Of a stretch of DNA of 64,000 nt, positions 1-64,000 are shown piece after piece. The DNA lies in NCBI GenBank assembly GCA_900319865.1, contig ONQD01000005.1, positions 186,001 to 250,000 on the forward strand, read 5' to 3'. This DNA comes from an uncultured Bacteroidales bacterium (GTDB lineage Bacteria; Bacteroidota; Bacteroidia; Bacteroidales; P3). Under the pieces are notes generated by a model. It was not told the DNA's origin. It worked only from the letters and a program-made list of their open reading frames with translations, and made no database searches. Made by a program: the position numbers and the translations under genes. Position 1 is the first letter of the stretch. Every line of letters starts with the position of its first letter.

Positions 1-403
1 CGGAGCATTGGGCAAACAGTTATATATGCGCGTCAGCGACCTCTATACCCAGAATGAACGGCCCCTTGTGTCGCCCGATGCCTCCATCCGCGACACTATA
101 CTTGAGATGACCTGTCGTAGACTTGGATGCACTGTGGTGGCCGACAGCGACGGCAGCATACGCGGCATTGTCACCGATGGTGACCTTCGCCGCATGCTCA
201 AGGCCAATTCGTCGGTCGACCAGCTTACGGCCGCCGATATCATGTCGCCCAATCCCAAACGTATTCTTTATAATCGATATGCCGAGGAAGCTCTCCACAT
301 GATGCAGGCCAACAGCATTACGCAACTGGTGGTGGTTGACGAGAACGATGCCTATCTGGGTGTGTTGCATCTCCACGATATCCTGCGTGAAGGGATTGAA
401 TAG
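1..403 (+). CDS. kdsD: Arabinose-5-phosphate isomerase, C-terminal CBS domains (partial, 5' end outside window)
   Basis: The frame is open from base 2 with no start, so only the 3' end of the gene is here. The visible residues begin with the GALGKQL linker that in KdsD/KpsF/GutQ proteins joins the SIS isomerase domain to a C-terminal CBS pair; both CBS repeats follow, one in each half of the visible part. KdsD converts ribulose 5-phosphate to arabinose 5-phosphate, the first step to Kdo for the lipopolysaccharide core. The next gene on the same strand is lptB, 53 bases on, which fits a lipopolysaccharide context. The catalytic SIS domain cannot be seen, so another CBS-tailed sugar-phosphate isomerase is possible. 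Confidence 0.8.
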
Positions 404-456
404 CCCTATTGCTTTTTTTTAGAATCCGAAGTAAACAAACACGAAATATACTACCC

Positions 457-1212
457 ATGGAACTGAGAACCGAGAACGTAGTGAAAATATATCGTTCGCG
501 CACTGTCGTGAAAGAGGTGAGCGTAAATGTGAGACAGGGCGAAATTGTGGGACTGCTGGGCCCGAACGGTGCTGGCAAAACCACCACATTCTATATGATA
601 GTCGGCATTATAAAACCCTATTCGGGCAAGGTTTATCTGGATGATATGGAAATCACACGCATGCCTATGTACCGCCGTGCCCAGTTGGGAGTTGGCTATC
701 TGGCACAGGAGGCTTCCGTATTCCGTCAGATGACGGTGGAAAATAACATTATGGCCATTCTTGAATTCCGCAAAGACCTCACGGTGGAGCAACGGCGCGA
801 GAAATTGGAATCCCTGATTTCTGAGTTCGGTCTTGAAAAGATACGTCGCAGTAAAGGCATCCAGCTTTCCGGTGGTGAACGCCGACGTACCGAGATTGCC
901 CGCGCCCTCGCCAACGACCCCAAATTCCTCCTCCTTGACGAGCCTTTTGCCGGTGTGGACCCCATTGCAGTGCAGGATATTCAGGATATCGTCGCGCACC
1001 TTAAGGATCGCAATATCGGCATCCTCATCACCGACCACAATGTCCACGAAACGCTCAGCATCACCGACCGCGCCTATCTGCTCTACGAAGGCAGAGTGCT
1101 TCATCACGGCACCCCTGAGGAGATGGCAGCTGACCCTGATGTGCGTGAGAAATACCTGGGTCGTGACTTTGAACTCCGCCGCGCCAATACCCGCGCTCTC
1201 AATGCCGAGTGA
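457..1212 (+). CDS. lptB: LptB, ATPase of the lipopolysaccharide export ABC transporter
   Basis: A 251-residue ABC ATPase. Walker A ([10 protein letters not shown]) is at residues 35-44, the signature is LSGGERRR and Walker B is [12 protein letters not shown], the form typical of LptB; the length is normal for the family. LptB powers LptFG, which pulls LPS from the inner membrane onto the Lpt bridge, and acts at the cytoplasmic face. The frame is open further upstream from a TTG at 409, but homology starts at the ATG at 457 ([10 protein letters not shown]), so that start is used. It follows kdsD on the same strand. No LptC or LptA gene is visible here. Confidence 0.95.
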
Positions 1213-1559
1213 TACGTTGAGAACCTAACGTTGTAGGTTTGCTGTAGGTTCGCTCTACCTTCGCTCTAGGTCCGCCCCCCGGAGCGAACCTAAGGCGAAC
1301 CCCAAAGGGAGCTTCAATGGGATTGGAAACTCCCAGCGCTTCAGCTACAGTTCCATTCACCCCCAATCGGTCATTTGTGTTTACCTCCGTTGAGGCACCC
1401 CTAAAGAAGGTTTTCGAACTGTAGCAACTGTAGCGTAGCATCCGCCACGTCGAGATGTCCACTGAATCTGGAAAAGACAGTACGGGACTTCTTTAACTCA
1501 CCTCAATGGGACTTAAACAGAGCTAAAAAATGAAAAGTCGGCCTAATGACCGATTAGGG
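1213..1559. repeat. Intergenic block of decayed modular repeats
   Basis: There is no credible gene in these 347 bases. The block holds repeated AGCGAACCTA/CTCTACCTTCGCTCTAGG modules, an AACTGTAGCAACTGTAGC segment, and two inverted copies of an AATCGGTCATT element: 1361-1374 on the plus strand and 1542-1559 on the minus strand. The same kinds of module recur together at 22.2-22.5 kb, and the AATCGGTCAT element recurs at 60.5-60.9 kb, so this looks like accumulated REP-like elements rather than a regulatory region of lptB. Confidence 0.6.
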
Positions 1560-1850
1560 TTAAACAATAGGGCACGAGAGCGGAGTGTTACTGATGTCGC
1601 AGCCCCGGTTCCGGGCTAGCCACAGCAGGGCATAGCTGCATGTAGCCTTCACTTGCCCACCGCGATGCTCTATTTCTTCCACAGCCCGGCGCACCAGTTC
1701 TGAGGCGATGCCTTGTCCCCGCAGTTGTTCGTCCACATAGGTGTGGTTGATGGTGTAGACCCCATCTGCCGTCATAGGGAATGTGATTTCCCCTACCTCC
1801 ATTCCTTCATGCAAAAGGTAGATTCGGTTCTTCTCGGTAATGTATTCCAT
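1560..1850 (-). CDS. Small GNAT-family N-acetyltransferase (YidJ/Acetyltransf_CG type)
   Basis: A 96-residue protein with a compact GNAT fold. The acetyl-CoA loop reads LRGQGIASELV (Q/RxxGxA), preceded by the beta strand YTINHTYVDEQ and followed by the Y-x-L-x-W-L ending usual in these one-domain proteins. Substrate is unknown; the family is often annotated only as a predicted acetyltransferase. It lies 33 bases downstream of a second acetyltransferase on the same strand and is probably the last gene of the operon that starts with the lipoprotein at 4658. Confidence 0.8.
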   Translation of the reverse strand: MEYITEKNRIYLLHEGMEVGEITFPMTADGVYTINHTYVDEQLRGQGIASELVRRAVEEIEHRGGQVKATCSYALLWLARNRGCDISNTPLSCPIV

Positions 1851-1883
1851 GTGAAGAGGTTTTATGAATTGTACTGGAATAGT

Positions 1884-2411
1884 TTAAGCTATTGTCTCAT
1901 TGTCCAGACGCATGACTTTTACCTGACGGTCGGAGCCTATGGCGAGGCGGCTGCAATGGTTCAGCTGGCCTGTGTCCTTGAAGCCGCATTTCTGCATTAC
2001 GCGCCCGCTGGCTTGGTTGTCGAGGAAATGGTCGGCCCAAAGGGTGCGGAATCCCCGCTGGCGGATGCAGTAGTCAATGAGCAGTTGTAGCGCTTCGGTG
2101 GCAATGCCTCTGTTCCAATAGGGGCGTGCAACCCAGTAACCCACCTCGACATCGTTCTGACCAATGCCAATATTGCTCTCGCAGGCGGTGTAGTAGCCGA
2201 TACAGCCGATGGGTTCGTTGCTTTCCTTCAATACAATGGCCCAGGTGTGGTCGTTGGCGAAGAGGATGCGGATAATATAGCGACTTTCGTCCACACTTTT
2301 GTGAGGCGACCAGCCCGCCTGAGGCCCCACCTCGGGGTCGGAGGCATAGCGATACAGCACTTCGGCATCTTCCTCGCGCCACGGTCGCAATAGTATTCGT
2401 TCGGTTTCCAT
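1884..2411 (-). CDS. GNAT-family N-acetyltransferase (RimJ/RimL-like, Acetyltransf_3)
   Basis: A 175-residue protein opening with METERILLRPWREEDAE, the usual N-terminus of RimJ/RimL-type acetyltransferases. Motif A reads VGYWVARPYWNRGIATEAL, with the acetyl-CoA pyrophosphate loop at NRGIAT; the C-terminal GFKDTG motif of the family is present. Likely an acyltransferase acting on a protein N-terminus or a small amine; the substrate cannot be read. It starts 9 bases after the stop of the esterase-family gene and is co-directional, so it should be co-transcribed. Confidence 0.85.
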   Translation of the reverse strand: METERILLRPWREEDAEVLYRYASDPEVGPQAGWSPHKSVDESRYIIRILFANDHTWAIVLKESNEPIGCIGYYTACESNIGIGQNDVEVGYWVARPYWNRGIATEALQLLIDYCIRQRGFRTLWADHFLDNQASGRVMQKCGFKDTGQLNHCSRLAIGSDRQVKVMRLDNETIA

Positions 2412-2420
2412 CGGTAGTAT

Positions 2421-3689
2421 CTATTCTACATTGGGTGCTGTGGGGTGTGCGACTGGGACGAAGATCATGCTGTTATAGAGTAAGCGCGGGGTGCCTTTCG
2501 AGCGGAAGGTCCGAGGCAATATACGCATCAAGAAAGAGTAGTTGACTTCACCCAGCGAGCCCATGCTGATAGGGTTGTTCAAATACCTCTGGAGCGAAGA
2601 GCCGTCCGGGACCTTGGCAAAATCGAGCCAGCAGGTCTCAAAGTCGCAGTGTTTGGCGGCTTTGGCCAGTGGGTCGCGCGAGAAGAACGTGTGATTGGCT
2701 CGTTGTGTGCGGTTGGGGTTCTTGGGAAGGTTGCAGCATGAGCGGTAGAAGTCGGTGCCAATGGCGTAGTAGGCCTTACCAAAGCGGTCGGCCAGCAGGT
2801 GTCCCATGCCTTTGCCTCCATTTCTGTAGTCATTAACGCGCTTGATGTGGCCATTGTGGGCGGAGATAAAGATGCTGTGCCGACCCAGGGATTCCTCGCG
2901 CTCGAGTATCCATTGCACGTTTTCGGCCATTAGACTGTCGCGGAAGGCATCAACTTTCGGGGTCGACATGACCTTCCCGAGTGAGCAGTTCTGCAGCAGG
3001 ATGTCGGCACAGTGCACGGCTACTTCAGTGCCCTCGAATTGCAGAAGATTCTGTTTGACTTGTTCGATGGACTCAATCCACTCTCCCATATCAAACTTTT
3101 CGGGAACCCCGTCCTTCATATTTTCCCGTTGTTTCAGCAGGATAGGAATGTCGATTTCCAAGTTGTTTGCGGCTTCGGTCAGAATGTGGATGTTCCAATC
3201 GATTTGCTGCATGTCGAAGCCATAAAAACGGATGTCCTCTCCATCGTCGGCAGCTTCGTTATATTGTCGCATCCAGGCAATGAGTTGCTCCATCTGCTGG
3301 GTTCGGTAGAGAGTGAAACCGATGGCTGCTGCGGCTTCGGCGGGAGTGCCAGGACCACCGTGGATGTAGCGGTTTACTGCCTCGCAGCTACCATAGTCGC
3401 CTTCTAGTGCAAAGGCACGTATGCCAAAGCGTTCAACCAGTAGTTTGAATACATCCAGCTTTAGTTGCTGGAATTCGGCATTGCCGTGGGTGGCTTCGCC
3501 CAGCGCTACGATGCGCACTCCTGTGGGAATGGTCAGTTCGTCGACGGATACAGCGTAGCGGGCGAATTCCTTCGGGTCGGCGCTCTTGCCCGTGCCGAAG
3601 CCACCAAAACGTATATAGACAGCGGAGGCAACTGCCAAAAGCGTAAGCAGCACCACAAGGATAATGAGTCCGGTTTTCTTTCTTTTCAT
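2421..3689 (-). CDS. Erythromycin-esterase-family protein, membrane-anchored
   Basis: A 422-residue protein. Residues 7-27 are one hydrophobic segment after a K/R-rich start, so the enzyme is anchored or secreted. The family hallmark GEATHGNAEF (E65, H68) follows, then the ALEGDYGSCEAVNRYI helix and a later FISAHNGHI segment with the second conserved histidine, all as in EreA/EreB and the Bacteroidota relatives. Classical Ere enzymes hydrolyse the macrolactone of erythromycin, but most distant members have no shown role in resistance; function here is unproven. It sits between a lipoprotein gene (33 bases) and an acetyltransferase (9 bases). Grouping with acetyltransferases suggests an accessory detoxification cluster, which is only an inference. 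Confidence 0.85.
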   Translation of the reverse strand: MKRKKTGLIILVVLLTLLAVASAVYIRFGGFGTGKSADPKEFARYAVSVDELTIPTGVRIVALGEATHGNAEFQQLKLDVFKLLVERFGIRAFALEGDYGSCEAVNRYIHGGPGTPAEAAAAIGFTLYRTQQMEQLIAWMRQYNEAADDGEDIRFYGFDMQQIDWNIHILTEAANNLEIDIPILLKQRENMKDGVPEKFDMGEWIESIEQVKQNLLQFEGTEVAVHCADILLQNCSLGKVMSTPKVDAFRDSLMAENVQWILEREESLGRHSIFISAHNGHIKRVNDYRNGGKGMGHLLADRFGKAYYAIGTDFYRSCCNLPKNPNRTQRANHTFFSRDPLAKAAKHCDFETCWLDFAKVPDGSSLQRYLNNPISMGSLGEVNYSFLMRILPRTFRSKGTPRLLYNSMIFVPVAHPTAPNVE

Positions 3690-3722
3690 ATTCTGTTATG
3701 ATTTGTCATCTTCTCATTCAGA

Positions 3723-4658
3723 TTAGAAAAGCTCCACTGCTGGCCAGCCATAGTCTTGATAGTAGCGGACGTTCAGGTTGTGCTTTTTGACATACTCCTG
3801 CAGCTGCTCTTTGCGGACTGCCTCGCGGACATCTTGGTTAGAGTGCATGTTCTGGTAGATGTCGTAATGGGAGCCGAAGATGCGGCGGGCGCTGGCGTCG
3901 TTTCCGGCACCGTCGACGGTCTGCTCAAAGGATTTCACGGTGTATTTCCCGTTCTCCACATTCAACGACATCAGGCCGCTGTGGTTTCCGCCAGAGACGC
4001 ACTTCAGCGTGTCGCCCGCCACATTGTACCACAGCACCCAGCAGTCGCACAACACGGGGACGCAACCAGCGTCCGCATCTCCGGAGTTGACAATCATAAG
4101 TGTGGGAATGCAGAGTTCACCTTTCAGGTAGTTCTTGCCGATCTCGTTCACCAGATAGTCGCTAATGGCATCGCGTCTTGCCTGTTCGTCTCGGTTGATG
4201 GCAATGTGGCGGATACAGTCGGCCTTGTGTCCGTCGAAGTCGGACATCAGCCATTGGCCGTCTACCTGCTCCATGTAGAGCTTGTGCTCCTCGATGTCAG
4301 AGGTGGAGTCGAACGAGCCGTCTTCCCATTTTTGACGCACGTTGATGGTGGCCACGGCGTGGGTCTCGTCGGTCTGTTCCACAGCGGTGACTGTGTAGTC
4401 GGCTATAGTGCCGCCGTTGCCGGTAACGAAGTAGTAGAGCCATTCGTGGTCCATAGCCTCATGCTCTGGCAGGCGGTTGAACATCGTGTCCAGCACGGCA
4501 TAGAAATCAGCTGTCATGTAGTCCTTCGACTGTTCCAGCAATTCGTGGTCGGGGATATAGCGGCACAGCTCCTCGGCGCGTTGTTTCAGCTTTTCCTCGT
4601 TGCTTGCACAAGCCACCAGCAGTAGGGCAGCAATTGTGATGATGAGTGTTTTTTTCAT
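3723..4658 (-). CDS. Lipoprotein with DUF3828-like N-terminal region, function unknown
   Basis: A 311-residue protein with a lipoprotein signal: MKKTLIITIAALLLVAC, lipobox LVAC with the lipidated cysteine at 17. The frame is open upstream to 4796, but a promoter box lies at 4706-4714, so the ATG at 4658 is the start. The part after the signal (CRYIPDHELLEQSKDYMTADF) resembles DUF3828/YbjP-like lipoproteins. The second half has an unusual cluster of cysteines and tryptophans (GCVPVLCDCWVLWY) that I do not recognise. First gene of a four-gene minus-strand unit. It probably sits in the outer membrane or periplasm; no function can be given. Confidence 0.7.
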   Translation of the reverse strand: MKKTLIITIAALLLVACASNEEKLKQRAEELCRYIPDHELLEQSKDYMTADFYAVLDTMFNRLPEHEAMDHEWLYYFVTGNGGTIADYTVTAVEQTDETHAVATINVRQKWEDGSFDSTSDIEEHKLYMEQVDGQWLMSDFDGHKADCIRHIAINRDEQARRDAISDYLVNEIGKNYLKGELCIPTLMIVNSGDADAGCVPVLCDCWVLWYNVAGDTLKCVSGGNHSGLMSLNVENGKYTVKSFEQTVDGAGNDASARRIFGSHYDIYQNMHSNQDVREAVRKEQLQEYVKKHNLNVRYYQDYGWPAVELF

Positions 4659-4705
4659 TGTTATCTTTGTTAGTTTATAGACAAGTTTTCGTATCAAATC
4701 ACGCT

Positions 4706-4714
4706 GCAAAGATA
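4706..4714 (-). promoter_or_regulatory. Bacteroidota -7 promoter box for the lipoprotein operon
   Basis: On the minus strand the sequence reads TATCTTTGC, an exact TAnnTTTG box. Transcription would start near 4700, giving a leader of about 40 bases before the ATG at 4658. Confidence 0.7.
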
Positions 4715-4799
4715 CAACTTTTTGCCGATACGGGAAAAATATTGTTGCCCCGCATCGAAAGCCCCGTTTTACGAAACTGCTCTTGGGGTTTGGCATGGG

Positions 4800-5435
4800 T
4801 TATACCAACTGCCCGGGCAGACGGAGTTTCTCTTTCTTTGGGAAGGTAGACTCATAGGCTTCGAAGTCCTCGGGATGATGGTCGGCAACAGAATACCCTT
4901 TTGGAGGTGTATACGTTGCCTCCGCTATTCCGTGGTCTCTAAGCCAGTTAGGGATAAGCTCTTGTGCAAGGAAATAGGGAACCTCGGCTTCGTGGGGCTC
5001 ATCATGGTAGTGGATGCCGTATTTGCTGGCAAGGTCGAAACCAGCATGACGGTAGAAGTCAATGTTGCCCTCCATGCAGAGGAACCCGACACCCATCGCA
5101 CGAGCCTTCTCCAACGTATAGTTCAGCAATTGGAGTCTATAACCCATGCGTTTGTAGTCGGGATGTATGCTGATGGGACCGAAAGTCCACGATGGCACAT
5201 GCTCGCCGTTATCCAGCACCAGCTCCGCTCTCGAAAACATGACATGCCCCATAATGTGGCCATCAAGCTCCATCACGTAGTCCAGCTCGGGAATAAAGTC
5301 TGGGTTGTTGCGATATTGATTCAGCACATAATGCTCCAGGCAGCCTGGACGGTAGACGTTCCAGAAAGCCTCGCGGGTCAAGTTCTCCACCTCGCGGTAA
5401 TCCTCTGGTTTCTCTAATCTGATATTTATTTCCAT
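4800..5435 (-). CDS. GNAT-family N-acetyltransferase (COG3153-like)
   Basis: A 211-residue protein. The N-terminus INIRLEKPEDYREVENLTREAF and the centre FGPISIHPDYKRMGYRLQLL (acetyl-CoA loop KRMGYR) mark a predicted acetyltransferase of the COG3153 group; LCMEGNIDFYRHAGF is the conserved C-terminal motif. A longer reading from 5456 is rejected because the promoter box TATCTTTGC lies at 5443-5451, inside that extension. With the ATG at 5435 the mRNA has almost no leader. The substrate is unknown. Its promoter region is one member of an imperfect 85-bp repeat whose other copy precedes rhuM. Confidence 0.85.
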   Translation of the reverse strand: MEINIRLEKPEDYREVENLTREAFWNVYRPGCLEHYVLNQYRNNPDFIPELDYVMELDGHIMGHVMFSRAELVLDNGEHVPSWTFGPISIHPDYKRMGYRLQLLNYTLEKARAMGVGFLCMEGNIDFYRHAGFDLASKYGIHYHDEPHEAEVPYFLAQELIPNWLRDHGIAEATYTPPKGYSVADHHPEDFEAYESTFPKKEKLRLPGQLV

Positions 5436-5441
5436 TGTTTT

Positions 5442-5525
5442 TGCAAAGATACTCAAATCATTTCACAGGTAACGTCCTTATGCAATTTCAATTATTAGAA
5501 ATTCGAAATGCGGCAATGTTACATC
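5442..5525. repeat. Left copy of an imperfect direct repeat of about 85 bp flanking rhuM
   Basis: It runs from the promoter box AAAGATACTCAAATCATTTC through CGAAATGC and matches 6641-6725 at most positions with a one-base gap. The copies lie at the two ends of rhuM, so rhuM behaves like an inserted cassette or the product of a duplication around a promoter. Confidence 0.75.
5443..5451 (-). promoter_or_regulatory. -7 promoter box for the 4800-5435 acetyltransferase
   Basis: On the minus strand it reads TATCTTTGC, only 7 bases before the ATG at 5435, which predicts a leaderless or nearly leaderless transcript. Confidence 0.65.
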
Positions 5526-5527
5526 GA

Positions 5528-6571
5528 CTACTCAACTTTGCCTCCTGCTTCTGGCAGGCTATTTTCTTTTTGGATTAGCTCTTTGATGGCTCTGTCGTAG
5601 TCGCTTTCGTATTGCAGCATCTCCATTTTTCGATATTTCTCGAACTCGGAAACGGCTTTTTATTTGGCCTCTTCATGGCTGATAGTCCCTTTGCCTACCA
5701 GTAATTGTCTGCCGGAAAGTTTCATCAGTTCATCCAATTTCTCTATCCATTCCTGCATTCTCATAGGTACTTGTTGGAGAGCCTGTATTTCGGCAAAATC
5801 CAAATACTGAGACACAAGCAGATTTAGATAGGTCAACTCCTGCTCCGTTAGATAATTCTTGGCAACCTGTACATCATCTATTGTGATATAGCTTCCTTTA
5901 AAGTTTGTCATTCCCACCATGGGCTTGTTAGCATCTACTCTTTCATATATCACCTCCGCAGCCGTATGGTGATGAGCAGCATAATGCAGTTTGTTCTGCA
6001 CAGACGCAAAGAACTGACGCGTAAGGTTGGCATTGGGGTCGTAGTCAATGCTCGTAATAAAGATGTCGGTCACCTGCTGATACAGGTTGCGTTCGCTACT
6101 GCGAATATCGCGGATGCGTTGCAACAATTCCCTGAAATATCGGCTACGATTGCCTTTCAGTCGATTATCGTCCAGCGTGAAGCCCTTTTGAATGAACTCA
6201 TGGAGGTGAGCCGTTGCCCACTGTCGGAAGCGTGTGGCCACCTGCGACTTCACGCGATAACCCACAGCGATAATCATATCAAGGTTGTAGTGGCTAATCT
6301 GACGGTTCACACTTCGATTGCCCTCTTGGCGAACTAACAAAAATTTTTTGTGAGTTCGTTCTTTGTCCAGTTCTCCCTCCGCATAAATCTGTCCAATATG
6401 ATAGCTCACATCCTGCTGTGAAGCATCGAAAAGCTGCATAATTAGCTCCACTGGGAGCCACACATCTTCTCCCTCAAACCTCACATTTACCTGTGTGATT
6501 CCGTTGTCGTCCTGATATATCAGGAACGCCTGATTGCTGTTCGCCAATTCGTTATTATCTTTCTTTGTCAT
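5528..6571 (-). pseudogene. rhuM: RhuM-family protein gene with an in-frame nonsense codon near its end
   Basis: From the ATG at 6571 (MTKKDNNELANSNQAFLIYQ) the protein carries the complete RhuM signature: DVWLPVELIMQLFDASQQDV, a VNRQISHYNLDMIIAVGYRV segment and RFRQWATAHLHEFIQKGF. Translation stops at a TAA at 5660-5662 right after SHEEAK, but the same frame goes on for 43 codons (KAVSEFEKYRKME...) to a TAG at 5528-5530; that stretch is the expected RhuM C-terminus. The truncated product has 303 residues, the restored one 347. RhuM proteins occur on pathogenicity islands, phages and defence islands and often beside restriction-modification genes; their activity is unknown. The shortened protein may still work, so calling it a pseudogene is cautious. 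Confidence 0.8.
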
Positions 6572-6640
6572 ATTCTTACAACCACTATATTTCATTTATT
6601 ATCACATCAACCCACATATATTATATGCCTTTCCTTATTT

Positions 6641-6725
6641 TACAAAGATACTCAAATCATTTCATAGTTACTGTCCTTATGCGATTTTCAATTGTTTGAA
6701 GTCCGAAATGCAGAAAAAATACATT
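6641..6725. repeat. Right copy of the rhuM-flanking direct repeat
   Basis: Matches 5442-5525 (shared CAAAGATACTCAAATCATTT, GTCCTTATGC and CCGAAATGC segments). It contains the minus-strand -7 box TATCTTTG (6643-6650), which would drive rhuM with a leader of about 70 bases. Confidence 0.75.
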
Positions 6726-6773
6726 GGCTCTTATGCTATATCTGACTGATTTTTCAACAGTCTCGAGGCTGAA

Positions 6774-6819
6774 TCTCAATAACCCCATACAAGGAACCGT
6801 TAGGTTCCGCAGTGTGGGG
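6774..6819 (+). repeat. Solitary REP-like palindrome, family of the RAYT at 56.9 kb
   Basis: It contains CTCAATAACCCC, an inner hairpin GGAACC-gtta-GGTTCC, and GCAGTGTGGGG. The same outer sequence CTCAATAACCCCGCACAA ... GCAGTGTGGGG bounds the RAYT gene at 56765-57434, so this is a dispersed single copy of that element. Confidence 0.75.
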
Positions 6820-6947
6820 ACTTGAAATGCCTTCCTTTCCAACCTCCTCGCAATCCGCAATGGTGGCATTCTTATTTCTATAAGTAATGTATTCTATATC
6901 TGTATGCATACTTGCCATAATGCTATTTCATTTCTGACAGATTCTAA

Positions 6948-8282
6948 TCATTTGTTAACGTCGTTATCTATTACTTCCCAATAACCGCCTTTATCTGGCC
7001 CCACACGACGTAGCAATCCCTTTTCTTGGAGTTTTTTGATGTTTCTCCATACAGTCGTTCGCTCAAGGCTTAATTGTTTTGTGATTTCATCGTAAGTTAG
7101 ATACTTGTTTTCTTTAATAAGGTGCAGAATGCCTTGTTGTGTCTTGTTTGTTTTTTCAGTTGCATTTTCAGTTGCATTTTCAGTTGCACTTACATGGTCA
7201 ATTTGTACACTCGCAGGGAAGGTGATTCGGATAAAGTTGTCGGTAAAACGGAAACAATTTTCACCATAAGCACGAAGGATACGGGGTATGCCAGAGCCCA
7301 ATGACTCCACTATGTCAAGGTCGCGATAAATACGCATCAGCTCTTTGTTGCGTGGGATGGAAATACCAGTAAAGAACTCCTCTCTACTGAGCGATTCAGG
7401 AAGTCTGCCTGCAGAGGTGATTTCCAGCCTATCGGGGAAAATCTCAAACTTGGGTGGCACTTCAAAGGAATAGTCATTATGCACGATGGCATTGATGACT
7501 GCTTCGCGCACCGCCACCCTGTCCCAGAGAGGCGTTTCGACCCGTTCCATAGGTGTAATTCTCGCAGCCGTCTTGTTCTCTATCTCCAACTTTGTCAGTA
7601 CGCTTTTGGTGGCTTTGATAAGTGAGCAGTATCCATACTCGTTGTTCTCTATCAAGTCACATCGGTCGAGGCTGGAATATTTTGCCACCTTTATGGAGTT
7701 ATTGTTCTCGTCTGCCAACAGGTAGGCCACATAGTTGTACTCACCCTCTTTTGTTATCAGCTCGAGGCTACGCTTAAAATTGTCGTTTAGGCGCTTGCCC
7801 CGTTCATCATAGTATATGCGCAGTTGCTCAAATGACAAATCTTGACGATTCGAGACAATTTTGCTGATGGAATTGCGTGTACGCATAGCAAATAGTCGGT
7901 CAATCTGCTCTTGTGGCAATGCTTCAACCGAAGTACCCACACGAATAAATGCACCGCGAGGAGTCATGCCATACTTGGTTTTAAAGTATGGTTTATCCAT
8001 ACCGCTGGCCACTGTAACCTTCACAATAGACTTGCCATCTTTTGTCTCTGTTGCAATATCGAACAATCCCATCGCCGAGGGTGATATGTTGTTTTTTATT
8101 CTATCCTTCAGCTTAAGCATGCAACCATCTGGATCCTCCACACCAACAGTATGCCCTTCTTTGTCGATGCCAATATAGATGTAACCACCTTCCTTATAGT
8201 TAAGGAATGCAATTACCTCTTTTTCTATGTCAAGGTCGTCAGTCAGTTCTCGTTTGAATTCTATGCGGTTGGTCTCAGTCAT
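6948..8282 (-). CDS. AlbA_2/Schlafen-type ATP-binding transcriptional regulator with ATEN repeat linker
   Basis: A 444-residue protein from the ATG at 8282 (MTETNRIEFKRELTDD). The first 120 residues are an AlbA_2 (Schlafen AAA_4-like) domain, with IEFKREL and the GGYIYIGIDKEG strand-loop. The middle holds the HATPase-like part (REAVINAIVHNDYS, then FPDRLEITSAGRLP). A short linker of ATEN units, encoded by 12-base repeats at about 7153-7192, leads to a winged helix (LTYDEITKQLSLERTTVWRNIKKLQ). It is the last gene of the defence region, 120 bases after the Dam-type methylase and on the same strand. Such proteins are usually taken as defence-island regulators or effectors. A second family member lies in the same operon at 16.7-18.8 kb. 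Confidence 0.85.
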   Translation of the reverse strand: MTETNRIEFKRELTDDLDIEKEVIAFLNYKEGGYIYIGIDKEGHTVGVEDPDGCMLKLKDRIKNNISPSAMGLFDIATETKDGKSIVKVTVASGMDKPYFKTKYGMTPRGAFIRVGTSVEALPQEQIDRLFAMRTRNSISKIVSNRQDLSFEQLRIYYDERGKRLNDNFKRSLELITKEGEYNYVAYLLADENNNSIKVAKYSSLDRCDLIENNEYGYCSLIKATKSVLTKLEIENKTAARITPMERVETPLWDRVAVREAVINAIVHNDYSFEVPPKFEIFPDRLEITSAGRLPESLSREEFFTGISIPRNKELMRIYRDLDIVESLGSGIPRILRAYGENCFRFTDNFIRITFPASVQIDHVSATENATENATEKTNKTQQGILHLIKENKYLTYDEITKQLSLERTTVWRNIKKLQEKGLLRRVGPDKGGYWEVIDNDVNK

Positions 8283-8402
8283 ATTTGATAGTTTTTGCTG
8301 TTTTATATTGCCTATATCTGTTTTATTTGGGCAGATTGAAGGCATATTGTGCTGGTAGTATATCTGTTTTTTCTTTAGTCCTTACTGTAATCTCATTTTT
8401 AT

Positions 8403-9308
8403 CTATGGGGTTTGCTTAGCATCTGTTTCAATATACTGAATTTTTTTCTTGAATTTATATTGGGGCGGGTTTTTGCTTGGATCAAAGACAATAGTCGGAC
8501 TTAAAAAAATCAGCTCTTTGCCTTTCTTTGCAGAAAAAGCCGTATGATTTATACAGTATTCAATTATTTGACAATCTGAATATAGTAATCTTATTTCATC
8601 TGCGTCATCGTATGAAACAATCCAATTCATATTGTTCAAACTCTTTATTTTATCGCAAACAATCTTGTGATGATCTTTTTTGTAATATTGAGTGTATAAA
8701 GACTGTCCTTTCGCATAGTATGGTGGATCAAAATAAATGAGCATATTGTGAGGATTGGAATTCTTTATAAAATCCATATCTAACAAGTTTAACGCGTCTT
8801 CATTGAATATACTAATATTCATCTTCAGCTTGGCAATTTTATCAATCCGATTAATTAATTCGTTTTTATTGTAACGACAATCGAGTTTGTATTGACCACC
8901 TTGATTGATTCCTCCAATGACACCACCTTTGATAATTCCAGATCGATTAGTTCTATTTAAAAAGAATGTCGAAAAACCTAATTCTAACAAATCGCAATTT
9001 TCTTTGTTCTTTTGTACATTTCTTTGTCTTTTCCATTCGTCTATTGTAACTGGGGTGTTCCGAATCATCTCACATAATAGGTCAGATTTATTCAACACAG
9101 AATACCAAAAGGCATAAATAGAGCGGTCATTATCATTAATTGTAATATGCTTGACAAAACCTTCAAACAACAAAAACAAAGCAACTGCCGCGCCACCAGA
9201 ATATGGCTCGACAAAATGCTCTGTTATTGAATTGTCAGAACAAATTTTAGCAATAAATGGAGCTAACTTTTTTTTCCCTCCAGGATATCGTAACGGTGAA
9301 TAGTTCAT
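8403..9308 (-). CDS. D12-class (Dam/DpnM-type) DNA adenine N6-methyltransferase
   Basis: A 301-residue protein. Motif I-like YPGGKKKL is at residues 8-15, VEPYSGGAAVAL at 33-44, and the catalytic DPPY motif at 194-197 (IYFDPPYYAK). This is the class that makes N6-methyladenine in short sites such as GATC, but the site cannot be read from sequence. The gene is AT-rich. Its ATG overlaps the stop of the ParB-like gene by four bases (ATGA), so the two are translationally coupled. No matching restriction enzyme of the usual kind is adjacent; within the operon it could protect host DNA or mark it for the ParB-like or ATPase proteins. Confidence 0.92.
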   Translation of the reverse strand: MNYSPLRYPGGKKKLAPFIAKICSDNSITEHFVEPYSGGAAVALFLLFEGFVKHITINDNDRSIYAFWYSVLNKSDLLCEMIRNTPVTIDEWKRQRNVQKNKENCDLLELGFSTFFLNRTNRSGIIKGGVIGGINQGGQYKLDCRYNKNELINRIDKIAKLKMNISIFNEDALNLLDMDFIKNSNPHNMLIYFDPPYYAKGQSLYTQYYKKDHHKIVCDKIKSLNNMNWIVSYDDADEIRLLYSDCQIIEYCINHTAFSAKKGKELIFLSPTIVFDPSKNPPQYKFKKKIQYIETDAKQTP

Positions 9309-10864
9309 TCAGCTTTGTTTATATTGTTGCTCAAATATACAAATAATGGTTCAAGATCAGACCAAGCTTTTTTATTACTTTCAATATCGGCGAAGTATTT
9401 AAGATTATGAACACTCAAGTCAAGTGAGGATTTTATTATATCAATTTGATTCTTGACAATCTTATAAGTTTGGGTGTCCATATCATTTGCCAGTTTTGTA
9501 GTTAATACAAAATCCAACATTGGCTTAAGAGAAGCAGACGAGTAATCGGCCTTGTCAATATTAAATTTAAGAATGGTCATTATCTCATCTTCGGATATGG
9601 GTTCTTGTAAATCGTGCTTGCCTTTCAAATATTTTATAAGTGTCTTTACTTTAGCTTGTCCATTCTTTTTTGCATCTTGCCCAACTTTATTTGAATATTC
9701 TTCAAATAGTTGATTTTGCTCGATAAAGTAATAGAGAGATTGTTCCAAATATGTTCTTAACAATACTGAAAAAGCGTACTGTTTATCATTTGTAAGACCT
9801 CTTAATTCCGCAAATAACGTATCCAGTTTGTTATTATCAAAGAAAATCTCTTTGTCTCTTGGTATTACATAATTGTCAAACGATGATTTTTTATTCTTTC
9901 TCCTTTTGGTAATTTTGTTTTTGGCCGCTTCTAAGTCTTGTCTGTCAATTTCATTACTTCTAGTTGTGTTTTCATCAAGACCAACAGACATATCCACATT
10001 AGGAGATTTTTCCAAGTCTTTTATTAAGGATTCTATCTCGCCAGTCGTATTATATTGTCTTGAAAAACTTTCAGCATTCAACAATTCGTTAAACGCCACT
10101 AATACCCTTTTTTCAAATTCCTCCTCTGGCAGTTTAATGATTAGGTCGCCATTATCATTATTAAAGCTGATGCCAAGGAATCGTTTTGTTTCATCAACAT
10201 TACAAAAACGTTCCAAATTAGTGAGATTAAAGTTATCTGTATTAATGTGAATGCTTTCTTTATCTAATATAGATTGTGCTTCCTTGAAAAGATTATATAT
10301 TTTAATCGTCTTCAATACATTTCCTCTAGTTTCATTCAAGACTTCACAGATGTCATCAACAGAAAGGCCATCTTTCCAATACATGTCGGAAACAAAAGAA
10401 TACTGATTCCCTGTTTCCCATCTTTTTACGGCATCTCCCTTGTGCCTTTCATATATGATTGGATTTGCTTGTAATCTGTTAGGGGCTATATGACATCTTA
10501 TTTTGTAATCATCAATAGGGATCTTGTTTTCAACGATGTTTCTCAACAATACATTTGCTTTTGCCGTTGAAAGGTATTTTTTAGGATTTTGTAAAAGTTT
10601 TAATGATGCCACACGCCTATTTCCCTCAAGCACTACCTTTTTATCGTTTTCAATACAAATAATAGGTTCTTCTCCGACAAAATACCCTTCCTCAGATATT
10701 TTCTTAGCCAAATCGTAAATCTTCTCGTTTTCAATGAGTAATTTCATGATTTGTGTCTGATTCAAATTGTCATTTGAATAGCGAATACGAGGATTGTTGA
10801 CGTCTAATTGCAACGTGCTCACCTTGTATTCAAAACTTTCCCATGCTGAATAATCTATATACAT
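9305..10864 (-). CDS. ParB-like nuclease-domain protein (EGNRR motif)
   Basis: A 519-residue protein. Residues 15-120 form a ParB/Srx-like domain: LQLDVNNPRIRYS, then PIICIENDKKVVLEGNRRVA with the EGNRR nucleotide-binding motif at 80-84. A helix-turn-helix-like segment (GLSVDDICEVLNETRGNVLKTIKIY) follows near residue 175, as in ParB. Then comes a K/R-rich region near residue 310 and an all-helical C-terminal half that I do not recognise. ParB-fold domains in defence genes act as ATPases, CTPases or nucleases; which applies here is unknown. It overlaps the Dam-type methylase by four bases and begins 3 bases after the HNH remnant. AT-rich like its neighbours. Confidence 0.8.
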   Translation of the reverse strand: MYIDYSAWESFEYKVSTLQLDVNNPRIRYSNDNLNQTQIMKLLIENEKIYDLAKKISEEGYFVGEEPIICIENDKKVVLEGNRRVASLKLLQNPKKYLSTAKANVLLRNIVENKIPIDDYKIRCHIAPNRLQANPIIYERHKGDAVKRWETGNQYSFVSDMYWKDGLSVDDICEVLNETRGNVLKTIKIYNLFKEAQSILDKESIHINTDNFNLTNLERFCNVDETKRFLGISFNNDNGDLIIKLPEEEFEKRVLVAFNELLNAESFSRQYNTTGEIESLIKDLEKSPNVDMSVGLDENTTRSNEIDRQDLEAAKNKITKRRKNKKSSFDNYVIPRDKEIFFDNNKLDTLFAELRGLTNDKQYAFSVLLRTYLEQSLYYFIEQNQLFEEYSNKVGQDAKKNGQAKVKTLIKYLKGKHDLQEPISEDEIMTILKFNIDKADYSSASLKPMLDFVLTTKLANDMDTQTYKIVKNQIDIIKSSLDLSVHNLKYFADIESNKKAWSDLEPLFVYLSNNINKAE

Positions 10865-10867
10865 GAT

Positions 10868-10984
10868 TTATTGGGTTTTTCTTAAATAAACTTTATTATA
10901 ATGCTTATTGCCACGCGATTCTGAGACAATATGCTCAACACTTTTTGAGCTTGAGAAATCTTTATGACAGAAAATGCATTGCAT
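10868..10984 (-). pseudogene. 38-codon remnant of an HNH-nuclease gene between the ATPase and ParB-like genes
   Basis: This small reading frame encodes MQCIFCHKDFSSSKSVEHI followed by VSESRGNKHY and a short basic tail. The CxxC pair and the SVEHI-x-x-ES-x-GN pattern are the N-terminus of HNH endonucleases of the type that begin CIFC...S-EHI-P-E-LGN. The rest of a normal HNH protein (second CxxC, second histidine) is missing, so it is a truncated remnant or a very short HNH-like peptide. It sits 28 bases after the ATPase stop and 3 bases before the ParB-like start, in perfect operon spacing. An ATPase next to an HNH gene recalls Septu (PtuA/PtuB), but the ATPase has not been shown to be PtuA. 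Confidence 0.6.
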
Positions 10985-11012
10985 ATATAATGAACACTTT
11001 TCCAATGATTAA

Positions 11013-12893
11013 CTATGCTAAAGCTTCTTTCAGAGTTCCTTTATCTATATATGTGTTTGCAAGAAACATATCTTTTGTAATGCCTAACACACTAATTTTC
11101 ATTAAATTGTCAATTATCCTACCTAATTTAGTTTCACTAACAAGTGGAGGTGTTCCATGAGCTATCCTAGGTTGAAAACTGTAAAAATCTACCCCATTGT
11201 ATTGCCATGTAATTATTTTGCAAGTGGGGTCTTCGTTTTTACCACGTATCATATCTTGGGTTAATTGAAATTCAAATGAATAATTCGTACTTGGATGCTT
11301 GAAAATGAGCTTGCTATTTTTGTCCACAAGAAGAATCTTAACTTGTATGTTGAGTTTTTTCAACTCGTCAATTAACCCAAACGCTTTAAGTAATTCTCGT
11401 TTATAAATTGGGAAAGATGTTTTTTGATAATGAGCTGCAGGGTTTAGTATCATTAGTTTCGACTGTTTAAACATATTATCAATGCGAGGTGGTATGGAAT
11501 TCGTATACTTTAACAATCTATCCCACAGTTTATTCAATTCAATAAATTTCCCATCTGCATTTTTGCAATATTCTTCTGGAAGATAATCGGTCACGAATTC
11601 CTCTAATGTTTTTCTTATATAAAGAGCTGCAACTGTGTAATCTCGGGCAGTAAAATACTTTTTTGCTTTCACATAAGAATCTGATTCACCGTCAATAATC
11701 TCAGGTGCTTCATGTTTTGGAATACCAGTTTCTCCTACATACATTTCCTTTCTGAGCCATAAAACATCTTGTTTATGCTGCTTGATTTTATAATCGACAA
11801 AGTTGTATAGATTTTTGTCGTGTATGAGAAAAAGTATCTGATATTTTGTTGCATACTCTTTTAGTAACAGATCCAACAATAGCTCTCGATTACTCATATC
11901 TAAACTAATCATCAAATCATCGAGAACAAGGACATTCAAAGCATTAGGTGCAGTAATTGTGTTTACACGATAATCTAATATTGTTAATCGAATTGCAGTT
12001 GCTAATGCGGATAGCTTTGCTTCATTCAAAAAGACATGGGGCTTCTTTATATGAACACTTTTCCCATTATATTTTGTTATTTCTAATTCTATTTTGAATG
12101 GAGACCACTCATAGTTCTTATCTTTCTTTACATGACTGGGGTGTCCATAGGTCAGTTGAAAATCCATATCATAGCCGAGTTCATTAAGTCGACTTTTGGC
12201 ATTTACATTAATAAAATCCATTAAATTTGTAAACTCTGAATTAAAATGGGCTTCAAAGTTGCAAAACTCTTTATATTGTGGGCTATTTTTATATACAAGA
12301 ATTCTGTCTCCTTTATAATTGGTTGTGAATCCTGGACCATCTTGATACTCTGACCACATTGAACTTGCGTTTGCAAGAATCTTCCCTTTTATTTTAAAAC
12401 TGGCAAAATTTACATAAGGCAATATGGAATATACAAACACATCGTACAAATCTGGTGTTTCGCTATTTCTGAATTCTTGAAATTTAAAAATCGACTGATA
12501 GTTTATAAAATCTGAAACCTTTCGTGACTCTTGAGCATATGAATCTCCGCAGATACGATTATCTAACAATGATAATTCATAAGTCTTGGCGTTATCATCT
12601 TGGATTTTAATGTATGAATTTGAGTGTTCTTTTCTAGAACTGATTTCGGACATCAGAGGTGCATATATATTCACCAGCGACTCGTCACTTTTATCTATAG
12701 GAAGAAAGTATTTCCCTGTTTCAGAAGGGTCTTTTAAAGATGCTTCTAATAGAGTATATAATCCCCAAAATATTGAGCTTTTTCCGCTTCCATTTTCACC
12801 ATAAAGCAACAGATGCTTCCCTTCAAGATGAATGGTTTCTTCTTTACTGAAGAACTTAAAGTTAGATATAGTAATGTTATTGATTTTGCTCAT
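11013..12893 (-). CDS. RecF/SMC-like AAA ATPase of the defence operon
   Basis: A 626-residue protein starting with the RecF-type first strand (INNITISNFKFF). Walker A GENGSGKSS is at residues 33-41 and Walker B (LNVLVLDDLMISLD) near residue 320, followed by LFLIHDKNLYNF, the switch region. There is no long coiled coil between the motifs, unlike true SMC or Rad50 proteins. A helical segment from about 395 (KKYFTARDYTVAALYIRKTLEEF) resembles one found in several defence ATPases. The last 130 residues are not recognised. The ATG overlaps the methyltransferase stop (ATGA). It probably senses invading DNA or powers an effector; partners could be the HNH remnant or the ParB-like protein. Confidence 0.85.
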   Translation of the reverse strand: MSKINNITISNFKFFSKEETIHLEGKHLLLYGENGSGKSSIFWGLYTLLEASLKDPSETGKYFLPIDKSDESLVNIYAPLMSEISSRKEHSNSYIKIQDDNAKTYELSLLDNRICGDSYAQESRKVSDFINYQSIFKFQEFRNSETPDLYDVFVYSILPYVNFASFKIKGKILANASSMWSEYQDGPGFTTNYKGDRILVYKNSPQYKEFCNFEAHFNSEFTNLMDFINVNAKSRLNELGYDMDFQLTYGHPSHVKKDKNYEWSPFKIELEITKYNGKSVHIKKPHVFLNEAKLSALATAIRLTILDYRVNTITAPNALNVLVLDDLMISLDMSNRELLLDLLLKEYATKYQILFLIHDKNLYNFVDYKIKQHKQDVLWLRKEMYVGETGIPKHEAPEIIDGESDSYVKAKKYFTARDYTVAALYIRKTLEEFVTDYLPEEYCKNADGKFIELNKLWDRLLKYTNSIPPRIDNMFKQSKLMILNPAAHYQKTSFPIYKRELLKAFGLIDELKKLNIQVKILLVDKNSKLIFKHPSTNYSFEFQLTQDMIRGKNEDPTCKIITWQYNGVDFYSFQPRIAHGTPPLVSETKLGRIIDNLMKISVLGITKDMFLANTYIDKGTLKEALA

Positions 12894-15800
12894 ACTCTCG
12901 ACTTTGAATGTATTTGATAAAGAAAGTTCTTACTTCTCGTTTCCAAAAGCATAATACGTTGGCGTATCGGATTGTCTGATTGTTGGTACCATAGGTAGAA
13001 TTTCTCAATTTCCTTAGAGGTATCCATAGACATGTTCTCCCAATGATATGACTTCAAATATGAAATGACATCAATCTTGTTCTCCTTAACATGTTGCTCA
13101 AAATACAATTCATATATAGCCATATCAATAATTTCCATAATATGCGGGATAATCCTATCGTTTGAGGTATGAGAAAGCACGTCAGGATTCGATTCATCTT
13201 TCAAATATACAATAAAATCGACCAATTGATCAATAAAGGATTGTACTTCTGTTGTAATATAATAATCAGGTACAGGAAAAGGATTGACATAGTCCGTTTT
13301 AAACGTGTAATATCCTCCCCTAAGTACATATCCGGTATTTTGTATGAAAAACCAAAAAAGACGCGAGTTGAGCAATGCCATCCAAAACTTGTAAGACTCT
13401 TTTGTGTTCTCTTTTTTGATATATCCATATATCTTAGTCGTGGAATAAAACTCACCGTTCTTGTCATAAGCAAAGTTACCACCTAAAGAGATTTCCGGTG
13501 CTACAAGTTTTTCATTATCAAAAAGAACTAAGTTTTTTGGATAAATATATCTATACCAGCAATCATCATCTCTCAATCTTCCATGTTCTCTTTCTCTCAA
13601 GATCTCTTCACACTCTTTCAGATATTCATATCCGTGTGGAAATTGTTCAGACAATTCATCCACAGAGTACAATATAGCTTTCCCATTCTGAATTATATAC
13701 GGGAAGACAACATATCTATCTGTTTTAATGGTATCATACCTATGCACGTCTTCTCCTTTAAGAAGTGGTTTAACCAATCCCTTCTCAATTTTTACTTTAC
13801 GACCTAACTGTTTTGACTCTCCTATGATGAATTTCTCATCCATTTGGCAATCATTAATGAAATAGACATCATCTTTACTAGTTTGCAAACCACAAAATAT
13901 TCTATCAAAGACATCTTCTATTCTTCGATGATGTTGTTCAAGTCTGTTGAGAATTTCAGAGACTGTATTATTTGTCAAAACCCACTGGCTTTCATTCAAC
14001 TTTTCACTGTTTATGATGGTTGAATGTTCGTCATTTAAGGAATCGAGATACTGCTTTAGTTCGTCATTGGAAGATAAATCTCTATCTAATTCAATGTATT
14101 TCAGATAATCGCTGTTGGGTGAGAACCATTGTAAACCTGTGTATGTAGATGCATTAAAAACTTGATATGCACCAAAATTAATAATCTTGGATGCTGATTT
14201 TGTTTTAGATACAAGTCTTCTCAGACCTTTTCCAAAGGCGGAATTTGTCCATTTGGTCGGCATGATATAATTAATGATACCTTGTTGGTTTATTAAGTCA
14301 AACCCTTTTTCGGCAAAAGTAACATACAAATCGAAAGAACCGGTGGTTGATTTGTAATGTTTTGATAAATAATCTGCAAATTTCGGATTGGATTCTCTAA
14401 TTCCTTGAATTCTTAAATATGGCGGATTCCCAATAACAATATCAAATCCATTGTTAATTCCGAACATCCATTCTGGATCAAAGAATGACGCTGTGGCGTT
14501 TTGGTCAAACATATCCCAATCCAAAAGCATCAGATGGTCTTCATCGCTTACTGCACGCAATCGTTTCAGCTCTTCAACCATTTGGATACGCAGTTGCGCT
14601 ACGCGCTCCTTGTATTTCCTTTTGGTCTTTACAGTTTTTGCCCCAAAGATTTTGTGCTTCGCCACTTTCATTTCGTCCTGCATCCGCTTAATGTCATCGG
14701 TGACAAACAAGTTGGTCTGGTTATGAAGGCCAATCAGCGTATTGGCTGCAACAAACTTGGCTTCGAGGTTTGGGAGCGGGCGGATGCCGAAGTTGTCAAC
14801 AGGGTCGGTATTAGTCTTCTGGTCAACCACCAACGAGATAAAGAAGCGGAGTTTGCTTATTTGGATGGCGATAGGCTGGATGTCAACACCATAGATGCAG
14901 TTCTCTATCAGATAGAGTTTGCGGGCATAGTCGGGACGGTTAACATTCTCGTTGAAGCTACGTTCGATGTCGGCCACCATCTCTTTGCGTTCCTCGTCTG
15001 TGGCGTTGAGGTAGGCCTCTGAGGTCTCGCTGATGGCATTTTTGACCATCATATCTTTCCACTCCTTGTTGTCTGGGTCGATGCGGTTGAGGATATGCAC
15101 CATCTGTTGCAACATGCCCATAGGGAAGGCTCCGGAGCCACAGGCGGGGTCGAGCACCTTGCACTGGTAGATGGATTGCAGGATGGCTTTGTGTTGCTCG
15201 TCGGTGAGGTTGGGCTCTTCGTCAGTGTATTGCACTAGTTTGCGATACTCCGGTTCCAACTTCTCGCCTACTGTGCGTTTCAGGTGCGCCACAAGACTCT
15301 CATCAACCATATACTGCACAATCTCGCGCGGTGTGTAGAACGAACCTGTCTGTTTGCGGGCGGTGGTTTGCGTCTCGGGGTTGTAGGAAGCCAGTAGATT
15401 CTCGAAGACCTTACCCAACAACTCCGGGTCGAGCGATACATCCTGGTCGAATGGTGTGTTTTCCTCGACGGTGAAGTTGTAACGCTTCAGAATGTCGATG
15501 ATGCCACGGGCACTGACCTTCTTCTTCCGTTTGTCGCCATACCATTCGGAGAGGTCGATATTACGGCCTACATCCTCTCCAAAGAAAAGATAATCGGGCA
15601 CTATCAGCTGTTTGGCAATCTCCTCACGGTCGGTGAAAGCATCAAAATATTTGCCATTATCCTTGTCATCGAGACAGTCGAACAGACCGCCATTGAGAAA
15701 GGGGACATACCTGTTGGCCAACTCGACGAACAACTGTGGGTCTTGGAACAAATCCTTGTGTCGCATCAGTTTGTTGTTGTCATAGTCGCTGCGATCCTTT

Positions 15801-16672
15801 CGGAAGCGACGCTCGGAGATGGTGTCTTTTCCTTCGGGAGTGATAGGACTGTTGAGCATCGCGAAGAAGAGGTTCTGAAGGATACCCTTATAGTAATAGC
15901 TGTTGTCGGCTTTACCAAAAAGGGTAACCTTGGCATTAGGGGTAAAACTCTTCAACAGGTGATCGCTGATGTATTTTTCGTCGAAAAACTCATCGGGTAC
16001 CAGATGCCGCTGCTTGATAAACCATACAAAGATAAGGCGGGTGATGAGACGAATCATCGCCTCGGAGTTATATGCCTCGTTGTCTGCTTTATCATCCAAG
16101 ACGTTGGGGAACCTGACCACCTTGACTGCCCAAGCATACCAGTCGGAAAGCTCTTGATAGAAGGCCTTTGTCAGCACCTCGACAGAGAAACGGCTACGTA
16201 GGTCTTCGATGCTGACCACCCGGCCGGCTGCATTGAGATACTTGTTGGGAGTATGATAGGATATGCCTTCGCCGAGATAATAGGAGTAGCGATGAGGATT
16301 GGAGAAGGTGCGTTGCACTTTTGCGGAGCCTTCCTTTTGTTCGAGAGTAATCTCGATAAGGGAGAAACGATAGTTGCTGTTGTCATCCTGCGGGACAAAG
16401 AAGACCAACGCCCGCTCACAGAACTCGTCGGCAAGCATACGGAAAGCCTCTTTGGTCAATCCCACACGGGCATCGCTCACAGAAGAATGCAGCACCTCGA
16501 AAACTACAAGCTCCAACGAATTGCATTCGCCCAGTCGTGTCACTCGCTGCGTGTATTGGAATTGCTTTGGGTTGGCAAGTGTGGTTTCCTCCTGAATAAA
16601 GTCTTCGGGAAGGAAATTCGTTCGGAGGAACTTTACCAGTTCGTTGCGGTTGTATGCTTTATTGAATTCCAT
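12890..16672 (-). CDS. Eco57I-like adenine methyltransferase of 1260 residues (type II/IIG-like)
   Basis: The N-terminal 400 residues precede the methylase core. TGSFYTPREIVQYMV lies near residue 440, SAM motif I VLDPACGSGAFPMG near 505, YGVDIQPIAIQISKLR near 610 and catalytic motif IV IGNPPYLRIQG near 747. The remainder is a target-recognition region with the GYVLRGGYYTFKTDYVNPFPVP and LNSRLFWFFIQNTG patterns of Eco57I/TaqI-type enzymes. No PD-(D/E)xK motif is evident, so cleavage is probably by the PLD-helicase upstream. Base composition drops about 35 bases before NPPY: 14461-14520 has 26 G+C of 60, 13201-13260 has 15. Starts 5 bases after the AlbA_2 gene. BREX PglX is similar in outline, but no pglZ is present. 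Confidence 0.9.
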   Translation of the reverse strand: MEFNKAYNRNELVKFLRTNFLPEDFIQEETTLANPKQFQYTQRVTRLGECNSLELVVFEVLHSSVSDARVGLTKEAFRMLADEFCERALVFFVPQDDNSNYRFSLIEITLEQKEGSAKVQRTFSNPHRYSYYLGEGISYHTPNKYLNAAGRVVSIEDLRSRFSVEVLTKAFYQELSDWYAWAVKVVRFPNVLDDKADNEAYNSEAMIRLITRLIFVWFIKQRHLVPDEFFDEKYISDHLLKSFTPNAKVTLFGKADNSYYYKGILQNLFFAMLNSPITPEGKDTISERRFRKDRSDYDNNKLMRHKDLFQDPQLFVELANRYVPFLNGGLFDCLDDKDNGKYFDAFTDREEIAKQLIVPDYLFFGEDVGRNIDLSEWYGDKRKKKVSARGIIDILKRYNFTVEENTPFDQDVSLDPELLGKVFENLLASYNPETQTTARKQTGSFYTPREIVQYMVDESLVAHLKRTVGEKLEPEYRKLVQYTDEEPNLTDEQHKAILQSIYQCKVLDPACGSGAFPMGMLQQMVHILNRIDPDNKEWKDMMVKNAISETSEAYLNATDEERKEMVADIERSFNENVNRPDYARKLYLIENCIYGVDIQPIAIQISKLRFFISLVVDQKTNTDPVDNFGIRPLPNLEAKFVAANTLIGLHNQTNLFVTDDIKRMQDEMKVAKHKIFGAKTVKTKRKYKERVAQLRIQMVEELKRLRAVSDEDHLMLLDWDMFDQNATASFFDPEWMFGINNGFDIVIGNPPYLRIQGIRESNPKFADYLSKHYKSTTGSFDLYVTFAEKGFDLINQQGIINYIMPTKWTNSAFGKGLRRLVSKTKSASKIINFGAYQVFNASTYTGLQWFSPNSDYLKYIELDRDLSSNDELKQYLDSLNDEHSTIINSEKLNESQWVLTNNTVSEILNRLEQHHRRIEDVFDRIFCGLQTSKDDVYFINDCQMDEKFIIGESKQLGRKVKIEKGLVKPLLKGEDVHRYDTIKTDRYVVFPYIIQNGKAILYSVDELSEQFPHGYEYLKECEEILREREHGRLRDDDCWYRYIYPKNLVLFDNEKLVAPEISLGGNFAYDKNGEFYSTTKIYGYIKKENTKESYKFWMALLNSRLFWFFIQNTGYVLRGGYYTFKTDYVNPFPVPDYYITTEVQSFIDQLVDFIVYLKDESNPDVLSHTSNDRIIPHIMEIIDMAIYELYFEQHVKENKIDVISYLKSYHWENMSMDTSKEIEKFYLWYQQSDNPIRQRIMLLETRSKNFLYQIHSKSRV

Positions 16673-16677
16673 AACTT

Positions 16678-18798
16678 CTATTTGTTTTTGACGGCGGTAT
16701 ATTTCTGGTTAGGATGTTTTATCATCTCTGGTATGGTAAAGAAAAGTCTTCTGTCTTCGATTAACGAACTTATATATAAGTACCTAATAGAATGAGGTTT
16801 CCTATGCAAAATATTCGCAATCTCATTGATGCTTAACGGCTCGTATGTACATAATTCCACAATCAAATCTTTCATTTTCTTTGAGGACTCCCATTTTTTT
16901 AGGTTCCTGCACCTTTCCAATAACTCATCGGGTAGGGCTATACCATTTTCTCTGGCAGCATTACCATTTTCTCCGATAGCATTACCATTTTCTTTGGCGG
17001 CATTACCATTTTCTTTGGCAGCATTACCATTTTCTTTGGCAGCATTACCATTTTCTTTGGCAGCATTACCATTTTCTTTGGCAGCATTACCATTTTCTCC
17101 GTCACCTCTACACATTTCTATACCGCCGCCTCTACACATTTCTCCATCAGCTCTACACATTTCTCCATCAGCTCTACACATTTCTCCGATAGCATTACCA
17201 TTTTCTCCATCACCTTTACTATTTTCTCCGTCAGCTCTACACATTTCTCCGATAGCATTACCATTTTCTCCTTCACCTCTACTATTTTCTTCGTTAGAAC
17301 TACTATTGACAAAGTTCTCACCTGCGATGTAATATGTGCTTCTACTTTGGCCCTTTTGTTCTAATAACCCTTTTGTACACATATAGTGTAAGTCATAGGA
17401 TGCTCTCTGATTGTTAATATCACTATTCAACTGTCGGTAGGTAATATTGTCTATTGCCCCAACTTCGCGCACAAAGACCAGAGCCAATCTTTGTTCATTG
17501 TTCAAAGAATAGTTGACATAGGATGCGAGCCACTGGAGGGTCTCTTTATCCAACAAATGGTGCAATAGCAGGCGGGCGGTAAACTGATTGGCAGAGCGAT
17601 TGGATTCAAAAGTGGGAGGCATCAGTCCAGCCTTCTTCATGTGTCCACGCATAGACCTGATGCCAGAGCCTTTGGTTTCCGCCAAATTTGTATCGTGGAA
17701 TATGGTGCTGATGAATGGGTTGCGCTGTACAGACCCAGGTTCACCAAGTGTTTCGGGTGATTTTAACGAAAAACCGGGATTAATTACTTCCAAGCGATTG
17801 GAGTATCTGATAATCTGGATAGGTTGGTTAAGGCGAAATGAACAATGGATAAAGGCATTGACCAACACCTCGCGAAGGACATCGTCGGGCAAGTCGATGG
17901 GTGTGTTAGCTTGCAGTTTTCCTTTGGGCAGTTCAAAGCCTTTGGGCAGATCGTCTTTGACAGCATTAAGAGCACGGTTGACTAACAAGATAAGTGGTCC
18001 GCGCATATCGATAGTGGCCTCAAATCGCTTGTCAGGATCTTCAATCCATCTGTTTCCGGGCACTCTAATATAGTCAACTCTTAATGCTGGCAGCAAACGA
18101 CGCAATGACATGGACTTGCCAAACACAACAAGACCCGTATATGTCAATACATACTCTCCGTTTTTCTCTTTTTCACACGCCCTTAACGCCAAGAGAAGGT
18201 CTTTGTCGTCGTAGGACAATTCTTCGGCATTGGGATTGACCCGTGCGCGCAGTTTACGGTAATGAGCAACAGCATTCTCGTCTATATCATCGAGGGTGGC
18301 TCCTTTGACAACGGTACTATCGAAACTCTCGGCCGAGGAATAGAACACCCGCATATCGTCTTCCGTGCATTTTTGATCGGAAGCCCCCACTCGGCGGAAT
18401 GCTCCGCTTGGAAGTCCTTTGTTCAAAAAATACACCGGCTTCTGAGAATCAGGCAGCTCATCTATTTTCACAACGATTACAGTCTTCCCGTCAACGACCT
18501 CGGTCTCAACCTGAGGCCGAATGTGCATGTTCAGCATTGAACTGCACTTAGAGATCAGGTCATTCTGGATTTTATCCGGATTATCTATGTTCTCTGGCTC
18601 ATAAACAGGCAGACCATCATGAAAACCAGTACGAACAGCACCTAACAACAGGTATCCTCCACCCAAATTGGGTTCGTTGGCAAAAGCACATACTGTTTCC
18701 ATGATGCCCTTGTCTATCTCTGAGGCTTTCTTGGCTTCTATTCTGACATTTTCGTCAATAGAATTGAGCTGTTCAAATAATTCCTGTGCTGTTTTCAT
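16678..18798 (-). CDS. AlbA_2-type ATP-binding regulator with heptapeptide-repeat linker (706 residues)
   Basis: Residues 1-130 are an AlbA_2 domain (NVRIEAKKASEIDKG, GGGYLLLGAV). The HATPase-like core follows (DVLREVLVNAFIHCSFR near 310, YSNRLEVINPGFSL, then SGIRSMRGHMKKAG). Between about residue 490 and 630 lies a linker made of seven-residue units of two kinds, KENGNAA and GEMCRAD. The last 65 residues are a winged helix (PLSINEIANILHRKPHSIRYLYI). Four-base ATGA overlap with the helicase upstream and 5 bases to the methyltransferase, so it is built into the operon core. By analogy it is a regulator or nucleotide-sensing switch. The repeat makes it unusually long for the family. The repeats are multiples of three, so copy changes alter linker length, not the frame. 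Confidence 0.88.
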   Translation of the reverse strand: MKTAQELFEQLNSIDENVRIEAKKASEIDKGIMETVCAFANEPNLGGGYLLLGAVRTGFHDGLPVYEPENIDNPDKIQNDLISKCSSMLNMHIRPQVETEVVDGKTVIVVKIDELPDSQKPVYFLNKGLPSGAFRRVGASDQKCTEDDMRVFYSSAESFDSTVVKGATLDDIDENAVAHYRKLRARVNPNAEELSYDDKDLLLALRACEKEKNGEYVLTYTGLVVFGKSMSLRRLLPALRVDYIRVPGNRWIEDPDKRFEATIDMRGPLILLVNRALNAVKDDLPKGFELPKGKLQANTPIDLPDDVLREVLVNAFIHCSFRLNQPIQIIRYSNRLEVINPGFSLKSPETLGEPGSVQRNPFISTIFHDTNLAETKGSGIRSMRGHMKKAGLMPPTFESNRSANQFTARLLLHHLLDKETLQWLASYVNYSLNNEQRLALVFVREVGAIDNITYRQLNSDINNQRASYDLHYMCTKGLLEQKGQSRSTYYIAGENFVNSSSNEENSRGEGENGNAIGEMCRADGENSKGDGENGNAIGEMCRADGEMCRADGEMCRGGGIEMCRGDGENGNAAKENGNAAKENGNAAKENGNAAKENGNAAKENGNAIGENGNAARENGIALPDELLERCRNLKKWESSKKMKDLIVELCTYEPLSINEIANILHRKPHSIRYLYISSLIEDRRLFFTIPEMIKHPNQKYTAVKNK
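16940..17290. repeat. In-frame 21-bp tandem repeats (VNTR) in the AlbA_2 regulator gene
   Basis: The plus strand shows five or more nearly identical 21-base units (GCATTACCATTTTCTTTGGCA; one base variants) at about 16980-17100. A second array built on TCTACACATTTCTCC(A/G)TC(A)G units lies at about 17100-17290, mixed with the first kind. They encode KENGNAA and GEMCRAD-type heptapeptides. Near-identity of adjacent units suggests recent slippage or unequal crossing-over. Confidence 0.9.
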
Positions 18799-21700
18799 TG
18801 TAATTCCTCCGCTAAAATAATTGATTCCTCTCCGTCGTCAACATGGTTGTAGGTCTCGATGATACGGGAAATGTAGTAATTGTCGATTTGCTCGGGCAGT
18901 TTCGCATACTCCGATGGCTTGAGTTTGTTAATGAAACGAAGTTCGTATCCGGCAAGGCCATTGTTCTCGATTACATTCTTTAGGTCTTTCAGATAGTCGG
19001 CAGGCAACGCTTTTTTTGTCATCATCACCTTAATCTTCTGTAAGGCTTCGATGCGTTGCTTTTCGTTTTTATCCCGACTGCCGGATTGGAAAAGGTGTAA
19101 TTTTGAGGCTTGATAGATGCTGTCGAAGTCTTCGGATAAGGGCTTGGGCTCTTCAGATGGAAGGGCTTCAAACAGGCAGATGGCCTCTTCTGCCGTCAGT
19201 TGATGGAGGCTACCGTCGTTGTTGCCAATTTTGAACACGAAATCATCGCCCTTTTTGCCAAACAGCAACACACCTTTGCTTGGTTTGTCAACAGAGCGTC
19301 CCGTTTTTGCACGGTGAGGCATCTGCAGAGCCTCATCATAATCTGGTGTGCCTTTCATCGAGTTGAGGAACGTCAAATAACGGTTGTCCCAAGAGGCCTC
19401 TTCGCTCGCAGCACTTTCGCGGCGATATTGTTCGAGGAAGTATGACTGGATTTCCTCGTCTTTGGTCAATGCCTTGGTATCCTCTCCCATGATGGCGTGA
19501 ACCATAGCCATTTTCAGGGTGGAAATCTCTTTGGTGCGGGTTTCTGACTCACCCACATCGGTAGGGAAGTAGTTGTAGATGAAGAGTTGGTCAAACACTT
19601 TTTTGTTCACGCGGTTAATTCGGCCGATACGTTGAATGACACGAGTGGGGTTGTAGGGGATATCATAGTTGATGATGGTTCCTGCACGGTGTAGATTGTA
19701 TCCTTCGGAAATGGCATCGGTTGCAACAAGTATTTTATAGTCGTCCTTCTGGAACGCCTTCTTTTCTCCCGCATTGAAGTTGGCGTTGATGACGGCTTTG
19801 TTTGCCGTGTTGGCATCGGCAGAGGTGTATTTGAATACGGGGAGGCCAGATGACTGCAGCGCTTGTCCCAGATAATTGGCAGTGTCGGCAAACTCGGTGA
19901 ATACTATGATTTTGCGTTTGGGCTCTTTTGTGATTTGTTCGGTAAGGATTTGTTTGAATGAGTCGAGTTTGGGGTCGATTGCAATATGCTGGTCTTTGCC
20001 AAACCATTGTTCGAGAATGCCTTCCAATAGATTCTTGTCAGCATTGATGTCTGCGATAAACTCTTCTTTTTTCAGGTATTTCGATTCAATCTCAAAGAAG
20101 CCTTTCTTTTCGTATTTCTCATAGAGTTCGGTTACCGATTCGTTGCCGTCGTCATCCGTTCCATACAAGTCTTCCACATCAGGAAGATTGCCTTTCTTGT
20201 AGATGGGAACCTTATCGGTGGTTTCAATCCATTTTAGTATATGCTTGGATGACTCAATCATGTATTCCAGAGACTTGCGGAACGCATATTCGGAACTCTC
20301 GAACCGGCGCACCAACAGGCGGCGCATAAATTTGGCCACGTTGGCTTGTCGGCCTAACAGGAGGTTGAGTTCTACGCCAGTTTTCTCTTCCAGTTTTTTT
20401 GCCAATTCCGGTATCAAGTCTTCTTTCAAATACAAAACAGGTGAATAACGGGCAGCCTTAAATCGGTAGGTACCGTCGTCCACATTCTCATCAACGGCAC
20501 TGATTCTGTTTAATGTGGATAGGTACAACTCTTTCAGTTCGCTTAGGTCGTACTCCAGTTCTACGGGGTCGTTGGGGATAACCAGTTGGATATTTTGTTG
20601 ACGGAGGTCTTCGGCATACTCGGGAATTTCCTGCAGGTCAATGCGGGACCGTCGAATCACTAAAGGCGCAATGATGGAACGAATCTCTTTGGCAATTTTT
20701 TCGGCCTCGGCTTTTGCTTCATTGTCTGAAATACGTTTGTCGCGTTGATCTTTTTGTAGTTGTTTGTATCTACTAATCAACTCTTTGAACTTGGCTCCCA
20801 GATTCTCTACCGTCTTTAATGTTGACTTGGTAGGTATTTGGAATAGTTTCACCATTGCGTAGATGTCATCAGGTCGGTTGTTGAAGGGTGTGGCGGTAAG
20901 TAGCATCACCTTGTTGCCGGAACAGAGTTGGTGAAGGATGGCATAGTCTCGGGTGTATTCATTGCGATAACGGTGTGCCTCATCAACAATCACCAAGTAG
21001 TTTTCCTTATTCTTGACGATATGTTCATAGTAAGTAAGAGCCTCTTCAAGTTTTCCTGACGAGAACACGGTTGCGGTGAACCCGAAATCATCACGGTAAG
21101 ATTTCCACTGCTCTTCCAAGTGTGGCGGGCAGACGACAATAGTTCTCAAACGCAAATTGTGTGCAACAGTAGAAGCAATGATACTCTTGCCAAGACCCAC
21201 AACATCCGAGACAATGACACCATTGTGATTTCTTATGGCATTTATGGCCATCTGTACGGCATCGGTCTGATATTTCAGATTGGAGAAACGGCCGTCGGTG
21301 ATGTCGTAAGGGGTCATTATATTGTCGACCGTCGGAATGGTGAAGTATTCTTTCAGCACACGTAAATACATTAGGTAGGGGCTGAAAAGACGGTCGTACC
21401 AGATTTTCTTAATGACTTTAACATCAAAGTCTGGAATAGTCTCTTTGTCTGCAATGACAACTGAACTCTCCCATAATTCGTTGAATATGGCTGATGCGTC
21501 TATGTGGGATTGCTTGTCGTTGAATCGAGAGTTAATCTCCACTCTTCCAGAAAGCCCCTCGTATGAAAGGTTGCTTGAACCGGTTATTACGGCGCCGGGA
21601 ACTTCTCCGTTCTCGTTTACGTCATCGTTATAATTGAAGATATAAAGTTTTGCGTGACATGGGTCCTCTGTCTTACGGATTTCAAGTGAACCGTCTTTTA

Positions 21701-22052
21701 GTTTGTTGTAGAAAAGAGTGAAACCGTCAAGTTTTGTTTGGTTGTCATAAAAGTCCGTCTCGTTGAACAGTCGCACAAAGTTATCATAATATTCTTCCTT
21801 GATCTGAGTGCGTGATTTGTTCGCATTCGCCAAGGAGTCCATTTCTCGTAGATTCTTGGTGATAGTGGTGTCGATATCAAGTCCAACAAGTATTCTTACG
21901 TTTTTATCCTGAAGGTTCTTGGAGATTAGCTTATATCCAGAAAAGTAGAAATACCCAACCAAAATATCAACAGCAATGCTTTTGGGTAAAACACCGTTGA
22001 TTATTTCAGACAGTAGTTTGTTTTGATTTGTGATGAAGCTATTCTGTTCCAT
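18795..22052 (-). CDS. PLD-nuclease / SNF2-like helicase fusion, first gene of the defence operon
   Basis: A 1085-residue protein. Residues 1-200 are a phospholipase-D-fold nuclease: CHAKLYIF (H133, K135), then GSSNLS and GLSGRVEIN with the conserved glutamate. A superfamily 2 helicase follows: motif I SDVVGLGKSIIAST near 285, motif II DEAH (VIVDEAHRYRNE) near 355, motif III LLTATPFNN, and motifs V-VI ATDAISEGYNLH ... IQRIGRINRV. PLD nucleases such as BfiI cut DNA without metal, so this is the likely restriction subunit; only one HxK is visible, so it would work as a dimer. It heads the operon behind a clear promoter and overlaps the AlbA_2 gene by four bases. Together with the methyltransferase it forms a restriction-modification-like core. 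Confidence 0.9.
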   Translation of the reverse strand: MEQNSFITNQNKLLSEIINGVLPKSIAVDILVGYFYFSGYKLISKNLQDKNVRILVGLDIDTTITKNLREMDSLANANKSRTQIKEEYYDNFVRLFNETDFYDNQTKLDGFTLFYNKLKDGSLEIRKTEDPCHAKLYIFNYNDDVNENGEVPGAVITGSSNLSYEGLSGRVEINSRFNDKQSHIDASAIFNELWESSVVIADKETIPDFDVKVIKKIWYDRLFSPYLMYLRVLKEYFTIPTVDNIMTPYDITDGRFSNLKYQTDAVQMAINAIRNHNGVIVSDVVGLGKSIIASTVAHNLRLRTIVVCPPHLEEQWKSYRDDFGFTATVFSSGKLEEALTYYEHIVKNKENYLVIVDEAHRYRNEYTRDYAILHQLCSGNKVMLLTATPFNNRPDDIYAMVKLFQIPTKSTLKTVENLGAKFKELISRYKQLQKDQRDKRISDNEAKAEAEKIAKEIRSIIAPLVIRRSRIDLQEIPEYAEDLRQQNIQLVIPNDPVELEYDLSELKELYLSTLNRISAVDENVDDGTYRFKAARYSPVLYLKEDLIPELAKKLEEKTGVELNLLLGRQANVAKFMRRLLVRRFESSEYAFRKSLEYMIESSKHILKWIETTDKVPIYKKGNLPDVEDLYGTDDDGNESVTELYEKYEKKGFFEIESKYLKKEEFIADINADKNLLEGILEQWFGKDQHIAIDPKLDSFKQILTEQITKEPKRKIIVFTEFADTANYLGQALQSSGLPVFKYTSADANTANKAVINANFNAGEKKAFQKDDYKILVATDAISEGYNLHRAGTIINYDIPYNPTRVIQRIGRINRVNKKVFDQLFIYNYFPTDVGESETRTKEISTLKMAMVHAIMGEDTKALTKDEEIQSYFLEQYRRESAASEEASWDNRYLTFLNSMKGTPDYDEALQMPHRAKTGRSVDKPSKGVLLFGKKGDDFVFKIGNNDGSLHQLTAEEAICLFEALPSEEPKPLSEDFDSIYQASKLHLFQSGSRDKNEKQRIEALQKIKVMMTKKALPADYLKDLKNVIENNGLAGYELRFINKLKPSEYAKLPEQIDNYYISRIIETYNHVDDGEESIILAEELQ

Positions 22053-22086
22053 ATTATGGACTTCCCTTTTACATCATTTTGAAACT

Positions 22087-22118
22087 GCAAAAATACTTAT
22101 TTTTTTTGAATTGGCAAA
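22087..22118 (-). promoter_or_regulatory. Promoter of the defence operon
   Basis: On the minus strand TTTGCC (-33 region, about 22114-22118) and TATTTTTGC (-7 box, 22087-22095) are spaced as in Bacteroidota housekeeping promoters. The start would be near 22081, giving a leader of about 30 bases before the helicase ATG at 22052. No other clear promoter is seen down to the Dam-type gene. Confidence 0.7.
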
Positions 22119-22475
22119 TTATTATTTTGCAAGGCAGTTGGGTTGGTTGTTGATAATGTCGAGAGGGTGCTGAAGGGGGTGTCAGTTGGACACCGACCGC
22201 TACGCGCTACAGTGCTACAGTTCGGATTTGGAAACCTTGTTCTCCAACTGTAGCAACTGTGGCACTGCAACACTCCCTAGAATGTGTCCTTATTAGATCC
22301 ACTTTGCCTCCACTTCAGGAGCAAAGCCTGAGCGAACCTAGACCGAACCTAGAGCGAAGGCAGAATGTGAGCCGACGCAGGCAAATACAGTCCTCTAATA
22401 CTTAACCCCAATCGGTCATTAGGTCGACTTTCACAATTTATTCCGATTTCATTTGTGACCGAGAATGGTCACGAA
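22119..22475. repeat. Intergenic repeat block next to RAYT-2
   Basis: No gene is seen. The block has the same modules as 1213-1559: AACTGTAGCAACTGTGGC, GAGCGAACCTAGACCGAACC, CTAGAGCGAAGGCAG, and the element CCCCAATCGGTCATTAG (22406-22422). A palindrome GTGACC-gagaat-GGTCAC (22455-22472) follows. The AATCGGTCA/GTGACCG core also occurs inside the adjacent RAYT gene. Confidence 0.65.
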
Positions 22476-23672
22476 TTAACGGTCACTAATAAATGTTTTT
22501 TGGATTCTGGCTTCTCCGTAAAAAGCGCAGATTTCAGCGGCGAGGGTGTTGAGGTTGTGGAAGCGGCTGTAGTCGCTGTCAGCCGGAGCACATGAGACTC
22601 CGCCCATCGTATCGATATTCCAAGGGGCTAATATAAGCAGATGCCCTCGAAGGCAAGCCTCGAAGCGTCGGCGTTCGGGTTTCCATTAGGTGCCGATGGG
22701 CTCTTTTTGTAGGTGTATCAAAGGGTATCCCTTTTCTAAGCATTCGTTTTTCATCATTAGTTCGCCACGCGAGATGCCAGGGGTGACGAGGACAGTCTGC
22801 CCATTGAGCAAGGCAGACTCCCATTCGGCATGTTGGCGGGCATAGTCGTCGGTGGTCTCGTAGGGCAGAAGGCTGACGGGATGGCGACGGTGACACTGCA
22901 CTTGCATTTTGCGTGCCCAGCGCAGAAGGAAGAGGTTGCCGAAGGCACCGTAATCACGTTGTCCTATCGTCACATGGAGGCACCGCTGCATAAAGTCCGG
23001 GAAACGATGTCGAAGGAGGGCACGACGGGGATTGTCGTTAACATAGGCTATCATTGCCTCGCGGTGACGGTTGTCGAGACAGATGGTGTCATCGTAGTTG
23101 TCGTCGAAGAGGGGTTGCTGTTGTCGGCTCACAAGAGCATAGTACTCCTGCCGCTGTTTTTTTGAGAGGTTGCGGATGAGGGAGCCTTCATCGGGATGGT
23201 CACGAATCTTTTGGAGTAGCCATGCGGGGGCATTTTTACCAATAGTGGCGACAGAAATCGGTCGGGAGGTAGAGGGGGGTAAGCCTTGCAACTGTTGCCA
23301 ACGGCTTGTGCAGAAAGCTTTAAAGGCTTGAATGATGTCGCCTAGGTTCCATGTCATGGGTTCTAATACCTCGATAACACCGTGGAAATGGTCGGGCATG
23401 CAGACACAGGCGTGTACTGCTACGTGATTGCCGTGGGTGGCTTGTATGACGGGTGTTTGTTGCCAGGCTTGTTGTATCTCTTTGCCGAGAGGGGTGAGGG
23501 ATAGGGTTTCGTGACCGAGAACGGACGCGGGGGCGTGGTTGGATTCGTGACCGAAATCGGTCACGAAATGTGAGAGCAGGTGGGCACGGCCGCTCACTAC
23601 TAGCGTGATGAGGTAGGTGCCACGACCATAGTAGTCGTGGCCGGGATTGCGGGGGCGGTAGGTGGATGGCAT
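22476..23672 (-). pseudogene. REP-associated tyrosine transposase (RAYT-2), interrupted by one stop codon
   Basis: From the ATG at 23672 (MPSTYRPRNPGHDYYGRGTY) the protein has the Y1/RAYT layout: YLITLVVSGR first strand, the HUH-type motif MPDHFHGVIEV and a downstream region with candidate catalytic tyrosines (RQEYYALVSRQQ). It stops at a TAA at 22686-22688 after 328 residues, yet the same frame continues 69 codons (WKPERRRFEACLRG ... FHNLNTLAAEICAFYGEA) to a TAA at 22476-22478. The continuation is protein-like and completes a longer C-terminal domain seen in Bacteroidales RAYTs, so a single nonsense mutation is likely. It lies 8 bases after the GH92 gene. RAYTs mobilise REP palindromes; copies of a GTGACCG/CGGTCAC element lie inside and downstream of it. 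Confidence 0.75.
23546..23565. repeat. Palindrome inside the RAYT-2 coding region
   Basis: CGTGACCGA-aa-TCGGTCACG: two 9-base arms with a 2-base centre. A related half element CGTGACCGAGAACGG lies at 23510-23524. The core is the same as in the dispersed AATCGGTCA elements. Confidence 0.7.
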
Positions 23673-23680
23673 ACAGCTAC

Positions 23681-26116
23681 TTATTTGGTGAGGCTGTAGG
23701 GCTTGGTGTCCTTGGCCTGGAAGAGACGTTTGTTGGGCTTGGGTCCCATCTGGAATTCCAGGGTGCCGCCTTCCATCAGCTGGCGGTAGGTGACGTAGCA
23801 TTTGTCGTAGGGCTTGCCGTTCCACAGTACGCACTGTATGTAGCGGTTCTTGTCGCTCACCTTGGGAGCCTTTATCTCAAGATATTTGCCGCTACCCATG
23901 CGTACCTTCATATAGGGCAGGTAGGGCGCACCGATGACGTACTGCCCGCTGGCGGGGCAGACAGGATAGAAGCCCATAGCGGAGAAGATATACCAGGCAG
24001 ACATCTGCCCGCAGTCGTCGTTGCCGCAGAGTCCGTCGATATGGTTTCGGTACATGCGGTTCATCACCTCGCGCACCCAGTACTGTGTCTTCCACGGTTG
24101 GGTGGTCCACATGTAGAGGTAGGGGATATGGTGGCTTGGCTCGTTGCCGTGAACGTAGCCGCCCAGCATGCCCTCGCGGGTGACATCCTCGGTTTCGGCA
24201 AAGAACTCGTCGGGCACATGCATGGTGAAGAGAGTGTCCAACTTCCGCACAAAAGCCTTTTCGCCTCCCATCATCTGCATCATGCCGTTCACGTCGTGGG
24301 GGACGTAGAAACTGTAGTTCCAGGCGTTGCCTTCAATCAGGCCCTCGCCGCTGGTGGAGAGCAAGGAATAGGGTGTTTTCCAGCTGCCATCGCTGTAGCG
24401 GGCGCGCACAAAGCCATCCTTATAGACGTTGCGGTAGCTCATCGCACGCTGGCGATAGCTCTCGCGCACAGAATCCTCATAGCCTATCACATCGGGCAGC
24501 GTATGCTCCAAATGGTTCTCCAACGCCCAATAGACACACCAGTCTTCGTAGGCATTCTCCAGTGTGACGGAGGTGCCGTTGCGGCTCTTGTCAAAGGGGA
24601 CATAGCCCAGCTCTTTGTATAGGCCAGTGAAGTCGTAGTAGTCCACATTGGTGGTGGAGAAGATGGAATGCATAGTTTCCAACTCTTGCTCGGTGTCGGG
24701 CTGGAGTGTGTTGAGGGCGGCATCCACCATGACCGACACACCGTGATAGCCTATCATGCACCAGTTTTCACCACCATGATGGCTCCATACGGGCAGCATG
24801 TGGTGGGGATTGCTTCGGCTGTGCCAGTAGAGCGAAAGGGCTAAGTTGCGGCTCATGGCGGTATCAGTGAGGTTGATGAGAGGATGCAGAGCGCGGTAGG
24901 TGTCCCACAGCGAGAAGATAGTATAGTGGGTATGCCCGTCATAGTTCTTCTCATCAATATCCTGATAGATGGAGGGGTTTATCATAGTGTGGTAGTAGGA
25001 GGTGTAAAGCATAGCCAACGCGTCCTCCGGTCCCTGTGCCTCAATGCGACCCAGCATCCGGTTCCAATTGATGTGAGTCAGTTCACGCACCACATCGAAA
25101 TGGCTGCGGTATTTGGGGTCGCCCTGATGCACGATGAGCAGAGTGTCGCCCTCCGGCCTGTCGCGGAATAGTATCCTTGAGGCAGTAGGAGAATACTGGC
25201 ACCCTTCGCGTTGCACGGCCTCGCTGGCACCCCAAGTGCTGTTGGGCGAAAGCCCCACGATTACCTCAAGGGTGTCGCTGCCGCCGTCTTCAAATTCGAA
25301 CCAGCACACTGGCTTGCGTCCCGCCATCTCGGGGAAGTTGTGCTCCTGGTCGAAACGGTTCCAGAAGCCGTGATACGACAGCGGGGCAAAGTCGTGGTAG
25401 CCATACTGCTTGATGGGCTTGTTGAACCGGATGTAGTAGTACAGCTTGCGGCAGCGGTTCCAGCCGCTAGTCATACGCCAGCCGCTGACGCTTTGTGTAC
25501 CTATCACCTTGCATTCTGCCCAAAGCACCTTGCCGTCGTAGTTGTAGATACCGTGGTTCAGGTCGAGGATAATCTTCTGTGCCGCCCCCTTGGGGAAGAT
25601 GTAGCGGTGCACACCGCAACGCTTTGTGGCGGTCAGTTCGCAGCGGATGTTGTCGTCGTCGAGCGTGACGGCATAATAACCCGGTGCTGCCACCTCGGTC
25701 TCGTGGCGGAACCGCTGGCGATAACCCCCGTCGGGGTTGTCGGCGGTGCCGGGGTTGAGCTTCGTCTCGCCGCTGTAGGGCATGATGAGAATATCGCCCA
25801 AGTCGCTGTGGCCTGTGCCGCTGAAATGGGTGTGGCTGAAGCCCACGATGCTGCTGTCGCGGTGCTGGTAGCCGGCGCAGTAGTCATAGACACGCGGCTG
25901 ATACACCCCGTTCACATTGTGCGGTATCGTGTCCGTGTCGGGACTCAGCTGCACAAATCCGTAGGGGAAGCAGGCACCGGGAAAGGTGTGACCCATACCG
26001 TTGGTGCCGATAAACACATTGACCCAGCGACCATAGTCGGGACTATTCTTAATTTCTTGAGCCATAAGCGATAAAGATATGGCACATAAGAGGCAAGATA
26101 GGATTATTCTTTTCAT
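23681..26116 (-). CDS. GH92 alpha-mannosidase, secreted
   Basis: An 811-residue protein with a signal peptide (MKRIILSCLLCAISLSLMAQ). It then has the full GH92 pattern: the N-terminal beta-sandwich beginning VNVFIGTNGMGHTFPGA, GFSHTHFSGTGHSDLGD, and the catalytic (alpha/alpha)6 domain with MLPVWSHHGGENWCMIGYHG and HGNEPSHHIPYLY. GH92 enzymes are calcium-dependent exo-mannosidases that trim alpha-1,2, -1,3 or -1,6 mannose from host or yeast N-glycans; linkage cannot be read. No SusC/SusD pair is adjacent, so it is not part of a visible polysaccharide utilisation locus. Promoter box at 26137-26145. Confidence 0.95.
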   Translation of the reverse strand: MKRIILSCLLCAISLSLMAQEIKNSPDYGRWVNVFIGTNGMGHTFPGACFPYGFVQLSPDTDTIPHNVNGVYQPRVYDYCAGYQHRDSSIVGFSHTHFSGTGHSDLGDILIMPYSGETKLNPGTADNPDGGYRQRFRHETEVAAPGYYAVTLDDDNIRCELTATKRCGVHRYIFPKGAAQKIILDLNHGIYNYDGKVLWAECKVIGTQSVSGWRMTSGWNRCRKLYYYIRFNKPIKQYGYHDFAPLSYHGFWNRFDQEHNFPEMAGRKPVCWFEFEDGGSDTLEVIVGLSPNSTWGASEAVQREGCQYSPTASRILFRDRPEGDTLLIVHQGDPKYRSHFDVVRELTHINWNRMLGRIEAQGPEDALAMLYTSYYHTMINPSIYQDIDEKNYDGHTHYTIFSLWDTYRALHPLINLTDTAMSRNLALSLYWHSRSNPHHMLPVWSHHGGENWCMIGYHGVSVMVDAALNTLQPDTEQELETMHSIFSTTNVDYYDFTGLYKELGYVPFDKSRNGTSVTLENAYEDWCVYWALENHLEHTLPDVIGYEDSVRESYRQRAMSYRNVYKDGFVRARYSDGSWKTPYSLLSTSGEGLIEGNAWNYSFYVPHDVNGMMQMMGGEKAFVRKLDTLFTMHVPDEFFAETEDVTREGMLGGYVHGNEPSHHIPYLYMWTTQPWKTQYWVREVMNRMYRNHIDGLCGNDDCGQMSAWYIFSAMGFYPVCPASGQYVIGAPYLPYMKVRMGSGKYLEIKAPKVSDKNRYIQCVLWNGKPYDKCYVTYRQLMEGGTLEFQMGPKPNKRLFQAKDTKPYSLTK

Positions 26117-26136
26117 GATTTAGAATGTTTCACGCT

Positions 26137-26145
26137 GCAAAAATA
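26137..26145 (-). promoter_or_regulatory. -7 promoter box for the GH92 gene
   Basis: Minus-strand TATTTTTGC, about 20 bases before the ATG at 26116. Confidence 0.65.
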
Positions 26146-26447
26146 CGAAAACTTCTCCAATTATGTTTATCATCATTTCGTTTTTCCTTCCCCTCCGTCC
26201 TGTTCCCGTTCCATTCCCGCCCCGTTTCCTGTCCCGCTTTTTTCCAACTTCGCATACGTTTCAGGGTCTATTCATCACATTCTCAACTATTCATAACACT
26301 TGAGATTAAGAGAAACTTAATAAGAGGTGAATAGGAGGTGAATAGGAAAGGGAGCTGGAAGAATGTGTGTTTTCCTGAAATCGCTTGACAGATTTTTGCT
26401 GGTTAAACTGATTAGCTTGTCAAGATAGGTTGAAGGAACAGTGTACC
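26146..26447. other. Intergenic region without a recognisable gene
   Basis: A pyrimidine-rich stretch at 26170-26240 and a short inverted repeat CTTGACA/TGTCAAG near 26385-26423 are the only structure seen between the GH92 promoter and the end of the histidine kinase gene. The inverted repeat might end kinase transcription but lacks a T tract. Confidence 0.4.
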
Positions 26448-27341
26448 CTATCGGAAGGTGAGCACGAATTCGGTGCTGTCGTGGTCGGAATGGTGGAGGT
26501 CGATGGTGCCGTTGTGGGCCTGCATTATTTGCCGTGAGAGGCTGAGGCCTATGCCGCTGCCTTGGCTCTTGGTGGTGTAGAAAGGGATGAAGATTTGTTC
26601 CTGGCTTTCGAGGGGAATGGCTGTGCCGTTGTTGCGCACGTGTATCAGTGTCTGGCTTTCGTTGTCGATATAGGCGATGATCTCAATCTTTGAGGCCTTG
26701 GCCTCCAAGGCGTTGCGCACCAAGTTGATGAGTATGCGGCTCATCTGCCCTTCGTCGGCATAGATGAGTGTGTCGGGAGTTTGTTCGCTGAAGGTGCATT
26801 GGGTGCCGGCCTCGTCCACCATTTTGCGCGTCAGTTCCATCACCTTGCCTATCAGGTCGCGCACCAGCAGGGGTTTCTTGATGGGGCGGGCCACGCCGGT
26901 CAGCTCGCGGTAGTTCTGCACGAAGTCAATCAGTTCGCGGCTGCTGGCCCCTATGGTCTCGAGTCCCGAGGCTATATCCTCGCGGTGGTCGTGGGAGGTG
27001 TCGTGAATGTAGCGCGAGAGGGTGTCGCTGAGCGAGGCGATGGGGCTCACGGTGTTCATTATCTCGTGGGTGAGCACGCGGATGAGCTTGCTCCACGACT
27101 CGGTCTCGTTCTGCTGGTGGCGGCGGTTCACAATCCATTTGATTCGGTTGAGGGTGCGGTTGAAACGGTTGCCCTCGTCGAAACGGAAGTTATACTCCCC
27201 GTCCTCGAAGGCATCCAGCATATACTCCACCTTGCGGCGGTCGCGCTCGCGCACTATGATGGCGGTGACTATGGCCACCACCGCTGCCGTTATTATGATT
27301 GCCGGGATTAACATGATTTGCATTGTATAGTGAGTGGGCAT
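26448..27341 (-). CDS. Sensor histidine kinase, membrane-bound, NtrB-like
   Basis: A 297-residue protein. One N-terminal membrane segment (MLIPAIIITAAVVAIVTAII) is followed by a short linker, a dimerisation helix with VLTHEIMNTVSPIASL (phospho-accepting histidine), then the ATPase domain: N box INLVRNALEA, G1 VRNNGTAIP, and GSGIGLSLSRQIM. No periplasmic sensor domain exists, so it probably senses within the membrane or through a partner. It starts 4 bases after the response regulator stop and is co-transcribed with it. A start at 27323 (MQIMLIP) is a possible alternative. With the regulator it most likely controls the efflux operon at 29-35 kb. Confidence 0.9.
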   Translation of the reverse strand: MPTHYTMQIMLIPAIIITAAVVAIVTAIIVRERDRRKVEYMLDAFEDGEYNFRFDEGNRFNRTLNRIKWIVNRRHQQNETESWSKLIRVLTHEIMNTVSPIASLSDTLSRYIHDTSHDHREDIASGLETIGASSRELIDFVQNYRELTGVARPIKKPLLVRDLIGKVMELTRKMVDEAGTQCTFSEQTPDTLIYADEGQMSRILINLVRNALEAKASKIEIIAYIDNESQTLIHVRNNGTAIPLESQEQIFIPFYTTKSQGSGIGLSLSRQIMQAHNGTIDLHHSDHDSTEFVLTFR

Positions 27342-27345
27342 CCAC

Positions 27346-28695
27346 TCAAATTCCGTATTTCTTTAATCTTGCATAGAGGGTGGGGCGGCTTATGCCCAGT
27401 TCTTTGGCCACGAGGGTGAGGTTGCCGCCGTGACGGGCGAGGGCGTCGCGGATGGTATGCTCCTCGGCGGCTTCCAGCGGGGAGGCTGGTGTGTTGCTTT
27501 GGGTGGCGGGCAGCTCGATGTCGTGTGGCTGCAAGAGGGGGCTGTCGCTCATGATGACGGCGCGCTCTATGACGTTCTGCAATTCGCGCACGTTGCCGCT
27601 CCAGCGGTGGCTTTGCAGGCGGGCGAGGGTATCGGGAGCGAGGCCTGTGGCGTGGCGGTGGTAGCGGGTGGCGAAAGTGCTGACAAACTGTTGGGCCAGG
27701 GGTCCGATGTCGTCCGTGCGCTCGCGCAGCGGGGGAAGGTGCAGGTGGAACACATTGATGCGGAAGTAGAGGTCCTGGCGGAAGGTGCCTTGGCGCACCA
27801 TAGCTTCGAGGTCGCGGTTGGTGGCGCAGATGAGGCGTATGTCCACCGGCACGGCTTTCTCGCTACCCACGCGCACCACTTTGCGTTCCTGCAGCACACG
27901 CAGCAGTTTGGCCTGGAGGTGAAGCGGCAGGTTGCCTATCTCGTCGAGGAATAGAGTGCCCCCGTCGGCAAGTTCGAATTTGCCCCGGTGGTCGCTGTGG
28001 GCGTCGGTGAAGGCTCCTTTCACATGGCCAAAAAGCTCGCTTTCGAAGAGGGTTTCAGTGATGGCGCCGGCATCGACGCACACCAGCGGATGGGCGCTTC
28101 GCAGGCTGAGGGTGTGGATTTCGTGTGCCAGCACGTCTTTGCCGGTGCCGTTCTCGCCGGTGATGAGCACCGTGGCGTCGGTCGGAGCCACCTTTTCTAC
28201 GATACGCCGCATCTGGGACATTTGCTGGCTGTTGCCCCAAAAGAATCCAACATGTTCCTCTGCCGGTGTGGCTTTTCTCTGTGTGCTTTTCACGGCGTGG
28301 GCAGTAGTTTCGCGATGTTTTGCCGATGCGGCCTCGAGGATGGTCACCAGCTTGTCATTGTCCCAGGGCTTCACAACGAAGTCGAAGGCGCCGCGTTTCA
28401 TGCCTTCCACCGCGAGGTTGATGTCGGCATAGGCGGTGAAAAGCACCACCTCGGTGCCCGGCCAGCGGCGCAGTATCTCGTCGGTCCAAAAAAGACCCTC
28501 GTTGCCGCTGCTGATGTCGGCGTGGAAGTTCATATCCAGCAGCACCGCGTCGGGATGCAGCCTGTCCATGGTGGCGGGCAGCGTGACGGGCGATGGCTGC
28601 AGCTCCACCTCGGCAAAGCGGGGAGTCAGCAGCAGCTGCAAAGCCTTGCGCACACCTATGTTGTCGTCAACTACTAATATCTTGCCTTGTTTCAT
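27346..28695 (-). CDS. NtrC-family sigma-54-dependent response regulator
   Basis: A 449-residue protein with three domains: receiver (VVDDN at 8-12, phospho-acceptor D54 in VLLDMNF), sigma-54 AAA+ (Walker A GENGTGKD, the sigma-54-contacting loop GAFTDA, LADGGTLFLDEIGNLP) and a Fis-type HTH (GGNLTLVAKELGISRPTLYARL). The contact loop reads GAFTDA where most activators have GAFTGA. The ATG at 28695 is used because the receiver begins there; a longer reading runs into the promoter box at 28734-28742. It should phosphorylate through the adjacent kinase and activate sigma-54 promoters; one such promoter lies in front of the efflux operon 6 kb upstream. Confidence 0.93.
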   Translation of the reverse strand: MKQGKILVVDDNIGVRKALQLLLTPRFAEVELQPSPVTLPATMDRLHPDAVLLDMNFHADISSGNEGLFWTDEILRRWPGTEVVLFTAYADINLAVEGMKRGAFDFVVKPWDNDKLVTILEAASAKHRETTAHAVKSTQRKATPAEEHVGFFWGNSQQMSQMRRIVEKVAPTDATVLITGENGTGKDVLAHEIHTLSLRSAHPLVCVDAGAITETLFESELFGHVKGAFTDAHSDHRGKFELADGGTLFLDEIGNLPLHLQAKLLRVLQERKVVRVGSEKAVPVDIRLICATNRDLEAMVRQGTFRQDLYFRINVFHLHLPPLRERTDDIGPLAQQFVSTFATRYHRHATGLAPDTLARLQSHRWSGNVRELQNVIERAVIMSDSPLLQPHDIELPATQSNTPASPLEAAEEHTIRDALARHGGNLTLVAKELGISRPTLYARLKKYGI

Positions 28696-28733
28696 GATAG
28701 TTCTTTTCAGATTTATTGGATTACTTTTCGAGT

Positions 28734-28742
28734 GCAAATATA
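28734..28742 (-). promoter_or_regulatory. -7 promoter box of the two-component genes
   Basis: Minus-strand TATATTTGC; expected start near 28728, leader of about 30 bases. Confidence 0.65.
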
Positions 28743-28797
28743 CAAAAAAAATCAAATACTAGTTAAAAAAGGTGGGTTATATAGATTTTGTATATAT

Positions 28798-28898
28798 GTC
28801 GCGTCCCTTTGGGACGCAGTTCTCAGATGCCTGAATGTCACGGCACTGCGCCTTCGACTTGTACCGTGTTATGAATAGTCTCACCTCTCCGAGGTGAT
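28798..28898 (+). repeat. Composite hairpin-core-hairpin repeat, copy 1
   Basis: It reads GCGTCCCtttGGGACGC (hairpin, 28801-28817), a 36-base core at 28838-28873 beginning TCACGGCACTGCGCCTTCG, and a second hairpin TCACCTC-tcc-GAGGTGA. The core recurs with one mismatch, in opposite orientation, at 59047-59082, again between two GTCCC/GGGAC hairpins. Confidence 0.8.
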
Positions 28899-28970
28899 TA
28901 ATAGAAGTCCCCAAAATACATTGTTATATCATAACCGCCACACAGGGTCTTATTTTTCATTTGTATTGGA

Positions 28971-29002
28971 AAAGCCAGGGGCGGGTGAGCCCGCCCCGGC
29001 TG
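28971..29002 (-). terminator. Probable terminator of the efflux operon
   Basis: A very stable hairpin GGGGCGGG-tgag-CCCGCCCC (28978-28997) with extra outer pairs; on the minus strand it is followed by CTTTTCC. It lies between the ABC ATPase gene and the regulator. Confidence 0.55.
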
Positions 29003-29025
29003 GGGAATTATTCATCAAAATTAAA

Positions 29026-29084
29026 TCATTCGTTCCGGAGCAGTTGGGATGGGTTGGTCTTGGCTAGGCGGTGGCAGCAAAGGA
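29026..29084 (-). pseudogene. C-terminal remnant of a second MacB/FtsX-type permease
   Basis: About 20 codons (LLCCHRLAKTNPSQLLRNE, then stop) match the usual end of FtsX-type permeases (A-x-x-AKTNPVxxLRxE), compare the end of the intact permease here (RTVGANPASILNAEK). No other part of such a gene remains. Related Bacteroidota operons often carry two or more permease genes, so one may have been deleted. Very short, so tentative. Confidence 0.35.
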
Positions 29085-29110
29085 GCACCATGACGCAGGA
29101 GTCATGGTGC
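29085..29110. other. Perfect hairpin just after the ABC ATPase gene
   Basis: GCACCATGAC-gcagga-GTCATGGTGC, 10-base arms, 7 bases after the ATPase stop codon on the minus strand. No T tract, so either a processing/stability hairpin or a weak terminator. Confidence 0.55.
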
Positions 29111-29117
29111 ATTGTTC

Positions 29118-29798
29118 TTACAGTTCGTTTTTCAAGTCGTTGACTATTTGGCCGTCGAAGAGGTCGATGGTGCGTTGGGCTATGGCGGCATCTTTGGGGC
29201 TGTGGGTGACCATGACGATGGTGGTGCCTTCGGCGTTGAGTTCGCAGAGGAGGCTCATCACCTCGCGTCCGTTCTTGCTGTCGAGGTTGCCGGTGGGCTC
29301 GTCGGCGAGGATGAGCTTGGGATGGCACACACAGGCACGGGCGATGGCCACACGCTGCTGCTGGCCGCCGCTGAGCTGCTGCGGGAAGTGGTGGGCGCGG
29401 TGGCTGATGTTCATGCGCTTGAGCATGGCGGTGACACGCTCTTTGCGCTCGCGAGCCCCCATGTTGAGGTATTTGAGTGGCAGCTCGACATTCTCGAAGA
29501 CGTTGAGTTCGTCGATGAGGTTGAAGCTCTGGAAGATGAATCCGATATTGCCCTTGCGGAAACGGGTGCGGTCGCGCTCCTTGAGGTTGCCCACTTCGGT
29601 GTCGCCGAACCAGTAGTGGCCGGCGGTGGGGTTGTCGAGGAGCCCCAGGATGTTGAGCAGCGTGGACTTGCCGCAGCCCGATGGACCCATAATGGCGACG
29701 AACTCGCCGTCTTTGATTTCAAAACTTACCCCGTTAAGGGCGATGGTTTCAATTTCTTCGGTGCGGAAGATTTTCTGGAGGTTTTCTACTTTGAGCAT
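29118..29798 (-). CDS. ABC transporter ATPase, MacB/LolD type
   Basis: A 226-residue ATPase with Walker A GPSGCGKST near 38-46, the Q loop FQSFNL, signature LSGGQQQRVAIARA and Walker B LILADEPTGNLD; length and sequence are those of MacB/LolD/FtsE-like subunits that drive mechanotransmission rather than transport through the membrane. It pairs with the FtsX-type permease immediately upstream (26 bases). With the HlyD-like adaptor and TolC-like channel it should form a tripartite exporter. Confidence 0.93.
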   Translation of the reverse strand: MLKVENLQKIFRTEEIETIALNGVSFEIKDGEFVAIMGPSGCGKSTLLNILGLLDNPTAGHYWFGDTEVGNLKERDRTRFRKGNIGFIFQSFNLIDELNVFENVELPLKYLNMGARERKERVTAMLKRMNISHRAHHFPQQLSGGQQQRVAIARACVCHPKLILADEPTGNLDSKNGREVMSLLCELNAEGTTIVMVTHSPKDAAIAQRTIDLFDGQIVNDLKNEL

Positions 29799-29824
29799 AT
29801 TTTTAGATATTTAATTATACGATG

Positions 29825-32161
29825 TTATTTCTCGGCATTGAGGATGGAGGCGGGATTGGCACCCACGGTGCGGATGGCTTGGAAGGTGACCGACACGAGG
29901 GCGACAAGGAGTATGACGATGCCTGCGAGGGCGAAAATCCACCAATAGAGTGGTATGCGGTAGCTGAAGGTTTCGAGGTAGAAATGATTTACCACCCAGT
30001 AGGCAATGGGCGTGGCGATGACGAAGGCCACCAGCACCAGTTTCATGAAGGAACCGGTCAATTGTCGCTCCAGCAGTTGCCGCTCGGCTCCGAACACACG
30101 GCGTACAGCTACGGTGTGGCGTTCTTGCTGCATATAGTAGGTGCTCATGGCCACAAGGCCGAGGGCACTGACCAGCAGGATGAGGAGGGTGAAGAGGGCC
30201 ATGAGGCGACTGAGACGGGTCTGGGGGGCGAAGAATTCGGCTATCTCGTCGTCGAGGTAGATGGCGTCGAAGATGTCGTTGGGGAAGAGCTCGGCGACGA
30301 TGGCTTTGACTCTTTCGTAGGCCTGGCGGTCGTTGCCGGTGTTCTCTACGAGGATGGTCCAAGGAGAGCTTTGCGCGGTGAATTCGCCGTGGTTATAGAT
30401 GAGGGCCTCTTTGTTGTCGGAGAGGATGTCATAGAATTTGAAGTCTTTGTAGTATCCGCCGATGGGCATGGACTCTTGTTCAAATCGCAGGACTTCGGAG
30501 TCGAGGGTGAGGCCGAACTTTTTCATGGCGAATTCGTTCAGCCACCAGTGCCCCGGATTGTGGTTGTCGTGCAGGGGTTGGAAACCGAGCATGTTGAAGT
30601 AGTTGCTGTCGCCTTGGATAATCTGGAACGAGGCCACCTGCCCGTCGGCGGTGTTCATGGTGTTGTTGTTGGTGCCGCGGAAGGGGGTGCCTTGGCCGAA
30701 AGCCACGTTCTTGACGCAGGGCTCCTGCAGTAGACGGTCGCGCAGGGGTTGGAGGGCTTCGGCATTGCCGTAGTAGTTGTCGAAACGGAGGATGTGGTGG
30801 GTGTTGTAGCCGAGGGGGGCATTGACGATATGGTGCACCTGGAGGAGCATGGTGAAGGCAGTGACAAGCATAACGACGGCCACGATGTTTTGCAGGATGA
30901 TGAAGATTTTGCTGTAGACTTGCTTTGTTTTGGTGCGGAGGGTACCGCGAACCACCTCGATAGGCTGTGCCCGCTGAATGATGAGGGCGGGGACGATGCC
31001 GGCCACGAGGCCGGTGAGCAGCACGAAGGCCACGGCCAGCAAGATACGCGGCAGGGTGATGCTCTGGAAGATGGAAAACGGATAGTCGAGCATGCGGCTG
31101 GCGGCAGGCGAGAGGGCTTCGGCCAGCAGCACGGCCAGGAGCATAGCCACGGCACACATGAGGGTGCTTTCGGCTATCATCTGCAACGACACACGCCAGC
31201 GTCCGGCTCCCAACAGGCGGCGGGTGGCCATCTCTTTGGCACGGCGGCCGCAGAGGGCGGTGGTGAGGTTGACATAATTAAGCAGCGCGAAGGCCAGCAG
31301 CACCAGACACATGGCGGTAGCCAACGCCACAAAGCTGCGGCTGCCGGCATTGATGCCTATGGTGAAGGTGCTTTTGTAGTTGTCGAGGAAGTAGATGTCG
31401 AGAAGGGGGATGAGGTTGACTTCCTGGCGTTCACCGTTCTGGTATGTCCAGTTGATTTCTTTCATGAAGCTGAGCAGGTCGTCCTGCTTGGGGGCGAGGT
31501 CGGCTCCAGGTCGCAGCATGATGAAGGTGAGACTAAAGCCGGAGTTGCTCATTCTTTCGTCATTAGCCCGATTGTAGTGCGTGCAGTTTTCGCCGCGGAC
31601 GATGACATCGGGCTGCTTGAGGGTGCTGTTGCCGAAGTCGTCGAAGACGGCGGCAATGGTCAGCTCGGTGAAGTCGCTGGGTTTGCCATAACGGAGGGTT
31701 TTGCCTATAGGGCTCTCCTCGGCGAAATGGGCGTTGGCAAATTGGCGGCTGATGGCGCAACGGTGGTCGGAGGCTTTCCATTCGGCCACGCTGCCTTCGA
31801 CCAGGGGGAAGGAGAAGATGTCGAAAAAGTCGATGTCGGCGTAGGCCATATTGGTGTTTATGGCCTGCTCGCTCGTGCCGATATAGAAGGGAGACTTTTC
31901 GTCGTAAGCCCAACTGGTGGCAGCCTCGATTTCAGGGTAGCGGTTTTTGAGGTGTTTGTGGAGCCAGTAGCCCGAGACAAGGTTCTCGTCGTTGCCCACG
32001 AGGTAGATGCGGTCGGCGTTCTGCTGGAAGCGGTCGGTGGTGCGTTGTCGCTGCACGTAGACGGCCAGCAGCAACACGAAGGCCATGGAGAGGGTGAGGC
32101 CAATCAGGTTGATGGCGGCATAGAGCTTGTTGCGAGAGAGGAATTTGAAGTAACTGTTCAT
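29825..32161 (-). CDS. ABC transporter permease, duplicated FtsX/MacB domains
   Basis: A 778-residue protein: an N-terminal membrane helix (AAINLIGLTLSMAFVLLLAVYV), a MacB-type periplasmic domain (RTTDRFQQNADRIYLVGND), three helices around 280-410 (ATAMCLVLLAFALLNYVNLTT), then a second periplasmic domain and three more helices at the end (LMALFTLLILLVSALGLVAM). This is the Bacteroidota form in which two FtsX units are fused. It works with the ATPase downstream and the adaptor upstream (31 bases). The substrate could be a peptide, antibiotic or lipoprotein; it cannot be read. Confidence 0.92.
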   Translation of the reverse strand: MNSYFKFLSRNKLYAAINLIGLTLSMAFVLLLAVYVQRQRTTDRFQQNADRIYLVGNDENLVSGYWLHKHLKNRYPEIEAATSWAYDEKSPFYIGTSEQAINTNMAYADIDFFDIFSFPLVEGSVAEWKASDHRCAISRQFANAHFAEESPIGKTLRYGKPSDFTELTIAAVFDDFGNSTLKQPDVIVRGENCTHYNRANDERMSNSGFSLTFIMLRPGADLAPKQDDLLSFMKEINWTYQNGERQEVNLIPLLDIYFLDNYKSTFTIGINAGSRSFVALATAMCLVLLAFALLNYVNLTTALCGRRAKEMATRRLLGAGRWRVSLQMIAESTLMCAVAMLLAVLLAEALSPAASRMLDYPFSIFQSITLPRILLAVAFVLLTGLVAGIVPALIIQRAQPIEVVRGTLRTKTKQVYSKIFIILQNIVAVVMLVTAFTMLLQVHHIVNAPLGYNTHHILRFDNYYGNAEALQPLRDRLLQEPCVKNVAFGQGTPFRGTNNNTMNTADGQVASFQIIQGDSNYFNMLGFQPLHDNHNPGHWWLNEFAMKKFGLTLDSEVLRFEQESMPIGGYYKDFKFYDILSDNKEALIYNHGEFTAQSSPWTILVENTGNDRQAYERVKAIVAELFPNDIFDAIYLDDEIAEFFAPQTRLSRLMALFTLLILLVSALGLVAMSTYYMQQERHTVAVRRVFGAERQLLERQLTGSFMKLVLVAFVIATPIAYWVVNHFYLETFSYRIPLYWWIFALAGIVILLVALVSVTFQAIRTVGANPASILNAEK

Positions 32162-32192
32162 ATTGTTGATGTGTTATTCGTTTTCGTTTGGG

Positions 32193-33449
32193 TTAATCTA
32201 TAATCAGCACGTCGTTGTCGCCGTAGTGGTCGTAGTTGCCTGTAAGTACTTTCTCGCCGGGGCGGAGGCCTTCGAGGACTTCGTAGTACTGCGGGTTCTG
32301 GCGGCCAATGGCGATGGAGCGTTTCTCGGCGCGGTGGGGGTCGGTGAGGACGTATATCCACTTGCCGCCGGTGTGCTGGTAGAAGCTGCCGCGGGGGATG
32401 AGAACGGCCTCTTCGCTTTGGCCCAGCTGCAGGTTGAGGTAGTAGGTCTGTCCGGCGCGGATGTTGTCGGGCAGGGTGTCGCCGAAGAGGAAGTCGGCCT
32501 TGAACTTGCCGTCGCGCACATCGGGATAGACCTTGCGGAGCCGTGCGCTGTAGTGCTGCTCTTGACGGTCGAATGTGGCGTGGAGGCCGGCGGTGACGCG
32601 GTCAATGTAGTGTTCGTCTATCTGGGCTTGAATCTTGTAGCTGTCGAGATTGTTGATTTGGCCGATGGCTGCTCCGGGGATGATGTTCTGCCCCAGCACC
32701 ACGTCGAGAAGGCCTATCTGGCCGTCGATTGGGGCCTTGACACTGAGATTTTCCTTGCGGCGGCGTATCATGGCCATGTTGAGGCGCATATTGCTCAGGT
32801 TGTCGCGCAGCTGCTGCAGCTCCTCGCTGCGGTAGAGGCTGTCCTGCCGCTCGCGCTCGCTGACCACCTCCAGCTTGTCGCAGGCCAGCTGGTAGTCCTC
32901 CTGTGCCTTGAGGTATTCCTCATGGGCTATGAGACGTTCGTTCCACAGCTGCTGGCTGCTCTCGAATGCACGCTTGGCGCGGCGCACTTCCACCTGTAGG
33001 GACAGGCGTTCTTGGCGGACGGAGAGTTTTTGCTGCTGCATGCTGATAAGGGTGTTGCGGAGAATGTTCTCTTTCTCGGCCAGCTCGGCCTCGGCGTTGA
33101 GGATTTGCAGGTCGAGGTTTTCGTTACTCAATATCAGGATAACGTCGCCAGCCCTGACTTTAGTGCCTTCCTCGGCCACAATCTGCTGCACGATGCCCCC
33201 TTCGGTGGGGCTAATCTGAATGGAGGTCATGGGCATGACGGTACCATTGACACGGATATAGTCGTCGAAGTCGGCGCGGAGGACTTGGCTGACAGAGAGG
33301 GTATCGCCGCTGATGCGTTGGGTGCTGCTGTGGGGTCGCACGATGAGGTAGAGGACGAAGAGCACCACAATGGCGGCAGCCCAGAGAGGGAGGGCTTTGC
33401 GGGTGAAGGCGCGGCGGAGGCCTTTGGGGGGTTGTATGGGATGGTCCAT
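32193..33449 (-). CDS. HlyD-family periplasmic adaptor of the efflux system
   Basis: A 418-residue protein. A membrane helix near 22-38 (PLWAAAIVVLFVLYLIV) is followed by the first lipoyl half (VNGTVMPMTSIQISPTEGGIVQ), a long coiled-coil hairpin (roughly 115-230), the second lipoyl half (VKAPIDGQIGLLDVVLGQNI) and a beta-barrel (GQTYYLNLQLGQSEEAVLIPRGSFY). This layout links a MacB-type pump to a TolC-type channel. It starts 38 bases after the TolC-like stop and is in the same operon. Confidence 0.92.
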   Translation of the reverse strand: MDHPIQPPKGLRRAFTRKALPLWAAAIVVLFVLYLIVRPHSSTQRISGDTLSVSQVLRADFDDYIRVNGTVMPMTSIQISPTEGGIVQQIVAEEGTKVRAGDVILILSNENLDLQILNAEAELAEKENILRNTLISMQQQKLSVRQERLSLQVEVRRAKRAFESSQQLWNERLIAHEEYLKAQEDYQLACDKLEVVSERERQDSLYRSEELQQLRDNLSNMRLNMAMIRRRKENLSVKAPIDGQIGLLDVVLGQNIIPGAAIGQINNLDSYKIQAQIDEHYIDRVTAGLHATFDRQEQHYSARLRKVYPDVRDGKFKADFLFGDTLPDNIRAGQTYYLNLQLGQSEEAVLIPRGSFYQHTGGKWIYVLTDPHRAEKRSIAIGRQNPQYYEVLEGLRPGEKVLTGNYDHYGDNDVLIID

Positions 33450-33487
33450 TTTTTTAGATTTTATAAATACGAAAGAGGTGATAGATT

Positions 33488-34798
33488 TTATAGAATACCG
33501 GTTTGGCGGTAGCGGAGCAGGTGGCGTTTGAGGCGCAGCTGTAGTTGGGCGTTGAGGCTTTCGGCTTGGGCTTTGAGGAAGGTTTGGGAGGCAGTCTGGT
33601 ATTCGATTGCGCTGATAAGCCCCAACTCGAACTGTCGGCGGCTGAGGGCAAAAGCTTGCTGCCCCACCTCGGCCATGCGTTGTGCCTTGAGTGCGGAGGC
33701 CTCAGCGGCTTCGACATCGAGGGTGGCCCGGCGGAGGGCATTGGTGTCTTCGCGCAGGGCTTGTTCCAGCCGCACTTGGGCACGGTGGCGTTGGTTCTGG
33801 CTTTTGCGTAGGGCGAGGGAGCGGGTGCCTCGGCTGTAGAGAGGGATGTTTAAGGTGAGCTGGATGTACTGGCCGCCGTTGGCGCGCCATTGTTGGGCAA
33901 AGGGGAGAGGGGTGTAGTCAGGGAGGTTGGGATAGGTGTAGTAGGTGGTGGACCATCCGGCTCCCAGCGAGAGTGTGGGCGACCATGCGGCGCGGGCCTG
34001 ACGGACTCCGATTTCGGCCTCCCGCAGTTCGGCCCGGGCAATCTGAACGGCAGGGAGCTCGATAGGGGAGGAGGGTGTGGCGAGGGGTTCCAACTCGTCG
34101 GGCTCGTCGGCGATGATGAGGCGACGGTCGGAGGGCCAGCAGAGGGCTTCCTGTAGTTGTAGCAGGGCTTGGTCGCGCCGTCCTTCGGCATCGGCCAGCT
34201 GGTATTGACGCTCGGCCAGCTCCGACTCCATCCGCACCACATCGGCATAGCCTTTGCGCCCCAGCTCCTCCTCACGGTGGACTTTGGTGAGCGCGCTGTC
34301 GGCTGTGGTGCAGGAGTGGCGCAGCACCTCGGCCAGCTGGCGGTAGTATAGCAGTTGGTAGTAGGCCTCCATAACGGCGATACGCACTTGGTCGGCACAT
34401 TGCTGCTCGTGGCTGAGACCCTTCTGCCTCTGTAGGTAGGCGAGTCGTATCTTGCCCAGGGCTTGGAAGCCTTCGAAGAGGGTGATGCTACCCGAAAGAG
34501 AGTAGCCGTTGTGGAAGGTGGTGAAGTCGGTGTAGGTGTTGGTTTCGGGGTCGAGGTTGCGACCATACTGGTTGTAGGCATAGCTTTGAGCCCCGACACT
34601 GGGAGTAAAGGCGGCGAGGAACAATTGGCGATAGGCAGCCAGCTCGTCGCTGCGGTCGGCGGCGCTGAGACGCATCTGTGCTGAGTGGGCGACGGCATAG
34701 TCCATACATTGCCGCAGATTCATGGGCTGGGCCATTAGGCTGCGGCCCCAGAGGGCGGCGCATAGCAGGAGGATGAGTTTCGATAGGCGGTGGGTCAT
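33488..34798 (-). CDS. TolC-family outer-membrane channel
   Basis: A 436-residue protein with a signal peptide (MTHRLSKLILLLCAALWGRS...MAQ) and the two repeated helical halves of outer-membrane efflux proteins (LRQCMDYAVAHSAQM at the start; EIGVRQARAAWSPTLSLGAG; AEVGQQAFALSRRQFELGLIS near the end). First gene of the four-gene efflux operon, behind a sigma-54-like promoter. It provides the exit duct for whatever the MacB-type pump handles. Confidence 0.93.
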   Translation of the reverse strand: MTHRLSKLILLLCAALWGRSLMAQPMNLRQCMDYAVAHSAQMRLSAADRSDELAAYRQLFLAAFTPSVGAQSYAYNQYGRNLDPETNTYTDFTTFHNGYSLSGSITLFEGFQALGKIRLAYLQRQKGLSHEQQCADQVRIAVMEAYYQLLYYRQLAEVLRHSCTTADSALTKVHREEELGRKGYADVVRMESELAERQYQLADAEGRRDQALLQLQEALCWPSDRRLIIADEPDELEPLATPSSPIELPAVQIARAELREAEIGVRQARAAWSPTLSLGAGWSTTYYTYPNLPDYTPLPFAQQWRANGGQYIQLTLNIPLYSRGTRSLALRKSQNQRHRAQVRLEQALREDTNALRRATLDVEAAEASALKAQRMAEVGQQAFALSRRQFELGLISAIEYQTASQTFLKAQAESLNAQLQLRLKRHLLRYRQTGIL

Positions 34799-34830
34799 AT
34801 CTTTACAATTTTATTTCCATAAGAATTCCA

Positions 34831-34847
34831 TCCAAGAACTGTGCCAG
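34831..34847 (-). promoter_or_regulatory. Sigma-54-type promoter of the efflux operon
   Basis: The minus strand reads CTGGCACAGTTCTTGGA against the consensus YTGGCACGRNNNTTGCW, with exact -24/-12 spacing and two mismatches. The predicted start is about 20 bases before the tolC-like ATG at 34798. The operon is followed by an NtrC-family regulator, which fits. No TAnnTTTG box is evident at this place. Confidence 0.65.
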
Positions 34848-34901
34848 AAAAGCTAAACTGTTGACCGGTAGTGAATAGCCGTTTTTTCACCCGAAGGAAT
34901 A

Positions 34902-34930
34902 TGTAAAGAATGTTTACAGACAGTGTAAAG
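34902..34930. promoter_or_regulatory. Candidate enhancer (upstream activator) site for the NtrC-family regulator
   Basis: TGTAAA-gaatg-TTTACA is an inverted repeat (34902-34918); the half site TGTAAA recurs at 34924, 22 bases from the first, two helical turns away. It lies about 60-90 bases upstream of the -24 element, a normal distance for activators of this class. Confidence 0.45.
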
Positions 34931-35098
34931 TATACTGAGATACTACCTGATACAAATAACCGAATTTACAAAATCCTCCTATCTTCCCGTTGAAAAAACA
35001 GGAATCCCCACGTTATTATACATAACGGTAAAATGATGATAATACGTGCCTTAATATTTTTATTTCATGTGCCTGTGTTTAAATCCAAAGTATTTATG

Positions 35099-35107
35099 TA
35101 TATTTGC
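35099..35107 (+). promoter_or_regulatory. -7 promoter box for the GH106-like gene
   Basis: TATATTTGC ends 3 bases before the ATG at 35111, predicting a leaderless mRNA. Confidence 0.6.
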
Positions 35108-35110
35108 ATC

Positions 35111-37781
35111 ATGTTAAGACGGACAGCATTATACATCCTCCTCCTGCTTCCGCTGGGGCTCTTTGCCCAAAGCGACCAGGAACGCCCATGGGTGCGCTGG
35201 TGGTGGAATGGCAACAAGGTGGACACCCTCGAGCTGAAACGCGAGCTACGTCTGCTGCACGAGGCGGGCATCGGCGGAGTGGAAATCAACCCCATCGAGT
35301 TCCCCACCAAGCGTTGCGATAGCCTCGGTGTAGCTTCGCTCAAATGGCTCAGCGACGAGTGGCTGGACGCACTGGCCGCCACCCTACGCGAGGCCAAGCA
35401 CCTGGGCATTGGTTGCGACCTTCTGGTGGGCAGCGGATGGCCCTTCGGAATGGAAACCCTACCCATAGAAGAGCGGGCACAGGTGATGCTTACCTACGTC
35501 ACAGAGATTGATTGGTCGACCAATACCAACAATGAACCTTTTGTTATCACCAAGCAGCAGATTTTCGATGCTGTCGACCCCAAAGTGACTGAACCCAATG
35601 CCGACCGCCAGTTCGAGCTGGTTGACCTCTTCGTTGTGCCCGACTCGGTTTATAGCATCTACCAGCGCAACGACATCTTTCTCCCCGGCGATACAATCAA
35701 AATCTATCCCCTCAACCAAATCACCACCGGCTGGCATCCCTCGCCCAACGGCAAATACATGCTTTATGCCTTGGTGCGCTGCACCTCCTTTGCCAGCGTC
35801 ATCAACGGAGCCCCCGGTGCCTCGGGCCCCATTCTCGACCACATGAACAAGGCCGCCGTGCAGCATTTTCTCGACCACATGCGGCAGCAGCTGGAGCATC
35901 GCCTAGGCCCCATGAGCCGATGGCTGCGTGCCTACTTTGTCGACAGCATGGAGCTGGAAGGAAGCAACTGGACAGATGACTTTGCCGAGGAGTTCCGCCG
36001 CCGCAACGGCTACGACATCATGCCTTGGCTTCCTTTCATCATGTTCAAGACCGGACGGCTGGGCGAAGTCGTCAGCTATGAATATGGTGCCAAGCAGTCG
36101 CCCGACTTCAAACGGCGGGTACAGAGTGTACGTCTCCATTTCGAGCGTACCAAAGCTCAGCTCCTCTACGAGCGATTCACTACCGTCTTTGCCAACTGGT
36201 GCAAAGCGCAAGGGGTGCTCTCACGCGGACAGGCCTACGGGCGCGGATTCTTCCCTCTTCTGAGTTCCACGGCCTACGATATTCCCGAAGGCGATATCCT
36301 CCGCCGCCCATCACAGCGGCCGCCGACTTGTCAGCGCCGAAGAGATGACCAACACCTACCGCATGTTCGAGACTACCCTCGAACTCCTCAAACTGGGCAG
36401 CGACATGAGCGCCATCAGCGGCACCACCCACTCCGTGTGGCACGGATTCAACTATTCGCCCCCTCAGGCGGGCTTCCCCGGGTGGGTGCAATACGGCAGC
36501 TACCTCAACGAACAGAACACCTGGTGGCCCTACTTCCACCTGCTCAACGACTATCGCGCCCGCATGAGCGCCATACTCCAAAACGCCGACATGCAGACAC
36601 CCATTGCAATCCTCGCACCCACAGAGCAGATGTGGGGCGAAATAGGAGTGCAAACCGAACCCTTCCCAAACTACCCCAAAGGTAGCCAGTACGACATCAC
36701 ACCATTGCTTTGGGAGGCTATACACAAGAACGGCTCCGGTGCCGACATCGTAAGGTTCGACTGGCTGCTGGACACATTGGCCGGTGGTGAGTTGCGCTAC
36801 AAGGCCGTCTTCCTGCCCCGTATCGATTACCTTGAAGGCGAGGACATCCGCTCGCTGCTCTCCTATGCCGATCGGGGAGGACGTGTCTTCTGCATCGGCA
36901 CACAACTTGTCGACGACAACCGTTTCATCCTTCTGCCAGAACCCGACAGCAACCACTATCTTGAATGGTACACCGACGTGCAGCGACGCTATAACCTCCC
37001 CCACGCCGTCGCCATAGAGAACCCCGACCGATACCTGCTGCAAAACCACTATCGCAACGACCAAGGTGACGACATCTTCCTCTTTGTCAATGCCCAACTA
37101 CACGGTGCCATCAGTTCCTCCATCACCTTTCCCAAAGAGATCTACCAGAACCGCACCGCCTGGGGCTACAACCCCGCCACCGACAAGAAACAGCTGCTCA
37201 CACTCGAAAACGGCTCCACCTGGCTCTACCTCCCTCCCGCCGAAAGCCTCTTCATCATGTTTGAAAAACACGATGCCCAAGCGGCCGCCCACGCCTCTTT
37301 ATGGTCACCCGCCTACCGCGAAGGGCAGCATTATTTCCCCATCCACACCCGCTGGCACGTCTCGCTCCACCATGCCATCGAGGGCTGGACACGCGACACC
37401 GTCATGCAGCGACTCTGCGACCTCCGCCAAACCCAGTTCAAGGACTTTGCAGGCACCGTCACCTACACCACCCATCTGCCTTACGACAGCCTCGGCTCCG
37501 ACCCAATCTTCGACCTCGGCAAGGTATACGACATCTGCGAGCTGATAGTCAACGGCGAGAGTTGCGGCGTGAAATGGTATGGCGAGAGGATATACGACAA
37601 TGTAGCCCCCCATCTGCACCCTGGCGACAACACCATTGTGATTAAAGTCACCACCACTCTCAACAACTACGTCCACACCCTCACCGACGACAAGGTCATC
37701 CAGCACTACATCTTCAAACGCAACGTCCCCACCACCCCCGCCGGCCTTGTCGGCCTCGACGGACAAATAGCATTCTTTTAA
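35111..37781 (+). pseudogene. GH106-like glycoside hydrolase, frameshifted near 36300
   Basis: The gene starts at 35111 with a signal peptide (MLRRTALYILLLLPLGLFAQ), then PWVRWWWNGNKVDTLELKRE and EAGIGGVEINPIEFP, the N-terminus of the Glyco_hydro_106-type family in Bacteroidota. The first frame runs to EGDILRR near 36305 and then becomes nonsense, ending at 36685. The family sequence resumes in another frame as SAAHHSGRRLVSAEE from about 36300 and continues (GTTHSVWHGFNYSPPQAGF) to a stop at 37781 with the usual C-terminal beta domain. One inserted base (or two lost) near 36297-36300 explains both halves; the whole protein would be about 890 residues. GH106 enzymes include alpha-L-rhamnosidases. 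A sequencing error is possible. Confidence 0.8.
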
Positions 37782-37805
37782 TAGTCGAAACAATCAACAT
37801 CCCGC

Positions 37806-37832
37806 CCCGGCGGATGTTCCAGTCGTAGTCCT
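37806..37832. repeat. 27-bp direct repeat, left copy, flanking the ORF6N gene
   Basis: Contains GGCGGATGTTCCAGTCGTAG; identical over 27 bases to 38680-38706 on the other side of the ORF6N gene. Confidence 0.85.
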
Positions 37833-37958
37833 TGTCAATTATGATTAGTTATTAAGTTCTTAAACTCCTGTTATCTGCGCCTGCATAATGCTGTTATAGG
37901 TGTGTGTTTGGCCGCGCATATATGTGAGGAAGACTATATGGCAGCAAAACGACTTACA

Positions 37959-38579
37959 TTATTCTTCCATGGATTTAAATCCTATTGGTTTCCGTGGTTT
38001 GGCCTTTTCGTCTCGCAGTTGGTCGAGGGCGTCATTGATGGCTTCTATCTGTAATGCTACTTCGTTGTTGGTCTGCTCCTGTTGCTCATTGATGTCGTTT
38101 TGGTCATGCAATATTTCTTCTACATAAGCATTCAGCTGGTCTACTTTATGGGATAGTTGTTCAAAGCGCAACTCCGATGTCTGTAATGCCGACACCGCCT
38201 GCCTTACGGCAACAAATGCCCTCATGATATTGATATTAACCTGAATGGCAATCTTGCTGCGAAGCAGTCCTGACAACATAGCAACACCCTCCTCGGTGAA
38301 TGCGAATGGGGCGTATTTGCTGTGCTGCCCTCGTCCTGTCTTTAAGGTGCCATTTTGGCATCTTAAAGATGATACTTCTTCTGGTGTCAGTTCAAACATA
38401 AAGTCTTTTGGGAAACGGTCAATGTTGCGCCGCACCTGCCGTTTTAGCTGAGATACTTCTACCTCATACATCTCGGCGAGGTCGGTATCAAGCATAACCT
38501 TCTGACCCCGGACTTCATATATTACATCCTTGATATTGTCGGGTTTATGATGGGTCGATATGATTATATCCGATTCCAT
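37959..38579 (-). CDS. ORF6N-domain DNA-binding protein
   Basis: A 206-residue protein. Residues 10-100 are an ORF6N domain: VIYEVRGQKVMLDTDLAEMY, QVRRNIDRFPKDFMFELTPEE and YAPFAFTEEGVAMLSGLL, the typical signature. The C-terminal half (FEQLSHKVDQLNAYVEEILHDQ) looks like a coiled coil. ORF6N proteins are phage-type regulators or morons carried widely on Bacteroidota chromosomes; the role is unknown. The gene sits alone, antisense to its neighbours, between two identical 27-bp direct repeats, which suggests a small mobile or recombinational cassette. Confidence 0.9.
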   Translation of the reverse strand: MESDIIISTHHKPDNIKDVIYEVRGQKVMLDTDLAEMYEVEVSQLKRQVRRNIDRFPKDFMFELTPEEVSSLRCQNGTLKTGRGQHSKYAPFAFTEEGVAMLSGLLRSKIAIQVNINIMRAFVAVRQAVSALQTSELRFEQLSHKVDQLNAYVEEILHDQNDINEQQEQTNNEVALQIEAINDALDQLRDEKAKPRKPIGFKSMEE

Positions 38580-38679
38580 ATCTTGTTGTGTTCATTAAGT
38601 TGTACTGCTATCGTTATTGTGCCGTTATTATTTTAGTAACGATGCGGAGGTTTTTTTATTGTATTCGTGGGTGATATTT

Positions 38680-38706
38680 CCCGGCGGATGTTCCAGTCGT
38701 AGTCCT
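38680..38706. repeat. 27-bp direct repeat, right copy, flanking the ORF6N gene
   Basis: Identical to 37806-37832; the two copies start 874 bases apart. Confidence 0.85.
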
Positions 38707-38775
38707 AGTGTCGTATTTGCAATCCGACACCATTAGGCGATATTGGGAAAAGGATGTTAGATTGAAAAAAAATCG

Positions 38776-38784
38776 TATTTTTGC
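38776..38784 (+). promoter_or_regulatory. -7 promoter box for the 38814 gene
   Basis: TATTTTTGC, 29 bases before the ATG at 38814. Confidence 0.6.
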
Positions 38785-38813
38785 AAAATAAAAACCCATA
38801 TACTGCTTGAAAT

Positions 38814-39413
38814 ATGAGAAAGACAATTCTTCTATGCCTTAGCTTATTGTTCTCCATTAGCGAGATTTCAGCACAAGTATATAAAGTTGACGGTTCTTTT
38901 TACGACACCATATATGCCATCATTGAACATGAGGGCGTTAAATTACGGTTGGTGACCACCGTTTACAAAGATACCTTGGCAGAAGACGAATCAATAAAGG
39001 TACCCGTCTATCCGATTGTCCGAAACCAGAAGATTGAGGTGTATCAAAACGGTATCATGAAGCGGTGGCACTATATCAAGATACCAAAGAAATATACCTA
39101 CACCACAAGTGGCCGATGGGTGAGGTATCAAACCATACCTGTGCTCGGATTGTCGGTTCAGCAGAACGGCCAGCAGTTCTTCTTTATGGCTGATGGTTGC
39201 GAAACTGGATGCGGCAAAGTGGGAGAGTTTATCGGAATCTATTCGATGCAAGGGGAGACTATGTCTGAAAATTATGGTGCGGAGGGCGCATCTGTCGAAA
39301 GCGGATGGAGAAAACAGTATGGGTATGCAGAGCCGGATACAGAAATCGACTACGCTTTCTCCAGCAGGTGCCGCATGAAAGAAGTAACAATTACCTGTTT
39401 TTTTCGACAATGA
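38814..39413 (+). CDS. Secreted protein of unknown function
   Basis: A 199-residue protein with a clear signal peptide (MRKTILLCLSLLFSISEISAQ). The mature part is rich in beta-type sequence (VYPIVRNQKIEVYQNGIMKRWHY) with four cysteines in the second half (CETGCG, SRC, ITC). I do not recognise a family. It has its own promoter box. A second, very short reading frame with a signal peptide follows 33 bases on. Confidence 0.65.
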   Translation: MRKTILLCLSLLFSISEISAQVYKVDGSFYDTIYAIIEHEGVKLRLVTTVYKDTLAEDESIKVPVYPIVRNQKIEVYQNGIMKRWHYIKIPKKYTYTTSGRWVRYQTIPVLGLSVQQNGQQFFFMADGCETGCGKVGEFIGIYSMQGETMSENYGAEGASVESGWRKQYGYAEPDTEIDYAFSSRCRMKEVTITCFFRQ

Positions 39414-39446
39414 TATTAAAGGAAACATCTTTAGGAAAATAATGTT

Positions 39447-39545
39447 ATGAAGAAATCGTTGTTTGTTTTGGCTCTTTGGGGGGCGAGTGCGCCAGTTTGG
39501 GCACAATTAAACAGAGGCGAATTGAGAAGCGACTGCTCGTGCTAG
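39447..39545 (+). pseudogene. Truncated secreted-protein gene (32 codons)
   Basis: A start ATG gives MKKSLFVLALWGASAPVWAQ, a complete signal peptide with cleavage after AQ, then only 12 more residues before a TAG. This is what is left when a secreted-protein gene is cut off shortly after its signal; the downstream DNA is repeat-like. A tiny secreted peptide is the other reading. Confidence 0.5.
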
Positions 39546-39799
39546 AAGACGGCTCCGCTGTTTCTTCGCTCCGCCGCCGTTACTTTTACATTACTTCAAC
39601 GCCATTTCGACGCTCCAAAAGCGTCGAAATACCGTTGAAGGAGCGTTGAAATAACGAACCTTCAGCGAACCTGCGGCGGAGGTGCAATTGGTGTAGTGAT
39701 TGCAAAACGAATAATGGGAGCGGACGGGCAGACCGAAGGGAGAGGGACGATAATTGGGGAAGGAAGTGCAAAAAAATAGATTCATTACTAAATTTTTTG
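39546..39799. repeat. Intergenic nested hairpin and repeat modules
   Basis: TTCGACGCT-ccaaa-AGCGTCGAA (39606-39628) lies inside a larger inverted pair TTCAACGC/GCGTTGAA (39596-39603 and 39643-39650). AACGAACCTTCAGCGAACCT follows, a module like those in 1213-1559 and 22119-22475. No gene is seen. Confidence 0.6.
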
Positions 39800-39807
39800 T
39801 ATCTTTG
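39800..39807 (+). promoter_or_regulatory. -7 promoter box for the 39910 gene
   Basis: TATCTTTG; leader of about 100 bases with a small GTTGTG/CACAAC hairpin near 39819. Confidence 0.65.
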
Positions 39808-39909
39808 TAGGAACAAAAAGTTGTGGTTAATGGACACAACGAGTTGTTATATTGTGCGTTATAATAAAAATTTAACAATTTACACGAATCAATAAACAAT
39901 CTTATAGCA

Positions 39910-40857
39910 ATGAAAAGAATTCTTATTGTTGGTGCGGGTGGACAGATTGGTTCTGAGCTCACACGTAATTTGAGAGACATCTATGGTGACAACAATGTAG
40001 TATGCAGCGACCTCAGACCGCTGAAGGGTGATCCCTACGAGCGCGGCCCGGTGGAGCGTATCGACTCTACACAGATTATGCAGATTGCAACGGCTGTGAA
40101 GAACTACAATATTGACACCATTTATAACCTTGCCGCCATTTTGAGTGCAACGGCAGAACTCAACCCTATGCTGGGATGGAATGTGGGTATCGGCAGTTTG
40201 GTGAATTGCCTTGAAGTGGCCCGTCTGTTTGGCTGTGCAGTGTTCACACCCTCGTCAATCGGAGCTTTCGGCCCCAGCACTCCCCACGACAATACCCCTC
40301 AGGACACCATACAGCGTCCCAACACCATCTACGGTGTGACCAAGGTGACAGGCGAGTTGCTGTCGGATTATTATTTCACCCGTTTCGGAGTCGACACCCG
40401 CAGCGTGCGTTTCCCCGGCCTTATCAGCTACCAGACCCTCCCCGGTGGCGGCACCACCGACTATGCAGTGGAGATTTACTATGCCGCTGTGAAGGGCGAG
40501 AAGTTTGTTTGCCCCTTGAAGAAGGGCACCTATATGGACATGATGTATATGCCCGACGCGCAGAAGGCAATGATTGACATCATGGAGGCCGACCCCAGCA
40601 AGCTGGTGCACCGCAACAGCTTTAATGTCACTGCCATGAGTTTTGACCCCGAGATTATATACAATACCATCAAGAAGCGCTATCCCAACTTCGAGATGGT
40701 GTACGAGCCGGAACCTATCAAGCAGGCCATTGCCGACAGCTGGCCCGACAAGATGGACGACAGTTGCGCCCGCAACGAGTGGGGCTGGAATCCGCAGTAT
40801 GACCTTGAGAAGATGACCGACGACATGATTCTCAACCTTAAAAAGAAATTATTGTAG
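39910..40857 (+). CDS. NAD-dependent L-threonine 3-dehydrogenase, epimerase-fold type
   Basis: A 315-residue short-chain dehydrogenase/epimerase. The NAD-binding GAGGQIGS lies at residues 8-15, the catalytic YGVTK near 146-150, with S/T before it (TPSSIGAFGP). The segment RFPGLISYQTLPGGGTTDYA and MDMMYMPDAQKAM are specific to the epimerase-like threonine dehydrogenases of Bacteroidota. The enzyme oxidises threonine to 2-amino-3-ketobutyrate, which is then split to glycine and acetyl-CoA by Kbl; no kbl gene is adjacent. Single-gene unit with promoter and terminator. Confidence 0.9.
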   Translation: MKRILIVGAGGQIGSELTRNLRDIYGDNNVVCSDLRPLKGDPYERGPVERIDSTQIMQIATAVKNYNIDTIYNLAAILSATAELNPMLGWNVGIGSLVNCLEVARLFGCAVFTPSSIGAFGPSTPHDNTPQDTIQRPNTIYGVTKVTGELLSDYYFTRFGVDTRSVRFPGLISYQTLPGGGTTDYAVEIYYAAVKGEKFVCPLKKGTYMDMMYMPDAQKAMIDIMEADPSKLVHRNSFNVTAMSFDPEIIYNTIKKRYPNFEMVYEPEPIKQAIADSWPDKMDDSCARNEWGWNPQYDLEKMTDDMILNLKKKLL

Positions 40858-40877
40858 CATTATTGTTTCATGGTATG

Positions 40878-40915
40878 GGCAGACAATGGCCGTGTGCTGT
40901 TGTCTGCCTTTGTTT
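40878..40915 (+). terminator. Terminator of the threonine dehydrogenase gene
   Basis: GGCAGACAA ... TTGTCTGCC (9-base arms, 40878-40886 and 40900-40908) followed by TTTGTTTT. Confidence 0.8.
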
Positions 40916-41113
40916 TGAGGGTTTTGGGATGAAAAAGTAAGTAGAAAGCAGCGTTTGGACGATGGGCTGTCAACTGAAGGAGGCGGAAAGTGAATGGGTG
41001 TGACGAATGGCGGGATGTTTCAATCTTGCTGTAGATGAGCGGAATAGTGATGTATGGGATGTTGTGGGCGGAAAATTTTGATGGCGTTTAACATTTGTTT
41101 GGCAAAAAAGGTG

Positions 41114-41122
41114 TATCTTTGC
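41114..41122 (+). promoter_or_regulatory. -7 promoter box for the TM2 gene
   Basis: TATCTTTGC with a TTTG at about 41094 as -33 element; the leader is about 105 bases. Confidence 0.7.
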
Positions 41123-41231
41123 AGTTCGAAAAAAGTGACAGAGACAGAGTAGGGGACAGGTTGGAAACAATAGAAAGAAAGTGTATAATAGAACCGATGA
41201 GCCGATGGGATATAACGGGCACAATGAATAG

Positions 41232-41657
41232 ATGAAAAAAGTATTTGTATTGTTTGTTGCATTGGCAATGGGAGTGGCGATGTCGTACGCCCAGGAGGTT
41301 CAAACACAGTCTCCCTCCAATAATGACTATGCCGAGCTGGTGGCCACCGATGTTGACCTGAGCGGGAGCCCAATGGAAATAAAGGATGTTTCGTTCCCCA
41401 GCGAGCAGGAGATACAGGCATTGGTGGAGGAGTATGTGCAGAATCCCGACCAAACCACAGCAGCCCTTCTGAATATTCTGTTGGGTGATTTCGGTGTGGG
41501 CCATTTCTATACCGGACAGACCCTGCGCGGTGTGCTGGATTTGGTTTTCTGCTGGACGGGCATTCCCGCCATTATCGGTATTGTGGAGGGCATTATCTGG
41601 CTCTGCGATGACGAAGCAACATGGGCCGCCCGTGTTGCCAAATGGCAAAGCAAATAG
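41232..41657 (+). CDS. TM2-domain membrane protein
   Basis: A 141-residue protein: signal-like N-terminus (MKKVFVLFVALAMGVAMSYAQ), a 55-residue acidic linker, then the TM2 domain with its GDFGVGHFYTGQTLRG motif and two membrane helices (VLDLVFCWTGIPAIIGIVEG). TM2 proteins are widespread in Bacteroidota, but their role is not established. Own promoter and a hairpin terminator. Confidence 0.85.
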   Translation: MKKVFVLFVALAMGVAMSYAQEVQTQSPSNNDYAELVATDVDLSGSPMEIKDVSFPSEQEIQALVEEYVQNPDQTTAALLNILLGDFGVGHFYTGQTLRGVLDLVFCWTGIPAIIGIVEGIIWLCDDEATWAARVAKWQSK

Positions 41658-41725
41658 CATGATTATGCCGTACCCGGGCCGGAAACGGAAATGAAGAGAG
41701 CCCGGGAAGCGGATGAAAGGAAAGA

Positions 41726-41766
41726 CAAGATGGTCTGTGTGAGATGCAGGCCATCTTGTTGTTGTA
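41726..41766 (+). terminator. Probable terminator of the TM2 gene
   Basis: CAAGATGG ... CCATCTTG (8-base arms, 41726-41733 and 41751-41758) followed by TTGTTGTAT. Confidence 0.6.
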
Positions 41767-41881
41767 TATGGGTGTGGCAAGAGTAGCGGAACGGCTATTG
41801 GATGGCAGATACAAATGCTTGGGTACAAGTTTTTTTGCACGAAAAATAGTAGTTGGTTTTAGTTATGTCATTTTTTTTGTG

Positions 41882-41890
41882 TAAATTTGC
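41882..41890 (+). promoter_or_regulatory. -7 promoter box for the dipeptidase operon
   Basis: TAAATTTGC, about 55 bases before the ATG at 41946. Confidence 0.6.
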
Positions 41891-41945
41891 AACTCCAATT
41901 ATTTGGAGATAAAAGGTAGGATAATTATATAAAAACTTTATATCC

Positions 41946-43715
41946 ATGAGAAAAATCAACAGTATTATTGCAGCGGGATTGTTCTGTCTGAGCATGTTCG
42001 CCGTGCCGACAGCCGATGCCTGCACCAATTTTCTTTTCACAAAGGGTGCTACCAAGGATGGAAGCACGATGATTACTTATGCCGCCGACAGCCATACCCT
42101 GTATGGTGAGTTGTATTACCGCAAGGCTGCCGACTATCCAGCAGGCACGATGTTTATGTTGGTGGACTGGGACAGCGGCCGCCCGCTTTTTGAGATTCCC
42201 CAGGTGGCACATACCTACAATGTGGTGGGCAATATGAACGAGCACCAGCTGGCTATAGGCGAGACCACCTATGGCGGACGCGAGGAGTGCTGGCGCGACG
42301 AGGTGAAGGGTATTGACTACGGTTCGCTTATTTATGTCACCCTTCAGCGTGCCAAGAATGCCCGCGAGGCTATTTATTGGATGACCAAGATGGTGGCCGA
42401 CTATGGCTATTGCAGCGAGGGCGAGAGTTTCTCGATTTGCGACCCCAACGAGGTGTGGATTCTGGAACTGATTGGTAAGCGCGCCGCCCCGGTGAAGGCC
42501 GATGTGGCCAAGAAGCTGAAATATAAATATAGCGACGGGGCTGTGTGGGTGGCACGCCGCATTCCTGACGGATATGTGAGCGGACACGCCAATCAGGCAC
42601 GTATTACCCAGTTCCCGATGGAGGGCAAGAAATTCCAGAAGGCCAAAGGCAAGGGACTGCACAGCACCATCAGCAGCAAACACATGGACTATCTGTATGA
42701 GCCGGAGGTGGAATGCGTGTATGCCGACGATATTGTGACCTATGCGCGTGCCTGCGGTTGGTTCATCGGCAAGGACGAGGAGTTTTCGTTCTGCGACACT
42801 TACGCTCCCCTCACATTCAGCGGCATCCGTGGCTGCGATGCCCGTGTGTATGCCATGTTCCACAGAGTGAACAAGGATGCAAGCAAGTATGAGAAATATG
42901 CCATGGGCGACCCCAAGGCAGAGCGTCTGCCCCTTTGGATTAAGCCCGACCACAAGGTGGATGTGCAGGAGGTGATGAACCTGATGCGCGACCATTATGA
43001 AGGGACGGCAATGGATATGAACAATGATTTGGGTGCAGGTCCGTTTGCTTGCCCCTATCGTTGGCGTCCTATGGGATTCAAGGTGGACGGACAGGAGTAT
43101 ATCCACGAGCGCGCCACTTCGACCCAGCAGACCGGTTTCAGCTTCGTGGCCCAGTGCCGCAGTTGGCTGCCCAACAAGCTTGGCGGTATTCTGTGGTTTG
43201 GTGTCGACGACACTTATAGCACCTGCTACTGCCCCATGTTCTGCGGTATTACCGAAATACCTGAATGTTTCCGCGAGGGTAATGGCGACATACTCACTTA
43301 CAGCGAGACGGCAGCATTCTGGCTGTTCAACCGCGTGACCAATTTCGTTTATAGCCGTTATAAAGACATGATTGTTGACCTGCAGAAGGTTCAGGGTGGT
43401 TTGGAGAGAGGTTTCATTTCGGAGGTGTTGCGTTTCGACCTCCGTGCCAAACAGATTACCGACGATGCCGCACTGACCCTTCAGCTCAATGATTTCTCGA
43501 ACCGTATGGCCGACAGAATGATGGGCAGTTGGAGAAATCTGGACCACTACCTCCTTGTGAAATACATTGATGGAAACATCAAGAAGGAGAAGGATGGCAA
43601 ATTTGAGCGCACGGAGACCGGCAATGCCGCATTCCCATTGCAGCCGCAGTACCCCGAATGGTTCTACAAGAAGATTGTGGAAGATCACGGAAATGTTATC
43701 CGTCAAACCTTCTAA
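41946..43715 (+). CDS. C69-family dipeptidase, secreted
   Basis: A 589-residue protein. The signal peptide ends at ...PTADA and the next residue is Cys26 (CTNFLFTKGATKDGS), the catalytic N-terminal nucleophile of Ntn-type C69 peptidases, exposed by cleavage. Conserved motifs follow: NEHQLAIGETTYGG and GESFSICDPNEVWILEL. C69 enzymes cleave dipeptides. The family in Bacteroidota is exported and likely feeds amino acids to the cell. It forms a two-gene unit with the arginase-fold gene 2 bases downstream. Confidence 0.92.
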   Translation: MRKINSIIAAGLFCLSMFAVPTADACTNFLFTKGATKDGSTMITYAADSHTLYGELYYRKAADYPAGTMFMLVDWDSGRPLFEIPQVAHTYNVVGNMNEHQLAIGETTYGGREECWRDEVKGIDYGSLIYVTLQRAKNAREAIYWMTKMVADYGYCSEGESFSICDPNEVWILELIGKRAAPVKADVAKKLKYKYSDGAVWVARRIPDGYVSGHANQARITQFPMEGKKFQKAKGKGLHSTISSKHMDYLYEPEVECVYADDIVTYARACGWFIGKDEEFSFCDTYAPLTFSGIRGCDARVYAMFHRVNKDASKYEKYAMGDPKAERLPLWIKPDHKVDVQEVMNLMRDHYEGTAMDMNNDLGAGPFACPYRWRPMGFKVDGQEYIHERATSTQQTGFSFVAQCRSWLPNKLGGILWFGVDDTYSTCYCPMFCGITEIPECFREGNGDILTYSETAAFWLFNRVTNFVYSRYKDMIVDLQKVQGGLERGFISEVLRFDLRAKQITDDAALTLQLNDFSNRMADRMMGSWRNLDHYLLVKYIDGNIKKEKDGKFERTETGNAAFPLQPQYPEWFYKKIVEDHGNVIRQTF

Positions 43716-43717
43716 TC

Positions 43718-44896
43718 ATGAATATAGACCTATATCTGAAACCAATAGATACAGACTCGCTGGGCTATAAGCCCAGCGAGTTCGCTGCTATACTGGGTTC
43801 AAAAGTGAAACTGTACCAACCTGGTACGGGTATGGAAATACCGGAGAAGAGTCTGCTTTTGGTGGGCGTTGGCGATGACCGCGGTGCCGAGAACAACGCC
43901 GGTTGCAGTAATTCGCCTGACGAGATAAGGTATTATCTGTATCAACTGACAACTCCCAGCAAGGATACTGAGATTATTGATCTTGGCAACGTGATAGAGG
44001 GTCAAACGCCCGAAGACACTTATTACGCTTTGTCGGAAGTGGTGGCAGAGGCTATCGAGAAGGATTGTGTGCTGATTATCCTTGGAGGTACGCAGGACTT
44101 GACATTCGGAGCCTATAAGGGTTATGAGCGAATGAACCGCATTATGAATATCACGGCAATCGATCCGCGCTTCGACATTGAAGATTCTGATTATATATCT
44201 TCACGCTCGTGGTTGAAAAATATCATTATGCAGGTGCCCAACTATCTTTTCTTCAGTTCGAATATAGGGTATCAGACCTATTTTGTGGGAGAGGACTATA
44301 TCAGGCTGATGGACGATTTGAGGTTCGATGCCTATAGGCTGGCCGATGTGCAGCACGAGATGGTGAGAGCCGAGACATTGATACGCAATGCCGATATGGT
44401 GTCGGTGGATATCAGTGCGGTTCGTCAGAGTGACGCTCCGGGCAATGGATTCCCGTCGCCGCACGGGTTCTATGGCGAGGAATTTTGCCACATGATGCGT
44501 TTTGCCGGTATGAGCGAGAAGACGAACTGTCTGGGCATTTTCGAGGTGAACTCGGTGTTGGACCGACAGGGACAGACTGCCCACATGGTGGCCCAGGGTG
44601 TATGGTTTTTCATTGAGGGCTATTATAACCGCAAGAAGGACAACCCCCTTATGGATCCGGACAGTTGTCGCCGTTTCATGGTACCGTTGGAGAAGCACAA
44701 TATGGACATCTATTTCTACAAAAGTAAGATAAGCGACCGCTGGTGGGTGAGTGTGCCGTGCCACAATCCCGAGATGCAGGAGCTTTATTCCAACCAGATG
44801 TTGCTGCCTTGCACCTATGCAGACTATCAGCAGGCATCCACAAAGGGCGAAGTGCCCCTCCTATGGTTGAAGTATTACCAGCGACTGAATGGATAA
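43718..44896 (+). CDS. Arginase/formiminoglutamase-fold protein with degenerate metal site
   Basis: A 392-residue protein of the ureohydrolase fold, beginning MNIDLYLKPIDTDSLGY as in Bacteroidota formimidoylglutamase-like proteins. The metal-binding motifs are altered: GGTQD where active enzymes have GGDHS, DPRFDIED where they have DAHxD, and VSVDISAVRQSD retains only part of the SxDxDxxDP motif. It therefore probably lacks the binuclear manganese site and ureohydrolase activity, and may be a binding or scaffold protein. It starts 2 bases after the dipeptidase stop and is followed by a strong terminator. Confidence 0.8.
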   Translation: MNIDLYLKPIDTDSLGYKPSEFAAILGSKVKLYQPGTGMEIPEKSLLLVGVGDDRGAENNAGCSNSPDEIRYYLYQLTTPSKDTEIIDLGNVIEGQTPEDTYYALSEVVAEAIEKDCVLIILGGTQDLTFGAYKGYERMNRIMNITAIDPRFDIEDSDYISSRSWLKNIIMQVPNYLFFSSNIGYQTYFVGEDYIRLMDDLRFDAYRLADVQHEMVRAETLIRNADMVSVDISAVRQSDAPGNGFPSPHGFYGEEFCHMMRFAGMSEKTNCLGIFEVNSVLDRQGQTAHMVAQGVWFFIEGYYNRKKDNPLMDPDSCRRFMVPLEKHNMDIYFYKSKISDRWWVSVPCHNPEMQELYSNQMLLPCTYADYQQASTKGEVPLLWLKYYQRLNG

Positions 44897-44910
44897 AACA
44901 TAAAGCAAGA

Positions 44911-44938
44911 AGCCCGGCCGTTTGGCTGGGCTTTTTGT
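44911..44938 (+). terminator. Intrinsic terminator of the dipeptidase/arginase-fold operon
   Basis: AGCCCGGCC-gttt-GGCTGGGCT followed by TTTTG. Confidence 0.85.
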
Positions 44939-44940
44939 TA

Positions 44941-45340
44941 CTAGTTGAGATAAACTTTAATGTTTACATCTCCGATGCGGATGCTTTGAAAACACCGAGC
45001 ATATTGGAGAATGTTTTGTACAACTATTGGAGAGGGTTGTACGGTTGTGCTTGTAGATTCAAAAGATGTACCTTGCTTGTCGTAAAACGGGTATTCCTGC
45101 ATCATACGCGCCTTTTTAAGTTGAACATAGGTTTATTTTCTCAATTCTCTCGGAGAATTCGCATGTATAAACTAAGAAAAGGATTTTTTATTGTACGGTT
45201 ATATGTTAATTAACATTTTTTCGGTATAGACCAGTATTGGGCAGTGGCTCTATGGGAGTGGGGTAGAGGAGAATAAGAATGGGGTATCCTTCATTGTAAA
45301 TGTTGGATACCCCCATCAATCATGCTTTATAAGTGGGCAA
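44941..45340. other. Intergenic region with one hairpin
   Basis: No gene is seen. GGGGTATCC ... GGATACCCC (45281-45289 and 45305-45313) is a perfect 9-base inverted repeat with a 15-base loop just after the sigma factor stop; without a T tract it may be a weak terminator for either direction. Confidence 0.5.
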
Positions 45341-45934
45341 TCAGAGTTCGAGATAAATGTTGTGTTCCTCGGCCAGACGGCGGAGGTTGATGATGGCGTA
45401 GCGCATTCTGCCCAAAGCAGTGTTGATACTGACACCGGTGCGTGCGGCTATATCCTTGAAGTCGCATTTGCCGTAGTGTCGCAGTATTACCACCCGGCGT
45501 TGCTCGGGAGGCAGCATTTTGACGAGTTTTCGGACATTGCGGTGGGTTTGTTGACGCATGATGTTCTGCTCCACGTTTTCATCGTGCAGTTTGAGTGTGT
45601 CAACAATGTCGCAGTCGGGACGGTTGGGCACAATGGGCATTTTGCTGTTGCGTCTGAAATGGTCCACAATAAGATTGTGGGCAATACGCATAACCCAATG
45701 GATGAATTTGTTTTCATCTTTGTAGTCACCCGAATTGAGGGTGGCCACCACCTTGAAGAAGGTGTCCTGGAAAATGTCGTCGGCCACGTCTTTGTCCTTA
45801 ACTACGGAAAAGATGTAACCGTATACCTTGGCCTGATAACGGGCAAGGAGTACATCGAAACAGGCACAATTGCCATTGACGTAGCCTTGTATCAGCTCGT
45901 TGTCGGGGAGCGTGCTAAGTGACTGGTCTATCAT
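45341..45934 (-). CDS. ECF-type RNA polymerase sigma factor
   Basis: A 197-residue sigma-70-family protein with region 2 (DVADDIFQDTFFKV, then FIHWVMRIAHNLIVDHFRR) and region 4 (LPPEQRRVVILRHYGKCDFKDIAARTGVSINTALGRMRYA), no region 3. It is like the conserved Bacteroidota sigma factor found in core-genome settings rather than a FecI/anti-sigma pair; no anti-sigma gene is adjacent. Its promoter box is at 46014-46022. Confidence 0.92.
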   Translation of the reverse strand: MIDQSLSTLPDNELIQGYVNGNCACFDVLLARYQAKVYGYIFSVVKDKDVADDIFQDTFFKVVATLNSGDYKDENKFIHWVMRIAHNLIVDHFRRNSKMPIVPNRPDCDIVDTLKLHDENVEQNIMRQQTHRNVRKLVKMLPPEQRRVVILRHYGKCDFKDIAARTGVSINTALGRMRYAIINLRRLAEEHNIYLEL

Positions 45935-46013
45935 TCTTATCGCTATTTTAGGGTTTGAACTGATAGTTGTGTTTCGATAGTTCTGTGTTTTTGTTTATAC
46001 TCTATTTTGAATT

Positions 46014-46022
46014 GCAAAAGTA
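46014..46022 (-). promoter_or_regulatory. -7 promoter box for the sigma factor gene
   Basis: Minus-strand TACTTTTGC; leader of about 70 bases. Confidence 0.65.
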
Positions 46023-46147
46023 CACATTTTTTTGAAAATGGAAACTTTTTTTGCGTTTTTTTTTAGTATTAGTATGTGAACCATGCAAAAAATTGCAACT
46101 ATATATATTGTTTGGGTAGTATTTTACGTTATACTAAGAATTGCTAT

Positions 46148-47185
46148 TTAGGTTTGTGTCTGCCCGGCAAGGAGGCCGCAGGCGGCCATGATGTCCTGTC
46201 CGCGCGATGTGCGGACGGTGCATGTTATGCCATGGGCATTGATGTAGTCGCGGAAGCGGTTGGTGGCGATGGTGGACGAAGTTTGGAAAGGGGTGTCGGG
46301 CGAAGGGTGGAAGGGGATGAGATTGACCCGGCAGCGGAGCCCTTTCAACAGGCTCACCAGTTGGGTGGCGTGCCGTATGTCGTCGTTGAGCCCTTTGAAG
46401 AGTGTATATTCGAACGAGATGCGCCGTTGCCCATTCCAGTCGTAGCGGCGCAGCAGAGCCACCACATCGGCGATAGGATAGGCACGCTGGGCGGGCATTA
46501 TTGCCTCGCGTTCGATGGCAAAGGCGTTGTGCAGGCTGACGGCCACGTGGCATTGGCTCTCTTCCAGAAACCGTTTGAGACCGGGGATGATACCCACCGA
46601 AGAGACGGTGATGCGCCGGGGACTCCACGCCAGGCCCCAGTCGGAGGTGAGCACATCGATACTGGCCAGTATGTTGTCCAGATTGTCCATGGGTTCACCC
46701 ATGCCCATGTATACTATGTTGGTGAGTTGTTCAAACTCGGGTATGGAAAATATCTGGTTGAGGATTGCGGCGCTGTCGAGATTGCCATGGAACCCCTGCT
46801 GTCCGGTTACACAGAAACGGCAACCCATTTTGCAACCCACCTGGCAGGAGATGCACAGGGTGCCTCTTTCCCCATCGGGAATATACACAGCCTCTATGTA
46901 ATGTTCTTTGTTCTCCTGCGAGCCGGGGAATGCAGGAAAGAGGTATTTCTTGGTCCCGTCCTTCGATACTTGACAGTTCACGGGCGCGGGCTTTTCGATG
47001 ACGGCTATTTCCTTCAGCCGGCTGCGAGCCTTAAGGGAAAGATTGGTCATCGCATCGATGTTGTCCACCCGTTTGGCATAGAGCCAGTCGCACATTTGCC
47101 TGGCGGCGAAACGGGGCAACCCCTCTTCAGTACAAAGATGCTGAAGTTGCGGCAGTGTCATTCCAAAGAGATTCATGCTTTCCAT
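46148..47185 (-). CDS. rlmN: RlmN, 23S rRNA A2503 / tRNA A37 C2-methyltransferase
   Basis: A 345-residue radical SAM enzyme. The cluster motif is CQVGCKMGCRFCVTG (CxxxCxxC), followed by MGMGEPMDNLDN and, near the end, the conserved cysteine in the ITCTVRTSRGQDI segment; all are typical of RlmN. It methylates A2503 of 23S rRNA and A37 of some tRNAs. Last gene of the core cluster holB-ricT-gldH-PBP1A-rlmN, 6 bases after the PBP1A stop. Confidence 0.96.
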   Translation of the reverse strand: MESMNLFGMTLPQLQHLCTEEGLPRFAARQMCDWLYAKRVDNIDAMTNLSLKARSRLKEIAVIEKPAPVNCQVSKDGTKKYLFPAFPGSQENKEHYIEAVYIPDGERGTLCISCQVGCKMGCRFCVTGQQGFHGNLDSAAILNQIFSIPEFEQLTNIVYMGMGEPMDNLDNILASIDVLTSDWGLAWSPRRITVSSVGIIPGLKRFLEESQCHVAVSLHNAFAIEREAIMPAQRAYPIADVVALLRRYDWNGQRRISFEYTLFKGLNDDIRHATQLVSLLKGLRCRVNLIPFHPSPDTPFQTSSTIATNRFRDYINAHGITCTVRTSRGQDIMAACGLLAGQTQT

Positions 47186-47191
47186 GAGAGA

Positions 47192-49447
47192 TTAAAAGTC
47201 GTAGTAGGGTTCTTCTTCCATCACTTCCTGCTGGAATTTGGAGCAATCGAGCTCGACATCGAGAGGTACATTGGGACGGTCGAAATCGCCACGGGGGAAT
47301 TTGAGGGTCTTGTCGGTGTAGATGTGACGCATATAGTATCCGAATATGGGCAGGGCCTGGGCGGCACCTTGACCGAAGGTCATGTTGCGGAAATGGATGC
47401 TACGCACCTCGCCGCCAGTCCAGATGGCTGTGGCCAGTTTGGGCGTGATGCCGACAAACCAGCAGTCGGAATTGTTCTGGGTGGTACCTGTTTTGCCAGC
47501 AATGGCGTTGCTGAATTCATTAAGGTGGTACTTGTAGTTGAGCCTTACACCGGTTCCGCTCTGCACCACGCCTTTCATCAACTCTATCATCATGTAGGCG
47601 GTGCGTTCGCTGATGGCTTCGTGGCGTTCGGGGGTGAACCGGTCGAGCACTGTGCCTTTCTTATCTTCGATGCGGGTGATAAAAATGGGTTCCACATATT
47701 CACCCTTGTTGGCAAAGGTGGCCATGGCACCGGCCATTTCGTACACGGTGATTTCGGGCGTGCCCACACAGATGGCCGGCACAGCGTCTATATCGCTGTT
47801 GATACCCATCTTGCGGGTGATGCTGATTACCTGTTCGGGTGAGCCCTGTTTCATTAAGTAGGCCGAGACCCAGTTGATGGAATGTGCCAATGCCCATTTC
47901 AGGGTTACCATCTGGTTCTCGCGTTCGTGTGACGAGTTCTTGGGACACCAGTCGGGCTGGCCCCATACCTCGAAACATACTTCCGAATTGGGCACTTCAG
48001 TGCAGGGATACATGCCGAGGTCTTGCAATGCCATGGTGTAGACAAAAGGTTTGAAGGTCGAACCTACCTGGCGATGGCTCATCACGTTGTCGTATTTGAA
48101 ATAGCGGTAGTTGATGCCGCCCACATAGGCTTTGACATATCCTGTGCCAGGCTCTACGGACATCATGCCAACGTTCAGGAATTTCTTGTAGTACAGCAAC
48201 GAGTCCCAAGGAGACATCACGGTGTCGATATTTCCTTTCCAGCTGAATACCCTCATGTGCACCTTCTCTTTGAAGATTTTGCGGATTTCCTTCTCGCTTT
48301 TGCCTTCGTTGTGGTGCAGCTGATAGTAGCGGTCCGACCCCTTCATGGCTTGAACCAGTATTTTTTCCTGCAGGTCGGGGGCTATGTCGCAGAAGGGGTT
48401 GCCGCCACGGGCTTTCAGTTCGCGGTTGAACTGGGGCTGAATCTCCTTGCTCATATGTTCGCGAACGGCATCTTCGGCGTAGCGTTGCATTCGGGAATCG
48501 ATAGTGGTGTAGATTCGCAGGCCGTCCTTGTGTACATCATAGTGTTCGCCTTCGCTGTTACGATGGTGTTTGCACCAGTCTTTCATATAGGTGCGGATGT
48601 ATTCGCGCAGGTAGGTGGCCAATCCGTCGTTGTGGCTCTGTGGGGTGTAGCGCGACACGTCTATCGGTTGTTCTTTATATTTCTCAAACTCCTCTTCGCT
48701 GAGGTAGTTGTAACGTTTCATCTGCGAGAGCACGGTGTTTCTGCGCATCAAGGCGCTCTCTGGATGCAGTATGGGACTGTAGGCAGTGGGGGCTTTGAGC
48801 AGTCCCACAAGCATGGCAGCCTCGGGCACAGACAATTCGGCAGGAGTCTTGTCGAAAAAGGTCTTGGATGCTGTCTTTATGCCGAAAGAGTTGCTTCCGA
48901 AATCCACGGTGTTGAAATACATGGCAATGATTTCCTGTTTGGAATAGTTGTGCTCCAGTTTCACAGCCACTATCCATTCTTTGAATTTCGAAAACACGGT
49001 GCCAATGGGTCCTTTGTGTTCTCGTGGGAAGAGGTTCTTGGCCAGCTGTTGGGTGATGGTACTGCCGCCGCCGCTGCTGCTGTGGCGACCCAAAAGGGTT
49101 TTGAAGAATACACGGAACAGGCTCCTCGGGTCAATGCCTGAATGTTTATAGAAACGCACGTCTTCGGTGGCTATGAGAGCATTGATAAGGTTGGGCGAAA
49201 GCTCGTCGTAGGTTACATTGGAGCGATTCTCGATTCCGATAAAGCCCAATATCTCGCCGTCGGCCGAAATCACTTCGGTGGCTTGGTTGCTTTCGGGGTT
49301 TTCCAATTGCTCGAACGATGGCATGAATCCGAGCCATCCCAGCGACAACAGCAGGAAGAACAGGAAGATGAACCCCCACACGCCTGCAAATATTTTCCAT
49401 GCTGTGCGTATTGTATTGCTGTTGTTATTATTTCGTTTTTTTGCCAT
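47192..49447 (-). CDS. Class A penicillin-binding protein 1A (glycosyltransferase/transpeptidase)
   Basis: A 751-residue protein: basic cytoplasmic start, membrane helix (IFAGVWGFIFLFFLLLSLGWLGF), GT51 domain with EDVRFYKHSGID and GGSTITQQLAKNLF, then the transpeptidase domain with GSTFKPFVY (SxxK), the middle motif region near LAHSINW and KTGTTQNNSD (KTG). It polymerises and cross-links peptidoglycan in the periplasm. In the cluster it lies 48 bases after gldH and 6 before rlmN. Confidence 0.95.
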   Translation of the reverse strand: MAKKRNNNNSNTIRTAWKIFAGVWGFIFLFFLLLSLGWLGFMPSFEQLENPESNQATEVISADGEILGFIGIENRSNVTYDELSPNLINALIATEDVRFYKHSGIDPRSLFRVFFKTLLGRHSSSGGGSTITQQLAKNLFPREHKGPIGTVFSKFKEWIVAVKLEHNYSKQEIIAMYFNTVDFGSNSFGIKTASKTFFDKTPAELSVPEAAMLVGLLKAPTAYSPILHPESALMRRNTVLSQMKRYNYLSEEEFEKYKEQPIDVSRYTPQSHNDGLATYLREYIRTYMKDWCKHHRNSEGEHYDVHKDGLRIYTTIDSRMQRYAEDAVREHMSKEIQPQFNRELKARGGNPFCDIAPDLQEKILVQAMKGSDRYYQLHHNEGKSEKEIRKIFKEKVHMRVFSWKGNIDTVMSPWDSLLYYKKFLNVGMMSVEPGTGYVKAYVGGINYRYFKYDNVMSHRQVGSTFKPFVYTMALQDLGMYPCTEVPNSEVCFEVWGQPDWCPKNSSHERENQMVTLKWALAHSINWVSAYLMKQGSPEQVISITRKMGINSDIDAVPAICVGTPEITVYEMAGAMATFANKGEYVEPIFITRIEDKKGTVLDRFTPERHEAISERTAYMMIELMKGVVQSGTGVRLNYKYHLNEFSNAIAGKTGTTQNNSDCWFVGITPKLATAIWTGGEVRSIHFRNMTFGQGAAQALPIFGYYMRHIYTDKTLKFPRGDFDRPNVPLDVELDCSKFQQEVMEEEPYYDF

Positions 49448-49495
49448 GATTCTGTTATTTCTTTTTTGTTTGGTATCGGGTGTTATGTCGTATTG

Positions 49496-49987
49496 TTATT
49501 TTTCGGCGGCCGAGGTGCCGAATTTCTCAATGCGGAGTCCCACACTCTTCAGTCCAGTTACATTTGTGTCGCGCATGCCGTGCCACAACTCGAAGTGGTA
49601 GCGGCCCGACCGTGGGAATATCACATGGCGGCGGAACACGAAGCGGCTGTCCACATAGCGTCCCGTGCGTTTGCCATACCAGTGTCCCTCCACGTCGGCC
49701 AGAGGGCATTCCAGAGTGTCGTAGGCAACGCTTCCATCGGGGAATGTTGTGTTAATGAAAAAGAATGTGTTGGCTTTAGGATATTGCACACTGTTGCGCA
49801 CATCTATGTAGAAGTCGAATATTTGCAGGGTGTCTTCCACATCAACATCAAAATTGAGGCGGTCGTTCATGTTCCATCCGCTTTCGTCCACATCGCGCTC
49901 TGCAGTGTAGTACACTTTGCTGTCGCAGCTCTGCCATATCCATGCAAGGCACGCGGCCATTATTGCAAGTCCAAACTTTCTATTCAT
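49496..49987 (-). CDS. gldH: Gliding-motility-type lipoprotein GldH
   Basis: A 163-residue lipoprotein with the lipidated cysteine at 21 (WIWQSCDS). The mature sequence (LNFDVDVEDTLQIFDFYIDVRNSVQYPKANTFFFI and GHWYGKRTGRYVD, RSGRYHFELWHGMRD) is that of GldH. GldH is needed for gliding in Flavobacterium but is kept in many non-gliding Bacteroidales, where its job is unknown. Position between ricT and the PBP1A gene is conserved in the phylum as far as I recall. Confidence 0.9.
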   Translation of the reverse strand: MNRKFGLAIMAACLAWIWQSCDSKVYYTAERDVDESGWNMNDRLNFDVDVEDTLQIFDFYIDVRNSVQYPKANTFFFINTTFPDGSVAYDTLECPLADVEGHWYGKRTGRYVDSRFVFRRHVIFPRSGRYHFELWHGMRDTNVTGLKSVGLRIEKFGTSAAEK

Positions 49988-50109
49988 GTCGGTATGTTAT
50001 CTTAAATGTGTTGTTTTTTGTTTTGTCTTTTTGGGGAGTTGACCGGGTGGTGTCTCCTCCCTTTTGGCTGTTGTTCTGGCCAGAATGTATGCTATACGTT
50101 GATGCAGTT

Positions 50110-51762
50110 CTAATTCTGTTCGCCACGCTGCTCTCCGCTTCTTCTTTCTTTGTTGTTGCGGCGGGGATTGTTGCGTGGGTTGTTGTTGATGCGGGCACGC
50201 TGGTCGTCACGGCGGTTGTCCATGTTGCGCTGGCGACGTTCGTTGCGTTGGTCGTCGCGGGGACGGTTGCGGTTATCGCGGTTGCGCTGATTGTTGCGTC
50301 CACGGTCGTTGTTGCGGCTTGACGGTTCCTCTGAACGGCTGTCTTGCAGGTCGGGGTCGTTCAAGTCGTCGGCCATACGGCGCAATTCTCTTTCGAATTC
50401 AGCGTTGTTGGTCTCTTGGGCCAGTGCGGCGGTAGACATCAATTCCACCTGGTAGTCTTCCAGCTTTTCGGGATACTCTTGGTTGCGGTTCATCTCGATG
50501 ATGGCCTTCACGCTGTCGGCGGGTATGGCATAGAGGTCGCTTTCGCCCTCGTAGGCATACCACATTATGCCGCGGAATACATCGGTTTTCTTATACAGTG
50601 CCAAGCCTTTCTTGAACCGAATGGATGTGTTGGCGGGGGGGAATTTCTTTAATGCGTCGGCATACACCTCGCATTCAAAGTTCAGGCAGCATTTCAACTT
50701 GCCGCATTGCCCGGCCAGTTTCTGAGGATTGGGCAATATCTGCTGTACCTTTGCTGCACTCGTGGTAACCGATTTGAAGTTGGTGAGCCAAGTGCTGCAG
50801 CACAGCTCGCGTCCGCAGGTTCCCAGGCCACCCACTTTACCTGCCTCCTGGCGCACACCAATCTGTTTCATCTCGATGCGCACATGGAATTCCTCGGCCA
50901 GCACTTTAATCAGCTGACGGAAGTCCACACGGTCGTCGGCAGTGTAGTAGAATATGGCTTTGGCGTTATCGCCTTGATACTCCACATCGTTCACCTTCAT
51001 CTCCAAGTTCAGGCTTGAAGCTATCTGGCGGGTCTTCAGCAGTGCGTTGTGCTCGTTCTTCAGGCTCTCCACCCAACGCTCAATGTCGGTGCTTTTGGCG
51101 CGGCGGAACAACTTGCGCACATTCTCGCTGCTGGGGTCGATGCGACGTTTCTTCATCTGAATGCGGCACACCTCACCGGTCAGGCTCACTATTCCGATGT
51201 CGTGTCCCGGCGAGCCTTCCACAGCTACCACATCACCCTCGGTCACTTCCAGCCCGTCGGGCAGGCGGAAAAAGTCTTTGCGGTTGTTTTTGAAGCGTAC
51301 TTCCACACAGTCGAACGGGGTGCCGCCCGGTTGACGGATGCCACGCATCCAATTGCAGGATGTAACCTTGCTGCAGCTGCGGGTTTCGCGCTCGTCTACC
51401 GGTACATACGATTCGGGGCAACGCTTGCATCCGCGGCTTAGAAACAACCCCTCCTCATATTTCACCCAAGGCAGTGTCGGGTCGGGCTCCAAATAGGGGT
51501 CTATCGAATTTTCCGGTGCCGAATACTCGCCAAACACGTCGGTCTTGTCCTCTTTCCGTTCCTGCTTCTCTTTCTCTCGGCGATCGCGGATAAAGGCCTC
51601 CATCTCCTCGGCGGTTGCGGCATCGTCATCAAAGTCGTTGTTTTTCGCCTCGGCTGGGTGCTGAGGGACTGTGGCTTTTTCGGCGGGTCTATTATTGCCG
51701 TTGGGCTTCTCTATATCTTTGTCTTTCTTTTCTTCCATGTTCTCGTTTTCTTTCTTTTTCAA
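50110..51762 (-). CDS. ricT: RicT-like PSP1-domain protein with long Arg/Asn-rich tail
   Basis: A 550-residue protein. After an acidic N-terminal 110 residues comes the PSP1 region: CVEVRFKNNRKDFFRLPDG, RVDFRQLIKVLAEEFHVRIEMKQIG, GGLGTCGRELCCSTWL and GKLKCCLNFECE, the last two carrying the Fe-S-binding cysteines. The final 70 residues are almost only R, N, D and Q (repeated RDDQRNERR and NNPRRNN), a disordered basic tail likely to bind RNA. RicT works in RNA processing and signalling complexes in Bacillus; the role in Bacteroidota is not settled. It lies 16 bases after holB. Confidence 0.88.
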   Translation of the reverse strand: MKKKENENMEEKKDKDIEKPNGNNRPAEKATVPQHPAEAKNNDFDDDAATAEEMEAFIRDRREKEKQERKEDKTDVFGEYSAPENSIDPYLEPDPTLPWVKYEEGLFLSRGCKRCPESYVPVDERETRSCSKVTSCNWMRGIRQPGGTPFDCVEVRFKNNRKDFFRLPDGLEVTEGDVVAVEGSPGHDIGIVSLTGEVCRIQMKKRRIDPSSENVRKLFRRAKSTDIERWVESLKNEHNALLKTRQIASSLNLEMKVNDVEYQGDNAKAIFYYTADDRVDFRQLIKVLAEEFHVRIEMKQIGVRQEAGKVGGLGTCGRELCCSTWLTNFKSVTTSAAKVQQILPNPQKLAGQCGKLKCCLNFECEVYADALKKFPPANTSIRFKKGLALYKKTDVFRGIMWYAYEGESDLYAIPADSVKAIIEMNRNQEYPEKLEDYQVELMSTAALAQETNNAEFERELRRMADDLNDPDLQDSRSEEPSSRNNDRGRNNQRNRDNRNRPRDDQRNERRQRNMDNRRDDQRARINNNPRNNPRRNNKERRSGEQRGEQN

Positions 51763-51778
51763 ATACTTATATCGTTCT

Positions 51779-52834
51779 CTATCGGTTCTTTATGGCTTTA
51801 CTCAGCCTGAACGACAACTGCATTAGCGTTATCTTCGCATAGGCGTTGCGCTCTATGGAGTATTGTGCTTCGTTCAAGGCATTGCATATTTGCTCTACGT
51901 TATTGTTGGTTATCATGGCGGGGAACGAACTGTTGAACTTCTCGTCGCCAAACGTCAACTCGTCTTTTAGTTCCACTCCGGCAGCGGTCTTCAGGTAACA
52001 GGCTCTCACCGACTCCTGCGCAAATTTCAAAAACAATTTCAACGGTTCGCGTCCCAGCTCGGCGGCCTTGTCCACCCATGCCGACAATGTTTGCATGTTC
52101 AGTTTGAACAGCAGGCGCATCCACGACACAAACATGGCCGCATATTCCACCCTCCGGCTTCCGGATACCTCTATTCCCTGTCCCGGAACCACTATCTGCT
52201 GTACTCGCGAAAGGATGGTAGAGAGCATCCTGTCGCGGCTCTCCGCCACCATCAGTATCACTGTTCGGTCTGTAGGCTCTTCCAAAGTCTTCAGTAGCTT
52301 GTTGGCTGCTACAATGTTCATCCTCTCCGCCATCCACATTATCAATACTTTGTAGCTTCCCTCATACGATTTCAGTCCCAACTCCCTTACAATGTTGTCC
52401 ACATCTCTCTCTCTTATCATGCCCTGTTTCTTCTCAATACCCAGATGTTCGTACCATTGGTCCTCTGTCCCTGTTTGGTGATAGTTGTTCAAAAAATCGC
52501 GGAATTGTTCTATGAATTCATTCGAGCAAGGGCTAGAAGAGGCCGAGCTTGTGGTAGCAGTTGGAAACACAAAGTGCAAGTCGGTGTGCATCAATTGTTG
52601 ATACTTTTTGCAGGTGGGACACTCGCCGCACGAGTCGGCACGCAAATCACTCTCACCGTGATAGTGTTGGCGGTTTTCGCAGTTCAGGTATTGGGCATAG
52701 GCTATGGCCAATGCCAAACTGCCGCTGCTGGAGGGTCCCAACAACAATTGGGCGTGGCTTACACGTCCCGAGTCTATTATTTCGGTCAGGTGGTTTATCA
52801 AAATACGCTGACCCTCAATATCTTTAAACCGCAT
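51779..52834 (-). CDS. holB: DNA polymerase III delta-prime subunit
   Basis: A 351-residue clamp-loader subunit. The N-terminal AAA+ domain has a degenerate P-loop (LLGPSSSGSLALA), which is expected for delta-prime because it does not hydrolyse ATP. A zinc finger with CGECPTC follows; then the sensor-1-type region NKLLKTLEEPTDRTVILM and SRVQQIV. It acts in the cytoplasm, loading the sliding clamp. First gene of the core cluster. Confidence 0.93.
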   Translation of the reverse strand: MRFKDIEGQRILINHLTEIIDSGRVSHAQLLLGPSSSGSLALAIAYAQYLNCENRQHYHGESDLRADSCGECPTCKKYQQLMHTDLHFVFPTATTSSASSSPCSNEFIEQFRDFLNNYHQTGTEDQWYEHLGIEKKQGMIRERDVDNIVRELGLKSYEGSYKVLIMWMAERMNIVAANKLLKTLEEPTDRTVILMVAESRDRMLSTILSRVQQIVVPGQGIEVSGSRRVEYAAMFVSWMRLLFKLNMQTLSAWVDKAAELGREPLKLFLKFAQESVRACYLKTAAGVELKDELTFGDEKFNSSFPAMITNNNVEQICNALNEAQYSIERNAYAKITLMQLSFRLSKAIKNR

Positions 52835-53091
52835 TTTACTCGCAAATTAATCTACAAATATATAATTATTTATTGATATAATGACTTTTTTTTGCAAAAA
52901 AGTCCTCACTTGATAGATTCCACACCTGATTGCAGTCCGCTATTTCAACCTTCTGCCACATTCATTTTTTTTGTGTATCTGTTACGCCACATGAAAGAAC
53001 TTTGCCGTTAAAAATCCTTTCAAAAAAGAAACAAACGTAACGCAATAAAAATCGTACAAGTGAGTTATTGAATTAAATACTCGAAAAGATT
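52835..53091. other. Divergent intergenic region with a hairpin
   Basis: AT-rich. GACTTTTTTTTGCAAAAAAGTC (two arms of about 9 bases near 52881-52904) is a hairpin. The region separates divergent genes; no clear -7 box could be chosen for either. Confidence 0.4.
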
Positions 53092-53961
53092 ATGGCAAAG
53101 GTTAAGAAATCGATTCCCGATATGATGGGCGACAATCCAATGGATGATTATTCTTTGGATACTTTTATCTCGCTTATCCGTTCTGCTCTCAATGGAGATA
53201 AGGTTGCAAAGAAGTTTGTTTTGAACTTTGTTGATTTCTATGAAAAGAATAGATTCGGGGATGGTTTTGCAGGTATGTATAGGGATGAAGTCGGGTTGGA
53301 CGATGAAGAAATAGCTGACAATGAAAAAGGGTTTGTTCCCGATGGTTTGGAGTCTCCGATACTACTTCCCCGGCCAAACGTTAAAGAGTATCATGTTCGT
53401 ATCAAACTCAACAACACAGAGCTTAAGATTTGGCGAGAGGTGAAGGTGCCTTCGAATATCACTCTCAAGGCCCTTGCCGAATTGCTGGTTGAGGTGATGG
53501 GTTGGATGATGGAACACTTATATCAATTCCGGTTCAGGAATCAGTTCTATTGTTCTAAAGAACAGATAGAGGATTCTATGTTCCCATCGGATGATAAAGA
53601 CTTTTCCAAAGTTGCTTTGTCAGACGTGCTCAACGAGAAGGGTGTGCGTATGAAGTTGGAGTACGATTATGGCGACAGTTGGGAGCACGACGTGTGGGTG
53701 AAAGGAATACGTGAATACAACAAGGGCGAGAAGCCTAGCATCACGTTTGTTACCGGGCATGGTGAATGTCCGCCCGAGGATTGCGGCGGTGTGTGGGGAT
53801 ATGCTGACTTGCTTAAGCTGACCCAAAAGAAGAAACTTACAGCAGAAGAACGCGAACGTCTTGAGTGGTATCAAATGGACAAAGAGAGTGAATTCGATCC
53901 CGATTATTGCGACATCGACTATTTTAAGGAAATTGCTGAGGACTATAACGATGCTTTATAG
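53092..53961 (+). CDS. Plasmid pRiA4b ORF3-like protein
   Basis: A 289-residue protein. The C-terminal two-thirds is a PRiA4_ORF3 domain: VRIKLNNTELKIWREVKVP, RMKLEYDYGDSWEHDVWVK and CPPEDCGGVWGYADLL. The first 100 residues (IPDMMGDNPMDDYSLDTFISLI) are an extra domain found in some chromosomal members. Function is unknown; the family is common on mobile DNA. The stop lies 3 bases from the stop of the convergent helicase gene, leaving no room for a terminator. Confidence 0.85.
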   Translation: MAKVKKSIPDMMGDNPMDDYSLDTFISLIRSALNGDKVAKKFVLNFVDFYEKNRFGDGFAGMYRDEVGLDDEEIADNEKGFVPDGLESPILLPRPNVKEYHVRIKLNNTELKIWREVKVPSNITLKALAELLVEVMGWMMEHLYQFRFRNQFYCSKEQIEDSMFPSDDKDFSKVALSDVLNEKGVRMKLEYDYGDSWEHDVWVKGIREYNKGEKPSITFVTGHGECPPEDCGGVWGYADLLKLTQKKKLTAEERERLEWYQMDKESEFDPDYCDIDYFKEIAEDYNDAL

Positions 53962-53964
53962 TCT

Positions 53965-56493
53965 TCACACCCCTATTGCCTCTATCGGCACACTGCTGTC
54001 CATTAAACCAATGCGGATATCCCCAGCATGGCGGTTCACGCCTGTGTAGGCCAACGAGGCATCCTCATAGCGACGGAATTTCAGGATAGCATCGTTCATC
54101 TGGGCGCGGTTGAATACCCCGATGCGCAACAATAGGTCGAAGTCGTCTATAGTCAGGCCGGTGACCCGCTCAAAGAGCGATGGCTCCAACTTGCGGATGA
54201 CATCCTCAAGGCTCTCTTCGCGGTAGTCTGTGAGGTACATGAAGATGGGGATGCGGGTAGCAAACTTCATCAACTTTTCCTGCACTTCGCGACGCTTGCT
54301 GCGGTACTCCTTTTCTTCGGCGGTGAGTTCCTTTTTCTTCTTAGAGTCGGGGTTTTCCCCAGCCTCTCGCTTCAGTTTCCTTATCTTCTCGGCACGGTTG
54401 ACGATGTTCTCGATGATGTCGCTGCCCAAGGCGCGGAACCCTTCTATTTTCATGATGGTTGCCAAGGCTTCGGGATTGTCGAGCACCCGCTGTAAGGTGG
54501 CGTTGTCCACGTTGACCAGTTGGGCACTGTTCCAGCGTCGTGCCAGCAGGGTGCCGCTGGTGCCGTTGTCCACAAAGTCGAGTATCTCGGTGGCATCCAC
54601 CCGCTTCATCGAACTGCCGTCGAACTGAAGGATGGGCAGGAAGTTGATAAAATCATTGACTTTGTCGGTGATGCGGCGGTTGCTGTCTACTTCCAACTGA
54701 TTGGCGTAGGTCACCACCTCGCGCAGAGCACGGTTGGGGGCAAAGTCGAAAACATAGCAGGTGGGCTTCAAGATGGTCTTCTTTGTGGGGTCGTCCTTGT
54801 CGGTGGCTGTCCAAGGGCTTTGCACACGGAAGGCCGTCTGGAAATAGGTCTCGGGACTGGAGCAGTTGCGCAGCATCAGCAATCCGCCCAAAGGCCGCAG
54901 GGTTACGCCTGTTGTCAGCTTGCCGCAGGTCAATATGATGGTGTGTGTCGTCAATGGGTTGTCACCCATAGCCTTGCGTACCGGTCCTAGTGCATCCACA
55001 CCGATTCCGGCTTTTGTGCCACTACAGTTGATGATGGTGTAGTTCTGATAGAAACCGTTGGCTGGACGGTGCAACAACGCCTCCATAGCGTCGCACGAGG
55101 CCACATTGGGCAGAAACCACATGGTGTGGGCACAGAGGTCGAGCAGGCGGGTGTCCTCAAAGGGCAGTGCAGGCCGCACATTGAGTGGCGAGCTGCCGTC
55201 GCCGAAGATGGATGCTTTGCCACGGATGATGTCGAGCCACTTCTGTACGGCTTTCTCGTGGACAAAGGTGGCAGCCTCTTTGCCCTTGGCAGGCTCCGCA
55301 CGGAAGAACTCGTTGAGGTCGAAGCCGTCCATGTCCCACTGTTCTATCATAGCTCCGAGGTCCTGCGGCATCTGATAGGTCATCATCACCATGGTGGGCA
55401 TTTCCAGATAGGGACCACCGATGGCCTCTTTCCGAGCCTGCTCGTCCTGATAGGTCCAGTTGAATATCTGGTTCTCCATAAACTCGCCTGTAGCAAGGGC
55501 GCGGAACGGTGTACCGCTGAGATAGAGATAATGCCTGCCTGTAATAGGCACATCGCCGTCATCCCATGCGCGGCCGCTCTCCACGTCAATGCCGCCCTCG
55601 CGCATCACCTCGTCCTCTTCCACCTGCCGCCTCTTGGCATCGGCATCGCCAAGGTCGAGCAAACTCTTGGCGTTGTCGTTCCATGCCCCGAAGTGGTACT
55701 CGTCCAATACGATTAAGTCCCAGTTGGTGCTGTGCACCCACTCATTCTTGGGCTTGATGTTGCCGAAGCGGTCACGCCCAAGATAGTCCTGGAAAGAACC
55801 GAACACGACAAGGGGGTTGGGTGAGGATAGCGATGGAAACCGTTCGTCCATTCGGCTGCTGTAATACCGCCATCCTTCAAAGTCGCGGTGTCGCAGCAAG
55901 TCGTCCCTCCACGAGTCCTCCACAGCGGGCTTGAAAGTGAGCACCAGCACCCGTTTTGCCTTCATCCTCTTGGCCAGCTGGTATGTAGAAAAAGTCTTGC
56001 CGAAACGCATCTTGGCGTTCCACAGATAGTGGCTCGGGCGGTCAGGCTCCTCTTCGTCCATCTTGGCGAAGTAGTCGGCAGTGTCTTTCACCGCTTTCTC
56101 CTGCTCTGGTCGCATCGTGTAGTCGAGGTCACGCACTGTTTCCACGTGCGTCTCGCGATGTCGTACAGCCACGTATGCAGCCTTCGCCTCGCGCAGCGAA
56201 CAACGGCACCACTCACCGATTAGTTCCTTACCCATGCGGCGCAACACCTCATGCAGGTCGTGGTCACTAAAGCTCTCGCCGCTGCCATCGGCATAGAAGG
56301 CGTTGTCGTGCCACAACAGGTGATAGGTCTTGTGCGGTTCGGTGATAGGGTGCTGCTCGTCGATGCGCTTCCGCACATCTGCGCGTGTCGTCTGCCCAAT
56401 CTTAATCCAGCCGGGGAACGACGTGTCGTCGTACATGTAAATCTGCGGCACCGTGCGCCGCATCGTGGGTAGTATCTGTTCTATTGTCGCCAT
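53965..56493 (-). CDS. GIY-YIG-like (T5orf172) nuclease / superfamily 2 helicase fusion, restriction subunit
   Basis: An 842-residue protein. Residues 17-50 (IYMYDDTSFPGWIKIGQTTR ... VRKRIDEQ) match the T5orf172/MUG113 branch of GIY-YIG-like domains. A helicase follows with motif I NAKMRFGKTFS near 170, motif II VLDEYHFGAW, motif III LSGTPFRAL and motif VI TAFRVQSPW. A lysine-rich helical segment (SKKKKELTAEEKEYRSKRRE) comes near residue 700. This is the translocating restriction subunit of a system whose methyltransferase genes lie upstream on the same strand, now separated by a 1-kb stretch holding a RAYT element. Confidence 0.85.
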   Translation of the reverse strand: MATIEQILPTMRRTVPQIYMYDDTSFPGWIKIGQTTRADVRKRIDEQHPITEPHKTYHLLWHDNAFYADGSGESFSDHDLHEVLRRMGKELIGEWCRCSLREAKAAYVAVRHRETHVETVRDLDYTMRPEQEKAVKDTADYFAKMDEEEPDRPSHYLWNAKMRFGKTFSTYQLAKRMKAKRVLVLTFKPAVEDSWRDDLLRHRDFEGWRYYSSRMDERFPSLSSPNPLVVFGSFQDYLGRDRFGNIKPKNEWVHSTNWDLIVLDEYHFGAWNDNAKSLLDLGDADAKRRQVEEDEVMREGGIDVESGRAWDDGDVPITGRHYLYLSGTPFRALATGEFMENQIFNWTYQDEQARKEAIGGPYLEMPTMVMMTYQMPQDLGAMIEQWDMDGFDLNEFFRAEPAKGKEAATFVHEKAVQKWLDIIRGKASIFGDGSSPLNVRPALPFEDTRLLDLCAHTMWFLPNVASCDAMEALLHRPANGFYQNYTIINCSGTKAGIGVDALGPVRKAMGDNPLTTHTIILTCGKLTTGVTLRPLGGLLMLRNCSSPETYFQTAFRVQSPWTATDKDDPTKKTILKPTCYVFDFAPNRALREVVTYANQLEVDSNRRITDKVNDFINFLPILQFDGSSMKRVDATEILDFVDNGTSGTLLARRWNSAQLVNVDNATLQRVLDNPEALATIMKIEGFRALGSDIIENIVNRAEKIRKLKREAGENPDSKKKKELTAEEKEYRSKRREVQEKLMKFATRIPIFMYLTDYREESLEDVIRKLEPSLFERVTGLTIDDFDLLLRIGVFNRAQMNDAILKFRRYEDASLAYTGVNRHAGDIRIGLMDSSVPIEAIGV

Positions 56494-56764
56494 AATCTTT
56501 GTTGTTTATAGCGCTCTTTGTGATAAGAAAATGATGGAGCCTCATCCCTGTCGGGGTGTCCTCTCCTTCATTCATTACCTCAAAGAGCGTTCTGTTTATG
56601 TTTTGCCGAACCTTTTCCCTCGGCATAGGTTTGCTCATCAAATTAGCAGGCCATTCCCTCCGGTCAGGCAGCTTTGTGGGTTCTATGATCACCCTTCGAT
56701 CCTTCGGTGATCCTTCGACGAAAATTGGTCGTATCACACCTTCGATGTGTGCCGGAGGCACAGA
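56494..56764. other. Intergenic, imperfect inverted repeats upstream of the helicase
   Basis: CGCTCTTTG/CAAAGAGCG (near 56512 and 56580), GATCACC/GGTGATC (near 56689) and GTGCCGGAGGCAC (56748-56760) are hairpin-forming. The last has an inverted partner GTGCCTCCGGCAC on the other side of the RAYT (57353). A promoter for the helicase gene was not identified. Confidence 0.4.
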
Positions 56765-56804
56765 CTCTCAATAACCCCGCACAAGCACAGCGCAGTGTGG
56801 GGTT
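56765..56804 (+). repeat. Left REP-like end of the RAYT-1 element
   Basis: CTCTCAATAACCCCGCACAAGC ... GCAGTGTGGGG; inverted counterpart at 57389-57434 and a solitary copy at 6774-6819. Confidence 0.8.
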
Positions 56805-56888
56805 GTCGCGAGGGAATCCTCCTGCGTCTCGGAGAGACGCGCTCTCAAACCCATCACAATATTCCCCCCTATATCTCGTTATCCTCAC

Positions 56889-57338
56889 ATGAGCTATATC
56901 CAGTCTTTCTATCATATAGTGTTCCGTACATATCGGAGTGAGCAGACTATCGCCATAGAGCACGACAGAGAGCTCTATGCGGTCATCATGGAGCAGACCA
57001 ACAACCTGCATGGGAAGATTTACCGCATTGGCGGTATGCCCGACCATGTGCATTTTTTCGTTTCCTTGCCTGCCACCATCTCTGTCGCTCAATATGTGCA
57101 GGCGGTGAAGACCTTTACGAGCAAGTGGCTCAAGGCAAATCCCGCTTTCCCTCATTTCAGTGGATGGGCGCACGAGTATGCTGCTTTCTCTTATAGTATA
57201 CACGACAAGGACAGGATAGTGAACTATATCAAGGGACAGAAGGAACACCATAAAAGAGTCAGCTTTGAAGAGGAGTACCGTGCCTTGCTGGAAGAGAGTG
57301 GGCTTGTCATAAGAGAGGAGTACTTCCTCAAAGACTGA
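56889..57338 (+). CDS. RAYT-1: IS200-like REP-associated Y1 transposase
   Basis: A 149-residue Y1 transposase: MSYIQSFYHIVFRTYRSEQT start, the HUH motif MPDHVHFFVSLP at about 50-61, and a C-terminal helix with the candidate nucleophile tyrosine and QKEHHKRVSFEEEY. Length and motifs match IS200/RAYT proteins. It is bracketed by inverted REP-like palindromes of one family, a complete REP-RAYT unit of about 670 bases. It runs against the flanking restriction genes and splits the helicase from the methyltransferase. It appears intact. Confidence 0.9.
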   Translation: MSYIQSFYHIVFRTYRSEQTIAIEHDRELYAVIMEQTNNLHGKIYRIGGMPDHVHFFVSLPATISVAQYVQAVKTFTSKWLKANPAFPHFSGWAHEYAAFSYSIHDKDRIVNYIKGQKEHHKRVSFEEEYRALLEESGLVIREEYFLKD

Positions 57339-57388
57339 TGGAATGAGAGCGCGTGCCTCCGGCACGCATGCGAGGACACGTGTCGCAT

Positions 57389-57434
57389 GCCCCCACACTG
57401 CACCCTTTCGGGTTTGTGCGGGGTTATTGAGAGT
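57389..57434 (-). repeat. Right REP-like end of the RAYT-1 element
   Basis: On the minus strand CTCAATAACCCCGCACAAAC ... GCAGTGTGGGGGC, the inverted counterpart of 56765-56804 with a different loop (CCCGAAAGGG). Confidence 0.8.
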
Positions 57435-57515
57435 GAGCCCCTCCGGGGCTCTGGCTGTCGCATCAACTTGATACATCATTTCCTCTTCTTTAGGTAATCC
57501 ATCGGCAAAGTCGGC

Positions 57516-58994
57516 CTATTCCATTGGTCGAATCATACTCTCAATAAAGGCAATCTCGTCCTTGTCCAAGCTGTATTTCTTATACAGCATCTCGTCTGTC
57601 CATGGGTGGGAGAAGTCTTGAATGGGGACGAATTGGTATACTCCACGAGGTGCGTTTTGTGTATTCTTTTTAAGAAGAACTAGAAACCTGAAAAACTTTG
57701 TCTTTACATACGACACCATATTTTCAGCCTTTTTGATATTGTCAAAAGAATTAAGTACTAGATATGTTTCTGTACAACAACTATTTGGTTCTGCAATAAA
57801 CGGTTTGCCTAGTACAAGATATGGGAAATTCCCCCTTTCTCCATATGCTTTTGCAATGCATACTTTATACTTATCTAAAATTGCGTTGTTTTGTCTTATT
57901 TCACTGCGATTGATGCTTCCATTTTCTGGCCATGCATATACCTTTGTATCACCCTTTTCTTTTGCAACTATATCACCAAATGGTTTTCTTGCACTCACAA
58001 TATTTTCAAGAGACAGGAAACCTTCTAATGTCTTTCTACGAATAGTCACTGCTTCATTAAAACGGACAAATGTCTCACTATTCTTTTCTAACAATGGGCG
58101 AATAAGGGTTGTGGTATTTCCGTGTCGATGCGTTGTGACCTCACAATACCCATCATGTTTTTTATCCCAAAGGAAATAGCAGACACCTCCAGATAGGTCA
58201 ATACCAGGAAAACATTCTGCAGAGTCAAAATAATCTACTAAATACTTAATCTTATTGTCATTCAGCATCTCCGTTCTAAAATCATCCAGACCTTTTCCTC
58301 CAGCATACCAGCGGGCAGGAATAATCATTGATAGGTAGCATGGATTTAATTTCTTTGCTTGTTGAACAAACAACTGATATATTGGCATTGCACTAGAACC
58401 AGTGCCACCACCGTCATTTAATTGGTAAGGTGGGTTGCCAATGATTACATCGAATTGCATATTTTTATGGAATATTTCTTTGATTGATTTATGGATAAAG
58501 GGATAGGCGTAGGTCTCGCGGCTGTCGCTGCGGAGGTACTCGCCCTTGCTGGCTCCGCAGTGTTCGCAGCGGCCTTGCGCGTTCCATGTGTGGTGGCACC
58601 GCTCATATAGCAGGTTGCCCTGTACGTCTTGGAAGGCATTGCTGACGCTGTACTCTCCATTGGCTTGTTTGGAGCAGTAGAGTGTCCTGCGGCTCATCTC
58701 GGCAGTGAGGTCGGTGCAGGCAATGCCAAAGACCTGTTGGGTCATTACATGGTCAATCCGCTCCTGTAGGTCGGGTATCTGCCCGTCAAGCCCTACGAGC
58801 AGCCGTTTGGTTATTTCTCGCAGAAAGACTCCACTCTTGCTGCAAGGGTCTAAGAACCGCGTCTTCGGACTCTGGAACAACTCCTGTGGTAGCAGGTCAA
58901 GCATACGGTTTGCTAACTCCGGCGAGGTGAAAACCTCGTCACTACTGAGGTTTGCCAAGCAGTTCAGTATGTCCGGTGAATATTTTTGTGTCAT
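57516..58994 (-). CDS. Eco57I-like adenine methyltransferase of the second restriction-modification locus
   Basis: A 492-residue protein. FTSPELANRMLDLLP and FLDPCSKSGVFLREI (motif I, with DPCSKSG in place of DPxCGSG) precede a CxxC pair region (RCEHCGASKG) and FDVIIGNPPYQLND (motif IV, near residue 185). The C-terminal 300 residues are the target-recognition part (ARKPFGDIVAKEKGDTKVY, NFPYLVLGKPF). Composition changes abruptly just before NPPY: 58501-58560 has 41 G+C of 60, 58441-58500 only 14. It follows the small methyltransferase-like gene and precedes the RAYT insertion and the helicase. Together these make a restriction-modification system. Confidence 0.9.
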   Translation of the reverse strand: MTQKYSPDILNCLANLSSDEVFTSPELANRMLDLLPQELFQSPKTRFLDPCSKSGVFLREITKRLLVGLDGQIPDLQERIDHVMTQQVFGIACTDLTAEMSRRTLYCSKQANGEYSVSNAFQDVQGNLLYERCHHTWNAQGRCEHCGASKGEYLRSDSRETYAYPFIHKSIKEIFHKNMQFDVIIGNPPYQLNDGGGTGSSAMPIYQLFVQQAKKLNPCYLSMIIPARWYAGGKGLDDFRTEMLNDNKIKYLVDYFDSAECFPGIDLSGGVCYFLWDKKHDGYCEVTTHRHGNTTTLIRPLLEKNSETFVRFNEAVTIRRKTLEGFLSLENIVSARKPFGDIVAKEKGDTKVYAWPENGSINRSEIRQNNAILDKYKVCIAKAYGERGNFPYLVLGKPFIAEPNSCCTETYLVLNSFDNIKKAENMVSYVKTKFFRFLVLLKKNTQNAPRGVYQFVPIQDFSHPWTDEMLYKKYSLDKDEIAFIESMIRPME

Positions 58995-59021
58995 AAGGAT
59001 GTATTATTTTTGTTGAGGGAA

Positions 59022-59123
59022 ACGTCCCGAAAGGGACGTGACCATGCATAACACGGTACAAGCCGAAGGCGCAGTGCCGTGATGATACTGCCATAGTGTA
59101 CAGCGTCCCGATAGGGACGCGAC
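59022..59123 (-). repeat. Composite hairpin-core-hairpin repeat, copy 2
   Basis: ACGTCCCGAAAGGGACGT (59022-59039), the 36-base core (59047-59082, one mismatch to 28838-28873 on the other strand), and GCGTCCCgatAGGGACGC (59103-59120). It lies between the two methyltransferase genes. Confidence 0.8.
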
Positions 59124-59201
59124 AGTCTTGTTTTCGTTGTCGCATCCAAGGCGTATTGTTGCAGCCAGTCACTCATAGACCACACCGCGCGGTATAGTAG
59201 C

Positions 59202-59867
59202 TTATATGGAGTGTGTATCTTGTTCTTCATAACGGTAAAGCTGAGTGTAGTGGATGGGTGGATATGACTTGATGGGCTCGTCGAAACTCTGTGCCTCGCC
59301 CTGCTCATCGAAGAGGGAATACTGGTGCGTCTGGTTGACAAGAAAGTCAAACTGGAAGTCACGTCTTGAGAACTGCATACTGCCCGCAATGGGTGTCCAT
59401 TCGCAGAAGGTAATAGGCTTGCCGTCGGCAGTCCGATAGGTCAACGCATCGCCACAGACGATGTTCTTCCGCAGCATATAGCGTAGGCTTTCCTCATAGC
59501 CCTGAGTGCAGTACTTTTTACCCACCTGTTTTCTCACCTCGGTAAACAGTCGCAGTCGGCAAGCCTCGGCATTGTCCTCCAACAGCTCAATGCCATAGCA
59601 AGAGCCGACGGCAATAAGGCTCTGAAACTCCCATTCCGTAGGGGATTTGATGTCTTTCAACAGGGATAGTTTGCGACGCAGAATCTCAATAAGGAAATTC
59701 CCGTCGCCACAGGCGGGCTCAAGGAAACGGCTGTCAAGCCGGAACGACTCATCCCGCACCAAGTCGAGCATAGCATTCACCTCGCGCGGATTGGTGAACA
59801 CCTCGCCATGCTGAGCCACCCTTTTGCGGCTCTTAATCTGTGATTTTGTGTTTTCGTTGCTAGGCAT
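59202..59867 (-). CDS. Small methyltransferase-like subunit lacking the NPPY motif
   Basis: A 221-residue protein. It has the N6-methylase opening (HGEVFTNPREVNAMLDLV) and SAM motif I (FLEPACGDGNFLIEIL, near 48-63), then CYGIELLEDNAEACRLRL and VCGDALTY. At the place of motif IV it reads FDFLVNQTHQYSLFDEQG with no (D/N)PPY, so it is probably not catalytic alone. It could be a SAM-binding partner of the 492-residue enzyme. The start codon is buried in a strong inverted repeat within a structured leader. First gene of the locus. Confidence 0.75.
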   Translation of the reverse strand: MPSNENTKSQIKSRKRVAQHGEVFTNPREVNAMLDLVRDESFRLDSRFLEPACGDGNFLIEILRRKLSLLKDIKSPTEWEFQSLIAVGSCYGIELLEDNAEACRLRLFTEVRKQVGKKYCTQGYEESLRYMLRKNIVCGDALTYRTADGKPITFCEWTPIAGSMQFSRRDFQFDFLVNQTHQYSLFDEQGEAQSFDEPIKSYPPIHYTQLYRYEEQDTHSI

Positions 59868-60005
59868 AAGAAAATCGTGGAACTTTGCTTATGCTCACTT
59901 AGGTGTTCCACGACCTGCCTAGCAATTAAGTAAAGCCCACGATTTCTCGTGAGCGTTTACCGCTTTACTATTGCTAGGACTCGATTTGTGGAACTTCAAG
60001 TGAGC
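59857..60005 (-). promoter_or_regulatory. Structured mRNA leader with two mutually exclusive hairpins, one covering the start codon
   Basis: Seen on the minus strand, arm 60005-59962 (GCTCACTT, GTTCCAC, CCTAGCAAT, AGTAAAGC) pairs with arm 59936-59893 (GCTTTACT, ATTGCTAGG, GTGGAAC, AAGTGAGC), a stem of over 30 pairs with an inner CACGA/TCGTG hairpin in the loop. The second arm can instead pair with 59883-59857: TCGTGGAAC with GTTCCACGA, and TTGCTAGGCA with TGCCTAGCAA, with GCATAAG/CTTATGC also possible. The last segment contains the ATG at 59867. The arrangement is that of a translational switch. A mobile-element end with the same symmetry is the main alternative. Confidence 0.6.
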
Positions 60006-60092
60006 AAGTGATAGCGAAAACGCTTTATAATATGTTATTTATCTTCTCTTTTCTTCTTTCGATATATTGTCTTTTTAGTTGTTATTTAGTTT

Positions 60093-60101
60093 GCAAAGAT
60101 A
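60093..60101 (-). promoter_or_regulatory. -7 promoter box of the second restriction-modification locus
   Basis: Minus-strand TATCTTTGC; transcription from about 60087 gives a leader of about 220 bases that includes the whole hairpin region. Confidence 0.65.
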
Positions 60102-60156
60102 CGAATCTTTTCTTATTCATCAAAACAATCTTTAGTGGTTAACCCTCCGGGCAATT

Positions 60157-60494
60157 CTACCAACGTTGGCGGGCGGCCTCCAGTCCTTTGTGTATCTGGC
60201 GTTGCAGCAGCTCTTTGGAGGGCAACTCGGTCAGATATTGCGACATCTTGCATGTTACATTTCTTTTCCCTTTTTCTTGTTCTTTTTTGTACTCCTCCCA
60301 GTCCTCTGCAGTAGCACTCTCTAAAAGGTACTGTCGCATCTCTTCTTCTGAGGGTAGCTGTAGTTGGTATTTGCTGACGAAGAGATTCTGAGATAAACCC
60401 TAGGTGGCGTACAGCACGGTGGTTTCGCCATATTCGGTGCATAGCAACAGGCCAATGGGCGGATTGTCGTCGGCCTGCATCACCTCGTGTTTAT
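60157..60494 (-). pseudogene. C-terminal fragment of a DUF1016 (YhcG-type) nuclease gene
   Basis: The frame reads DKHEVMQADDNPPIGLLLC, TTVLYAT, a TAG at 60400-60402, then GLSQNLFVSKYQLQLPSEEE ... LPSKELLQRQIHKGLEAARQ, RW and stop. This is the C-terminal part of DUF1016 proteins without the N-terminal and PDDEXK domains. It begins exactly at an AATCGGTCATT element (60495-60511), which marks the break. One internal stop plus loss of the 5' half make it a pseudogene. Its last 72 bases recur at 62144-62215. Confidence 0.75.
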
Positions 60495-61073
60495 CCCCAA
60501 TCGGTCATTAGATATGATGCAAATGGACTATTACACAAGAATACAATGCTTTATGATGTCATTTTTCTAATAACCGCCATTATGAAAACTACAATATGGT
60601 ATATTGATTACCTGCTTCTTACAACGTGTGTATTGTGCTTTTTCCTCTACTAATGTTCGATTTGGAATTATGAGACCTGAATAAGCGAGAAAGAACATAC
60701 ACGTCGACCAAATGACTGATTTGGGTTCAAACTCCGCTTACGGTTCACTATTCTTCCAGCACATCTTTAATTCTTCTTCAGTATAGAGGTTAATAAAAGC
60801 TTTCTAAGGGGTTATGAAGTGGTGAAGAGGAAAGGGAGCGGGAGGGAGGAGGGATGAAGCAAAATGGGGAAATGGAGGTGGGATAAAAAGTGCTGATATC
60901 TATTGGTGTCTAATGACCGATTTGGGATAATAGTAATAGAATGTGTTGACTGCCATTAGTATTTAACGCCGTGAAAGCACTTTCCCTTGACATTTCCAGA
61001 TGGGATATGTATTTAGCATATACCGAGGCAAAAGGTAATCAAAAAATGAACTAAAGGGGAGCAATAGGAGTAT
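60495..61073. repeat. Intergenic block with three AATCGGTCAT elements
   Basis: Copies lie at 60495-60511 (CCCCAATCGGTCATTAG, plus strand), 60710-60727 (minus strand, one change in the core) and 60910-60926 (minus strand). No gene is seen. It lies between the DUF1016 fragment and the intact DUF1016 gene. Confidence 0.7.
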
Positions 61074-62060
61074 CTACTCAATATCGAAGCCAATCCTTAC
61101 AGTATGGCGCTCTTTCTCCTTGGGGTATTTGAGTTCGGTCATGACGGGTAGGACTATTGAGAAGCGCTTACCTTCTCCAATAGTGATACTCTGCTCCTCG
61201 CCAGGCTCCATCTCGTGGGCTTCGAGCCAACGCAGATACAACTCCATTTGGCCTTTATACTGCGCCTTGAACTTGCCGAGCTTCAAGTCGATGGCTATCA
61301 GGCGGTGTAACCTGCGATGGTAGAATAGCAGGTCGAGGTAGAAGTCCTCGCCGTCGATAATCATCCGTTTCTGCCGCTCGACGAAGGTGAACCCATTGCC
61401 CAATTCCAGGATGAACTGCTCCAAGTGCGCCACCAAGCTATCTTCTAAACTCTTCTCGCTGTACATCCCCTTCAATCCTGTAAACTCTAGGAAATAAGGG
61501 CTCTTGAAGACAAGGTCAGGGGTGAGGACATTGTTCTCCCGCAGTTCCGTTAGCTCCTGTTTGATAAGCTCGTCGGGCTTTGTCGCAACGGCAGTGCGCT
61601 CATACAGCAGGCCGTCTATTTTGGATTCCAAAGTACGTTTACTCCAATGTTCGGAGGCAGCCATAGTCAGATAGTATTCGCGTGCCAGTGGATCCTTAAT
61701 TGGCATAACCATCAGAAAGTGAGACCACGACAATTGTGTCACCAGTGGTGTCACAATCTTTATATCCGGAAATAAGGAGGCAAATTGCATCATTCTTCGA
61801 ATAGTTCGTGGCTCGAATTCTTTGTCACCATATTCCGATTGTAATTGTCGCGACACTGTCATGACAATTTGTTTTCCGTATTCGGCGCGCGCGTTTCCAA
61901 GTACCTCTTTATTGATGCGTTCACCGATATGCCAATACATCAAGGTGAGTTCGGCATTGACATTGACGGCCACGCGGTTGCGCGTCTGATTGATTATCTG
62001 CCGCAAGTCGTCAACCAACGGCATAATATTGTTGTTCTGTATATTTATGCTGTCTGCCAT
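61074..62060 (-). CDS. DUF1016 (YhcG-like) PDDEXK nuclease with a foreign C-terminus
   Basis: A 328-residue protein from the ATG at 62060 (MADSINIQNN). The N-terminal DUF1016 domain (LMYWHIGERINKEVLGN, RTIRRMMQFASLFP) and the PDDEXK core (DGEDFYLDLLFYHRRLHRLIAIDLKLGKF) are intact up to LYLRWLEAHEMEPGEE. After that, instead of the usual PIGLILC...LPSKELL ending, it has 40 unrelated residues (ITIGEGKRFSIVLPVMTELK...). The normal ending is found detached 0.6 kb downstream and again just upstream. DUF1016 nucleases are associated with defence islands and restriction loci. Promoter box at 62077-62085. Confidence 0.85.
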   Translation of the reverse strand: MADSINIQNNNIMPLVDDLRQIINQTRNRVAVNVNAELTLMYWHIGERINKEVLGNARAEYGKQIVMTVSRQLQSEYGDKEFEPRTIRRMMQFASLFPDIKIVTPLVTQLSWSHFLMVMPIKDPLAREYYLTMAASEHWSKRTLESKIDGLLYERTAVATKPDELIKQELTELRENNVLTPDLVFKSPYFLEFTGLKGMYSEKSLEDSLVAHLEQFILELGNGFTFVERQKRMIIDGEDFYLDLLFYHRRLHRLIAIDLKLGKFKAQYKGQMELYLRWLEAHEMEPGEEQSITIGEGKRFSIVLPVMTELKYPKEKERHTVRIGFDIE

Positions 62061-62076
62061 TAGAATATTTTCCTTT

Positions 62077-62085
62077 GCAAAGATA
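62077..62085 (-). promoter_or_regulatory. -7 promoter box of the DUF1016 gene
   Basis: Minus-strand TATCTTTGC, with about 10 bases of leader. It rules out the longer reading from 62108. Confidence 0.65.
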
Positions 62086-62122
62086 CATATTAAATCCGAA
62101 TCACCCAAATAATATTCTGAAA

Positions 62123-62236
62123 TTAGTCGTCAATGTGATTCTCCCAACGCTGGCGGGCGGCCTCCAGACCTTTGTGTATCTGGCGTTGCAGCAGCTCTTT
62201 GGAGGGCAACCCGGTTATCTCTTTCGATAGCTGTAA
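62123..62236 (-). pseudogene. Second DUF1016 3'-end remnant
   Basis: The frame reads LQLSKEITGLPSKELLQRQ, IHKGLEAARQRWENHIDD, stop. Bases 62144-62215 match 60160-60231 with three mismatches over 72 bases. It lies between the Fic gene and the promoter of the intact DUF1016 gene and has no 5' part. Confidence 0.75.
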
Positions 62237-62243
62237 ACATAAG

Positions 62244-63752
62244 CTACATCAAGCTTTGTACAAATCGTGCAAACGCTTCGATGTTCTCTCCCACGCTCGC
62301 TTGCTCCAGAGCTTCCATATATTCCTGACGGCGACTCATGGGAACCACTACCCAAGGATAGCCCGCTGTAACTAACTGGCTGTTCATTACAAATCGAGCG
62401 GTTCGGCCATTGCCATCCATGTATGGATGGATATACACAAAGAAGAAATGCCCTAAAATGGCTCTCGCTAGAGCATTGTCCTCCTTCGTCATCAAGTCCG
62501 ACAAGGTGCTCATGGCATCCAGTACGGCATCCGGATTCAAAGGCGTATGCATCGAGTTTCGGATATACACCTGATTCCTACGGTATCCTAACAGATCCGA
62601 TGCTTTCACAATACCAGCTTTAATGCATGGCTCAAACAACTGAAAGTGCCAGTCTTGATGCGCTTTCGCGTATAATTGTGCAGGTGGCTGACCCGAAAAG
62701 CATTCTGCTACTCCCTGTTTTAGTAATTCGTAAGCTTGATAGTATCCTCTTGCTGCCAAAGCGTCTTTGCGTTCCTTGTCTTCCTCGTCTTTCTCCGGAT
62801 TCCAGTTGCCACTACGGACACGCTCTAGTAATTCTTCTGTAATCTTATACCCTTCTATCGACAAGGAGTTGTAGCTATCTTTCACATACGTGGCATCCAT
62901 CATGGCCAACACGGAAGCTGCATCTTGCTTCACAGGTTTGACTTTCACGATTCCCAATACAACCTTACGCATCTGCATCCACATCAGGCGGATACGCGCT
63001 GCATACGGCGATTCTGCAAATGTCTCCATCTTTATATTCTCCTCAAACGGGTTCTCTTCCGACACCGTATAACCCACTTGACGCATCATACGCAGTATCT
63101 CATCGGACATTTCCTCACGACCGATGGAGCGTAGCGCGCCAGCTACACGCCCCGCACGGGTGGTGTGTCCCCCATCGATTGCTGCCGACACCAATGGCGA
63201 CACATCTTTCATGCTGGCCAGACACGTCCTTGCCTCCAATGCATTACGTCGATAATAATCCGGCCCAACCATTAGCAATGCATACTCCATCGGATACAAC
63301 CTTACCCCATATCGAGGTTCTTGTACTACCTCTTGCGGCAGCGTTGCCTTGATGTCTACAACAGAAGTCCCGAATGGCAGTTGCAGGATATTGTTTGACC
63401 CGGATTCGCTACGCACGATTAACTGTTTTGGTATTACCGTTTTTCCGCTGTAGAAATAGAGCGATAGCTCTGGCGACAGGCACCATGCCCCATTGAACTT
63501 CTTGTTTAGATAAGCCGTCACAAAACTCCAGTACGACACATACCATACTGTGGAGTCGCCTTCCCTTCCCGGCATCGACGGAATATACCACCCCTTGATG
63601 ACCATTTGCAGATAGCCACTATTCACCAATCGTTCAGTATGAGTCCTCCCCAATGTATCTGCTCCCTGAATCACCAGATTATCTCCATGGTTATCTTGAA
63701 ATGTTTTCAGAACCTCCAGTGATTCTGCCAATTTTTCCTGAATTGTCGCCAT
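62244..63752 (-). CDS. Fic-domain protein (probable AMP-transferase) with N-terminal regulator-like region
   Basis: A 502-residue protein. The first 200 residues (LVIQGADTLGRTHTERLVNSGYLQMVIKGWYI) resemble the winged-helix start of AbiEi-like or Fic-linked regulators. The inhibitory motif SLSIEG ([S/T]xxxE[G/N]) is near residue 297, and the Fic motif HPYMDGNGRTAR near 437-448, complete for catalysis (H, D, GNGR). Fic enzymes AMPylate target proteins; the inhibitory helix in the same chain makes it a class II protein. It lies next to DUF1016 genes and a restriction locus, in accessory DNA. Its leader holds a 24-bp tandem repeat. Confidence 0.9.
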   Translation of the reverse strand: MATIQEKLAESLEVLKTFQDNHGDNLVIQGADTLGRTHTERLVNSGYLQMVIKGWYIPSMPGREGDSTVWYVSYWSFVTAYLNKKFNGAWCLSPELSLYFYSGKTVIPKQLIVRSESGSNNILQLPFGTSVVDIKATLPQEVVQEPRYGVRLYPMEYALLMVGPDYYRRNALEARTCLASMKDVSPLVSAAIDGGHTTRAGRVAGALRSIGREEMSDEILRMMRQVGYTVSEENPFEENIKMETFAESPYAARIRLMWMQMRKVVLGIVKVKPVKQDAASVLAMMDATYVKDSYNSLSIEGYKITEELLERVRSGNWNPEKDEEDKERKDALAARGYYQAYELLKQGVAECFSGQPPAQLYAKAHQDWHFQLFEPCIKAGIVKASDLLGYRRNQVYIRNSMHTPLNPDAVLDAMSTLSDLMTKEDNALARAILGHFFFVYIHPYMDGNGRTARFVMNSQLVTAGYPWVVVPMSRRQEYMEALEQASVGENIEAFARFVQSLM

Positions 63753-63798
63753 ATTATTTCTTTTCTATGCCAATGCTATTACTATGCCCTTATTAACG

Positions 63799-63874
63799 TT
63801 AGTGTATTTTGCATTGCCATTGTTAGTTTATTTTGCGTTGTAATTATTAGTATATTTTGTATTGCTATTATTAG
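63799..63874. repeat. 24-bp tandem repeat in the fic leader
   Basis: Three units of 24 bases at 63799, 63823 and 63847, each beginning TTAGT(G/T/A)TATTTTG, and a partial fourth at 63871. They lie between the -7 box at 63886-63894 (minus strand TATTTTTGC) and the fic ATG at 63752. Confidence 0.8.
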
Positions 63875-63885
63875 TTTTTGACGTT

Positions 63886-63894
63886 GCAAAAATA
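63886..63894 (-). promoter_or_regulatory. -7 promoter box of the fic gene
   Basis: Minus-strand TATTTTTGC; start expected near 63880, leader of about 128 bases including the tandem repeats. Confidence 0.6.
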
Positions 63895-64000
63895 CAAACA
63901 TTTTCTGAATCAGCAAAATATTTTTTCATTTTGACTTGTTTTTAAATTATACAGGTTTACTTCTTTTACTATAAACTAGTAAAAGAATGCGTTTACTGCC

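Follow-up and report, generated by a model that had tools for sequence, protein, structure and literature searches.

A gut-type bacterial operon resembling a phage defence that cuts DNA, with a predicted back-up enzyme that would cut RNA

Genes and features of the operon

We analysed a 64,000-nucleotide stretch of DNA from an uncultured Bacteroidales bacterium (the window), in which a minus-strand operon lies at positions 8403-22052. The gene set listed in the initial annotation was borne out, since gene calls and the Pfam domains of 8 window proteins agree with it for every gene except PARB. The features are as follows.

22088..22118, minus strand: candidate Bacteroides-type promoter, exact match to TTTG-N19-TAnnTTTG
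18795..22052, minus strand: HEL, 1085 aa, PLDc_2, SNF2 and Helicase_C domains (Pfam), predicted restriction motor and nuclease
16678..18798, minus strand: ALB1, SLFN_AlbA_2 and RecG-C-terminal domains (Pfam), in an optional slot between HEL and MT
12890..16672, minus strand: MT, 1260 aa, Eco57I/PglX-like N6-adenine methylase, Eco57I and TaqI_C domains (Pfam)
13100..14452, minus strand: MT residues 741-1191, target-recognition part (sequence comparison)
12893..13099, minus strand: MT residues 1192-1260, C-terminal extension (presence with ATP, co-variation)
11013..12893, minus strand: ATP, 626 aa, RecF/Rad50-like ABC ATPase (AAA_15) with a C-terminal HEPN-like domain, predicted RNase guard
11334..11741, minus strand: HEPN-like domain of ATP, residues 385-520, R427-x3-E431...H488 (alignment, Pfam, Foldseek)
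10868..10978, minus strand: HNH remnant, 36 residues, CxxC...EHIVSES (HNH relatives follow ATP in L131 and L150)
9305..10864, minus strand: PARB, PD-Lambda-5_A by PADLOC (E 1.1e-42)
8403..9308, minus strand: DAM, Dam-type adenine methylase (MethyltransfD12), PD-Lambda-5_B by PADLOC (E 2.4e-115)
6948..8345, minus strand: ALB2, second AlbA_2 protein, with a winged helix (Pfam), neighbour of the operon

HEL and ALB1, MT and ATP, and PARB and DAM each overlap by four bases, while 5 bases separate ALB1 from MT, 148 separate ATP from PARB and 57 separate DAM from ALB2 (120 if ALB2 is counted from the ATG at 8282, as was done previously). The description of this unit as having overlaps or gaps under 30 bases therefore holds from HEL to DAM except once, at the ATP/PARB gap, and it is this gap that contains the predicted HNH remnant, found there as a 36-residue peptide (10868-10978). 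A search with these 36 residues gave relatives in just 3 other loci, directly after ATP in L131 and L150 and as an HNH_5 protein in L091.

The promoter proposed at 22087 is consistent with the exact motif match, which lies 35 bases before the HEL start; we take TTTG-N19-TAnnTTTG to be the Bacteroides promoter consensus, and the whole window holds 5 exact matches against 1.33 expected. A sigma-70 scan gave 69 sites against 41.8 +/- 7.7 in shuffles and was uninformative.

HEL carries the PLD motifs HxK...GSSN, both kept in the aligned helicases listed, in which the D of HKD is not. Its best PADLOC models are DrmD (1.3e-39) and C3a139 HKD+Snf2 (9.5e-38), and the HmaA model matches it at the helicase C-lobe (4e-26) and nowhere else. 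An AlbA_2 gene does lie between the restriction and modification genes, as reported before, but its position is an optional slot that is occupied in 26 of 116 helicase-methylase loci. The tenants among 21 scanned genes, a scan that excluded seven later loci (L200, L207, L225, L229, L231-L233), carry AlbA_2, YhcG/DUF1016, KilA-N, RhuM or Fic domains. ALB1, whose 21-bp repeat tract is in frame, is one of various genes that can occupy this slot, and ALB2 is a neighbour, a candidate member at most.

The ParB-Dam pair is a separate named system

In Pfam the only row of PARB is HSF_DNA-bind (E 0.024), with no match to ParB, although some of its plasmid relatives are annotated as ParB-like. Together with DAM, which it overlaps, PARB matches both PADLOC models of PD-lambda-5, and judged from these matches the pair is that named system. 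The sequence fetched around 116 other helicase-methylase loci held no relative of the pair (0/116), and searches of 295 and 395 genomes gave four relatives of PARB, none of them with HEL or ATP in the stretches read. We therefore rejected the pair as a core part: under the rule of the initial annotation itself, which asked for co-occurrence elsewhere, it is a neighbour. The grouping of the ATPase with ParB and Dam in one tail fails with it, as MT lies at most three genes upstream of ATP in 97 of 105 ATP relatives. A restriction core and an attached second system are both present, as was supposed, but the boundary had been misplaced and the ATPase falls on the side of the core.

Comparison with named systems

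We also looked for named systems that could account for the operon. As stated earlier, the 8 proteins gave no HsdS, PglZ, BrxC, Dnd or Ssp match (best 25 rows for PADLOC), and DUF499 gave none either. No named system tested fits the operon throughout, its ParB-Dam part being named on its own, but restriction-linked ABC-HEPN guards are a known kind. No printed account of a HEL-MT-ATP unit was found in a search made outside the Krishnan et al. 2020 classification of ABC ATPases.

The closest comparison is with the type Ic enzyme EcoprrI and PrrC, and with RloC, where an ABC ATPase with a predicted HEPN-type RNase likewise stands in a restriction operon; PrrC is silenced by its linked type I enzyme (PMC2610378, PMC3710099). 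Here, in contrast, the restriction genes are a PLD-SNF2 helicase and an Eco57I-type methylase that bears a matching tail, and HsdS was not found. Type I restriction-modification was rejected, as the 8 window proteins have no HsdS/HsdR row in Pfam or PADLOC (best 25).

Type-2 BREX-Related (BR) systems, which combine a helicase and an N6-methylase with an ATPase (PMC12839542), share the HKD-SNF2 helicase and the N6-adenine methylase but differ in their DUF499 ATPase and DUF3780, for which the operon has an ABC ATPase instead; they were rejected because the 8 window proteins match neither family in Pfam at E up to 0.1. Hma likewise has a helicase, methylase and ATPase in succession, but its ATPase, HmaC, is of the DUF499 type, and its methylase, HmaB, is reported to make m5C (PMC12839542, PMC8565338). 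Neither appears in the best 25 of 45 PADLOC rows of MT or the best 25 of 35 of ATP, nor at E up to 1 for ATP 150-626, MT 1-420 and MT 850-1260, and Hma was rejected. BREX was discarded because Pfam, NCBIfam and PADLOC (best 25) gave neither PglZ nor BrxC for any of the 8 proteins. Class 1 DISARM shows likeness in a DrmD-like helicase and a DrmMI-like methylase, with partial and low scores; it was rejected because there is no DrmB row, the DrmA match is confined to the helicase regions of HEL and HEL reaches 166 bits against a cut-off of 610 for NCBIfam DrmD. PbeABCD and CxC ABC ATPase systems also combine an HKD-SF2 helicase with an ABC ATPase (PMC10853773); the operon differs in that PbeA matches best within HEL residues 1 to ~340, the PbeC match is weak (0.002) and PbeB/PbeD appear in no row, and its methylase is an adenine methylase of Eco57I type.

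The ATPase gene is linked to the methylase gene

Recurrence of the gene set, for which the initial annotation had suggested a neighbourhood survey, was found for MT and ATP, with records of several phyla among the matches listed. MT lies at most three genes upstream in 97 of 105 ATP open reading frames and immediately upstream in 87. In these counts genes are frames picked by length, so that each piece of a split or frameshifted gene is counted separately; the profiles that assign the labels HEL, MT and ATP were themselves derived from this family, and proteins that match MT at its recognition end alone are also labelled MT. The collection scan for ATP relatives, seeded with MT-linked ATPs, kept 80 of at least 157, and the flanks of six helicase places (G149, G010, G161, G279, G017:C91 and G098:C33) lie outside the survey. 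Some loci had been fetched twice (L062 = L187 = L237, L085 = L136, L089 = L145, L050 = L163, L199 = L146); identical copies were dropped in the MT comparison, the held-out tail test and the linkage survey and retained in the ATP triad set, the helicase motif alignment and the listing of neighbours after ATP.

The ATPase thus belongs to the restriction core. It is present in 5/21 (6/22 with L086, which has ATP, was also found by the helicase search and was omitted from the order survey) and 9/23 complete HEL-MT loci and absent from 16/21 and 14/23, and since most complete loci are without it, the core can work without ATP. The genes directly after ATP are mixed, 43 genes falling in 30 Pfam families with at most 4 genes each among the 25 families shown.

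ATP carries a HEPN-like domain with a conserved triad

Results showed that the R427/E431/H488 triad occurs together in 88 of 89 ATP sequences (86 distinct), L140 having Asp in place of Glu, and Ser precedes His in 71 of the 88. Across 66 copies of the C-terminal domain, R, E and H are the only invariant residues, which suggests an active site; this set comprises the window copy and 65 of the 88 others and omits copies outside 110-165 residues, near-duplicates, three more and L140. With Pfam at E up to 0.1, DUF4145 matched 20 of the 66 and HEPN 10, the next family 3; these matches are weak, with E no lower than 3e-4, and there is none for the window copy. In Foldseek the domain model found the HEPN protein 1o3u at the top probability (0.90, TM 0.54, E 0.64), the E-values being non-significant and an unrelated protein ranking first by E-value, and a PDB sequence search with the domain gave 12 weak matches up to E 1, with no HEPN by title.

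We read the domain as HEPN-like, its motifs resembling those of the anticodon nucleases PrrC and RloC, which share the order of ABC ATPase followed by an R-x3-E...H triad. The RloC rule is given as Arg-X3-Glu-X36-52-His, often with Ser before His, and Ala in place of any of the three residues abolished nuclease activity (PMC2610378). ATP differs from RloC in the distance from Glu to His, which is 54-70 or 112-131 residues among the relatives and 56 in the ATP of the window, against the printed 36-52, and is without the CxxC zinc hook, a motif present anywhere in 1 of the 89 sequences. No PrrC/RloC model matched ATP in Pfam or NCBIfam and PHROGs gave no row. In PADLOC, AbiLi and mad3 score best. 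A plasmid search with ATP gave 2 records and a phage search none.

The methylase is a chimera whose tail accompanies ATP

MT residues 1-690 are 81% identical to one lineage and residues 720-1260 are 60% identical to another (60% and 59% to L062 and L100, to which residues 1-690 are 36% and 35% identical), so that MT is a chimera of two lineages. Its NPPY motif stands at residue 749, and the target-recognition part sits in a 33% G+C tract.

The MT tail of ~70 residues occurs almost only when ATP follows. In held-out loci, whose halves may share relatives as they were not split by relatedness, the wider C-terminal end was found in 72/73 with ATP following against 4/17 without. In newly fetched loci the last 70 residues were found in 5/5 with ATP against 1/15 without; one of the positives, L237, is the training locus L062 and another, L218, has an 88% match in the training set, which leaves 3 of the 5 well separated (54-56%). 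L053 and L223 score strongly for the tail despite having no ATP.

The last ~70 residues also co-vary with ATP (partial r 0.65 against 0.22 for the segment just before, by Mantel permutations treating loci as exchangeable), most with residues 1-190 of the ABC head. Other MT segments correlate with ATP too (partial 0.27 for residues 1-150), and the first ~150 residues of MT follow the helicase at r 0.94. We propose that the tail tethers the ATP guard; as the tail adjoins ATP, the co-variation could also arise without contact, from recombination with a boundary near residue 1191.

A proposed mechanism and its alternatives

From gene order, linkage, motif conservation, chimerism and the tail rule, we infer that the core is probably (at about 0.58) an ATP-dependent restriction-modification system to which a PrrC/RloC-like RNase guard, silenced by the MT tail, is attached. 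MT would place N6-methyladenine on host DNA, the exchangeable target-recognition part determining the site, and HEL would translocate on unmarked DNA, which its PLD domain would cut. ATP would be a PrrC/RloC-type protein, an ABC ATPase joined to HEPN, and would be kept silent by contact with the tail. Disturbance of the MT-HEL complex, by DNA damage or by an inhibitor from a phage, would set ATP free or alter the state of its ATPase; the HEPN domain may then cut RNA, probably tRNA, and stop the infection. The downstream PD-lambda-5 would act as an independent defence, probably on a shared transcript.

It is also conceivable, if rather unlikely, that ATP is a working restriction subunit, a DNA loader or looper like DUF499 of BR systems or BrxC, whose C-terminal helical domain is structural. 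The four-base overlap with MT, the SMC/Rad50 heads that are the best structural matches of ATP and the helicase-methylase-ATPase combination of BR systems (PMC12839542) would fit such a subunit; the absence of ATP from most complete loci and the restriction of invariance to R, E and H, which suggests an active site, argue against it. We give distinctly less weight to the view that ATP and a former HNH protein made up a Septu- or retron-like ATPase-nuclease pair, of which ATP would be a leftover without effector. PtuA models match the ATPase head at about 1e-7, retron IA (9n69_A) is among the structural matches and the HNH remnant follows ATP, as HNH relatives do in L131 and L150, but an intact HNH partner as in Septu (PtuAB) is absent, remnant relatives are found in so few loci and the triad is kept in 88/89. 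As defence genes cluster and the cargo after ATP is very mixed, HEL, MT and ATP could in principle be neighbours by chance in a defence island; the 97/105 linkage, with several phyla among the matches listed, and the tail predicting the ATPase in new loci make this highly improbable, and we rejected it.

Under the guard reading, the MT tail, appearing and disappearing with the guard, is a candidate for the contact that holds the lethal RNase silent, small enough to be tested, and would bear on how PrrC-type guards are kept silent. If the reading is true, scanning model by model divides what is functionally a single unit, leaving a 'type IIG methylase' and orphan genes, in a family that the named-system models tried left uncovered.

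We tentatively see MT, with somewhat less than even confidence, as a modular hub, its N-terminus fixed to the helicase, its target-recognition part freely exchanged and its tail inherited with the RNase-guard gene as a cassette. Recombination within the methylase gene would then let a restriction system gain or lose a guard, and MT tails might also accept other partners, as in L223.

The ATPase belongs to the helicase-methylase core

The genes of the operon (8403-22052, minus strand), with the lengths and domains given in the initial annotation, were confirmed by the ORFs of the window and by Pfam, with two corrections: its claim of gaps under 30 bases fails between the ABC ATPase gene (ATP) and the ParB-like gene (PARB), which lie 148 bases apart, and the Pfam search of PARB gives no ParB match. 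The 148-base gap contains a 36-residue HNH N-terminus, relatives of which lie immediately downstream of ATP in L131 and L150; in L091 the relative is a gene for an HNH_5 protein, located after an ATP fragment. A promoter match, which we take to be of the Bacteroides type, lies 35 bases upstream of the start of the PLD-SNF2 helicase gene (HEL).

The ATPase had been grouped with PARB and the Dam-type methylase (DAM), and linkage counts place it with the core instead. Across all fetched loci, MT, the 1260-residue Eco57I/PglX-like N6-adenine methylase, lies within three genes of ATP in 97 of 105 ATP ORFs and directly before it in 87, pieces of split genes being tallied separately. ATP is part of the helicase-methylase core. 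Its relatives occur in 12 of 295 genomes of the order sample, own included; in the remaining 11, MT immediately precedes ATP in 10 and is the third gene before it in G116. Eight of the 11 have ATP at full or near-full length; it is broken into pieces in G085, truncated in G090 and reduced to a fragment of 73 residues in G041. A wider collection scan with an ATP alignment, in which 80 of 157 relatives were kept as named loci, found MT at most four genes upstream in 74/80, with HEL also present in 53; record titles of the kept loci include Bacteroidota, Chlorobiaceae, Poribacteria, Latescibacterota, Desulfobacterales, Sulfurovum, Rhodoferax and Pseudanabaena. In seven loci (L142, L143, L151, L153, L155, L160, L175) the MT so counted before ATP is a protein matching only the MT recognition end (about residues 780-1127 of the MT profile), and the upstream genes listed include no helicase. 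Viewed from HEL, ATP is an optional gene, occurring in 5/21 complete order loci (6/22 with L086) and 9/23 complete phylum loci.

HEL relatives (E up to 1e-60) were found in 44/295 order genomes and 37/385 phylum-sample genomes, own included, and the closest in the plasmid collection (64%) is on a Parabacteroides distasonis plasmid. HEL and MT are contiguous in 116 unique fetched loci, 26 of them with an intervening gene. Scanning 21 such slot genes, the window's included, gave AlbA_2 in 8, YhcG/DUF1016 in 5, KilA-N in 4, and RhuM and Fic in one each. The window's slot gene, ALB1 (AlbA_2), shares 61-70% identity with its counterparts in L034, L057 and L157, and the L057 helicase is just 32% identical to HEL; these identities therefore indicate that the slot gene moves independently of its neighbours. 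Within ALB1, at window 16937-17294, a 21-bp unit is repeated about 17 times and encodes NGNAAKE-like heptapeptide repeats; the unit being a multiple of three, the reading frame is kept when copy number changes. Far from the L054 locus (7646-14234), contig C59 of the same genome carries another HEL-MT pair, with the helicase split into two ORFs.

The PARB-DAM pair matches PD-lambda-5

The idea that PARB and DAM form an unnamed tail of the operon did not hold, as PARB matches PADLOC PD-Lambda-5_A and DAM matches PD-Lambda-5_B. Close PARB relatives (E up to 1e-15) are rare (2/295 order and 4/395 phylum-sample genomes, own counted in both). A DAM relative adjoins the PARB relative in all four of L084, L184, L185 and L186, with no HEL or ATP in the stretch read; in L184 a 626-residue type II methylase precedes the pair. 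Conversely, no PARB or DAM relative was present in the regions retrieved for 116 unique HEL-MT loci other than the window's.

The end of the methylase co-varies with ATP

We compared distance correlations over 59 loci in which HEL, MT and ATP all occur. In their distances, residues 1-150 of MT track HEL (r 0.94), whereas residues 741-1130 hardly correlate with it (0.04-0.19) and only weakly with ATP (partial 0.13-0.14 given HEL). The tail (residues 1192-1260) reached a partial r of 0.65 with ATP, or 0.64 without the three loci that had prompted the idea, compared with 0.22 for residues 1131-1191 and 0.27 for residues 1-150, although all MT segments exceed chance in permutations. By halves, the partial correlation with ATP was 0.33 for MT-C and 0.19 for MT-N, while HEL correlates with MT-N at 0.82 and not with MT-C, a pattern unchanged with other cut points and dereplication. 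Since the partial between MT-N and MT-C is only 0.09, adjacency within a gene is insufficient to explain the co-variation. We propose that MT consists of two modules and a tether.

The MT end also marks the presence of ATP. In a two-fold held-out test, its last ~120 residues scored in 72/73 ATP-linked MTs and 4/17 ATP-less ones, three of these four scoring 15-17 bits with C-termini that stop soon past a shared YELY-type helix. Among newly fetched loci, the 70-residue extension was found in 5/5 with ATP (4/4 without L237, which is training locus L062) and 1/15 without. Both tests omitted MTs under 900 residues and loci cut within 1 kb. The clear exceptions are L053, where no ATP match was found downstream of the tail-bearing MT, and L223, where 108- and 426-residue genes follow the methylase and two short ATP matches have E 0.005-0.008. 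Judged by eye, the 426-residue gene in L223 (7556-12523) is metallo-beta-lactamase-like and the genes after it are SIR2-like and HerA-like.

Comparison of 107 MT proteins indicates that MT is a chimera. Residues 1-690 are 81% identical to L034, against just 29% for residues 720-1260; the corresponding values are 36% and 60% for L062, and 35% and 59% for L100 (Paludibacteraceae). ATP itself is 55% identical to that of L062 and 64% to that of L100. The changeover, at about residues 735-749 next to the NPPY at 749, falls near window 14,430-14,470, where G+C drops from about 0.5 to 0.33 and remains low down to 8.4 kb. As the HEL, MT and ATP genes of L100 have 31-33% G+C, a low-G+C donor of the recognition part and ATP is plausible.

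In L065 (9598-11447) a 309-residue recognition-part copy lies on the opposite strand downstream of the methylase, with inverted repeats of 321 bp (95%) and 36 bp and a 202-residue gene, serine recombinase-like by eye; this region is an apparent invertible recognition cassette.

A likely HEPN domain and a possible silencing mechanism

The N-terminal part of ATP is an ABC head (Pfam AAA_15, E 4e-11), and the ATP model (mean pLDDT 74) matches SMC/Rad50 structures at E about 1e-9. The C-terminal domain is likely HEPN, and we infer RNase activity for it. R427 and H488 are invariant in 89 ATP sequences (86 distinct), E431 is kept in 88/89 (Asp once), and Ser precedes the His in 71/88. An alignment of 66 copies of just the C-terminal domain has no invariant column besides R, E and H. 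In Pfam searches at E up to 0.1, 20/66 copies matched DUF4145, which we take to be a member of the HEPN superfamily, and 10/66 matched HEPN; the window copy matched neither. For the domain model (pLDDT 82.6), Foldseek ranked by probability the HEPN protein 1o3u (0.90) and then 2q00 (0.85), whose title states no function, with no significant E-value. Compared with the RloC/PrrC catalytic triad given in PMC2610378, ATP has the same residue order and R-x3-E spacing but a longer Glu-His distance.

PMC2610378 and PMC3710099 describe PrrC as a restriction-modification-linked ABC-HEPN nuclease that its own restriction-modification enzyme keeps silent until a phage anti-restriction peptide releases it. 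By analogy, ATP would be silenced and released by the same logic, and the contact holding it would be the MT tail. Anantharaman et al. (PMC3710099) had earlier proposed restriction-linked HEPN guards as a general type, RhuM accompanying some of them, and the ATPase clade may already be described in print; in the literature searched we found no description of the helicase-methylase-ABC/HEPN set or of the methylase tail. According to passages of PMC12839542, BR type 2 has DUF499, plus DUF3780 in 98% of its taxa, and the Hma ATPase is DUF499; unlike either, the window proteins gave no Pfam match to DUF499, nor to the DUF3780 of BR type 2.

Past the second AlbA_2 gene, window 5660-6595 holds a RhuM gene (PADLOC PDC-S05, E 5e-128). 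A RhuM relative also occurs two genes after MT in L034, and another separates HEL from MT in L036. Just beyond the operon start, an ORF at 22686-23834 carries an MPDHFHG motif, which is typical of Y1 (REP-associated) transposases.
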